Shown one piece after another: positions 1-38,364 of a DNA stretch of 38,364 nt (its first letter is position 1; the number at the start of each line of letters is the position of its first letter). Location of the stretch: positions 37,176-75,539 of the forward strand of contig NZ_KB235916.1 of assembly GCF_000332195.1 (NCBI RefSeq). Reading direction: 5' to 3'. The stretch comes from Pleurocapsa sp. PCC 7319. GTDB taxonomy: Bacteria; Cyanobacteriota; Cyanobacteriia; Cyanobacteriales; Xenococcaceae. The notes beneath the pieces are model-generated. The model was not told where the DNA came from. It was given only the letters and a program-made list of their open reading frames with translations, and searched no databases. Made by a program: the position numbers and the translations under genes.

Positions 1-215
1 CAATAACCTACAATCAGCTCTCACTCTTTCTTGGAAATGTTTGTTCTCTGAGTAACGAGAATCAAACAGAATTTTGAGCTGCCAAAATTTGCTTTATATA
101 CCTTTGTTTCTTTTATATCAAGGTTATTTTGGCTTGTTTCAACTTATCTGATAAGTTGATTTTAATAATTTCATCGTAACTCCTTTTTTCTCCAGATTTA
201 GATGCGTTCGCCCTA
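1..215 (+). mobile_element. Right-end remnant of an ISAs1-family element
   Basis: This stretch matches, with many substitutions, the last ~210 bases of the two complete ISAs1-type copies in this window. It shares the transposase terminator hairpin (CAACTTATC/GATAAGTTG at 140-158) and the terminal sequence GATGCGTTCGCCCTA ending at 215. The rest of the element lies off the left edge. It is a related but not identical copy, so it is a separate older insertion or an isoform. Bases 216-337 between it and the next gene hold no recognisable gene. Confidence 0.85.
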
Positions 216-337
216 AATAAAACCTTGACTTGGTTCAACGCAAATTATTAAATATGAGCAGTAGAGGAAGGAGTTCACTAAATTAGTCTAGCCAGTTGTT
301 GGACAATTCTATGATGAAATACAATATTTAGTCTTAC

Positions 338-3300
338 TTATTCATCTTCAAAACCCTGAGATGTAAACTTCAGTGTTTTACAATTCTCACTCACCGTGCG
401 AATCACATTATCTGGTATTCCATCTTCTTCCTTAGCTTCAATTTCTAGAGTAACTTTAACCATCCCTTTGTTGAGACTTGTTAAATGTTGTACAACTTCA
501 TCAGCGATCTTTTGCACATCATCAATTAGACGCAGTGAACTAAGTTCCACAGTGCCGTGAAAACGTCGCTTTGGCTGAGTTTCAATAGTAACAACTGTAG
601 AAGAATCGGTTGTTAGCTCTGTACCATTGGTAGAAACAGAAACGGGGTCTACTGTATAACTACTGGTGGTAGTTTGAACCGTTTTGCCATTTCCATTATT
701 GAGCGTAGATGTATATTCTAATCGTTGTCTTTCTTCTTGTTCTGCTTTAAATTGGGCAGAAGCTACCTCTGGTTTAACTAAGAAATCAGAACTACTAAAT
801 TTAGGGGTAATTGGCTGACCTGCTTTTAAACCTAGATATTTTCCAGTAGCTTCATCGAAACCATTGGCATAAGCAAAATTTTCCTGCCAAGAACATAAAT
901 CTTTCCCTACCCCATCAGAGATCGCATCTAGTAAAACCTGTTCGTTTTTTAGTCGCGGTAGATAAAGGTAATTAGTTAGATATTTCCAGAGGGTTTTGAG
1001 GTCGATGTGGTTGGCATTTTTCCAGACATAATCATTGAGAATTTCCAGAGTTAAACGAGCAGGAGCATAGGTAGTAATTAGGTGTTCTTCATGACCTAAT
1101 TTGCGACTAGCTTGTAAGATAGGGGAGTCTTTGACTGAAAGACGATATTCTTCCCATTCTAGATCGCCTGTAGGTTCTGGTTGAGTGGGAACGAGTAACC
1201 ATTGATAAGTATCTTGCAATGACATCTTAACGGTCTTATCTGCGTCTTTTAATTTCTTCTCAGCTTGATTTTTCTGAGAGCCATTAAGGTTGAGATTTTC
1301 TTTTCCTGAATCAGCGACTATTGATTCCCAGGCTAAATATTGATTTACCAATCTCATCAAGTTTTCTTGTTTGTTTCGGTCGGGAGCAAGAAAAACCAGA
1401 AGGTTTTTACAATAGCGAGGTGCAGTACCTTTGGTATCGAGTATTTGTTTTGCTTCGGTTAAAGCATCACTACTTTTAGCTTTACTACTATGGGTTAGGT
1501 TAGGTTGGAGTACAACTAATCTAACTCCCATTGTTTCCTCATCGGGAACATCAGAAGATGAATTAGGTGCTATATGAACACCAGCAAAATCTCCCATCTC
1601 CCTATCTAGCTTAAGTCTTCTAATAATTTCATCCCAGGTTTGGTCTTCTCTGTACTGGGTAGCGCGATCGATCGCAGTACGGGTAACGTTGGGTTGAGTA
1701 TCGATCCAATATCTCTCGCTACTATCGACATAGAGATAAGTTGCTTGGTTGGTCAGTCGGCGCAGGGCATCACCAAAGGTCGCTACATTCTCTCCAGGTT
1801 GGGTACAGCCTAATTTGATTCGGCGAATATCTAACCCTTTATTGGCAGCTTTTTGCAGTGGTGCAGAACCCATGTAAATAGTTCTAGTTACCCGACGACA
1901 GGCAGAATAACGCCCTAAATTTGAATGTTGGCGGTCGAGATCGACGGGAAGGGAATTAGTACCATCCACATCTTTATCAATAATGGGCAGCCAGTTGTCA
2001 TCCAGGTAGCGAGTCAGTTCTGACTGTACCTGCGAATCAGCCATCGGTACGTTGGCAGGAAGAATCATTAAATTCTTATCGTTCTCTTGCCACAGATAGC
2101 TAATTACCTTTGCCATCAAGCGCAACACTCCGCGAGTGCGCTGGAATTTATCTAAACTCGACCAATCTTCGTACAGACGCTCAAATAATTCGGGATGGAT
2201 AGGATAAGCATCTGTAATTCTTCTTTCATAATCTTTTTCGCGACATTCTGCGGGAAATTCAGTTTTTTGGTCGCGATACATTTGGCTAAACGCACGTATA
2301 ACGGTGTCGCGAGCGGTAAATAAAGTAGGGTCGGTAATATCTTTGAACAGACGACGGCGAACGATATGGAAACTTTCTTCTGCGGTGGCAGGTCGCCAGG
2401 GAGATTCTACCCGACCAATGGCATTTTTAAGACGCTCTAAAGCTTCTTTCCCTCTATCTCCACCGATTTCAATATCCGAAGCGGGAATACTGACCACTAA
2501 TAAAGTGTTGTCGGCGTTTTTAGCTGATTCACTAAGGGTTTGGGCAAAGGTAAAGTGGGTATCGAAATCTCCCCCAGGCAGATCTTTCTCGTAATGCAGT
2601 TGACGAGCATAAGCTACCCATTCATCTACAAGAATTAGACAGGGTGAATAACGATTGAATAAATCTTTGAGCTTATCTCCAGGATTAGTAGCAGTTTGGT
2701 CTGCATCTGCAACCATTTCATAACCTTCTTTGCCCCCAAGTTGCCAAGCGATTTCTCCCCAAAGAGTTTTAACTACAGTGCCATCTTTTTTCCGTTCAGG
2801 AGTTCCAGGAGATATTTTGTTTCCTACCAGAACAGCAGTTTTGACATCTTGGGGTGGATTATCGATTCCAGTTTCGGTAAAAATGGCTTCACATCCAGGT
2901 AAGTTTTGGGCGGAAACTCCCAAACACAAATGATAGAGGGCTAACATGGCGTGGGTTTTACCACCACCAAAGTTAGTTTGTAATTCGATTACGGGGTCGC
3001 CTCCTTTGCCACTGAGACGAATCAAGGCATTAGTAAGTAAGTCTTTAAGTCCTTCAGTAAGATAGGTGCGATGAAAAAACTCTGTAGGGTCGCGATATTC
3101 ATCGGCACAGTTTTTATCATCCAGGTATACTTGCCATAAATCCGCTGCGAATTCCGCTTGCTGAAAGCGTCCTGAAGCCACATCATCGTGGGGAGTTACA
3201 ATTTCCCGCCAGGGTTTTAAACCACCTTGAGGATTACTTTCAATAGCGACATTGGTTGCTTTGCGTTTTTCATGGCGGGCTTGTTCTTCAAAGCGCAGGC

Positions 3301-3721
3301 GTAATAGTTCCTGTTTTTGCTTTTCTACCGTATCAGCTTGAGGTGCAGAAATTGAAGAGAGTAATCGGGCTGTGCTGTCTAAAGCGCGGTAAGCATCATC
3401 AGTAGAGAAATTTTTGCCATGCGCCCAATCGTTACGAACCGTTTTGAGTTCCCCAACTAAATTTCTTTCAGCGTTTCCTAAAGTCTTTTTAAAAACATTA
3501 TGCCACTCACCAAAAAATACGTTAATTAGATCGGTTACATCCTGTTGTAAGCGTTCGGCGGTAGTGCGCTTGAGATTGCGGTCTTCATATAAATGACTGA
3601 GAGCATGATTTTCCCAATGTTCGTTATAGACAGAACGCATTTCCCTTTCTACAAAAGGATACAAGCCTTCTTTTAAGGTATCTAATGATCTGCCTACTCT
3701 TTCTTTATTGGTAATAGCCAT
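338..3721 (-). CDS. DUF499 ATPase with Swt1-like HEPN N-terminus (putative anti-phage)
   Basis: A 1127-residue ATPase of the DUF499 type. The first ~150 residues resemble the Swt1-type HEPN domain (RNDWAHG around residue 100). A Walker A motif (NFGGGKTH) lies near residue 250 and a Walker B-like LILVDEW near 365; a long C-terminal region ends in a domain with SLNKGMVKVTLEIEA. I chose the MAITNKERVG start because 12 extra upstream residues (to 3757) look non-conserved. Family knowledge: DUF499 proteins recur beside DUF1156 methyltransferases, often with HerA-type helicases and DUF3780, in defence islands. The DUF1156 partner is at 5121-8042 on the same strand, separated by a toxin-antitoxin pair and a divergent LRAT gene. 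No helicase or nuclease is visible here; further members could lie beyond the left edge or have been lost next to the IS remnant. Confidence 0.85.
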   Translation of the reverse strand: MAITNKERVGRSLDTLKEGLYPFVEREMRSVYNEHWENHALSHLYEDRNLKRTTAERLQQDVTDLINVFFGEWHNVFKKTLGNAERNLVGELKTVRNDWAHGKNFSTDDAYRALDSTARLLSSISAPQADTVEKQKQELLRLRFEEQARHEKRKATNVAIESNPQGGLKPWREIVTPHDDVASGRFQQAEFAADLWQVYLDDKNCADEYRDPTEFFHRTYLTEGLKDLLTNALIRLSGKGGDPVIELQTNFGGGKTHAMLALYHLCLGVSAQNLPGCEAIFTETGIDNPPQDVKTAVLVGNKISPGTPERKKDGTVVKTLWGEIAWQLGGKEGYEMVADADQTATNPGDKLKDLFNRYSPCLILVDEWVAYARQLHYEKDLPGGDFDTHFTFAQTLSESAKNADNTLLVVSIPASDIEIGGDRGKEALERLKNAIGRVESPWRPATAEESFHIVRRRLFKDITDPTLFTARDTVIRAFSQMYRDQKTEFPAECREKDYERRITDAYPIHPELFERLYEDWSSLDKFQRTRGVLRLMAKVISYLWQENDKNLMILPANVPMADSQVQSELTRYLDDNWLPIIDKDVDGTNSLPVDLDRQHSNLGRYSACRRVTRTIYMGSAPLQKAANKGLDIRRIKLGCTQPGENVATFGDALRRLTNQATYLYVDSSERYWIDTQPNVTRTAIDRATQYREDQTWDEIIRRLKLDREMGDFAGVHIAPNSSSDVPDEETMGVRLVVLQPNLTHSSKAKSSDALTEAKQILDTKGTAPRYCKNLLVFLAPDRNKQENLMRLVNQYLAWESIVADSGKENLNLNGSQKNQAEKKLKDADKTVKMSLQDTYQWLLVPTQPEPTGDLEWEEYRLSVKDSPILQASRKLGHEEHLITTYAPARLTLEILNDYVWKNANHIDLKTLWKYLTNYLYLPRLKNEQVLLDAISDGVGKDLCSWQENFAYANGFDEATGKYLGLKAGQPITPKFSSSDFLVKPEVASAQFKAEQEERQRLEYTSTLNNGNGKTVQTTTSSYTVDPVSVSTNGTELTTDSSTVVTIETQPKRRFHGTVELSSLRLIDDVQKIADEVVQHLTSLNKGMVKVTLEIEAKEEDGIPDNVIRTVSENCKTLKFTSQGFEDE

Positions 3722-3866
3722 GTGAGAAACTCGATGTATTATTCTTAGAGTTCCCACAATCCTAAGTAAAATGTTTATTCTTCGTTGTGATTGAGATCGG
3801 ACTATTTTGGGTAGCAGAAAACTATAAAGGAAATATCACAAAATACCCTTTATAGGTTCTCTTAAT

Positions 3867-4265
3867 ATGGCACGAGGCGATCATATTTACGTTCCCACCA
3901 AAGTTCCTTTTATCAATCATCATGGGATTGATTGTGGTGGCAATTTAGTAATTGAATATAGTAAGAATGGGAGAATAGATTTAGTATCAAAACAAGCATT
4001 TACTCAAGGAAGAGATATTACAATAAAACACTACTCAGATGCTGAATGTCTTCCTCCCGAATTTGTTGTAATTCGTGCCTATAGTAGATTAGGGGAAACA
4101 GAATATTCTCTTCTCTGTAATAATTGCGAACATTTTGCCAGTTGGTGTAAAACTGGTAATCACTTTAGCGAACAAGTTCCTCAGTGGATGGATAAGGTAT
4201 GGTGTCAAGCACCTGATATTAGACCTATAGTTCCAGCTACAAATTATACGAGCTACTCCTATTAG
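3867..4265 (+). CDS. LRAT-domain (NlpC/P60-superfamily) protein
   Basis: A 132-residue protein with the signature of the lecithin-retinol acyltransferase fold: GDHIYV near the start, HHGIDCGG around residues 18-25 supplying the histidine, and NNCEHFASWC around residues 85-95 supplying the nucleophilic cysteine. Members are thiol acyltransferases or hydrolases acting on lipids or peptides. The bacterial substrate here is unknown. It is read opposite to its neighbours and sits alone between the DUF499 gene (110 bases away, divergent) and a VapBC pair (convergent). No signal peptide or clear membrane segment is seen. It may be a passenger in the island or an effector; the sequence does not decide. 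Confidence 0.8.
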   Translation: MARGDHIYVPTKVPFINHHGIDCGGNLVIEYSKNGRIDLVSKQAFTQGRDITIKHYSDAECLPPEFVVIRAYSRLGETEYSLLCNNCEHFASWCKTGNHFSEQVPQWMDKVWCQAPDIRPIVPATNYTSYSY

Positions 4266-4363
4266 TTGATTTCTACTTTAGCTGGTTTAGACTGGCTCTG
4301 ACTTCTGCGATCGCTTTTTTGGTTTGCTTTGCGCGATCACATTATCATTTTTCCCAAGGACTT

Positions 4364-4789
4364 TTATTTAACTAAATGAATCCAGCTAATTGTATCTTTT
4401 ACGCTATTAAATAATCTTTTGTCTGAAGTATAAAATTCGGCATTAAACCTCTCTGACAGAGCGAGGTAATGAGCATCGTAAGCAGCACGAAGATTGAGAC
4501 TCTTTGCCAGAGCCATAGCTCGCTCGTGCAAATTGCGATCGCCATACAGAGTAATTCCCAAATTCAAAGCCTCTTCTAATAATTGTTCTGCCTCTTCAGG
4601 TAAGATTTGTCCCGCCACACTCATGCGATGAAAGACATTAGCAACTTCATAGCCGAACAAAGTAGGAGCGATTATCTGGTAATTTCGCTCTTGCCACTCA
4701 TCCCACAAAACGATAAATGGTGAAGTTTCAGAGCTAGCTTGAACTAAAAAGACTATAAAATTGGCATCGACGCAAATAATTTCTGACAT
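4364..4789 (-). CDS. vapC: PIN-domain toxin, VapC family
   Basis: A 141-residue PIN-domain protein. VDANF at the N-terminus carries the first acidic metal ligand, an E lies in FGYEVANVF near residue 47, and AAYDAHYLAL plus YTSDKRLF supply the C-terminal acidic residues. VapC proteins are Mg-dependent ribonucleases, usually cleaving tRNA or rRNA. It overlaps the upstream antitoxin gene by one base (TAATG), the usual arrangement of a type II module. It is inserted between the two halves of the DUF499/DUF1156 pair. Confidence 0.88.
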   Translation of the reverse strand: MSEIICVDANFIVFLVQASSETSPFIVLWDEWQERNYQIIAPTLFGYEVANVFHRMSVAGQILPEEAEQLLEEALNLGITLYGDRNLHERAMALAKSLNLRAAYDAHYLALSERFNAEFYTSDKRLFNSVKDTISWIHLVK

Positions 4790-5094
4790 TATTTATCCTT
4801 CTCGCGCGTTCCCTTGCGCCTTTCGTCGGCGCGGGGTCGCTCGTCTTGAGGACAACAAGCTTGCATCAATTGTTCGTCTCTTTCTTCTCGCATCTGATGA
4901 ATGATTTCAGTTACAGATGGTTTAAAAGGTTTTCCACCACGACGGGCATAAATTTTTTTAGCTCTGGCAATAATTCTGTTTCGCTGTTTTTCCCAATCTG
5001 ACTGAGGTTTAAGCTTTTCTTCCAGTAATTTCTTTTCTTCTTCTGACAGAGAATTAATTACCTGGACTAAAGATTCAACCAACTTAGTATTCAT
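4789..5094 (-). CDS. Antitoxin partner of PIN toxin, with altered C-terminal tail
   Basis: A 101-residue charged helical protein (SLSEEEKKLLEEKL near residue 16; MREERDEQL near 70) directly upstream of and overlapping vapC, consistent with its antitoxin. The last ~25 residues (from QACCPQDERPRADERR on) are encoded by GC-rich DNA unlike the rest of the gene. That DNA contains a GCGCC/GGCGC inverted repeat at 4816-4832, so a small dispersed repeat appears to have inserted and supplied a new C-terminus. Whether this affects toxin binding is unknown; the reading frame stays open up to the toxin start. Confidence 0.75.
   Translation of the reverse strand: MNTKLVESLVQVINSLSEEEKKLLEEKLKPQSDWEKQRNRIIARAKKIYARRGGKPFKPSVTEIIHQMREERDEQLMQACCPQDERPRADERRKGTREKDK
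4816..4832. repeat. GC-rich small palindromic repeat
   Basis: GCGCC-TTTCGTC-GGCGC forms a 5-bp stem with a 7-base loop inside a GC-rich patch (about 4800-4860). It resembles the short dispersed palindromic elements common in cyanobacteria and overlaps the 3' end of the antitoxin gene. Confidence 0.5.
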
Positions 5095-5120
5095 CGTCTT
5101 ACAATATCAAGCTTACTTAT

Positions 5121-8042
5121 TTATACTACTAATTCTCCTTGAACGACTGTTTCCAACTGCTGTTCCATCGCAGCCAGACGATTTATTTCTGACCAGGATG
5201 TAACCAAACTATTGTAAGAAATTGCCTCTTGTGTCCAGCCTTGTCTGTCGCAAATTACATACAGGCGATAGGCTAAATCTCGGCATATTTCCCCTTTGTC
5301 TCCTAATTGAGCCAAGAGTTTAGCTGCACCAATTTCACCCTGTTTATCTAGGGTTTGAATTAAATATTGGGTAGCCTCCCAGTCGGGAGTGCGATCGTCC
5401 TTGGCTGGATTCCAGTTTTCGGGTAGCTCTTCTCTTTGAAGCAGTCTAACTTTACCGTTCTTGGCTGTTAGTATTCCTGCTTCTTCTAAGCCTTTGATGC
5501 TGGTATTTTTGGCTTTCGAGAGAGTTTCCGCGTCGCCATACTGTCCTTCCTCAAACTGGTACTGTTCAAACCAAGTCAAAGCCCAACGGGTATCGGGGTC
5601 AAATTCTCCTTCCTGTTCGTTCAAGAATTCATCGATATAGGAGTTAATTATCTGTAAGGCGGTACGGACGCACATGGGATTGCCATCTGCCTCTAATACC
5701 TTGCTATAGCGAGAGAATACAGACATTCCCAAACCGATGCTGGCTTGAGCTAAATCTACAGGGGCGATATTGCCTTGTTGTAGGGTTGCTAAGTCTGCGG
5801 GAAATTCTTTTTGGAGTTGTTTGAGGAATTGGCGACGGGTAACGGAGGGAGCATCATCTGTACGAGGACGACAGACAAGTGCGATAGATGATGCTAGGGC
5901 ATTTGAATTATTGGCAATCATACGATGATGTTGTTCGCTACGCATCGGTAATGTACCAGTAATGCTAAAACCAGCTTGTATTAATCCTTCAAGCATGGTT
6001 TCCCAACCAGTTGAAGCAATAGTTGAATTACCATTATTGCCATTAGTTTCCGTTTCTGTTTGTTTGAAAGCATAATAGATAGTTAGAGGATACCTATTGC
6101 TAGCCATCTTACGCATTCGTTGAAAAGCTTTGTTTAATCCCGTTTCAAAGAATTCTTTAGCTTTTTGTTTACTTCCTCCAAACCTATAGGGTGTTGCAAC
6201 TAATTCTGGTTCTTTTGGTACGAGGAGAGTGCTGAATAGATCGGGATAAATTGAGCTTAAGGAACGGCGTAACCAGACGTAAAAAAAGTCAGAGAGGTCT
6301 GCATAGCCAATATTATCGTAATAAGGCGGATCGGTTGAGACTACTATTGACTCTCGATAAATATCTGAAGTCGCTGCATCTATTTGAGTTACAATTCCTT
6401 TAGCAGAACAAGATAGATTTTGTAGAGATTCAATAGTTGAATTATATAAACTAATCCATCCACCACTAGAGTTACTAAAAGGATTTGCTTCTATATAATC
6501 CCATGTCATCGGAATAGCTTGTCTAGCAAAGGTACAACGAACTTGCTGATTGCTGTTGTGCCAAGTAGCTATTGAAGACCAATAATCAGTACATCTATCA
6601 ACAGCAAATGCTAAGTATGTTGCTAAGGCATCAGCATAAGCTGTTGTTCCAGTTCCGTCTTTATTTTGAGATAGATTATCGTTTTTAATTCCGATGCCAA
6701 TAGCATTTTTTTTAATAATTTCTCTGACTTCATCTACCAAATCACAAAAAGTATTTAAAGCAACAAGTTGACGAGATGTAAATAGTTCTCCAAACGTTTG
6801 CATACCGTAATTAGGTGTTTTGAAATCTCGCGTGTTATATGGTAGTTCTGCTTCTGGCTTCCATTCTGGTTTTGCCAAAGCAGCAATATTCTCGTTTTCT
6901 TCGTCAGGAGATAAATAAATTCTTTTCTTATTACCTTCCGCTACAATTGCCATCAATTGAGCGTTCATCCGACCTGCTTTTCCTTCGCTGCGAACATAAT
7001 CAAGATTGCTAGGAGTAGCACAAGCAAGACAAACAGCACCTTTTCTGCTGGTTGTTCCTTCAATTGGTTTACCTTCACCAGTTTTGACTTCAAACTTGAT
7101 TACTGTCGGATTTTGACTACGATCGATGATGGGTTCGACCCAAGCTTCCTTACCCTTCTTCTTAGAAAGTTGGAACGAGCGCACCAAAGGCATTTGGCAA
7201 CCACAAGCAGGATTGGGACATTTGACTGTTCTTGCCCACAACCAAGCAATTACTGTAGCTTCCCCACCTCCATGTTCTTCTGGTAAATCAACCTTCGGGT
7301 AAAGATGACCGATACGTTTTTCCGCCTCATCCCGCATCCACTGACCGTAGTAGCGCACATCTTCCGCTAGACCCTGCGCTCCTCGCCATTGATTAATGTC
7401 TTTGGTTTTTCGAGCTTCTGGGTTAACTGGAGGTTTATCTTTAAACTTTGGCGGAATCTCTATTAAAGCCTTGGTAATCAATACTGCAACGGGATTTAAA
7501 TCGCTACCGTGAGCCTCAATCCCTAATCTTTGAGCTTCTAAAGGTATCGAACCGCCACCACAAAAAGGATCGTAAACTGGTGGAGCATATTCTTGAAGAT
7601 ATTTTCTGACTGCTTCGGATTCGGTAGGTGGTTCGTGATTGTTTGCCCAAGCCAAACAACGAGCAATTTCTTTTTGTGCTGCTTCAATGATTGGCGAAGT
7701 CCCAGTTTCATCGGTTTTAATATCGTCCCAGGAAACTAAGCCTCTTACTACCTGCTTGGACTTTCCCCTAACTTCTTCCGTCTCAATTTTGCCGATTAAA
7801 TCGTGTAATCGCTGTCTCTCTGCCTGTTGCTCTTCTTCAGTAGGAAACTTATCAGGATGGGCTGAAGGGTCATCTACCAAGGAGGCAAATAATACTGCAC
7901 GACAAGCTGCCAAAGGTCGTCTTGCCCACCACAAATGTAGCGTAGAAGGATGCCCGTGCCGAATCGATTTTTCCCTAGCTGACTCTTGGTTTATTGCCTC
8001 AAGAGGCATGGAAACTTCGATTAGCTTTTTGCGGTAAGACAT
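5121..8042 (-). CDS. DUF1156 DNA methyltransferase (N6-A or N4-C type)
   Basis: A 973-residue methyltransferase. The start MSYRKKLIEVSMPLEAIN and the following REKSIRHGHPSTLHLWWARR are the conserved opening of DUF1156 proteins, so I start at 8042 and not at the upstream in-frame codon (8066). The SAM-binding motif is DPFCGGGSIPLE near residue 160, and the catalytic motif is DPPYYDNIGYADL near 570, which indicates amino-methylation of adenine or cytosine. Cysteine pairs (CPNPACGC near 277, CLAC near 337) look like an inserted zinc ribbon. Family knowledge: DUF1156 enzymes partner DUF499 ATPases in defence loci, where the methylase presumably marks self DNA. It is followed, 26 bases on, by the VapBC pair. 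Target sequence unknown. Confidence 0.88.
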   Translation of the reverse strand: MSYRKKLIEVSMPLEAINQESAREKSIRHGHPSTLHLWWARRPLAACRAVLFASLVDDPSAHPDKFPTEEEQQAERQRLHDLIGKIETEEVRGKSKQVVRGLVSWDDIKTDETGTSPIIEAAQKEIARCLAWANNHEPPTESEAVRKYLQEYAPPVYDPFCGGGSIPLEAQRLGIEAHGSDLNPVAVLITKALIEIPPKFKDKPPVNPEARKTKDINQWRGAQGLAEDVRYYGQWMRDEAEKRIGHLYPKVDLPEEHGGGEATVIAWLWARTVKCPNPACGCQMPLVRSFQLSKKKGKEAWVEPIIDRSQNPTVIKFEVKTGEGKPIEGTTSRKGAVCLACATPSNLDYVRSEGKAGRMNAQLMAIVAEGNKKRIYLSPDEENENIAALAKPEWKPEAELPYNTRDFKTPNYGMQTFGELFTSRQLVALNTFCDLVDEVREIIKKNAIGIGIKNDNLSQNKDGTGTTAYADALATYLAFAVDRCTDYWSSIATWHNSNQQVRCTFARQAIPMTWDYIEANPFSNSSGGWISLYNSTIESLQNLSCSAKGIVTQIDAATSDIYRESIVVSTDPPYYDNIGYADLSDFFYVWLRRSLSSIYPDLFSTLLVPKEPELVATPYRFGGSKQKAKEFFETGLNKAFQRMRKMASNRYPLTIYYAFKQTETETNGNNGNSTIASTGWETMLEGLIQAGFSITGTLPMRSEQHHRMIANNSNALASSIALVCRPRTDDAPSVTRRQFLKQLQKEFPADLATLQQGNIAPVDLAQASIGLGMSVFSRYSKVLEADGNPMCVRTALQIINSYIDEFLNEQEGEFDPDTRWALTWFEQYQFEEGQYGDAETLSKAKNTSIKGLEEAGILTAKNGKVRLLQREELPENWNPAKDDRTPDWEATQYLIQTLDKQGEIGAAKLLAQLGDKGEICRDLAYRLYVICDRQGWTQEAISYNSLVTSWSEINRLAAMEQQLETVVQGELVV

Positions 8043-8307
8043 GAAGTTGGCAGATAGAACAACCAACCATTGTTACTTTGTTTAATACTTTGTTACATCA
8101 GGAAAAGCTCGTACATGAAAATACCAATAATTACAGTAATCTCAGCCAGCAAAGAACAATTCTTTTTTCTTACTTTTTGTAAAGCTTAATTTTTAATTTG
8201 ACGCTCTCGCAGCCAATCTGCTTTTTTATCCAAATTTTTTTGAAGGTCGGGAAGCTTTTTTCAATGGAAAGGGAATTCTTAAAATTGATCCATGAAAATA
8301 ATCACAT

Positions 8308-9273
8308 ATGGGAATTTATCTGGACACAGTAGAGGATAACAACGAGAAGGAAGAGTGGAAAATTACAGCTATAAGACAACGATTAGGGATCGTATCGTCA
8401 CTTCCTAAAAATTCATCATCAGTTAAATGTCCTGTTTGTAACAGATTCCTTTTTACTGAGAAAGAGCTGAACGAACACATTTTCAAAGAACATAGACATG
8501 ATTACAAAATATCTAACGAGCTTATAGATTCTAAAGATTCATATTTTGATTTCAGTGAAGTCGAACAATCACAATTGTTTGATCTGGAAAAGAAAATCAT
8601 ATCTCTCCAATTAAGAATTGATCGCAACGATCGTAGTGTTGACAAAGAGTGGTTTATGTACAAAACTAACTATCAATCTAATTTGAACAACCCTCGACTC
8701 AAACAGTATCTATTTGGCTTTTTAGAATATTTAAGAGCGCATGATCTTGAGGTGAACCGACATTCAACAGATTTTGCAGCACTTTCTAGACATTTTAGCG
8801 ATGCTTATGGAAAATTACAGCCTTTTCCAAGTCATTTAGCTCAACAAGCTCGACGTGCGATCGCGCTAAAAATGAATTGGTTTTGGGAATACAAAAAAAT
8901 ACCAGAAAGCTCCCTGTTTTTCTTAACTTGGCACTTTTTTACTCACACTTATGAAGATATCGAAAAAATTAATGATCTACCAATTTTCAATGAACGACAA
9001 CAAACAGGAATTATTATTGATGGATTTCACTCAGAACTTTTAGAGGCAATTAAATTTTACTATAGTGATCGTTCAGTTCTCAATTACAACTGGTTGCACA
9101 AGCTAGAACAGCTATTAAAAGGAATTGATAATCAAAACTATGCAGATAAACTAACCTTATTTAAGGCTCGACTCTATCGTGATTGGTATGAGTTCAGCTT
9201 AGCAAAAGAAGCTTATCGTAGTATCAGAACTCATCCTGATTTTGGAGCAGAAGCAAAAGCATTTAATAGCTAA
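8308..9273 (+). CDS. Zinc-finger-like protein of an Hsp70-associated operon
   Basis: A 321-residue protein of unknown function. Residues ~41-64 hold a C2H2-like finger (CPVC ... HIFKEHRH). The rest is helical and rich in aromatic and charged residues. It is first in a plus-strand set with a coiled-coil protein and a truncated Hsp70, so it may deliver a substrate or act as an Hsp70 co-factor; this is inference from context only. The start is uncertain: an open stretch in another frame from 8264 (MEREFLKLIHENN...) also looks protein-like and stops shortly after this start, which could mean an old frameshift at the 5' end. The 265 bases before it (8043-8307) hold no other gene. Confidence 0.6.
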   Translation: MGIYLDTVEDNNEKEEWKITAIRQRLGIVSSLPKNSSSVKCPVCNRFLFTEKELNEHIFKEHRHDYKISNELIDSKDSYFDFSEVEQSQLFDLEKKIISLQLRIDRNDRSVDKEWFMYKTNYQSNLNNPRLKQYLFGFLEYLRAHDLEVNRHSTDFAALSRHFSDAYGKLQPFPSHLAQQARRAIALKMNWFWEYKKIPESSLFFLTWHFFTHTYEDIEKINDLPIFNERQQTGIIIDGFHSELLEAIKFYYSDRSVLNYNWLHKLEQLLKGIDNQNYADKLTLFKARLYRDWYEFSLAKEAYRSIRTHPDFGAEAKAFNS

Positions 9274-9318
9274 CTACTATTTACATCTTTTAAAAATATT
9301 TTGGTTGCATATTAAAAA

Positions 9319-10296
9319 ATGAAAAATAATCAAAGTAAGCGCATATCAGCTAAGGATTTATGTGAGGAGCTAAACAAAATATCCCAACAAAAAACATGGA
9401 ATAAATCTACAGCTACACATTTTATTGATCTAATTATTAATCCAGACCGACAATATCAATTAAACAATGATCAAAAAAAAAGCCTAATAGAGTCCATTAA
9501 AAATTGTCCTAAAAATGCTCAGTCTTTTATTCATCTTGGTCTTATCATCGAAAACTTTATGTCTTCAACGGGAATAAGAACTCTAGATGATATTATTCCA
9601 GAAATTACAAACTTTATTAAAGAAAAAAAACTTGAGCTAAAATCTCAAAGTAGAGAAGAGTTACAGAAATTAGAAGGTGATCACTTAGTTAATTGGTTTG
9701 AAAAAGAACTAAATTCCAAACAAGAAAAAGAAAAAATTGATTTTTTGAGAAATTTTCTTGCTTACCTAATTGGCATAAAAAAAACATCAGAATTGACTCG
9801 TCGTGAATTGTCTATTGCAGATCTGCTCAGTGCCAAGAAATCTTCAATTAGCGAAGCCGAACGCTTAATTCGCTTTGAAAGCTACAATCAAATCTTGATA
9901 ACTCAACAGACACATAAAATTAAGCAACTAAATATCAATTTGGCAAAAGAGCAAAAAATTAGTTCTCAAAGACGAAGTAACATAGTTAAACTCGAATTAC
10001 ACTGCCAAGAATTAGAAAAAAAACTAGAAAAAACACACACAAAATTAGAAGAATTACAGGCTAAGTTAGAACAGGAAAAAGTACTTTACAACCAACTAAA
10101 ATCATCTAGTACAGCAAAAATTAGTCAACAGCGAAATTCGGCTTTATCACAAGTTAAAAGTCGTTTAGATCACGAACTAGATAAGTTAGAGCGATTTTTT
10201 AATAGTGATTCTGATTCTTTTCAGTCCAATAGACAGCTAGGCTTGAAGATTATTAACAAGATTAGGGAACAATTATCTATAAGTGACAATATCTAA
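9319..10296 (+). CDS. Coiled-coil protein upstream of Hsp70
   Basis: A 325-residue protein. The N-terminal ~190 residues are helical with many charged residues; residues ~195-290 form a long predicted coiled coil (heptad-like runs such as LEKKLEKTHTKLEELQAKLE). No enzymatic motif was seen. It ends 7 bases before the Hsp70 start, so the two are surely co-transcribed. A role as a nucleotide-exchange or substrate-scaffold factor for the neighbouring Hsp70, in the manner of GrpE, is possible but is not supported by any motif. Confidence 0.55.
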   Translation: MKNNQSKRISAKDLCEELNKISQQKTWNKSTATHFIDLIINPDRQYQLNNDQKKSLIESIKNCPKNAQSFIHLGLIIENFMSSTGIRTLDDIIPEITNFIKEKKLELKSQSREELQKLEGDHLVNWFEKELNSKQEKEKIDFLRNFLAYLIGIKKTSELTRRELSIADLLSAKKSSISEAERLIRFESYNQILITQQTHKIKQLNINLAKEQKISSQRRSNIVKLELHCQELEKKLEKTHTKLEELQAKLEQEKVLYNQLKSSSTAKISQQRNSALSQVKSRLDHELDKLERFFNSDSDSFQSNRQLGLKIINKIREQLSISDNI

Positions 10297-10303
10297 ATAA
10301 TTT

Positions 10304-10927
10304 ATGCTTGGATTTGGAATTGACTTTGGTACAACTAACTCAGTAGCTGCTGTCTTTGATGGTAGAGAACTAACTTCTTTCGTTGATAATAATGGTCGTC
10401 CCCATCCATCCGTACTTTGGTTTAGAGGTAGTGAAAAACCAATTATTGGGCGTAAAGCCAAAGACAAGCTTAGAGATTTTGGCAATATACCAGGAAATCA
10501 ATTTATTAAGTCAATCAAAAGCCAAATTAAACAAGAAACAGAGATAGAAATATTTGGCAAAAATTATCATACTTGGCAAGTGGCAAGCGAAATATTTAGC
10601 TTTCTAAAAGAAGATGCCGTGAGAGGATACCCAGACTATCCAGAGATTAAAGAAGCAGTTATTACTATTCCTTTGTATTTCAATGGACAACAACGAAAAG
10701 CCATTCGCAAAGCTGCTGATAATGCTAACATCTTTGTCAAAAGTTTTATTCACGAACCATTTGCTGCTGTAATTGGCTATCTATTTTCCAACTCAAATTC
10801 AATAGAGAACCTCAAAACTGTCAAAGAAAACATTTTGGTTTTTGACTGGGGTGGTGGAACTTTAGATATAACTTTGGTCAAGCTAGATTCTGGAACTATA
10901 TCTGAGGTTAGGGCGAACGCATCTTAA
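10304..10927 (+). pseudogene. Hsp70/DnaK-like ATPase, truncated by ISAs1 insertion
   Basis: The first ~200 residues of an Hsp70 nucleotide-binding domain. They include phosphate-1 loop IDFGTTNS (near residue 5), the connect region VITIPLYFNGQQRKAIRKAA (near 120), HEPFAAVIGYLF, and phosphate-2 motif FDWGGGTLDITLV near 185. Full Hsp70 proteins run ~550-650 residues, so half of the ATPase domain and all of the substrate domain are missing. The frame crosses into the IS at 10909 and stops in its terminal repeat, with RANAS as the last residues. The missing 3' part is not found on the other side of the IS, nor anywhere else in the window. The operon is therefore probably inactive, unless another Hsp70 substitutes. 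Confidence 0.85.
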
Positions 10928-10965
10928 TCGTGATAAAAAAGGAGTTAGGATAAAGATATTAAAAT

Positions 10966-10984
10966 CAACTTATCTGATAAGTTG
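10966..10984 (-). terminator. Hairpin downstream of IS transposase (copy 1)
   Basis: CAACTTATC-T-GATAAGTTG is a near-perfect palindrome ~130 bases past the transposase stop. The same hairpin is kept in copy 2 (34488-34506) and the left-edge remnant (140-158). It is likely a terminator or an element-internal structural site. Confidence 0.45.
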
Positions 10985-11119
10985 AAATAAGCCTAAATAA
11001 CCCTTATATAAGAGAAAAAAAGGTGTATAAAGCTAATTTTGGCAGCTCAAAATTATGCTTGATTCTCCACTTGCTCAAACAAGCATTTCAACCAAAAAAT
11101 GAGAGATGATTGCGGGTTC

Positions 11120-12247
11120 TTAAAGACCTAAAACTTTAGCCAAATATTGATTATCCCAAGCTGCCTTGAGTCTTTTATTAGCTACACCAACCTTGGCAGT
11201 CTTTTCCCTCGATAAAAGATTCAAAGCCATCTTTCTCAATTGGGATAGGTTTTCGGGGGCATGGTCGGAGTGGACTGGAGAATCATCCTCTTTAAAAGCT
11301 ACGTCTAAGACCCAATGGACATTGTTCTCCACACCCCAATGACTGCGTACAGCATGAGCTAGTACTTGAGCATTACTGCTAAAACTGTTGAGATAATATC
11401 GTCTATTCGTTGTTGTTTCGCCATCGACTTTTCTGACAGATTCGATTAAGCCAATGCTTTGCAGACCAGACCATTTCGACTCATCAAAGAACAATTCTGT
11501 GACTGGCATTGTCCAATGACGACGTATTTCCGTTCTTCCATGACCCTTTTCGATAGTGCGATGGAAATCATGCTCTACCTCTGACCAATCACTCTCTTCT
11601 GCTTGGTCAAATAAATTTACTACCTCCTGGAAAAGATTTGGCTGATTTTCTTTCAATGCCAGACAATAATCAGCACCGTTATCTTGAATCAACTTAGCTA
11701 TCTTCGTCTGAGTCCCCATCGCATCTATAGTTACTAAGCATCCACATAGTTCTAATACCTCGATTAATTCTGGGATTGCTGTAATCTCATTGGATTTATT
11801 CTTTACCTTTGTCTGACCTAGAACCAATCTTTGTTCTGTTGCCCATGCGTTGACTATATGAATCGCTTTTTTCCCTTTGCTCTTAGAGCCAGAATGTTTA
11901 GCCGTTTTGCCATCAATACTGATTATCTCTCCTGGAATTAGTTCTGATATTGATTTGACCCAATCTCGAAAACATTGTTCAAATTCTTTTGGGTCAATTC
12001 TCGCAAATACCCTCGAAATGGTGTCATGAGAAGGAATACCATTTGGTAGTTCCAAAAACTGCTGTAACCATTCTTCTTTGGCATTTCCGTATTGTTCCAT
12101 TGCTACCCAATTATCGGCACCGCACAGCATTCCACAGATTGCAATAGCTAGAATATCGATTAGTTTATGGTCTTTGGTTCTGTCTATTCTGGGGTCGGTC
12201 AAATTGGTAAAATGATCTAACAAAGTAATCTTTGGCTTTAGCTTCAT
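11120..12247 (-). CDS. ISAs1-family transposase, copy 1
   Basis: A 375-residue DDE transposase identical in sequence to the copy at 33225-34352. Features: the DHFTNLTDPRIDR N-terminal motif, ISIDGKTAKHS carrying the first catalytic Asp near residue 113, VTIDAMGTQ near 173 carrying the second, and the C-terminal HWGVENNVHWVLDVAFKED signature carrying the catalytic Glu. Length is normal for the family and the frame is intact, so it should be active. The start has a good ribosome-binding site (AAGGGAG, 2 bases before ATG). Confidence 0.95.
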   Translation of the reverse strand: MKLKPKITLLDHFTNLTDPRIDRTKDHKLIDILAIAICGMLCGADNWVAMEQYGNAKEEWLQQFLELPNGIPSHDTISRVFARIDPKEFEQCFRDWVKSISELIPGEIISIDGKTAKHSGSKSKGKKAIHIVNAWATEQRLVLGQTKVKNKSNEITAIPELIEVLELCGCLVTIDAMGTQTKIAKLIQDNGADYCLALKENQPNLFQEVVNLFDQAEESDWSEVEHDFHRTIEKGHGRTEIRRHWTMPVTELFFDESKWSGLQSIGLIESVRKVDGETTTNRRYYLNSFSSNAQVLAHAVRSHWGVENNVHWVLDVAFKEDDSPVHSDHAPENLSQLRKMALNLLSREKTAKVGVANKRLKAAWDNQYLAKVLGL

Positions 12248-12322
12248 TCTCCCTTAGTTACGCTCTAGTTTCATACCAAATTAATTTATCATTTTCACTC
12301 AATTTAAGATGCGTTTGCCCTA

Positions 12323-12705
12323 CTCTTGTGTATCGCGCTAAAAAGTGGGTCATCATCAGTATATCGACCTCTTTTACACAGGCAAAGATTGATTGCTGCG
12401 ATCGCACTTTTACCCAAACCAATTGTCTCAGGTTGTCCGATCTTCCCCTTGCCCGTAATTACTAATTCACCTGTACTATGATAAAAATCACATACATCGC
12501 AATTGACCACCTCAGATCGTCTTAACGCATTACCTCACATCAAAAGTAAGATTGCGCGAGATCGCGCAGCGAGCTGGCTTCGCCAATCGCGTACACCTTT
12601 GATGGTATCGAGTAGGCTATCGTATCCCGCACTTGGGGCTAATCTATTGCGAGGTAGTAAGGGTATTAAGTTATTGAATCTGGGTTGAGAGTTAACAATT
12701 TCCAT
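12323..12705 (-). pseudogene. Tyrosine recombinase (phage integrase family) fragment
   Basis: Reading the minus strand from ATG at 12705 gives a recombinase-like sequence (RFNNLIPLLPRNRLAPSAGY, then SRAILLLM-stop-GNALRRSEVVNCDV, then ELVITGKGKIGQPE). The in-frame TGA sits where related proteins usually have a residue before the GxALRxSE arginine motif. The frame then runs into the ISAs1 element, so the C-terminal HxxR/Tyr half is lost. A 30-codon open stretch just upstream (12801-12709) ends 3 bases before this start and may be the tail of another lost gene. Recombinase identity is fairly sure; it is clearly dead. Confidence 0.75.
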
Positions 12706-12831
12706 AACTCAATACGTAATGAAAAACTCCATTTCTACCTCTTGTTGTAAGACCACTTCTGGTTTCTGTTCCACAATCCCAGAGCGTAATTGGGAAGCCA
12801 TCTGCTGAGTATCATCTTTTGTCAGTCAATC

Positions 12832-13080
12832 AGGCTAGAACCTTTTGGAATCAAACATTATTGTACGGATGGATTAGGAGCATATCGAAGACATTTGCCT
12901 GAAGATAGACATGAAATTAGCAAAAAGAAAACTCAGAGAATTGAACAAAAACATATTCGATTACGAACTAGAATCAAAAGATTACAGAGGAAGACAATTT
13001 GCTTCTCTAAGACTGAAGAAATGTACGATCTAGTGATTGGATTATTTATCAATAAATATGAGTTTGGATTAAGTCTTTAA
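12832..13080 (+). pseudogene. IS1-family transposase, C-terminal fragment
   Basis: The encoded tail contains HYCTDGLGAYRRHLPEDRH, KKKTQRIEQKHIRLRTRIKR and RLQRKTICFSKTEEMYDLVI, which match the C-terminal catalytic part of IS1-family transposases (YxTDxxxxY, QxIE, LxRKTxxxSKxxEM). The N-terminal zinc-binding and helix-turn-helix part is missing, and upstream sequence belongs to the recombinase debris. It is a degraded element just before the peptide-pathway operon. Confidence 0.75.
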
Positions 13081-13150
13081 ACACAAAAAATTCTCTTCCA
13101 ATTAACCCGTTTTTAACCTTTATCTTGTGTTGAATATTATCCATTTGCTG

Positions 13151-13197
13151 TCACAAGACCTATTTAGTTGATTTACACTTATTCACAACTCTTGTGA
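13151..13197. promoter_or_regulatory. TCACAA inverted-repeat cluster upstream of the RiPP-like operon
   Basis: TCACAAGA at 13151-13158 and TCTTGTGA at 13190-13197 form an 8-bp inverted repeat. A third half-site makes a compact palindrome, TCACAA-CTC-TTGTGA (13183-13197). It lies ~130 bases before the first gene of the operon in a 249-base gap (13081-13329) with no other gene. It is a plausible operator; no convincing -35/-10 pair was fixed. Confidence 0.4.
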
Positions 13198-13329
13198 TTT
13201 ATTAACTCTATTCCCAGAATATTTATGATAAACATGTTAAATGAGCTATTAAAATAAGCTATTAATTTAACACCGATCAACTCTTAGTTAGCTTTGCTAG
13301 TTAACTCCAATTATTCAGGAGAAAAATCA

Positions 13330-13626
13330 ATGAGTGAAGGAAATGACCGTTTGTCTGAATTGGAAGAACTCGACGTTATTGAAGCACGTGAATTAAATGT
13401 TGGGAATTCATTTCATGCTTTTCGTTTCAAAGCTGTAGAGCCCGTCGATGAGGTTACTCGTAGCTTAATAGATAAAGCTGCAGCTACTCTAGGTATGACT
13501 TATGAGCAATTTTCAGAAATGGTTGATAATGAAGCTGTTGAAGACAATCCTCATGCAAATTTCGCTCGCGGAGTGCTTTCATCAGTAAGGACACTTGCAG
13601 CTCTTCAGCTTAAGTTGCGTGAATAA
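13330..13626 (+). CDS. Candidate RiPP precursor peptide (98 aa, Cys-free)
   Basis: A 98-residue acidic, helical protein beginning MSEGNDRLSELEELDVIEA and ending TLAALQLKLRE. It has a strong ribosome-binding site (AGGAG at 13317-13321, 8 bases before ATG), which is why I reject the longer in-frame start at 13294. It is the first gene of the operon, and its stop overlaps the likely GTG start of the radical SAM gene. Size and position fit a precursor with a leader, and the C-terminal part contains Arg, Asn, His and Asp residues that the downstream enzymes could modify. It has no Cys and no clear leader-cleavage motif such as GG. It could instead be a small accessory or recognition protein. I do not recognise its family. 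Confidence 0.55.
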   Translation: MSEGNDRLSELEELDVIEARELNVGNSFHAFRFKAVEPVDEVTRSLIDKAAATLGMTYEQFSEMVDNEAVEDNPHANFARGVLSSVRTLAALQLKLRE

Positions 13627-15643
13627 GAAAACTGACATATTACTAATTTTCCCTCCAATTACTGAAGCTCGGCTTTTTCCGTATTTAAGTTTACCATGCC
13701 TAACAGCTTATTTAAGGAAGAAGGGATTTCTAGTAGCCCAACGAGATTTAAATATCGAGTTGGGCTATGCATTGTTTGATGCTGAAATATTAAAAGGATA
13801 TGTTGATTCTATTCAAAAAGATAATACAAGGAAACAAGAGCTTAAATGGCAATTTCGAATGGAGATGGGGGCTTTTCTCCAAGCTAGACATTCTGAACTA
13901 GTTCTTGCTCTAGAAGAGAAAAAACATCCTCAATTGGATATGGGAGCAGTAGTTCGTTTCATCCGACAAGGAATCGATCTGTTGATTGAAGAATCAGCAT
14001 ATATGAATCCGCCATCTACTATTTCAGATTTATTTAAAGGGGCATTATCTTTAATTAAAGGTACCAAATTGACTGACTTGGTTTCCACAAAAACTGAAGC
14101 TCTTGTGGAAGAGGCGATTAAGTCTTTAAAGCCACGCATTGTAAGTATCTCGATTCCGTTTTATAGTCAGCTCTTTCCTAGTATTCATATAGCTGGATTT
14201 ATCAAAAAATCATGGTCTGACTGTTTAATTGTGTTAGGTGGCCCGCAAATAATGCTGCGTTACGAGGAGTTAGCAACAATACCTGGCATATCCTCTATCG
14301 TCGATGGCCTTGCAATTGGAGCAGGAGAAAAAACTCTGGAAATCCTATTGAATGTTTGTCGAGGATGCTCAGTTCCCGCTGAAGTGCCAGACTTTGTATG
14401 GACCAAACAACCTTTTCAGAATAAAATCCAACGAGTTGAAAGAATACCTCTTAACGAACTGCCAGTACCTGACTTTTCAGATCTACCTCTATGCAAGTAT
14501 TTATCCGAAGAGGTTCAACTACCGCTCATTACCTGCATCGGTTGTTATTGGGGAAAATGTTGTTTTTGCTCCTATGGAAATCGCTATTACTGGGAGAAAT
14601 CATATGAGGAAATTTCATCAGAAACCTTAGCAAATCATTGCCTTGAATTGATTAAAAAATATAATGTTAAGAGAATAAATTTTGTAGATGAAAATACAAA
14701 TCTGAAGCTTGTTCTTGCTGCTGTAAAGCTGGTTGAGAAAAATGGAGAAAGGATCAGATTTTCTACTCGCAATCGATTGGACTCAGTGCTCCTTGATTTC
14801 AACTTCTGCTCAGAGCTGGCTAAAAGGGGGTGTGTGCTTATGTCAGCTGGCTATGAAACAAATTCACAACGGCTTCTCAATCTCATGAACAAAGGTATTA
14901 AGGCATCAAATTACCAAAAAATTATTAACAACTTGCATAGAGTTGGTATTCCTCTTCGGCTTTCGGTAATGGGTGGACTCTTCGATGAAACTGCTGAAGA
15001 GGTTCGAGCATCAGTTGCATTTCTTAAAAAGAATTCAAATAAGATTGGTATTGATGTGATGCAAATGCTCGTGGCTGAACCTAAGACATTTTTGGAAAAA
15101 AATCCTGAACAATATAAGTTAGCGCTTTCGAATCATGAAGAGCTTCGTGGCAATAAGCTACTTAATTTTTGTCTGGGTAGAATGGGCAGAAAGATACTCT
15201 ATAATAACGGTGATACCTTTAATGAAAGGCTCGAAGAATTCCTCTCATTCTATTATAAAGTTGATCCGCAGATGAATGATGAGTTATACCCACCTTTACG
15301 CAATAAAAAACAAGGTCAACCATTTTCTCAGGCGGAAAAACTCAAAAAAAATAAATCGCTATTAAAAGAGGAACATGAAGAGAGTAAGAATCTCCAAGGT
15401 CTTATTCTTCTTTTGAAACCTTGGATAAGAGTCATTTCATTAGAGATTGAAGAAATAACTCGTCAAATGCTTATTGATCTATTGTGGCAGAAGTATTATC
15501 TTCTACCTTCAACAGTTGGTTTTGACAGAAGAAAGAATGTACTCTTTACTGATAGTTCAGGAAAGGGTAATCCAGTCTTGTTACAGTTAGAGTCCCTAGA
15601 CACAGGACAGATATGCAAAGGGAGAAAATCTGATGTTGATTGA
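13619..15643 (+). CDS. B12-binding radical SAM protein
   Basis: About 674 residues. The N-terminal part is a cobalamin-binding Rossmann fold (DILLIFPPITEAR; VSISIPFYSQLFPSIHIAGF; LIVLGGPQIMLRYEELA; GAGEKTLEILL). The radical SAM core follows, with cysteines in CIGCYWGKCCFC near residue 305. This is the variant with an aromatic WG insert and a CxFC ending, similar to the CWWG...CxFC form seen in RiPP-maturation B12 enzymes. The C-terminal ~90 residues (LKPWIRVISLEIEE on) are a separate small domain. Such enzymes often C-methylate peptides or make C-C links. The GTG at 13619 overlaps the previous gene's stop by 8 bases; a TTG at 13595 is the alternative start. The 3' end overlaps the MNIO gene by 11 bases. 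Confidence 0.85.
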   Translation: MNKKTDILLIFPPITEARLFPYLSLPCLTAYLRKKGFLVAQRDLNIELGYALFDAEILKGYVDSIQKDNTRKQELKWQFRMEMGAFLQARHSELVLALEEKKHPQLDMGAVVRFIRQGIDLLIEESAYMNPPSTISDLFKGALSLIKGTKLTDLVSTKTEALVEEAIKSLKPRIVSISIPFYSQLFPSIHIAGFIKKSWSDCLIVLGGPQIMLRYEELATIPGISSIVDGLAIGAGEKTLEILLNVCRGCSVPAEVPDFVWTKQPFQNKIQRVERIPLNELPVPDFSDLPLCKYLSEEVQLPLITCIGCYWGKCCFCSYGNRYYWEKSYEEISSETLANHCLELIKKYNVKRINFVDENTNLKLVLAAVKLVEKNGERIRFSTRNRLDSVLLDFNFCSELAKRGCVLMSAGYETNSQRLLNLMNKGIKASNYQKIINNLHRVGIPLRLSVMGGLFDETAEEVRASVAFLKKNSNKIGIDVMQMLVAEPKTFLEKNPEQYKLALSNHEELRGNKLLNFCLGRMGRKILYNNGDTFNERLEEFLSFYYKVDPQMNDELYPPLRNKKQGQPFSQAEKLKKNKSLLKEEHEESKNLQGLILLLKPWIRVISLEIEEITRQMLIDLLWQKYYLLPSTVGFDRRKNVLFTDSSGKGNPVLLQLESLDTGQICKGRKSDVD

Positions 15644-16601
15644 TAGATTTCCTTTAATAACCAAAAGGTTGGGGCTCGGTATGGGATTAGACATGCCTTG
15701 GAGTCGTTATTCTAAAGGTTTTAGATTTAATTCTGATGCTGGAGATTCAATTTCCGATGAACTCAAACATTTTTTTAACCTCTATCGTCAAGACTTCAAT
15801 TATATCTTTTTGGCATTTCAGCCTCGAGGTCGCAGTTTGTTACACGCTGAAGACTATTTTGCTGCTTACGATCAGTTTTTCTCAACTTTTGAACATGGCC
15901 ATCAACGAGTACGAGCATTGCATCACACACTATTGAACTTAGGAAGTATAGAGCACTATGACAAAGCACAGATTGTAGAGTTTACCAATCTCTTGATTAA
16001 TCGCTACCAGTTCATGTGGATAGTCGAGGATTTAGGTATCTGGTCTTTGCACGGCAAATCTTTACCATATCCACTACCTCCATTCCTCACTCAGGATGGA
16101 CTTAATTCTTGCATTGAGAATGTTAAAACTTATCAAAACGAACTTCATGTTCCACTTTGCGTTGAGTTTCCTGGATTCACAGAAGGAAATTCGTTTTACA
16201 TTGGCGATTTGGATGCCTTCGATTTCTTTGCAGAAGTGTCTCGTGCTACAGGTTGCCCTGTAACTATCGATGTTGGGCATATACTAAGCTATCAATGGTT
16301 ACATGGAAGATATGGTAAGCGTCAAATAGAGGGACTTGAGCGTCTTCCACTCGATCACTGTTTCGAGTTACATCTTTCTGGCTGCAGTATTGTTAATGGC
16401 AAATTCAGAGATTTACATAACGGTATCCTTATGGACGAGCAACTCGAGGTTCTCGAGTATCTCCTCGATAATTGTCCTAATCTTAAAGCAGTAACTTATG
16501 AAGACCCACGTTTTACTCGAGATGGTTATATTATCCCTCGCGCACAGAAAAACTATGAAATCCTTAAGATGACAGTAGCTGATTGGGCGGAGACACTATG
16601 A
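15633..16601 (+). CDS. DUF692 multinuclear iron oxygenase (MNIO, MbnB-like)
   Basis: A 322-residue TIM-barrel protein of the DUF692/MNIO family, whose members use two or three iron atoms and O2 to rearrange peptide residues (methanobactin MbnB and relatives). Family landmarks in order: LGLGMGLDMP near residue 14, YQFMWIVEDLGIW near 128, LCVEFPGF near 175, VTIDVGHILSYQWLHG near 210, FELHLSG near 246, RDLHNG near 259, and VTYEDPRF near 287. Several positions differ from the common MNIO consensus (VEDLG where SEHLS is usual; EFPG where ENP is usual), suggesting a divergent subgroup. The start has GGAG 8 bases upstream. It overlaps the radical SAM gene before it and, by ATGA, the gene after it. 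Confidence 0.85.
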   Translation: MLIDRFPLITKRLGLGMGLDMPWSRYSKGFRFNSDAGDSISDELKHFFNLYRQDFNYIFLAFQPRGRSLLHAEDYFAAYDQFFSTFEHGHQRVRALHHTLLNLGSIEHYDKAQIVEFTNLLINRYQFMWIVEDLGIWSLHGKSLPYPLPPFLTQDGLNSCIENVKTYQNELHVPLCVEFPGFTEGNSFYIGDLDAFDFFAEVSRATGCPVTIDVGHILSYQWLHGRYGKRQIEGLERLPLDHCFELHLSGCSIVNGKFRDLHNGILMDEQLEVLEYLLDNCPNLKAVTYEDPRFTRDGYIIPRAQKNYEILKMTVADWAETL

Positions 16602-17476
16602 TTCAAAAAGTAATTTCAAAAAACAAATCAAATTCTTCAAAGGCTGTTATAAGTAGCGAAAATATCAAATACCTTGAACTACCTGAAGTACTCTATCAGC
16701 TAATTTATCATCACTCATTCAGGAAACAATTTTTGAAAAACGAATGGAGCAATCTTCCAATTAAACCTTCTGATAAAGAACATTTAAGTCATATTGATAC
16801 ACGAGAACTTGTAAAAATGTCAAATCAGATTTGCCGTGAGTTACTTTATGGCAAGGAATTTGGGAAGTCTGGGTTAATTCAATATTTTTCGAATACATTT
16901 AAATGCTTATCTGCCTATGGTCAGAACGCTAAGTTTATAGTCCAAGATTTCATGGAATCAGAAGCTTTTCGTGATAGCAGAGATGTAGAGTTTGCCGGGC
17001 AAGGGATATCTCTTGAAGAAGCGTTCTACCTATATTTATCTCAGAATAGAATTTTTATGTCTGCCACTAAGAAAAACCGATTTTGGTTACAACATGATTT
17101 TCTTAAGTCATTATTATCTTTATTAGTTATTAATCAAGAACCGAACTTTAGAGTATTGTCTTCATTGATTCAGCAAAATAGTGTTTGCTACTATTCCCTA
17201 CCTCTTTATCCATCTTCATTCGTATCTCTCATACATCCAAAGCTTCTCAACAAGTCTAATGATAATCATAAAGTGTGTTTTTTATATGCCGCATCTTCTG
17301 ATACATTTGTTTCGGGACCAATTCACGAAGTAGCCAGGGATATGCTTGCGTTAAATGATATTGCCTCAATTTATAGTGAAGGCATCAATCTCGCCAAGAA
17401 GTTCAATATTACTTTTAACGATATTTTATACTTAGCGAAGAAATTGACAACTCTTGGACTCTTAAAAGACAATTGA
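16598..17476 (+). CDS. Unknown protein, probable MNIO partner
   Basis: A 292-residue protein that I do not recognise. The ATG at 16598 overlaps the MNIO stop (ATGA), with GGAG upstream, so it is translationally coupled; the in-frame start at 16583 adds only five residues. The N-terminal half is helical and resembles in style the small helical partners (MbnC-like or DUF2063-like) that bind the leader peptide for MNIO enzymes. The last ~50 residues (MLALNDIASI ... LTTLGLL) look like a winged-helix or RiPP-recognition-element fold. Assignment as MNIO partner or leader-recognition protein rests mainly on its position directly behind the MNIO gene. No metal or catalytic motif was seen. Confidence 0.45.
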   Translation: MIQKVISKNKSNSSKAVISSENIKYLELPEVLYQLIYHHSFRKQFLKNEWSNLPIKPSDKEHLSHIDTRELVKMSNQICRELLYGKEFGKSGLIQYFSNTFKCLSAYGQNAKFIVQDFMESEAFRDSRDVEFAGQGISLEEAFYLYLSQNRIFMSATKKNRFWLQHDFLKSLLSLLVINQEPNFRVLSSLIQQNSVCYYSLPLYPSSFVSLIHPKLLNKSNDNHKVCFLYAASSDTFVSGPIHEVARDMLALNDIASIYSEGINLAKKFNITFNDILYLAKKLTTLGLLKDN

Positions 17477-17481
17477 ATTCT

Positions 17482-18711
17482 ATGAACCCAATTGTAGTGT
17501 TTCAAGAGCATGGAGAAATACTTGCTTACTGGTGTGAGCGTCGATACCTTAAGGAAACTGTAATTTGTTTCGACAGACACCTTGATTTAAAAAAGATACC
17601 ATCTCAGCAGGTTTTACGTCTTCTAGCAGTAAAGAATGATCCATTAGCTATAAGGTCACTTAACCGCGACATTCCATTCCGTGATGATGATATGTTTGCA
17701 TATGGACTTGACAACTTTGTGTATGCAGCGATAACACTTAACTATATAAATCGATTCATCTGGGTGGTTCCCGAATTGCATTCAATATCTACAAGAGATT
17801 TAGCCATAATACTTTGGGATCAGTTATCTCTTATTCCTGATCACGGAAATGAAATTATTGAAACCTTCTGTAGAAGTAGTTTTTCTGCTAAAGCAAATAT
17901 CAAAAACGTTTCTATTGAAATTACCACTTTATCTCGACTTCCTTACATAACTAACATAAGTAATTCACATATAGATATAGATTTAGACTTTTTTTGTAAC
18001 CCCATTGGCGACTTAGAACATACCGCTGAAGACTTAGTTCAAACTCTTGTAAAAATGGGAGTACATAGACAAGTTGAATCAATTACTTATTCCATTTCTA
18101 GTGGTTTTCTGCCTTCGCAATATCGGTATTTAGCTGATGCTATTACTAATTTGCTAGACAGAAATATTGATTTGCGATCAATAGGACGCAAACATGCTTC
18201 TAGAAGCCTAGGGATAATTGCTACGGGCAAAAATATAGAGGACCAAATTTTGGATGAGTTATGGACTGATGAACTAAGAATACTTGGAGCTTCAGGCTGG
18301 TCTCTACGTGCATTGCTTGAGGCACGTATGGGTAAACTTTCTGCATCTACATCTTCATACTATACTGCTCGCTTAGCTGGTGATCGTGCGACTTGGGCTG
18401 CTTATGTGATTGGGATGGAATTCTTAAAGCGCGGTGATTATGCTACTGCTGAGTCTTGGTTTCAAGAAGCAAGTATAGAAATTATCGATACAATTCAGTC
18501 GCACGCATTAATTATGCATACCTTGTGCTTATGCCGTAGTAGAAAGATGGAAATTGCACTTAAGAGAGCTCGGGTATGTTTTCTGCGCATACCAATGTGT
18601 ATTCAAGCCTACAAACTTGGTGCTATCGCTGCAGAAAGTCTATGTGTTAAAGACTGTTCAGACTGGTGTCAAGCTCAAATCAAAAATCTTAAATTAATAT
18701 CGCAACAATGA
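17482..18711 (+). CDS. UPF0489-family peptide arginase (OspR-like) with C-terminal repeat domain
   Basis: A 409-residue protein. The N-terminal ~200 residues have the arginase/deacetylase-fold signature of UPF0489: QEHGEILAYW near residue 9, the metal-binding FDRHLDL near 30 (DxHxD), and HIDIDLDFFCNP near 163 (DxDxxxF). UPF0489 members such as OspR in cyanobacterial RiPP clusters hydrolyse peptidyl arginine to ornithine plus urea. The C-terminal ~180 residues (DELWTDELRIL, RGDYATAESWFQEA, MEIALKRARVCF) look like TPR helices, an extension that plain OspR-type enzymes appear to lack and that may bind the precursor. It begins 5 bases after the preceding gene and overlaps the next by ATGA. The start at 17482 replaces a TTG three codons upstream. 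Confidence 0.75.
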   Translation: MNPIVVFQEHGEILAYWCERRYLKETVICFDRHLDLKKIPSQQVLRLLAVKNDPLAIRSLNRDIPFRDDDMFAYGLDNFVYAAITLNYINRFIWVVPELHSISTRDLAIILWDQLSLIPDHGNEIIETFCRSSFSAKANIKNVSIEITTLSRLPYITNISNSHIDIDLDFFCNPIGDLEHTAEDLVQTLVKMGVHRQVESITYSISSGFLPSQYRYLADAITNLLDRNIDLRSIGRKHASRSLGIIATGKNIEDQILDELWTDELRILGASGWSLRALLEARMGKLSASTSSYYTARLAGDRATWAAYVIGMEFLKRGDYATAESWFQEASIEIIDTIQSHALIMHTLCLCRSRKMEIALKRARVCFLRIPMCIQAYKLGAIAAESLCVKDCSDWCQAQIKNLKLISQQ

Positions 18712-20909
18712 TTAATTTTTTTCTGAAAGATATTGACAGGGATCTTTTTTTTAATGAATTTTGGCGAAGAAAGCCGCTGTATATCTCCAATGGATTTAAA
18801 GAGTTCTGCACTCATCTGTATACAGAAAGTGAGCTTACTCATTTAGCGAATCTACTCGAAAAACGAAAACCTGGCTTTGTTCGCCATGATAGTGATCGTG
18901 CTACTTTTGCTCAGAATATAGATAGCGTCACTCCCAAGTTAGAAGAACTGGTCGCATGTATTGCCTCACACCTAGGTTGGCGTAATACATGGCTTGATGC
19001 ATCAATCATGAAAGACAACGCTAGCATTGGGTGCCATTATGACGATAGCGACAACTTTATCATGCAGCAGCAAGGTGTCAAAATATGGAAAATACATCCC
19101 CCTAATATAATCCCCGATAGAGAGTTGAAGCAACGTATGCTCGGAGATCCTACTGTTGGTAATATCTATATGCCTGATAATGCTCTAGAATTCGTTCTTA
19201 AACCTGGTGACATTCTTTACGTACCTATTTTTTGGCCGCATTGGGGAGTCTCTGCAGGATGTTCATCAAGCTTATCAGTCGTGTGCAATTCTAGCAATGC
19301 AATTCAGGAACTACTGCCACTGCTTATTCGAAATTTGATAGAAGTACCTTTATGGTGGCAACCTTTACCGTACTCATTAAGAACTAACTTTTCATCAAAT
19401 ACTAAAGAGGATCAGCAACAAATTTACAGTATTCTATCTAAGCTTTTAGAATCGCTAACTGACTCTTCTCTCCAAAAGAACCTTGTAAGTGAATATACGA
19501 ATGCTAGGCAGCTAAAAAATAAAAAAAACTATTATTCAAAAATGGTTATGAATGAAACTAATAATGTCATATTAGGACGAACATCTGAGTCTTCTTGCAA
19601 AGCTGAGATGACTTTCGATTTTGACAAGCTAAACAATATCTTTTCAAATAAATGCTCTGACATTAATCTTGGCGACTTGGTAATCCCTTCCGCAGATAGA
19701 AGTTCTAGTAATCGGCTCAAGCGCCTGACTTCTTTGCTTTATCTTAAACGACTCCTAACTACTTGTCATCGCTTGTACCTTGCATTACAAGATGAGGCTC
19801 ATGAGTGTTCCCTATTAAAACTAATAACTAATTTTCAATGCTTACCTGAGCATGTCATTCTTGATGAAGTTTTTAGGCCCGAAATAATATCTTGGATTAT
19901 CTATACTAATGAAGCTATTCAGTTTTCATATAAGCCTCAACTTGAACTTCTAGTTCGGCATCTTGGTTCATTTCTCTTATCTTCACTCTTAATGGAGAAT
20001 GCTTTAAAGCTAGGTGAAAGCTTAATAATATCGCCAACCACACGATGTTCACTTGAGCTGCGATCAATGGGATACCGTATCTCATTTACTAAAAATCTTC
20101 CTGAAAAACTTAAAGTGACACGAACCTTATCTGGTTTGGCAATAAACAATGCAGATGGACAGTTTATAGATGAGATAGAGTTACCTCTGAAATCTGAAGA
20201 AAGTAATTCAAGTTCTACAGTAGTTTACTGGAATAAAATTCCACATTTACTCAATGATGGACCTATCTTATTACAAAGGCATAATTGGTACGAAAACTTT
20301 TTCCCATCAGATTCAAAAAAACGAATTTGTCCAATTCACTTTGATATTTCTGATAGAGAGTTTGAATATTTTTCTGATTGCATGAGCGATGGAGCAAGAA
20401 TTATTTTTCAATATTTTCCCGATACTTGGAGTAGAATTACTGCATTTATTCAAGCAATTGCTCCTCTAAATTCGCAAGGAATGATGCCTCACAATGCTAG
20501 TATAGAAGGATTTCGAGGTTTAATTACATCCAGCCCACGACCATCTTATCTTGCGGCCCAAACTCTTTGCCATGAAACAGGGCACAACATATTTAGTTCA
20601 ATTTCTGATGTCTTCAAGCTTTTCAATAATGATATTTCCACAATGGCTTACTCACCTTTCGTTGAGGAAATGCGTCCTCTTAATACATTGGCACATGGAA
20701 TTTTTGCCTTTCTGCAAGATATACATCTATCTCTGCGCATCCGAGATCATATAGACCAGATAGATGAACTCTCAATTGAACGATACATTGAAAAAACAAG
20801 TAAGAAAGTTCAACAAGGTCTTAATAACTTGAAAAGAAAATCTAATTTAACTATTCATGGAGATCAAATGATTTCTGGTTTTGATGAAGCACTGTCAGTT
20901 ATTCAGTAA
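18708..20909 (+). CDS. Fusion of JmjC-like 2OG oxygenase and HExxH-type peptide modification domain
   Basis: A 733-residue protein with two probable oxygenase modules. Residues ~1-220 are a JmjC/cupin-4 ribosomal-oxygenase-like domain: FWRRKPLYI near 19, the iron triad start CHYDD near 108 (HxD), KIWKIHPP near 127, and VPIFWPHWGVS near 175 supplying the second His. Residues ~400-733 carry CHETGHNIF near 621 (HExxH) and then FVEEMRPLNTLAHGIFAFLQD. This matches the 'HExxH motif-containing putative peptide modification protein' family, some members of which are 2-oxoglutarate-dependent peptide beta-hydroxylases. I know of no described protein joining these two modules. The middle (~230-400) is helical and unassigned. 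ATGA overlap with the arginase gene shows coupled translation. It might hydroxylate two sites or act sequentially. Confidence 0.8.
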   Translation: MINFFLKDIDRDLFFNEFWRRKPLYISNGFKEFCTHLYTESELTHLANLLEKRKPGFVRHDSDRATFAQNIDSVTPKLEELVACIASHLGWRNTWLDASIMKDNASIGCHYDDSDNFIMQQQGVKIWKIHPPNIIPDRELKQRMLGDPTVGNIYMPDNALEFVLKPGDILYVPIFWPHWGVSAGCSSSLSVVCNSSNAIQELLPLLIRNLIEVPLWWQPLPYSLRTNFSSNTKEDQQQIYSILSKLLESLTDSSLQKNLVSEYTNARQLKNKKNYYSKMVMNETNNVILGRTSESSCKAEMTFDFDKLNNIFSNKCSDINLGDLVIPSADRSSSNRLKRLTSLLYLKRLLTTCHRLYLALQDEAHECSLLKLITNFQCLPEHVILDEVFRPEIISWIIYTNEAIQFSYKPQLELLVRHLGSFLLSSLLMENALKLGESLIISPTTRCSLELRSMGYRISFTKNLPEKLKVTRTLSGLAINNADGQFIDEIELPLKSEESNSSSTVVYWNKIPHLLNDGPILLQRHNWYENFFPSDSKKRICPIHFDISDREFEYFSDCMSDGARIIFQYFPDTWSRITAFIQAIAPLNSQGMMPHNASIEGFRGLITSSPRPSYLAAQTLCHETGHNIFSSISDVFKLFNNDISTMAYSPFVEEMRPLNTLAHGIFAFLQDIHLSLRIRDHIDQIDELSIERYIEKTSKKVQQGLNNLKRKSNLTIHGDQMISGFDEALSVIQ

Positions 20910-20918
20910 AAAAACGCG

Positions 20919-22046
20919 ATGGATGGTTTTTGGCAAAACACATTATATTATCATTCGAATGAAGGTTGTTTCTTTCAGATTCGAAAAGGTACTCACAGAA
21001 AGGTTGGTCTTAAAAGTTTCTCTGATCTCGAGCGTGACGCCAATAATGCTGTCTCAGATATAAGACTTCTTGTGAAAGACTCTAGGCCTTGGATAGAAAA
21101 ATTCTCGCTCGAGATAAGCTCAAGCTGTACACACAAAAACAATCCTAGAGGACAATTATATATTCGAAGCGATAATCATTTAGTCATTAACTTCATTGTA
21201 CGAGGCTCGGTAGCTCTCACTCCAGTACGTTGGCAATGTTCTGGGGAAAGCCTTCTAGAAAAACTAAATAGAGACTTTAAATCAAGTATACACTCAGAAA
21301 TACAAGCTGCAATATTAGGAACTCATCTCACTCAACGATTGAGATGTCCAGTAATCTTTGATCCTTGGCTAGCATGTCAGCTCATTCATGAGTGCATCGG
21401 ACATACTTCAGAAGCCGATAATTTTTTCTCATATGCATATCCAAAGGGTTTTGACCTTGGCTACACCTGGTGTTCTTACCCTATTAATGTCTTTGACGAT
21501 TCATCCCTACCGGAACATCGAGGCAGCTATACTTACGATGATGACGGAGAGTTATCTCGTTGTGCCAAGCTAGTCTCAGATGGTCAATGGACTGATCTTT
21601 TAGTTAGTTCAGAATATAAGAAAAAGTTGGGAATCCAAGCTGGACACGGAAGGCGTGTAGTTTATGCTCGACATTGCTTACCACGAATGTGTAACACATG
21701 GCTTCAATCTGGCAAAGAAACTTTACGAGAACTTATATCAACTGTAGACTACGGTCTCTTTTGTGGCGGAACATGGGGTGGAGGGTCATTGGGGACGAAT
21801 TTTATTTTACGCCCAGCCTATGGTATTTGGATAGAATCGGGAAAGCTTACGAATCGTTTCGTACGACGATTTGATATTTTAGGAAATAAATTCGAAACTA
21901 TCAGAAACATAATAGGAGTGTCAGATCATGTAAGTTGGTTTTCTCCAGTGTACGGATGTGACAAATTTGGGCAAAATAATCTGCCAGTTACCATGGGCTC
22001 TCCTCATATACTACTTGAGTCAGTTGACATTTCTCCCATACTATGA
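20919..22046 (+). CDS. TldD/PmbA-family metallopeptidase, probable leader peptidase
   Basis: A 375-residue protein with the TldD zinc motif HECIGHTSEADNF near residue 156 (HExxxH with a following Glu). Family-typical segments follow: HRGSYTYDDDGE (near 203), LISTVDYGLFCGGTWGG, NKFETIRNIIGVSDHV, and the C-terminal GSPHILLESVDISP. TldD/TldE proteases digest unfolded or modified peptides and remove leaders in microcin B17 and other RiPPs. This one is shorter than E. coli TldD (about 480 residues) and has no TldE partner in the window, so it may act as a homodimer. It starts 9 bases after the previous gene. Its last 43 bases overlap the acetyltransferase gene on the other strand. Confidence 0.85.
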   Translation: MDGFWQNTLYYHSNEGCFFQIRKGTHRKVGLKSFSDLERDANNAVSDIRLLVKDSRPWIEKFSLEISSSCTHKNNPRGQLYIRSDNHLVINFIVRGSVALTPVRWQCSGESLLEKLNRDFKSSIHSEIQAAILGTHLTQRLRCPVIFDPWLACQLIHECIGHTSEADNFFSYAYPKGFDLGYTWCSYPINVFDDSSLPEHRGSYTYDDDGELSRCAKLVSDGQWTDLLVSSEYKKKLGIQAGHGRRVVYARHCLPRMCNTWLQSGKETLRELISTVDYGLFCGGTWGGGSLGTNFILRPAYGIWIESGKLTNRFVRRFDILGNKFETIRNIIGVSDHVSWFSPVYGCDKFGQNNLPVTMGSPHILLESVDISPIL

Positions 22047-22639
22047 GCCTCTTCTAGAAAAAGTGCCATTAGACAGTCATCAACGTATTTACCTTCTTGA
22101 TTGCGTACAAAACACTTTCTGATTCCTTCTATTTCAAATCCTAAGCTATCATACAGGTGTCTTGCTCTCAAGTTATCGATTTGAACACCTAATTCAACAC
22201 GCACAATCTGAGGATTTTCAGTGTGCTTTGCCCAATCAAGAAGATACTCCATAAGCGCACGACCAATGCCAATGCCTTGCTTCAAAGGATGAACCCCAAT
22301 TGAAATACTAGCTACATGGCGAACATACTTGGGGATTAAGCGCTCTATTTGACAATATCCCACAACTTCCCCCTCATATTCTGATACAGCAAAACAAATA
22401 TTTCTCTCAGCATCTTCAGCTTCTAAGATTTCTTTAAGACGTTCACTATATTCTTCATCGGAATTTGGGATATCTTCAATACCTTGAACAACTCCGACAC
22501 CTGCATTAATGATCGCGAGTTCAGTATAGCGTAGAATCGCCGCATCTTCTATTGTAACTGGGCGAATTATTAGGCTGCTCCCATCTGATAAGTACTTGTG
22601 TCTTACTCTTGAATCCCGTAAAAAATTTCTTTCCGACAT
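22004..22639 (-). CDS. GNAT-family N-acetyltransferase (RimI-like)
   Basis: A 211-residue GNAT protein. IRPVTIEDAAILRYTE starts the domain near residue 25, the acetyl-CoA loop is QGIGIGRALMEYLLDWA near 125, and ARHLYDSLGFEIEGIRK is the classic C-terminal motif. It is convergent with the TldD gene and overlaps it by 43 bases. It may be a self-resistance or tailoring enzyme for the peptide product (for example acetylating ornithine or the N-terminus), or an unrelated neighbour. The opposite strand and lack of co-transcription argue for caution. Confidence 0.85.
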   Translation of the reverse strand: MSERNFLRDSRVRHKYLSDGSSLIIRPVTIEDAAILRYTELAIINAGVGVVQGIEDIPNSDEEYSERLKEILEAEDAERNICFAVSEYEGEVVGYCQIERLIPKYVRHVASISIGVHPLKQGIGIGRALMEYLLDWAKHTENPQIVRVELGVQIDNLRARHLYDSLGFEIEGIRKCFVRNQEGKYVDDCLMALFLEEAHSMGEMSTDSSSI

Positions 22640-22788
22640 TGGAATATTTATAATTCAATCTTAACGCTGATACTGCTTGGTTCGATTATCTTATCAACTT
22701 TCAAGAAACAAATTAAAGTTTGAAGATTCATCGGCAATGAGATGATTAAACTAGACCAATTCAACAAAATACCCAGGTTTGTTGCTCT

Positions 22789-23658
22789 ATGAATACTAAC
22801 GTCCTGACCCGCGCCCAAAGCGATCGCGAACTAGTTTTAATCTGGCTAGGGGACAAAAGTAGGACGACGAGGGTCAGCTACAGCAGCATTGTCACGGGGT
22901 TTTTCGACTTTATCAATAAACCCTTAGCTCAAGTTCAGATTGAAGATCTTCAGCTATGGCACAGACGACTCCAGTTAACCGACAAGCCCTCTACCGTTGC
23001 CAATAAAATTAGGGCGATTAAGTCTTTATTTAGCTATGGCGTTAAGGTCGGCTATTTAGAAATTAATGTCGGCAGCTATATTAAATGCCCCAGAGTCAAA
23101 GAAAAGTTAGCCCAACGGATTCTCTCTGAATCTGACTGTCTGAAACTGATTGAGGCCACTAAAAGTGAACACGATGGCCCTAACGAGCGGTACGCGGAGC
23201 GTAATCGCGCTATCTTGTCTCTGATGTATGGCTGTGGCTTAAGGGTATCGGAGGTATGCGCCTTAACCTGGGGCGATCTGCAAGCCCTAACAGATGGCGG
23301 TAAATGTACCGTGTTTGGTAAAGGAGGTGAAACCCGTGTGGTTTTAATTCCCTACTCTGTCTGGAAACTGATCGTGAAGCAACCCAAACTGATAGATGCA
23401 GTTTTTGTCTCCCGTACTGGTAAACCTTTAGAAAGAACGATTATCTATAAGATAGTTAAACAATGTGCTAAACGCGCTGGTGTATCGGGAAAAGCCTCCT
23501 GTCACTGGTTGAGACATTCCCATGCTTCCCATGCCATAGAAAGTGGTTGTAATTTAAGACTGCTACAGCAATCTCTGGGTCACAGTAAATTAGAAACCAC
23601 AGAACGCTATCTCCATATCAATCCCGATCGAGGTTCTAGTCAGTTTATTAATATCTAA
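22789..23658 (+). CDS. Tyrosine recombinase/integrase (XerC/D-like)
   Basis: A 289-residue site-specific recombinase with intact catalytic residues: R in GCGLRVSEV (near residue 150), K in VFGKGGETRVV, the HxxR box HWLRHSHASH near 243, LGHSKLETTERYLH with the second His and the catalytic Tyr near 269. It has an N-terminal SAM-like core-binding domain. It is probably the plasmid dimer-resolution or integration enzyme, given its place directly upstream of the partition region. Its RHRA region contains a GC-rich segment (GAGCGGTACGCGGAGCG around 23187) resembling the small repeats elsewhere in the window; the frame remains open. Confidence 0.92.
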   Translation: MNTNVLTRAQSDRELVLIWLGDKSRTTRVSYSSIVTGFFDFINKPLAQVQIEDLQLWHRRLQLTDKPSTVANKIRAIKSLFSYGVKVGYLEINVGSYIKCPRVKEKLAQRILSESDCLKLIEATKSEHDGPNERYAERNRAILSLMYGCGLRVSEVCALTWGDLQALTDGGKCTVFGKGGETRVVLIPYSVWKLIVKQPKLIDAVFVSRTGKPLERTIIYKIVKQCAKRAGVSGKASCHWLRHSHASHAIESGCNLRLLQQSLGHSKLETTERYLHINPDRGSSQFINI

Positions 23659-23665
23659 CTCTCAA

Positions 23666-23714
23666 CTATCAGTTAAAACTGACGTACTGTTAGCAGTAAA
23701 TCAAGATCAAATGA
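23666..23714 (+). repeat. 49-bp direct repeat, copy A
   Basis: It begins CTATCAGTTAAAACTGA and ends AATGA, and differs at 4 of 49 positions from copy B (24622-24670). It contains a TCAGTT-AA-AACTGA palindrome and a CTG-TTAG-CAG palindrome. In copy B the same sequence runs into the parA start codon. Here it is followed by an ATG-led frame (MRKIIQLVQKAII) that looks like a decayed parA start. It may be a partition operator or centromere site, or the scar of a duplication. Confidence 0.6.
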
Positions 23715-23818
23715 GGAAGATTATCCAATTAGTACAGAAAGCGATCATCTTTAGCTTAGACTCGATGCTGTGCAACCTTTATTATTTTTTGGCAGATTAT
23801 ATTCTGAGGGGAAAATTG

Positions 23819-24121
23819 TTAAGTAGAAGATTCAATTGGTACAAAATTAATCTCTACCTTATATCCAACAGCCTGGGCATATTCTTCGATAGTTGAGAGC
23901 TTTGGAGATGAGGGCGAATGAACATTTTCCAAACGAGAAATATTGCTCTTTTGTGTCTGTAGAATTTCTGCTAATTCCTCTTGAGTTAAACCTGCTGTTT
24001 TTCTTAGGGCAATAAGTTTCTTTCTGAGATCGTAAGCTAGGGTAAGAGCTTCGTATTTTTCTCCTACTTCACTATTGGCTAAAGCTTTTTCTTTAAATTT
24101 AGCAAATGTTGGACGTGTCAC
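23819..24121 (-). CDS. higA: HTH-type antitoxin, HigA-like
   Basis: A 100-residue protein with an XRE-type helix-turn-helix (LRKTAGLTQEELAEILQTQK, then SNISRLEN) in the middle and a short C-terminal tail. It follows the toxin gene with a 4-base ATGA-type overlap, the toxin-first order typical of HigBA. It should neutralise HigB and repress the module's promoter through the inverted repeats upstream (24450-24467). Confidence 0.88.
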   Translation of the reverse strand: MTRPTFAKFKEKALANSEVGEKYEALTLAYDLRKKLIALRKTAGLTQEELAEILQTQKSNISRLENVHSPSSPKLSTIEEYAQAVGYKVEINFVPIESST

Positions 24122-24441
24122 TTTTTTAACTCCTTCATACGTTTTTTTGCCAAGTCCAATTCTTTCTTTGGTGTTTTTTGCGACTTTTTAATAAAGGAAT
24201 GCAAAATGATAATTTCTCTTCCTTTGACCATACAGTAGAGAGAGCGACCAATACCTTCCTTACCTTTTGACCTTATTTCAAAAAGTCCTCCACCTATTGA
24301 AGCTGTGTATGGTTTACCAAGAGCCGGACCAAACTCTTCAATCATCTCCGCAATGTGCAAAAAATTAGCCAGGATGCCTGGTGGAAAGTCTAAGGTTGTT
24401 TGTTCCACTTTCTTGTTGTAGAAAGTAATTTGCCACTTCAT
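24118..24441 (-). CDS. higB: HigB-like RelE-superfamily toxin (Gp49 type)
   Basis: A 107-residue basic protein: EEFGPALGKPYTASIGGGLFEIRSKG, then GIGRSLYCMVKGREIIILHSFIKK, and a C-terminal KKELDLAKKRM helix. This is the phage-derived Gp49-like/HigB pattern, a ribosome-dependent mRNA interferase. It is the first gene of the module, with the antitoxin overlapping its 3' end. On a plasmid next to parA it most likely acts in post-segregational stabilisation. Confidence 0.88.
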   Translation of the reverse strand: MKWQITFYNKKVEQTTLDFPPGILANFLHIAEMIEEFGPALGKPYTASIGGGLFEIRSKGKEGIGRSLYCMVKGREIIILHSFIKKSQKTPKKELDLAKKRMKELKK

Positions 24442-24449
24442 CTTTTTAG

Positions 24450-24467
24450 GTTATCATATTTGATAAC
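24450..24467. promoter_or_regulatory. Probable HigA operator
   Basis: GTTATCA-TATT-TGATAAC is a perfect 7-bp inverted repeat 8 bases upstream of higB. A further half-site, TGATAACC, is at 24588-24595 on the parA side of the same gap. The position fits autoregulation, and the region also lies between the module and divergent parA. Confidence 0.6.
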
Positions 24468-24621
24468 TTTTCGACGATGCTGAGTTCAACTAAATAGTTT
24501 TTGGTGCAGAGAACAAGTTTTAGTTTTAACTATAAATCATTACATCATTATTTATAGATTTACAGACAATTGTATATCATTAAAAAATGATAACCTGACA
24601 TGTGTATTGACTTTAATACTA

Positions 24622-24670
24622 CTATCAGTTAAAACTGATGTGCTGTTAGCAGTAAATAAAGATCGAATGA
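24622..24670 (+). repeat. 49-bp direct repeat, copy B, overlapping the parA start
   Basis: The partner of 23666-23714. It contains TCAGTT-AA-AACTGA and CTG-TTAG-CAG and ends at the parA start codon (ATG at 24667). It probably carries the parA ribosome-binding and operator sequence; its RHH partner protein may bind the palindrome. Confidence 0.6.
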
Positions 24671-25308
24671 CGAAGGTAATAACTCTCTGTACCACCAAAG
24701 GAGGAACGAGTAAAACGTCATTAACTGCCAGTTTGCTTTCCTACTGGCATAGTAAAAAGAGGCGTGTTGCGGCGGTGGATGCCGATCCTAACTGTAATCT
24801 CACTCGCTGGCTTGATAAAGGTAGTCTTTCAGATCTTCGCCACGTAGCAGAAACCAATGAAGGGGAAATTATTGAAGCAGTGGAAAATATTTCCACAGAT
24901 CGAGATCTGGTCTTAGTAGATGTAGCGGGGTTTGGTAATCAATCAATGGTCTATGCCATAGGTATATCTTCCTTTGTGATCATACCTTGCCGACCCTCAG
25001 AAGATGATGTTTTAGAAGCACTTAAAACTAAACAGGTAGTAACTAATGCCGCTAAGTTAACCCGTCGGGAGATTCCTTATAAAGTGGTGTTAACTCAGGT
25101 AAAAGCTGGGACGCTAGTTATCAATCACACTCACAAACAGTTTCAAGCTTTCAATGTTCCTTTATTTGATACGGCGATCGCTAGTCGTACCATCTATCAA
25201 ACCTCTCGATTTAGTGGAGAAACACCCATTACCGCAGAACCACAAGGTAAGGCAGCTAAAGAAATTGCTGCATTAGCTAAAGAGATAGAAGTACAGTTAA
25301 GCTTATAG
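24667..25308 (+). CDS. parA: ParA-family partition ATPase
   Basis: A 213-residue P-loop ATPase: deviant Walker A TTKGGTSKTS near residue 9, VDADPN near 40, and VLVDVAGFG (Walker B region) near 80. It is a small ParA/ParF-type protein without an N-terminal DNA-binding domain. Plasmids with such ParAs pair them with a ribbon-helix-helix centromere-binding protein, which is the next gene. I use the ATG at 24667 because the longer frame from 24607 runs through the 49-bp repeat and lacks family similarity. Confidence 0.92.
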   Translation: MTKVITLCTTKGGTSKTSLTASLLSYWHSKKRRVAAVDADPNCNLTRWLDKGSLSDLRHVAETNEGEIIEAVENISTDRDLVLVDVAGFGNQSMVYAIGISSFVIIPCRPSEDDVLEALKTKQVVTNAAKLTRREIPYKVVLTQVKAGTLVINHTHKQFQAFNVPLFDTAIASRTIYQTSRFSGETPITAEPQGKAAKEIAALAKEIEVQLSL

Positions 25309-25362
25309 TCTTAAATACTTTTAACTATATGTAATGATAAAAGCATGTAAAAAGGTAATGAT

Positions 25363-25641
25363 ATGAGTAAAAAGAATAGTTTGGGAAATGTAGACGTAAC
25401 TGCGTTAGAAGGTTTAGCCTCCAGCTTCCCACCCACACAGCCATCAACCCTAAAATCAACCAAAGGTAAGCCAGAAAAGGACGTGACCATTACCCTGAGA
25501 ATTCCACCAAGGATAGCCAAGGACTTAAGAATTAAAGCTGCCACAGCCGACAAAACTCAGAGGGAGTTTATTTTGGAAGGATTAAAACTAATGGGAATTG
25601 ATGTCAAAGATGAAGATATTGCCGATCGCCGTAAGAGTTAG
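25363..25641 (+). CDS. Ribbon-helix-helix partner of ParA (ParB/ParG-like)
   Basis: A 92-residue protein. The N-terminal ~45 residues are flexible and Pro/Ser/Thr-rich. They are followed by a ribbon-helix-helix domain (VTITLRIPPRIAKDLRIKAA, then DKTQREFILEGLKLMGI). It is 54 bases downstream of parA in the same direction. By analogy with ParF/ParG systems it should bind the centromere and repress the operon. The family is diverse, so the role is inferred from context. Confidence 0.75.
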   Translation: MSKKNSLGNVDVTALEGLASSFPPTQPSTLKSTKGKPEKDVTITLRIPPRIAKDLRIKAATADKTQREFILEGLKLMGIDVKDEDIADRRKS

Positions 25642-25812
25642 TTATACAGCAATATCTTGCGTGATGGCTTTAGCAGTGCGACCGCATCACACCAAATGAT
25701 TTAATATTTGACTCATTTTTCTATTTGACTCACTTCTCCTAGGTAGTCAAAGGTAATTGATAACATAGAAATAGAGTATTTGGTAATTTCTAATTGAGAA
25801 TAATCAGAAGCA

Positions 25813-26034
25813 ATGGGTTTTAAAGAATTAATTCAAACTGAATTAGAATTTCTCTCAGAAGATGAGTTACAAGAGTTATATGAATTGGTAAAAAGTCGAA
25901 GTCAAAAATATAAGAATAACCATGATGATTTGGGTGAATTATTAGAACGCTGTAAGATTCATACAGGAATTTCTGATCTTTCAGCTCAGCACGACCATTA
26001 TTTATATGGCACTGACAAAAAGGAAGTCGAATAA
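25813..26034 (+). CDS. Small antitoxin of a PIN-toxin module
   Basis: A 73-residue acidic helical protein (LEFLSEDELQELYELVKSR). Its stop directly abuts the GTG start of the PIN toxin gene, a classic module arrangement. No DNA-binding domain is obvious. Assigned as antitoxin by position and size. Confidence 0.7.
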   Translation: MGFKELIQTELEFLSEDELQELYELVKSRSQKYKNNHDDLGELLERCKIHTGISDLSAQHDHYLYGTDKKEVE

Positions 26035-26454
26035 GTGAATCAAGTTTTTGTCGATACTGCTGCTTGGATTGCACTACTAAATATCGATGATGTTTGGCAT
26101 CAAAAAGCACATATAGTTCGTTCGGAGTTGGTAGATAAAAATTATATCTTTATCACAACAGATTTTATTCTACTGGAGGTTGCAGATGCTCTTTGTTTGC
26201 CAATACATAAAAAAAATACTGTTAATTTTTTGCGTAATATTTATCAATTGAAATCTACAAGGGTAATACCGTTAAATCAAGATTTATTTCAGTCGGGCTT
26301 GAGTTTATATGAAAAAAGACTGGATAAGGATTGGGGGCTAACGGATTGTATTAGTTTTGTGGTGATGCAAAAGGAAGGAATTTTAGAAGCATTTACTTCA
26401 GACAAACACTTTGAACAGGCTGGTTTTGCTCGTTTATTAAAACCAAAAGTTTAG
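26035..26454 (+). CDS. vapC: PIN-domain toxin, VapC-like (GTG start)
   Basis: A 139-residue PIN-domain protein. VDTAAWIALLN at the N-terminus carries the first Asp, LLEVADAL near residue 49 the conserved Glu, and WGLTDCISFVVM plus FTSDKHFEQAGF the C-terminal acidic residues. The GTG start immediately follows the antitoxin stop. A second such module in this window (after 4364-5094), probably for plasmid maintenance. Confidence 0.88.
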   Translation: MNQVFVDTAAWIALLNIDDVWHQKAHIVRSELVDKNYIFITTDFILLEVADALCLPIHKKNTVNFLRNIYQLKSTRVIPLNQDLFQSGLSLYEKRLDKDWGLTDCISFVVMQKEGILEAFTSDKHFEQAGFARLLKPKV

Positions 26455-26466
26455 GAGATAGCGATG

Positions 26467-29400
26467 TCAATTAAATATGAAGAGAGGGCGAAGCGTAATC
26501 GCCCATTGCCTAATATTTTGCCGCTGCTGGACTGACAACAGTCGGCTAGCTCGATTTAACCGTACTCTTGTCATCCCTGGTGTATCAATAATTGATTGAA
26601 GCATTTCTTCATCCTCCACAACGTTTAAGGTGTCTGCCAAATCAATAATCGCCTCCTCCGTATCCAAAGGATGAACCTCTCCGAGATTTTGATTTTTTTG
26701 TATCTTACTTGTAGTCTTTAGGTCTGAGGTTTGAGGCTCAGGGGGATAAAAGCTTAAATTAGGTGTCACACTTGGTAGGGTATTTTCTTTTAAAGTAACA
26801 GGGTGAAGTGTGACCGAGTCAACGCTATGTGCAGCAATAGTTGGAGCTGAATTTTGCACCTCGCATTCTTGAGGGGGATTGGTCGGCAGTTGGGTCGCAT
26901 TTTGTTGCCATTCTAGGAGTTGATTACTGGAGTCGATTCTTTGGTCATATTTCAATTTTATGGCTTGTAGAATTGCTCTTCTTACTTCACCGATTAGAGA
27001 TTCAGACTTAATGGAATAGCAACGATAACGAACGCCGTTTTCATCGCGAGCTTGATGAGATTTGGTTTCTAACCCCAGTGAGCGCAAGAGGTTATTCAAG
27101 AATTTAATCGGTGTCTTACCAGGAGTGCCTAAAACTTGCCGATGTTTCTGGTATTGACATTTTTGGAGAATGGATCGAACTTCAGGGGTTTTCTCGTCAT
27201 AGACATATTCTGGGTGTTCCAGAATGTTTTGAATAAAATCGTAGATGCCAACATCTCTGAGTGCTTTGATCTTTAAGTAGTCCTGTCTCAGCTTCCAGGG
27301 TGCATCAATGTTACCTTGATTAAATATTCGGTTGTATTTCTCAATCGATAACTGTTTAGCTAAATCGGGATTTTCGAGTAGATGATATAGCTCGCATTGT
27401 CTAATCAATCGGGGTTGATCGTATTTAACTTGTTTAATAAAATCGGGACTCCAGATCCGATTGTGATTAATGCCAGGAAGTCGAGAAACTAAACCAGCCT
27501 TCATTACTGCGCAGCGAGTCTCCCAGTTAGCATCAAAATCAAGTTTGATTTGTTTTTGTCCCAGATATTTATCGCTGGCAGCAAAAATATCTTGACTGTT
27601 TTGCTGCTTAACTTCGGTCTGAGCTTCTTTTTCTTTCTTAGCGATTGTCTTTCTTTGGCTAATTGATTCTAGAGTGACAGCTTCAACTGGATAACCAGAG
27701 TTGAGCAGTTGTTGTTTGAGGCATTTTCGATAATTACTAAACTCATGATTGCGGATAGCTGTGATCGTGTCAGCAGTGGTGGTGTAGGGGTCAAGATTAT
27801 CTTGGTAAACTTGCTGTAAGTAGGCTATTTTGATTTCTGGAGACTCAATACTATTAAGAGTTGAATGCAATTCTGACATTAACGCTCGCGCTCTATCAGC
27901 TTGAATGCTCTCAACATTAGAAGGACGACGAATACTATCTTCAGACCGAATAAATTGCTTACACCAAACAAATTTAGGTACATTGGTATCTCTAACCCTG
28001 CCGAGCATTTGAATCATGCTATCGACATCTAAGCAGCCAAAAAAGAAGCAAAAATGCTCGCTGAAGTAATCCTGAGTGGGAATATCTAAACCAGATTCGG
28101 CACTGGGAGAATAAATTATGTATTCTGGTTGATGTTCCCGAATGTACCGCTCGGGGTTAGTAAAGAACTCTTTAACGTGGTTCTCTGAGACAGTCTTAGA
28201 ATCAATTCTAATGCCCGTTCTGCCTTGTTCTAGTAATAAGTTCTCTATTGACTCACAGAAAACTTGAGAATCGCTGGCAATGACAGGACAATAACTATTG
28301 AGTAATTTTTGGACCCAAGGAGTGCGATCGTTAACTCGAATTTTCTCATCAATATCAACAGTACCTTCAAGTAGATAAATCTGTGCCTTGTCACCTTGAT
28401 GGGTATTCTCAATGGTTACTATTTGCTTACTGGGACATAATTCTTGGAAGAATTTAACTGCCCAGTCTTGCAGATGAGCGTCAAGGCAGATGAGGCGATC
28501 GCAGCGATTAACCATCTCAGTAAATAACTGTTTGACCTGGCTAAATTGCTTGATAGTGGATGAGAACAGAAAGTGTTTAAGTACGGAAATAATCTCATCA
28601 ATGACAACAATTTTGTGGTCAAACTGGTCTGGTTCATAATGAATTAGGCTATCAATACAGTTAGTAACTTTGACTCCAGGATCGTCTAGACTAAATTCCC
28701 TGAGATTCTTATCAGACTGAAGATGGTAAAATCCGAGCTGTTTAGCTTTTTCGTTGAACTGCAAGAGTAAAGTATTGCGATATCCGAGACCGATAATGCC
28801 ATAGTTTTGAACCGACAATAAATTCTTAATTAGTTCGGTGGTTTTACCCGAACCTAATCCCGAATTAATCAAGGCAATAGTGTTCGATTGTGGTAAACCA
28901 AACTCAATATATTTTTTCTCAATTTTTATCTGGGGAGAAAACTGTTTATAGTTTCTCCAGTTATCCCATTGCTGTTGAAGATATCGCTGCTTTTTGGCGA
29001 GTTCGTAAAATTCTGTTGGCGATAGATATTGGGCATTAGCCAAAGTGGCGGCATCAATCTCATCAAAATCTTCAAATTGCTCCTTGCTGAGTTGCCCCCA
29101 CCAGAGGATTGTAATGGTCTTACCAAATCGCTGGAGAAACTCAATTTGTTGCGACCAACGTCTCATTACATGGCTGTTAAGAGCATCACCAGCATCAGGA
29201 ACGAGTACCAATTGCTCATAATCAGAGACGATTTGTGTAAGTTGTTCGGGACTACCCCGAAAATGTCCACCAGCAGCACCACAAACGGCTAGATTATGTC
29301 TTTTGCTGGCAACATAGGGTTTGAGTATGCCTTCGGATAAATAAAGCGTTTTCGAGGCATTCTCAATGGGCTTTACTATGGTGACGGGTAGTTCACCATT

Positions 29401-30021
29401 AGGAAGATGAGAAGAAAAGGTACTTTTAGCCCAACGATATTTGTTCCTCTCGGTTACTCCGTGTACTCTCAACTGCCAGCCAATAACCCGTCCGTGTTGA
29501 TCGAATGCAGGGCAGCTATAACCGTCGTCTCTGGTAGTAAATCTATCGCCAAGTACTCCTGGTAAATTCTCTGGTAAATCTAAATTAAATCGTTTCCAAG
29601 GGTCAATAGAGAAGAATAGACCATCTGTTATCTCAGCTTTAGATAAACCGCGAGCAGATAATGATTGTTGGTCGCGATCGCTCAATCCAACTTTGGCTGC
29701 TAATTTTCTGATAGCTAGATCTCGACCATCAGCATTAAGGGCGTTGTCAGCTAAGAATTGTTTCTGATTGCGCTTCTGGTCTTGCCTAATTTGCTTATTA
29801 AGCTCGTATTGTTGCCGATTGAACTCTTGAGCATTATCTCTGGCATGAACGCCCCAAACACCATTAGACGATGTTTTAGTCCATCTATAACCAGCTATTC
29901 CTGAGTCTTGTTCGATATAACTGTGACAGAGGACTAGATTGTTCTGTCCTAGACGACAGTCGCCAGAAGTATTTTGGCAAATTGGGCAAGAGTTGTTTTG
30001 TTTGGTAGGAATAAATTTCAT
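26467..30021 (-). CDS. Plasmid replication protein, CyRepA1 family
   Basis: A 1184-residue protein of the cyanobacterial plasmid replication type that joins primase-like and helicase-like parts. N-terminal zinc cluster CPICQ...DCRL...VLCH (residues 12-33). DUF3854/Toprim-like region with TLYLSEGILKPYVA near 233 and LVLVPDAGD near 270. P-loop LINSGLGSGKTTEL near 395 and IVVIDEIISVLKHF near 480 as Walker A and B of a helicase-like ATPase. A GRVRDTN arginine-finger-like motif lies further on. The last residues (WAITLRPLFIFN) are encoded by a GGGCGA/TCGCCC repeat that has replaced the original end. The gene is minus-strand, facing away from the structured leader region (30022-30912). Confidence 0.9.
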   Translation of the reverse strand: MKFIPTKQNNSCPICQNTSGDCRLGQNNLVLCHSYIEQDSGIAGYRWTKTSSNGVWGVHARDNAQEFNRQQYELNKQIRQDQKRNQKQFLADNALNADGRDLAIRKLAAKVGLSDRDQQSLSARGLSKAEITDGLFFSIDPWKRFNLDLPENLPGVLGDRFTTRDDGYSCPAFDQHGRVIGWQLRVHGVTERNKYRWAKSTFSSHLPNGELPVTIVKPIENASKTLYLSEGILKPYVASKRHNLAVCGAAGGHFRGSPEQLTQIVSDYEQLVLVPDAGDALNSHVMRRWSQQIEFLQRFGKTITILWWGQLSKEQFEDFDEIDAATLANAQYLSPTEFYELAKKQRYLQQQWDNWRNYKQFSPQIKIEKKYIEFGLPQSNTIALINSGLGSGKTTELIKNLLSVQNYGIIGLGYRNTLLLQFNEKAKQLGFYHLQSDKNLREFSLDDPGVKVTNCIDSLIHYEPDQFDHKIVVIDEIISVLKHFLFSSTIKQFSQVKQLFTEMVNRCDRLICLDAHLQDWAVKFFQELCPSKQIVTIENTHQGDKAQIYLLEGTVDIDEKIRVNDRTPWVQKLLNSYCPVIASDSQVFCESIENLLLEQGRTGIRIDSKTVSENHVKEFFTNPERYIREHQPEYIIYSPSAESGLDIPTQDYFSEHFCFFFGCLDVDSMIQMLGRVRDTNVPKFVWCKQFIRSEDSIRRPSNVESIQADRARALMSELHSTLNSIESPEIKIAYLQQVYQDNLDPYTTTADTITAIRNHEFSNYRKCLKQQLLNSGYPVEAVTLESISQRKTIAKKEKEAQTEVKQQNSQDIFAASDKYLGQKQIKLDFDANWETRCAVMKAGLVSRLPGINHNRIWSPDFIKQVKYDQPRLIRQCELYHLLENPDLAKQLSIEKYNRIFNQGNIDAPWKLRQDYLKIKALRDVGIYDFIQNILEHPEYVYDEKTPEVRSILQKCQYQKHRQVLGTPGKTPIKFLNNLLRSLGLETKSHQARDENGVRYRCYSIKSESLIGEVRRAILQAIKLKYDQRIDSSNQLLEWQQNATQLPTNPPQECEVQNSAPTIAAHSVDSVTLHPVTLKENTLPSVTPNLSFYPPEPQTSDLKTTSKIQKNQNLGEVHPLDTEEAIIDLADTLNVVEDEEMLQSIIDTPGMTRVRLNRASRLLSVQQRQNIRQWAITLRPLFIFN
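26486..26504. repeat. Small palindromic repeat forming the replication-gene 3' end
   Basis: GGGCGA-AGCGTAA-TCGCCC is a 6-bp inverted repeat with a 7-base loop, in the style of cyanobacterial dispersed repeats. It encodes the last dozen residues of the replication protein, much as the repeat at 4816-4832 does for an antitoxin. Confidence 0.5.
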
Positions 30022-30024
30022 ACC

Positions 30025-30049
30025 ACACCTCCCAAGTCACAAGAGGTGT
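30025..30049. promoter_or_regulatory. Hairpin upstream of the replication gene
   Basis: ACACCTC and GAGGTGT form a 7-bp stem around an 11-base loop, embedded in a longer CCACAC...GTGTGG pairing, directly before the start of the replication protein. It may control translation or be a leader RNA structure. A second inverted repeat, GGTTCACC/GGTGAACC, follows at 30155-30188. Confidence 0.5.
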
Positions 30050-30154
30050 TCTTGAAGTGTGGTGGTAGCGAATTCTGTAGCGATTGCAGTCGTCCAGATG
30101 GATAATTTTGGTAGTTTGTACGATAATCCTGATTAGAAATGAATTTTTTCATGG

Positions 30155-30188
30155 GGTTCACCTGTTTGTATTGTTTGCGGGGTGAACC
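30155..30188. repeat. GGTTCACC/GGTGAACC inverted repeat
   Basis: 8-bp arms separated by 18 bases, ~135 bases upstream of the replication-gene start. It may be an operator or part of the origin. Confidence 0.4.
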
Positions 30189-30550
30189 TTCTATTTGTTA
30201 TGGAAGTAACTTTGTACTGAAGAAAGTTGGCGAATCTAGCTAGTGCTGACTCAATACTTCAAGTTATAGGTATCTTTATTGATTGGTTATGTCTGGGAAA
30301 AGGTTAAAGGTCTTCATCAGGGTCAAGGGTCAAGCTACTTCTGAGCGGGGAAAGGAAGATTCATCTGCTACTTGCGTAGACCTTTGTTCCTTTGTTTCTT
30401 TCCCCTTTATAAGCCTTTATAAGAATCTACTTACGTCGTTAGCTCTACCTTATTCCTTTGTATCTAAGCCTTTTTCCTAACATCATCAGTTAATAAAAAT
30501 TTTTTCTACGAGAAGTATTGACTGCCATCCTTCCTAAACATCAATAATTA

Positions 30551-30652
30551 GGCTATCCTGAAGCTAATAAAATAATTTTATTGGTAGTGGATTTGGTGTT
30601 ACCACTTGTAGTAAGCGACTGGTAATCGCTTAGGATTAGCTTTTGGATAGTC
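30551..30652 (+). ncRNA. Compact multi-stem element, possible structured RNA or origin
   Basis: A closing stem pairs GGCTATCC-TG-AAGCTAAT (30551-30568) with ATTAGCTT-TT-GGATAGTC (30635-30652), 15 Watson-Crick pairs plus G-U wobbles that work only if the plus strand is transcribed. Inside lie AATAAAAT-A-ATTTTATT (30566-30582, competing at its edge with the closing stem), a GTGG/CCAC stem (30587-30605), and TAAGCGA-CTGGTAA-TCGCTTA (30612-30632; 7-bp stem, 7-base loop). The element sits in an 891-base non-coding gap (30022-30912) between the replication and relaxase genes. It may be a copy-number control RNA antisense to the replication leader, or an origin structure. It does not fit a tRNA. Elsewhere in this gap I see only repeats. 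Confidence 0.45.
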
Positions 30653-30912
30653 TAGTTGGGCTGAAAAACAAAGTTACTCCAGCAAGTAGAAGGCATCAAG
30701 TCACTTTTTTTTGTGACTATAGTTATTTACGTCAACTGGTAGCTGCTGTTTTGGCTCTTCAGGTTTAAGTTTGTTGAAAAACATTTAATCTGCTCCTTTT
30801 TTTTGGCTGACTCTATTATTAACTCTCTTTGACTCTATTTACTAGGGTTTAAGAAGAGTTAATCCGAAAATTCCAGCTATGAGTTTTGATTGTCGAGGTA
30901 GAAGAAATCATT

Positions 30913-32247
30913 TTATCTAGATCTTTTTAATGTTTTCTTGGGTTTTCTAACTAACTTTTCTGTATGAGACTTGGCTGTTTCTGGATTTGGTCTTGATTGG
31001 TTTTGTTGTTCGATTAACTTGCGGATATGGTTTAGGGGAATTTGATTTTTAGCAATATGAATCACACCATTACTTTTGATTTTTGCTGTAAAGATATCTA
31101 AATCATTTTCATCTTTACCTAGTATTAAAATCTGTTCTGGATTAGATGTTTGAGTAACTTTGAAAGTATAAAAACCAACTCTTTTATTTTCATCATCAAA
31201 CTTCCATTTAATGGTTTTTTCTATTTGGTTTGATTCGAGTAATCTATTCTGTAATAAGTTAGCTAAATATTTGGGTGAATAATCTTCAGCCACTTGTTCT
31301 TGGGTTTGTGGCAATTTTTTGAGCTTCGCGATCTGCTGAGCAGATAAAATATTCTTTTTTTCTTGCCATTGATTATTTTGAAGTTCGGCATAGTAGATAT
31401 GTATATTGTCTTTGACTAATGAAATGGTTTGGTTATTTTTTGAGGAGTTTAAAGTAATTTCACCAAAGGTTTTACTATCAACTTGATACTTTTCTTGGTG
31501 AGTAATATTAGAAAATTCATCAACTGATTTAAAGTAGTTCAGAAAATTGTTGTAAACTGTTTCTGCCGAAATAGAAGATGCTTTCTGAGATTGTTTTGGT
31601 AATTGAGTGTGGGGAACTTGGTAGGGGAGCCTTTGGTTTGGCGACGTATTTCCTCCCATTGTCCAAGCACCATGTTGATTATTAACTAGCTTCGACTCTT
31701 GACCATAATCTTTTGTCCCATCGAGATGTTGAGTTTTTTCCCTGTTTCTGGCAGACCAAAAATTTGTCCAATCAAATCCTAATTGGGTCAGATTTCGCTG
31801 CTGTTCAAAATTACGGAGGAAATTTTCGATCTTGTAATAGTCATAATAAAAGTTGGCACATTGACAGTCAAAACCGACAGCATTGGCAACTAGGTGCAGA
31901 TGCTTTCTCAACTTGTTGCTATGGGGAAAATAGGTATCTTGGTGAATCACAGCAATCACTTGATGATGGTTCAGTTCTAGTTCATCAACTAACTCGAAAA
32001 CCAATTCAGACCAATCAGCATTGGAGAGAGAGTCATCAATGGCTGGTGAAATAGATAAATGGTAGACAGGCTTTTTAACACGCAAGTTGAGGGAAGCTTG
32101 GTTAGAGAATCTATCAACTATCGTTTCAACATCACCATGAAAAGCTTCAGCCAAGTTGGCAAAGACAACCTGGGCTTTTTTCTGGGCTCCTAAAACATAT
32201 CGTATGGTGGAACTAAAATTTTGACCTCGGCTAACTTTTCCAATCAA
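30913..32247 (-). CDS. Relaxase/mobilization nuclease
   Basis: A 444-residue relaxase. The catalytic Tyr is in TIRYVLGAQ near residue 17, and the metal-binding histidine triad is HQDTYFPHSNKLRKHLHLVANAV near residue 105-125 (HxH at the end). This is the PF03432-type nuclease that nicks oriT for plasmid transfer. The C-terminal half is a lysine/glutamine-rich region of unclear role. The start is TTG at 32247, five bases after the stop of the accessory gene; the start seems right because MIGKVSRGQNFSSTIRY is the typical relaxase opening. No type IV coupling or secretion genes are seen, so the plasmid would be mobilizable and not self-transmissible. Confidence 0.88.
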   Translation of the reverse strand: MIGKVSRGQNFSSTIRYVLGAQKKAQVVFANLAEAFHGDVETIVDRFSNQASLNLRVKKPVYHLSISPAIDDSLSNADWSELVFELVDELELNHHQVIAVIHQDTYFPHSNKLRKHLHLVANAVGFDCQCANFYYDYYKIENFLRNFEQQRNLTQLGFDWTNFWSARNREKTQHLDGTKDYGQESKLVNNQHGAWTMGGNTSPNQRLPYQVPHTQLPKQSQKASSISAETVYNNFLNYFKSVDEFSNITHQEKYQVDSKTFGEITLNSSKNNQTISLVKDNIHIYYAELQNNQWQEKKNILSAQQIAKLKKLPQTQEQVAEDYSPKYLANLLQNRLLESNQIEKTIKWKFDDENKRVGFYTFKVTQTSNPEQILILGKDENDLDIFTAKIKSNGVIHIAKNQIPLNHIRKLIEQQNQSRPNPETAKSHTEKLVRKPKKTLKRSR

Positions 32248-32252
32248 AGCGA

Positions 32253-32606
32253 TTATTCCTCAAGCTGTTGATGTTTTGTGACTAGTTGTTGAATAAAGTT
32301 GTGAGCTTCGTCGATGAAGCAATTACTTTTGTAAATAAAGCGATTTCGATTTTCGGGTGATTCTGAGATCAACAGACTATAGCTTGAGAGAAGTCGGTTA
32401 TAGCTTTGAAGCATTTCTCGATCTGCTTGATGACGACCAACTAAGGAATTCAAACTAGAGAGTAAGTTGGGTTTTCTTTTCAGCAGCTGATTTAAAAGCA
32501 AGATACTTAGGTCATTGAGAGTAATATTTTTAGCCTTGGCTAAACTTTTCAAGGTTTGTTTGAGTTCTCTGGGAACTCTAATTCGTAATTCATCAGTTTG
32601 GCTCAT
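32253..32606 (-). CDS. mobC: MobC-like ribbon-helix-helix accessory protein
   Basis: A 117-residue protein. Residues ~5-45 form a ribbon-helix-helix (LRIRVPRELKQTLKSLAKAK) and the rest is helical. It is located immediately upstream of the relaxase gene, in the same direction and 5 bases apart. MobC-type proteins bind oriT and help the relaxase open it. The palindromic repeats just upstream (32811-32981) are natural candidates for its site. Confidence 0.75.
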   Translation of the reverse strand: MSQTDELRIRVPRELKQTLKSLAKAKNITLNDLSILLLNQLLKRKPNLLSSLNSLVGRHQADREMLQSYNRLLSSYSLLISESPENRNRFIYKSNCFIDEAHNFIQQLVTKHQQLEE

Positions 32607-32810
32607 CAGCTCATGAAGTTGTTTTGTAGTTATTAATTAGTGTGATGGGCTCGATGTGTTTTGTTATGCATCGATATTCTCAAATTAATGATTTTCTCGG
32701 AGAAAGACAAGCTATCAAAAATATGCCGCAGTTAACATTGCTAGCTAATTCTGTACTACAAAAAAAAGCGATTTTTTCAAAAATCTAGAAAATCCTGAAA
32801 AAACATAGAT

Positions 32811-32981
32811 TGTCATGACATATTCTCTATTTGTCATTACTCAGTCATTACTCAGTCATGACAAATAAATCAAAAAAATTTAATAAAATAGCTAAACCAA
32901 GTTGAATATTATGTTTGTAATAATTTTTTGTCATTACTCAGTCATGACATATCCTCTGTTTGTCATTACTCAGTCATGACA
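32811..32981. repeat. Repeated imperfect palindromes upstream of mobC (oriT or iteron candidates)
   Basis: A palindrome of form TGTCAT-N9-ATGACA, whose centre is TACTCAGTC, occurs at 32843-32863 (with an extra CATTACTCAGT unit giving an extended form 32832-32863), 32929-32949 and 32961-32981. A half-form TGTCATGACA is at 32811-32820. The copies are identical to one another and separated by AT-rich DNA. They lie in a 543-base gap (32607-33149) with no gene. Likely binding sites for MobC or another plasmid protein. They are unequally spaced and have no spacers of constant length. Confidence 0.75.
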
Positions 32982-33224
32982 ATTAACAAGCCAAATATTT
33001 ACAAAACTTTGCAATATATTTTAATTGAAAATAAGTATGTAGGTTAAAAAATAATCAAACGCTTCCAAAGAAAACAACAGCTTTGAGAAACTAAAATTCG
33101 CATCTAACTACTAGAACATACTTTTAAGAAGTCATACTTGGTATTGAGCTAGGGCAAACGCATCTTAAATTGAGTGAAAATGATAAATTAATTTGGTATG
33201 AAACTAGAGCGTAACTAAGGGAGA

Positions 33225-34352
33225 ATGAAGCTAAAGCCAAAGATTACTTTGTTAGATCATTTTACCAATTTGACCGACCCCAGAATAGACAGAACCAAAG
33301 ACCATAAACTAATCGATATTCTAGCTATTGCAATCTGTGGAATGCTGTGCGGTGCCGATAATTGGGTAGCAATGGAACAATACGGAAATGCCAAAGAAGA
33401 ATGGTTACAGCAGTTTTTGGAACTACCAAATGGTATTCCTTCTCATGACACCATTTCGAGGGTATTTGCGAGAATTGACCCAAAAGAATTTGAACAATGT
33501 TTTCGAGATTGGGTCAAATCAATATCAGAACTAATTCCAGGAGAGATAATCAGTATTGATGGCAAAACGGCTAAACATTCTGGCTCTAAGAGCAAAGGGA
33601 AAAAAGCGATTCATATAGTCAACGCATGGGCAACAGAACAAAGATTGGTTCTAGGTCAGACAAAGGTAAAGAATAAATCCAATGAGATTACAGCAATCCC
33701 AGAATTAATCGAGGTATTAGAACTATGTGGATGCTTAGTAACTATAGATGCGATGGGGACTCAGACGAAGATAGCTAAGTTGATTCAAGATAACGGTGCT
33801 GATTATTGTCTGGCATTGAAAGAAAATCAGCCAAATCTTTTCCAGGAGGTAGTAAATTTATTTGACCAAGCAGAAGAGAGTGATTGGTCAGAGGTAGAGC
33901 ATGATTTCCATCGCACTATCGAAAAGGGTCATGGAAGAACGGAAATACGTCGTCATTGGACAATGCCAGTCACAGAATTGTTCTTTGATGAGTCGAAATG
34001 GTCTGGTCTGCAAAGCATTGGCTTAATCGAATCTGTCAGAAAAGTCGATGGCGAAACAACAACGAATAGACGATATTATCTCAACAGTTTTAGCAGTAAT
34101 GCTCAAGTACTAGCTCATGCTGTACGCAGTCATTGGGGTGTGGAGAACAATGTCCATTGGGTCTTAGACGTAGCTTTTAAAGAGGATGATTCTCCAGTCC
34201 ACTCCGACCATGCCCCCGAAAACCTATCCCAATTGAGAAAGATGGCTTTGAATCTTTTATCGAGGGAAAAGACTGCCAAGGTTGGTGTAGCTAATAAAAG
34301 ACTCAAGGCAGCTTGGGATAATCAATATTTGGCTAAAGTTTTAGGTCTTTAA
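33225..34352 (+). CDS. ISAs1-family transposase, copy 2
   Basis: A 375-residue DDE transposase, identical in sequence to copy 1 (11120-12247), with the same ISIDGKTAKHS, VTIDAMGTQ and HWGVENNVHW motifs and intact frame. The start is preceded by AAGGGAG. Identity of both copies indicates recent transposition or gene conversion. Confidence 0.95.
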   Translation: MKLKPKITLLDHFTNLTDPRIDRTKDHKLIDILAIAICGMLCGADNWVAMEQYGNAKEEWLQQFLELPNGIPSHDTISRVFARIDPKEFEQCFRDWVKSISELIPGEIISIDGKTAKHSGSKSKGKKAIHIVNAWATEQRLVLGQTKVKNKSNEITAIPELIEVLELCGCLVTIDAMGTQTKIAKLIQDNGADYCLALKENQPNLFQEVVNLFDQAEESDWSEVEHDFHRTIEKGHGRTEIRRHWTMPVTELFFDESKWSGLQSIGLIESVRKVDGETTTNRRYYLNSFSSNAQVLAHAVRSHWGVENNVHWVLDVAFKEDDSPVHSDHAPENLSQLRKMALNLLSREKTAKVGVANKRLKAAWDNQYLAKVLGL

Positions 34353-34487
34353 GAACCCGCAATCATCTCTCATTTTTTGGTTGAAATGCTTGTTTGAGCA
34401 AGTGGAGAATCAAGCATAATTTTGAGCTGCCAAAATTAGCTTTATACACCTTTTTTTCTCTTATATAAGGGTTATTTAGGCTTATTT

Positions 34488-34506
34488 CAACTTATCAGAT
34501 AAGTTG
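34488..34506 (+). terminator. Hairpin downstream of IS transposase (copy 2)
   Basis: CAACTTATC-A-GATAAGTTG, followed by TTTT-rich DNA. Same structure as in copy 1 and the left-edge remnant; the centre base differs from copy 1. Confidence 0.45.
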
Positions 34507-34560
34507 ATTTTAATATCTTTATCCTAACTCCTTTTTTATCACGATTAAGATGCGTTCGCC

Positions 34561-36302
34561 CTAACGTTTTAAGCCAGCAACACTAATAGCCCATTTTTCG
34601 CCATGAGGACGATCTAGGACATCATTAAAAGCCATAATCGCATCAATATATTGATTGACTTTCTGGCGAACCTGCATCGAATGTGACTTGCGTCCAGAAA
34701 CCTCAGATTGTGGTTTTGGGGGAGTTTTTTGAGGTTGCTGTGTTGGTTTACTTGATTGAACCAATGCACTCTGAGAAAGAGGAGAGGACTTAGCTGGCTG
34801 TTGAGGAACCTGAGTGGGAGAGATGGAAGAAAGACTATGGTCAAAAACACGAACAAGTTCGCCAATAGCATGAGTTAAATTATCCAAAGAAAGTTGCTGC
34901 TGACTCATTTGGTTTAATTGCTGATCCATCTTCTCAAAAAGGATTTGAGTATGAGAAACCTTTGACTCTGATTCAGTAACAGGTTCCCTGTCTTCCGTGG
35001 CGAAAACAGGCTCTTGATTCTCTTCCATATCAGTAGCAGTTGTGGAAGGGGAAACAGAGGAAGAAGAGTCTTCAAAACTATCTAATCGTTCGAGCAGAAC
35101 TTCAGGAGAAAGATTGAGGCGCTCAGCAGTATCAATGAGAGATTGAGCAAGATTCAGAACGTAATGATTAGCATTGGCTCGCGTTTGGAGACCAAACCGC
35201 TCTTGAATGTGAGCCAGGGCAGAGCGATCGCTTTGTGTGACAGTAATTTTGACGAGCCGACCGAGATTTTCAGTAGTAGTAGTCTTTTGGGGTTGAGGAG
35301 CAAAAGCCTTAAGAATCTCAACTCCATCTTCATCGAGACGAATACCCAAACGACCGTCAACATTACCATGACCGTCGCTAATTTTATAATCCCAGTAATG
35401 ACGAGAAGAAGCCATGTCGGTTTGTTTAGTGGGATTCTTCTCGTCGAGAATCTTAAAATGTCCTTGGATGTAGGCTCGAAACTCCAAATCGCTAACAGAG
35501 GGAGGACAAAACCAATGAGTAGCAATAGTAGCGTAGACAGCACGAAACAAATGAGAGTAAAGATTATTCTTACCATCTCTAGTAGGAACTAAATCACGGA
35601 AGTGGCGGTCACAAGCACGAGCAACAATAGGTTCGTACTTGTCATTGATTTGGCGGTTGGTCAGACCTTGAGTATCCAAAAGAGAACGTAAGCGAGAAAT
35701 AGCATCAAGAACCAAAGGAGCTTCAACGAGAGTAGGAATTTCAAATTCCAAAGGAAGAGACTCGTGACGACGTTTAGCAGCCCCAACAAAGAGGACGGAA
35801 AATTGAGAAACTAGTTGAAAAGAAGCAGATTGAAGAACTTCGCTAACCCGACGACCAGTGACGACAGCCAAACCAGCAGCAAGATCAGACCAAGTATGGC
35901 TCTGGAGTAAATCCAAAGCGGTTTGGTTTGGGCGATGGCATTGGGATTGTCCAAGAATTGAGTAGAACGGTGATGAGTAACAGAGGCAGCTTGAGAATTA
36001 ATTTCGATCCATTCAGATGAAGACAAGCCGACAACACTTAAAACAGGATGTTGGGGGTCAAAAACCTTAATCGCATTTCTGACATCGGTAATACGATTCT
36101 TTTGTTGAGAGGGAGAAGTAAGACCACGCTCAACAAACTTATCTTTGAGCAGAGCATCAAACAGTTTAGCTTTTGAGCGATCGCGATCGCTATTAGTAAG
36201 AGGAATTAACTGAGGAAGAAATTCTTCTAAGAGGCGTTTGAGCCATTGAGTACGGGCGCATTGGATAGCTCTTTCGTATTGTGGAGAGGAAGTATCGAGC
36301 AT
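34561..36302 (-). pseudogene. Protelomerase (telomere resolvase) family, frameshifted and 3'-truncated
   Basis: The N-terminal piece (36302 to about 35930) reads MLDTSSPQYERAIQC with a helical domain. The C-terminal piece (about 35930 to 34561) carries the catalytic fold: VVTGRRVSEVLQ (Arg), VGAAKRRHESLP (Lys), YSHLFRAVYATIA (HxxR-like), AYIQGHF (His) and SSRHYWDYKI (Tyr). This is the tyrosine-recombinase-like arrangement of telomere resolvases, with the long form typical of cyanobacterial members, followed by a Pro/Gln/Ser-rich tail. The two pieces are out of frame by one base around CAAACCAAACCG (near 35928). The IS at 34563 supplies the stop, so the tail is also cut. Either the gene is dead or the frameshift is a sequencing error. 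Confidence 0.75.
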
Positions 36303-36330
36303 GATAGATAGAAAGATAAGGCATGAACAT

Positions 36331-36384
36331 CTATATCAATAGTATAACGTTATAGATTAGTAAAAGTCAAAAGAAATGATATAG
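36331..36384. repeat. Palindromes and CTATATCA motifs upstream of the protelomerase
   Basis: CTATATCAATAG at 36331-36342 (CTAT/ATAG arms), a perfect palindrome TATAACGTTATA at 36343-36354, and TGATATAG (inverse CTATATCA) at 36377-36384. They lie just upstream of the protelomerase gene; candidates for its operator or a resolution site. Confidence 0.5.
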
Positions 36385-36433
36385 ATAAAGTGATCGCGAT
36401 ATGGTTGGTCTGAGAAAAAAGAAACTGAATAAA

Positions 36434-36835
36434 CTATTGCATTAGGTTGGGATTTATTTCGGGATATTGAGAAAACAAACCATCAATACTAGCCAATTTA
36501 GCTTGATAGATGATAGCTGTAGCAATAATCAGGCGGTCGAAGGGGTCTTTGTGAACGGGAGACAAGCTGACTGCTTGAAAGGCAATATTGGCAGTTAGAG
36601 GAAGCAATTCAATACCTGTTGGTTTTAGAGCATTTTCCAGCCAAAGGGCAACGCTACAAGGCAATTCTAGTCTACCTTTTTGGTGTGCTAATGCTACTTC
36701 ATAACAAGAGACAGGAGAAATACCGACTCGCTCTGCTAATTCAATTTCTTCTCGCCAATTCGAGGGGAAGCGAGAAAATTCTTGAGTAACAAACCAAATC
36801 CAGATATGAGTGTCGAGAACAATTATTGGAGACAT
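36434..36835 (-). CDS. vapC: PIN-domain toxin, VapC-like
   Basis: A 133-residue PIN protein: VLDTHIWIW (first Asp) at the N-terminus, CYEVALAHQKGRL near residue 45 (Glu), DPFDRLIIATAI near 95 and ASIDGLFSQYPEI near 117. I use ATG at 36835 (MSPIIVLDTHIW); an upstream TTG adds two residues. It overlaps the 3' end of the upstream antitoxin gene by 13 bases. This subfamily pairs with Phd/AbrB-type antitoxins. Third PIN module in the window. Confidence 0.88.
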   Translation of the reverse strand: MSPIIVLDTHIWIWFVTQEFSRFPSNWREEIELAERVGISPVSCYEVALAHQKGRLELPCSVALWLENALKPTGIELLPLTANIAFQAVSLSPVHKDPFDRLIIATAIIYQAKLASIDGLFSQYPEINPNLMQ

Positions 36836-37044
36836 TGCCAATCTTGTTCGGAAACGATTGGCTCGACCAAATTGCCTAAAGTTTTACCTTTACCAGCAAT
36901 AGAAGCAGGAGGAACACGACGTTTTACTGGTAGTGAAGTATCTTCAACGATAGTTACAATAACACGGGCAGATGTTGATTTTGGCTTGTCTGAAAGCCAT
37001 TTTATCTGACCATTTTCGAGATTTGCTTCGTAACTTTTGAGCAT
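36823..37044 (-). CDS. Antitoxin partner of the PIN toxin
   Basis: A 73-residue protein beginning MLKSYEANLENGQIKWLSDK and ending SEQDWQCLQ. Shape (short beta-rich N-terminus, central VIVTIVED, flexible middle, charged C-terminus) and overlap with the toxin gene fit an antitoxin of this module. I use the internal ATG at 37044 because the longer frame (to 37146) has an unrelated hydrophobic N-terminus. Confidence 0.7.
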   Translation of the reverse strand: MLKSYEANLENGQIKWLSDKPKSTSARVIVTIVEDTSLPVKRRVPPASIAGKGKTLGNLVEPIVSEQDWQCLQ

Positions 37045-37161
37045 GGGTTGGAATGATATTTTACTGAGGATTATAAGCGCGATTCTGCCAGAGACAGCAC
37101 ATAGTACAACAGGGCTGAGGTGCATTCGCGGTACGATGAAGTCCAATAGTATAGAAGGAGA

Positions 37162-37461
37162 TTAGCGGATAATAATCTCGCGAACGGAAGATTCATCTTC
37201 AATAAGTAATTTAGCACCAGGTTTTTGAAGAGCCTGACGTAAATAAGATTCGAGAGCAACAGCTTTGCGAACAGCTTCAGCTTGAGAAATACCCTGTTGT
37301 TGAGCCAACCAAACAAGATGTTGATTGAGTTCGGCAGAAAAAGAAATAGTCATTCTTTTAGGGGTGAGATCGGTATCGCCAGAAGAATTAGACTTGTCTG
37401 GAGACGGAAGATTGATGACTTGAGAATTGTCAGGAAAAGTATTTTGTGTCACGGGTGACAA
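37162..37461 (-). CDS. Ribbon-helix-helix (CopG-like) DNA-binding protein
   Basis: Up to 99 residues. The first ~35 are Pro/Ser/Asp-rich and flexible; a ribbon-helix-helix follows (RMTISFSAELNQHLVWLAQQ, then ISQAEAVRKAVALESYL). The likely start is TTG at 37461 or GTG at 37452; ATG at 37353 would give only the RHH core. It is probably a plasmid-encoded regulator. The inverted repeat at 37477-37497 just upstream is a good candidate for its own operator. Confidence 0.7.
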   Translation of the reverse strand: MSPVTQNTFPDNSQVINLPSPDKSNSSGDTDLTPKRMTISFSAELNQHLVWLAQQQGISQAEAVRKAVALESYLRQALQKPGAKLLIEDESSVREIIIR

Positions 37462-37476
37462 GAAGGTTGAGATGAT

Positions 37477-37497
37477 ACAGTGTAATTATAGCACTGT
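37477..37497. promoter_or_regulatory. Probable operator for the RHH regulator
   Basis: ACAGTG-TAATTATAG-CACTGT, an inverted repeat with 6-bp arms, 16 bases upstream of the regulator gene's first possible start, with further CACTA/ACACTA half-sites up to ~37520. Fits autoregulation. Confidence 0.5.
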
Positions 37498-37612
37498 GAA
37501 AACACTATAAGAACACTAAATCAGATAATCAAAAAATGAGAAGAGAAGAGAGTAAGGCGACCAGGAGAGCGATTGCAGGAAGGGCAGTGGCAGAGGCAAT
37601 CGCCAAAAAAGC

Positions 37613-37801
37613 TTAAGCCCAATGAAGATCGCAGCAAAGTTGCTCCCATTGGTCAAAGCTAAAAACGGATTCAGAAGCATCAGAGATCGCTTCTAACTCC
37701 TCGAAGGAGATAACTAGAAAAGAGTTGTGAAAGAGCGGTGCAATGTATTGAGAAACGAAAGCTTGTTGTTGAGGATTGAGAGAAAAAGAGATGATAGGCA
37801 T
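37613..37801 (-). CDS. Hypothetical small protein
   Basis: A 62-residue frame (MPIISFSLNPQQQAFVSQYI...FDQWEQLCCDLHWA). No recognised domain, no strong ribosome-binding site. The acidic, aromatic C-terminal region looks protein-like and the direction matches its neighbours. It may be a small toxin-antitoxin or regulatory partner; that is a guess. Confidence 0.45.
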   Translation of the reverse strand: MPIISFSLNPQQQAFVSQYIAPLFHNSFLVISFEELEAISDASESVFSFDQWEQLCCDLHWA

Positions 37802-38364
37802 TTGGGGTAAATGTATTGTGTTGTTAATAGTTCGCCGTGATTATTTATCCTGGTTCGTTGCCAGACCGATTAAATTGTTCGAGTCCTTATCTATTCATCT
37901 ACATCTACATCTATATCATATACTATATCTATATCAAAATCAACAATATGAAATTAAAGATTCTTATATACTGATACAGAAAAAAGCTCATCAAATAACG
38001 AGTAGATTTGAGTTGCAGCCAAAATATCAGGCTAAAAGTATTGATATATATAGATCAAAGAGGAGCAAGAGAAAACAAGAATCAATATCAACAAATCTAT
38101 ACTGATATTTATCGATATACCAAGCATAAAAAATCTATATCATATAAGAATTGTGTATCGATAAGCTAAGAATTACCGCGGGGATCACGAAATTGATATA
38201 GAAAAGCGATACAAGTAATGCGATTGGCTTTGCCACTGCGCTCCGCGCAATCACCAAGCAGTCCAAAAGCTATAATCTATATATATCAATGCTTTTGAGA
38301 GCGGCGAGCAAACAGAGATCAAGAGTATCTATGCAACAACCTATATCATAAGCAAGATTTATAT
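37802..38364. other. AT-rich right end with CTATATCA repeats; no gene seen
   Basis: Non-coding, AT-rich. CTATATCA occurs at 37911-37918, 37929-37936, 38135-38142 and 38341-38348, and inverted at 38194-38201. There is an imperfect palindrome TTGAT-ATATATA-GATCAA at 38041-38058, and two TATCGATA octamers at 38110-38117 and 38156-38163. A GC-rich patch (TTGCCACTGCGCTCCGCGCAATCA) near 38230 is a dispersed-repeat type element. Features of a replication origin or a plasmid end could lie here, but none is proven. Confidence 0.5.

Follow-up and report, generated by a model that had tools for sequence, protein, structure and literature searches.

Which product is specified, and by which pathway, is the question raised by a run of seven genes in the cyanobacterium Pleurocapsa sp. 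PCC 7319, located at 13330-22046 of the window (the whole stretch of 38,364 nucleotides that was analysed, from contig NZ_KB235916.1). The original prediction described an apparently new RiPP operon whose full set of enzymes was not recognised. A RiPP operon is supported by the precursor motif and by homology to Streptomyces loci, but its novelty is not, because the full set had been described in 2025, from other bacteria, as the pathway to biphenomycin (PMC12257519, PMC12707348), and the precursor carries its motif FHAFRF. The domain list looked new owing to how recently this pathway was published. Judged by sequence comparison, this cyanobacterial operon is almost certainly a RiPP gene cluster of the biphenomycin type, whose product would be biphenomycin A or a close analogue.

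The ORF listing of the window gives seven uninterrupted plus-strand frames in this interval (Table 1), and the tight, overlapping or abutting arrangement originally described was confirmed at the junctions. Thus, the precursor and radical SAM (rSAM) genes overlap by 8 nt if the latter starts at GTG 13619 (GTGAATAA), a start preferred over the TTG at 13595 of the ORF list because it best fits the Streptomyces homologues. The rSAM and MNIO genes overlap by 11 nt (MNIO ATG at 15633, rSAM stop ending at 15643), and ATGA junctions link the MNIO gene to the 297-aa gene (16598) and the arginase gene to the JmjC-HExxH gene (18708). Depending on the arginase start, the 297-aa and arginase genes either overlap by 4 nt (TTG 17473) or are separated by 5 nt (ATG 17482), and 9 nt lie between the JmjC-HExxH stop and the TldD start. 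A Shine-Dalgarno-like AGGAG is found at the precursor gene.

Table 1. Genes of the putative biphenomycin-type cluster, with predicted assignments and window positions.
Feature	Position	Strand	Evidence
BipA-type precursor peptide, 98 aa	13330..13626	+	FHAFRF motif, leader identity to Streptomyces
B12-radical SAM enzyme, BipD/PbsB type	13619..15643	+	PF04055, Streptomyces homologues
MNIO, BipE/PbsC type	15633..16601	+	PF05114, Streptomyces homologues
RRE-containing MNIO partner, BipF/PbsD type, 297 aa	16598..17476	+	
TPR-containing peptide arginase, BipC/PbsE type	17473..18711	+	metal motifs, alignment
JmjC-HExxH fusion (BipG + BipH types), 733 aa	18708..20909	+	JmjC_2, TIGR04267
TldD-type metalloprotease, BipI/PbsP type	20919..22046	+	PF19289, motifs, homologues

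The 98-aa protein, already put forward as the candidate peptide, is likely the precursor. It consists of a leader (aa 1-27; LEELDVIEARELNVGNS before FHAFRF), FHAFRF (aa 28-33) and 65 further residues, with F31-R32-F33 (nt 13420-13428) as the predicted core. FHAFRF is the published motif of the precursor family (PMC12257519), and in the searched literature the word occurs only in one preprint and its journal version. The leader is 43-59% identical to those of five Streptomyces BipA-like peptides, the matches having E values of 7e-13 to 2e-6 in four Streptomyces loci and of 1.5e-4 in S. griseorubiginosus. No paralogue of the precursor was found in its own genome, where the single further match had an E value of 1.23; a second match to the FHAFRF pattern (G000:C4:183156), antisense to a longer ORF, was not taken as a precursor.

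Relatives of the operon were found in Streptomyces. Among the 118 genome loci listed in a scan with an AFHAFRF pattern, at least six contain homologues of the window operon, each of them in Streptomyces, although this is no frequency and other taxa may be missing, on account of the listed loci, of their length (up to 8,000 bases, so that a cluster just outside could be missed) and of the pattern, which required CGN for Arg and an Ala before FHAFRF, where the window precursor has Ser. None of the 20 viral loci from the same scan contains such homologues. The co-conservation across genomes by which the original prediction was to be checked was thus found, the operon genes recurring together in these Streptomyces loci. 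Five of them (L245, L246, L247, L248 and L261) were compared in detail. One of the six belongs to S. griseorubiginosus DSM 40469 (L229/L261), of the same species as a known biphenomycin producer. It contains homologues of all seven window genes, the fused gene being matched by two genes, and its precursor has 41 aa and ends in FRFRS, as does that of S. griseorubiginosus No. 43708 (PMC12707348). The locus of Streptomyces sp. NBC_00083 (L245) shares with the window the order precursor-rSAM-MNIO-partner-arginase-JmjC ... HExxH-TldD, but an MFS gene stands between its separate JmjC and HExxH genes and its precursor has 45 aa instead of 98.

The published set comprises a precursor, a B12-rSAM, an MNIO, an RRE partner, a TPR-arginase, JmjC, HExxH and TldD (PMC12707348; PMC12257519), and the published operon content agrees with the window role by role. 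The bip/bpm clusters of S. griseorubiginosus No. 43708 and S. filipinensis NRRL 3217 have the FRF core, the same enzyme set and a lone TldD (PMC12707348; PMC12257519), their likeness by sequence being judged here through strain DSM 40469. However, their order is A-MFS-arginase-rSAM-MNIO-partner-JmjC-HExxH-TldD, whereas the window has rSAM-MNIO-partner-arginase and lacks the MFS gene, and their precursor has 41 aa, against 98 in the window, and their two hydroxylases are encoded separately, not fused. The pbs cluster of Peribacillus simplex BE23, likened to the window by its published description and not by sequence, has rSAM, MNIO, partner and arginase genes after its FHAFRF precursors, in the order of the window; it differs in that the precursors number four, a cupin hydroxylase (PbsQ) is encoded separately, an MFS gene is present and an HExxH homologue is lacking (PMC12257519).

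With regard to the individual enzymes, the B12 radical SAM and MNIO assignments held for the most part. The rSAM passes the Pfam cut-off for PF04055 and the MNIO that for PF05114 (65 bits), but the B12-binding domain of the former scores 23.5 bits, below the cut-off of 32.1. The rSAM is 35-37% identical over about 650 aa to those of L245 and L246, and 25-30% to those of L247, L248 and L261, and the motif GC(Y/F)WG(K/R)CxFC is common to the window and Streptomyces enzymes. The MNIO shares 50-53% identity with its counterparts in five Streptomyces FHAFRF loci, in alignments of about 312 aa. Readings as an aminopyruvatide (ApyD) or C-methyltransferase (TIGR03975) system were rejected, their scores being far below the cut-offs. 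The aminopyruvatide (apy) pathway shares both enzyme types, B12-rSAM and MNIO, with the window, but the ApyD and ApyH models reach 52 and 48 bits against cut-offs of 750 and 400, and ApyHI acts at a C-terminal Asp, whereas the predicted window core is FRF. The 297-aa gene, left unexplained originally, likely encodes the MNIO partner. It occupies the same position as in the Streptomyces FHAFRF loci and its sequence similarity to its counterparts there is low; its model is of middling confidence and finds its best PDB match in TglI, and no Foldseek match reaches E <= 0.001.

The arginase contains the motifs EHGE, DRHLD and DIDLDFF and is 26-34% identical to five Streptomyces homologues. Its EEHxE site reads QEHGE, the first Glu being replaced, and two of the Streptomyces homologues also deviate at this site (EHGH). 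Its match to TPR_1 is weak and below cut-off. The published PbsE has been assigned to the UPF0489 family, yet the UPF0489 model PF12640 has no match at E <= 10 in the Pleurocapsa genome and none at E <= 0.1 in the homologous L245 and L247 proteins. Thus, of the UPF0489 arginase proposed originally, the arginase is retained, on metal motifs and alignment with the Streptomyces homologues, and the PF12640 match is not.

Both domains of the JmjC-HExxH fusion are above cut-off in one protein, as foreseen. The N-terminal part (aa 1 to about 250) matches JmjC_2 with 58 bits, above the Pfam cut-off, and is 31-41% identical to four Streptomyces JmjC genes; the C-terminal part (aa about 290-730) matches aKG-HExxH (TIGR04267) with 47.3 bits, the NCBIfam cut-off being 40, and is 25-36% identical to three HExxH genes. 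The TldD expected in the operon likewise passes the Pfam cut-off (PF19289, 116 bits), is 29-35% identical to five Streptomyces homologues and has the motifs HECIGH and YGCDKFGQ in place. No second TldD/PmbA, as a TldE partner, was found among the operon genes or 10 further genes of the window.

From the observed gene content, homology, gene order and conserved motifs, we infer the reactions, their order and the product as follows. The leader of the precursor would bind the RRE of the 297-aa partner, and the MNIO would ortho-hydroxylate both Phe residues of FRF, giving ortho-tyrosine (oTyr). The arginase is predicted to convert Arg32, between them, to ornithine, and the B12-rSAM to form a biaryl C-C bond between the two oTyr rings. 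Later, the JmjC half (BipG type) would act as an ornithine gamma-hydroxylase and the HExxH half (BipH type) as a beta-hydroxylase of the C-terminal oTyr, and the lone TldD-type protease would then release the core by removing leader and tail. The predicted product is biphenomycin A, with a calculated [M+H]+ of 489.198, or a form that retains residues on one side. The ornithine, hydroxylated residues and MNIO-altered residue named in the original prediction are each predicted by homology to the biphenomycin pathway.

One point at which this outcome could change is the precursor tail. The 65 residues after FHAFRF compare with 2-10 in six Streptomyces precursors, none of which has a long tail, so that trimming and product may differ. 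The tail is predicted to form three helices (block pLDDT 68-82 in a structure model) and has no Pfam match; one PDB match (E 0.99) and, in one of 140 further genomes from the phylum, a weak match (E 0.033) to an ORF unlike a RiPP precursor were treated as chance. It is possible, although we think the odds are somewhat against it, that a biphenomycin-family cluster makes a longer or differently hydroxylated analogue instead of biphenomycin A, with the tail wholly or partly kept, or with one oxygenase half inactive or retargeted. Besides the tail, the oxygenase fusion, not seen in the compared loci, points in this direction, as does the published behaviour of PbsP, which, unlike BipI, left the C-terminal part attached. 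However, BipI trimmed both ends regardless of the follower sequence, and the FRF core and the catalytic motifs of both oxygenase halves (GCHYDDSDN/HWGV and HETGH) are kept. This reading is a sub-case of the biphenomycin-type cluster.

An improbable alternative is that the cluster was acquired and, being decayed or silent, makes no product. The operon lies inside a 20.8-kb stretch between two identical inverted IS copies; an rSAM orthologue was found in one of 388 genomes of the class, the Pleurocapsa genome itself; promoter-like sites (32) do not exceed the number seen in shuffled sequences (35.2); and no MFS transporter gene was found among the operon genes or in a scan of 10 other genes of the window, such a gene being present in all four Streptomyces loci tested. 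Nevertheless, the seven frames are open and tightly overlapping, the inspected catalytic motifs are in place, and the G+C content of the operon (37.4%) resembles that of the window (38.4%). Published reconstitutions of biphenomycin chemistry worked without the MFS protein. Finally, the original proposal of a new RiPP pathway, related to none already known, is very hard to credit: the lack of an orthologous cluster in those genomes of the phylum that were sampled and the matches of specific NCBIfam rSAM and MNIO models far below their cut-offs speak for it, but FHAFRF, the conserved leader and the homology, gene by gene, to the biphenomycin-type cluster of S. griseorubiginosus and to five further Streptomyces loci stand against it.

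Assignment to the biphenomycin pathway places an apparently unknown operon in a defined antibiotic pathway and extends biphenomycin-type biosynthesis to Cyanobacteria, which are unmentioned in the main texts of PMC12257519 and PMC12707348, whose supplements might list a cyanobacterial cluster. Both the BipG-BipH fusion and the helical follower are variations open to direct test, and the fused oxygenase may serve as a useful biocatalyst. More speculatively, and with rather little confidence, it could be suggested that this photosynthetic bacterium has a streamlined route to a biphenomycin-class antibiotic, in which the fusion, having arisen at the site of a lost transporter gene, carries out both late hydroxylations in sequence and the folded three-helix follower has gained a new role, for instance masking the peptide in cells with no exporter in the cluster.

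The recurrence of the gene order in other cyanobacteria, which the original prediction had suggested looking for, was not observed, as no second cluster appeared in the sampled phylum genomes; in these whole-genome searches, scoring was confined, for many of the genomes, to the two or three top candidates of a first look. The neighbourhoods of 20 selected MNIO, rSAM or HExxH matches in the phylum, some on short contigs, contain no second operon gene (phmmer E <= 1). Scans with sequence-specific patterns found nothing, either for the rSAM in viral contigs or for the MNIO in genome contigs. In plasmids, tblastn with the precursor gave no records and tblastn with the rSAM gave 11, seven of which (H1-H5, H10 and H11) contain only rSAM-type matches (phmmer E <= 0.01) and, in ORFs of at least 30 aa, nothing resembling FHAFRF; with the MNIO as query, 20 records were obtained, of which the 10 listed are 24-30% identical.

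All seven plus-strand genes at 13330-22046 have open frames and are closely packed, and most of the domains that the original prediction had assigned to them score above the Pfam or NCBIfam cut-off, namely radical SAM, MNIO (PF05114), JmjC_2, HExxH (TIGR04267) and TldD/PmbA. The B12-binding domain of the radical SAM enzyme scores under the Pfam cut-off, PF12640 searched against the own genome (GCF_000332195.1) leaves the arginase unmatched even at E 10, and neither the 98-aa precursor nor the 297-aa partner protein has a family match in the Pfam and NCBIfam search. The arginase sequence contains EHGE, DRHLD and DIDLDFF, the metal motifs of this enzyme having been given as EEHxE, DxHxD and DIDLD (PMC12707348). 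The RiPP reading is upheld by FHAFRF, found at residues 28-33 of the precursor, and by a biphenomycin-type gene content. The pathway had been called apparently new, which does not stand: as judged from its genes, it is the known biphenomycin one (PMC12257519, PMC12707348). What is new here is the host lineage, within the reach of our searches, the fused JmjC-HExxH oxygenase and the tailed precursor.

Biphenomycin biosynthesis was described in 2025, and excerpts of both papers (PMC12257519, PMC12707348) report precursors with FHAFRF, ortho-tyrosines made by an MNIO with an RRE partner, ornithine formed by a TPR-arginase, rings coupled by a B12-radical SAM enzyme, a JmjC-type ornithine hydroxylase, a TldD-type protease that lacks a TldE partner and, in the producer of biphenomycin A, a HExxH hydroxylase. 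Within the literature searched, the word FHAFRF occurs in two papers only, the JACS paper on this pathway and its preprint. By homology, conversion of Phe to oTyr and of Arg to Orn, biaryl coupling and γ-hydroxylation of Orn would come first, in a sequence on which excerpts of PMC12257519 and PMC12707348 disagree; the C-terminal oTyr would then be β-hydroxylated, with proteolysis as the last step. The calculated [M+H]+ of FRF is 469.256 unmodified and 459.224 with two hydroxylations and Orn, the masses reported for these species being 469.25 and 459.22 (PMC12707348). Calculated from FRF, biphenomycin B gives 473.203 and biphenomycin A 489.198. No transporter gene was found within the operon. 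Pseudocobalamin, often made by cyanobacteria, might stand in for B12 in the radical SAM enzyme.

Scanning viral and genome contigs for AFHAFRF, with Arg encoded by CGN, gave 20 viral-contig and at least 118 genome-contig loci. Homologues of several operon proteins (phmmer, E <= 0.01) are present in six of the 118 genome-contig loci listed and in none of the viral ones, the remaining 132 loci serving as an internal control for chance matches. The six belong to Streptomyces sp. NBC_00083, S. inusitatus, S. morookaense, S. spinoverrucosus, Streptomyces sp. DHE7-1 and S. griseorubiginosus DSM 40469. Larger regions were compared for five of them (DHE7-1 left out), with blastp identities to the window of 50-53% for the MNIO, 26-34% for the arginase, 29-35% for TldD, 23-29% for the partner and 43-59% for the precursor leader in all five, 35-37% (two loci) or 25-30% (three) for the radical SAM enzyme, 31-41% for JmjC (four loci) and 25-36% for HExxH (three). 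The S. inusitatus region compared yielded no JmjC gene, and those of S. morookaense and S. spinoverrucosus no HExxH gene. In contrast to the 98-aa precursor of the window, that of S. griseorubiginosus DSM 40469 has 41 aa with FRFRS at its end, as likewise in the published producer strain No. 43708 (PMC12707348). The precursors of two biphenomycin-type loci, L229 (NZ_KQ948737.1:936001-944000, DSM 40469) and L227 (JACJDG010000003.1, DHE7-1), both end in AFHAFRFRS.

Catalytic motifs, read from alignments and in S. griseorubiginosus by motif search alone, are kept between the window and the Streptomyces homologues: GC(Y/F)WG(K/R)CxFC of the radical SAM cluster, GCH(F/Y)D and a distal His of JmjC, HExxH of its domain, and HExxGH with a later Cys of TldD. 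In the arginase alignment DRHLD is invariant, the first E of EEHxE is Q in the window, two homologues have EHGH, and DIDLD is replaced by DLDLD or DVDLD in two.

Gene order in NBC_00083 is precursor, radical SAM, MNIO, partner, arginase, JmjC, MFS, HExxH and TldD. The window has the identical order, except that MFS is absent and JmjC and HExxH are joined in one 733-aa protein, in which residues 292-729 correspond by alignment to the stand-alone HExxH protein of NBC_00083. The fusion may have arisen through loss of the intervening gene. Alternatively, it may derive from side-by-side genes, which is conceivable because JmjC and HExxH are already adjacent, in different frames, in S. griseorubiginosus. 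Among 386 genomes of the phylum, 23 besides the own match the fused oxygenase at E <= 0.001, 22 through the JmjC part only and one through the HExxH part only. At E <= 1e-15, 5/295 genomes of the NBC_00083 genus match, four of them already known from the motif scan and two with both domains in separate frames. The fusion was not seen elsewhere in these two samples, beyond which it may occur.

The host is taken to be a cyanobacterium, in keeping with the two photosynthetic reaction-centre genes on contig C1. Besides the own genome, no MNIO orthologue was found in the 386 phylum genomes (runner-up 44.6 bits vs 762.6), and no radical SAM orthologue in 388 genomes of the order (52.3 vs 1542) or, at E <= 1e-20, in 388 of the class, these samples being overlapping. 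Cyanobacteria are not mentioned in the main texts, supplements apart, of PMC12257519 and PMC12707348, nor in the main-text portions retrieved of the MNIO landscape paper PMC12452194, and passages from three papers that name both biphenomycin and cyanobacteria report no cyanobacterial cluster of this type. Because PMC12707348 puts the number of similar pathways, spread over diverse organisms, at more than 1,000, and because the coverage was of main texts, this cluster is not claimed to be the first in cyanobacteria.

The convergent GNAT acetyltransferase could be for self-protection by acetylation. Besides the operon, the 20.8 kb between the two DDE element copies hold an integrase-like ORF and genes for a ParA-like protein and a relaxase. 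The HmaC-like and HmaB-like proteins belong to an anti-phage defence system of Hma type. The contig containing the window (C1) may be a plasmid, given its 75,539 bases next to a contig of 6.39 Mb; a comparison of its two ends showed no shared stretch of at least 30 bases.

Features around the operon and elsewhere on contig C1 (L252 and L253, fetched regions of this contig outside the window)
Feature	Position	Strand	Remark
DDE element piece, third	57-216		160 bp, 88%
HmaC-like and HmaB-like proteins	338-8066		1098 and 1232 bits
DDE transposase element, two copies	10907-12322 and 33150-34565		1416 bp each, inverted, 100% identical
GNAT acetyltransferase	22004-22639	-	end overlaps TldD gene end
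Two small overlapping ORFs	23819-24441	-	HigB/XRE-type toxin-antitoxin look, judged by eye
ParA/VirC1-like protein, origin-binding-like helicase, MobA/VirD2 relaxase	24607-32247		
TIR-domain and WD40-repeat proteins	L253:664-5257		
Piwi-domain protein	L253:17720-19027		
Photosynthetic reaction-centre genes (PF00124), two adjacent	L252:6843-9825		same contig as mobile-element genes
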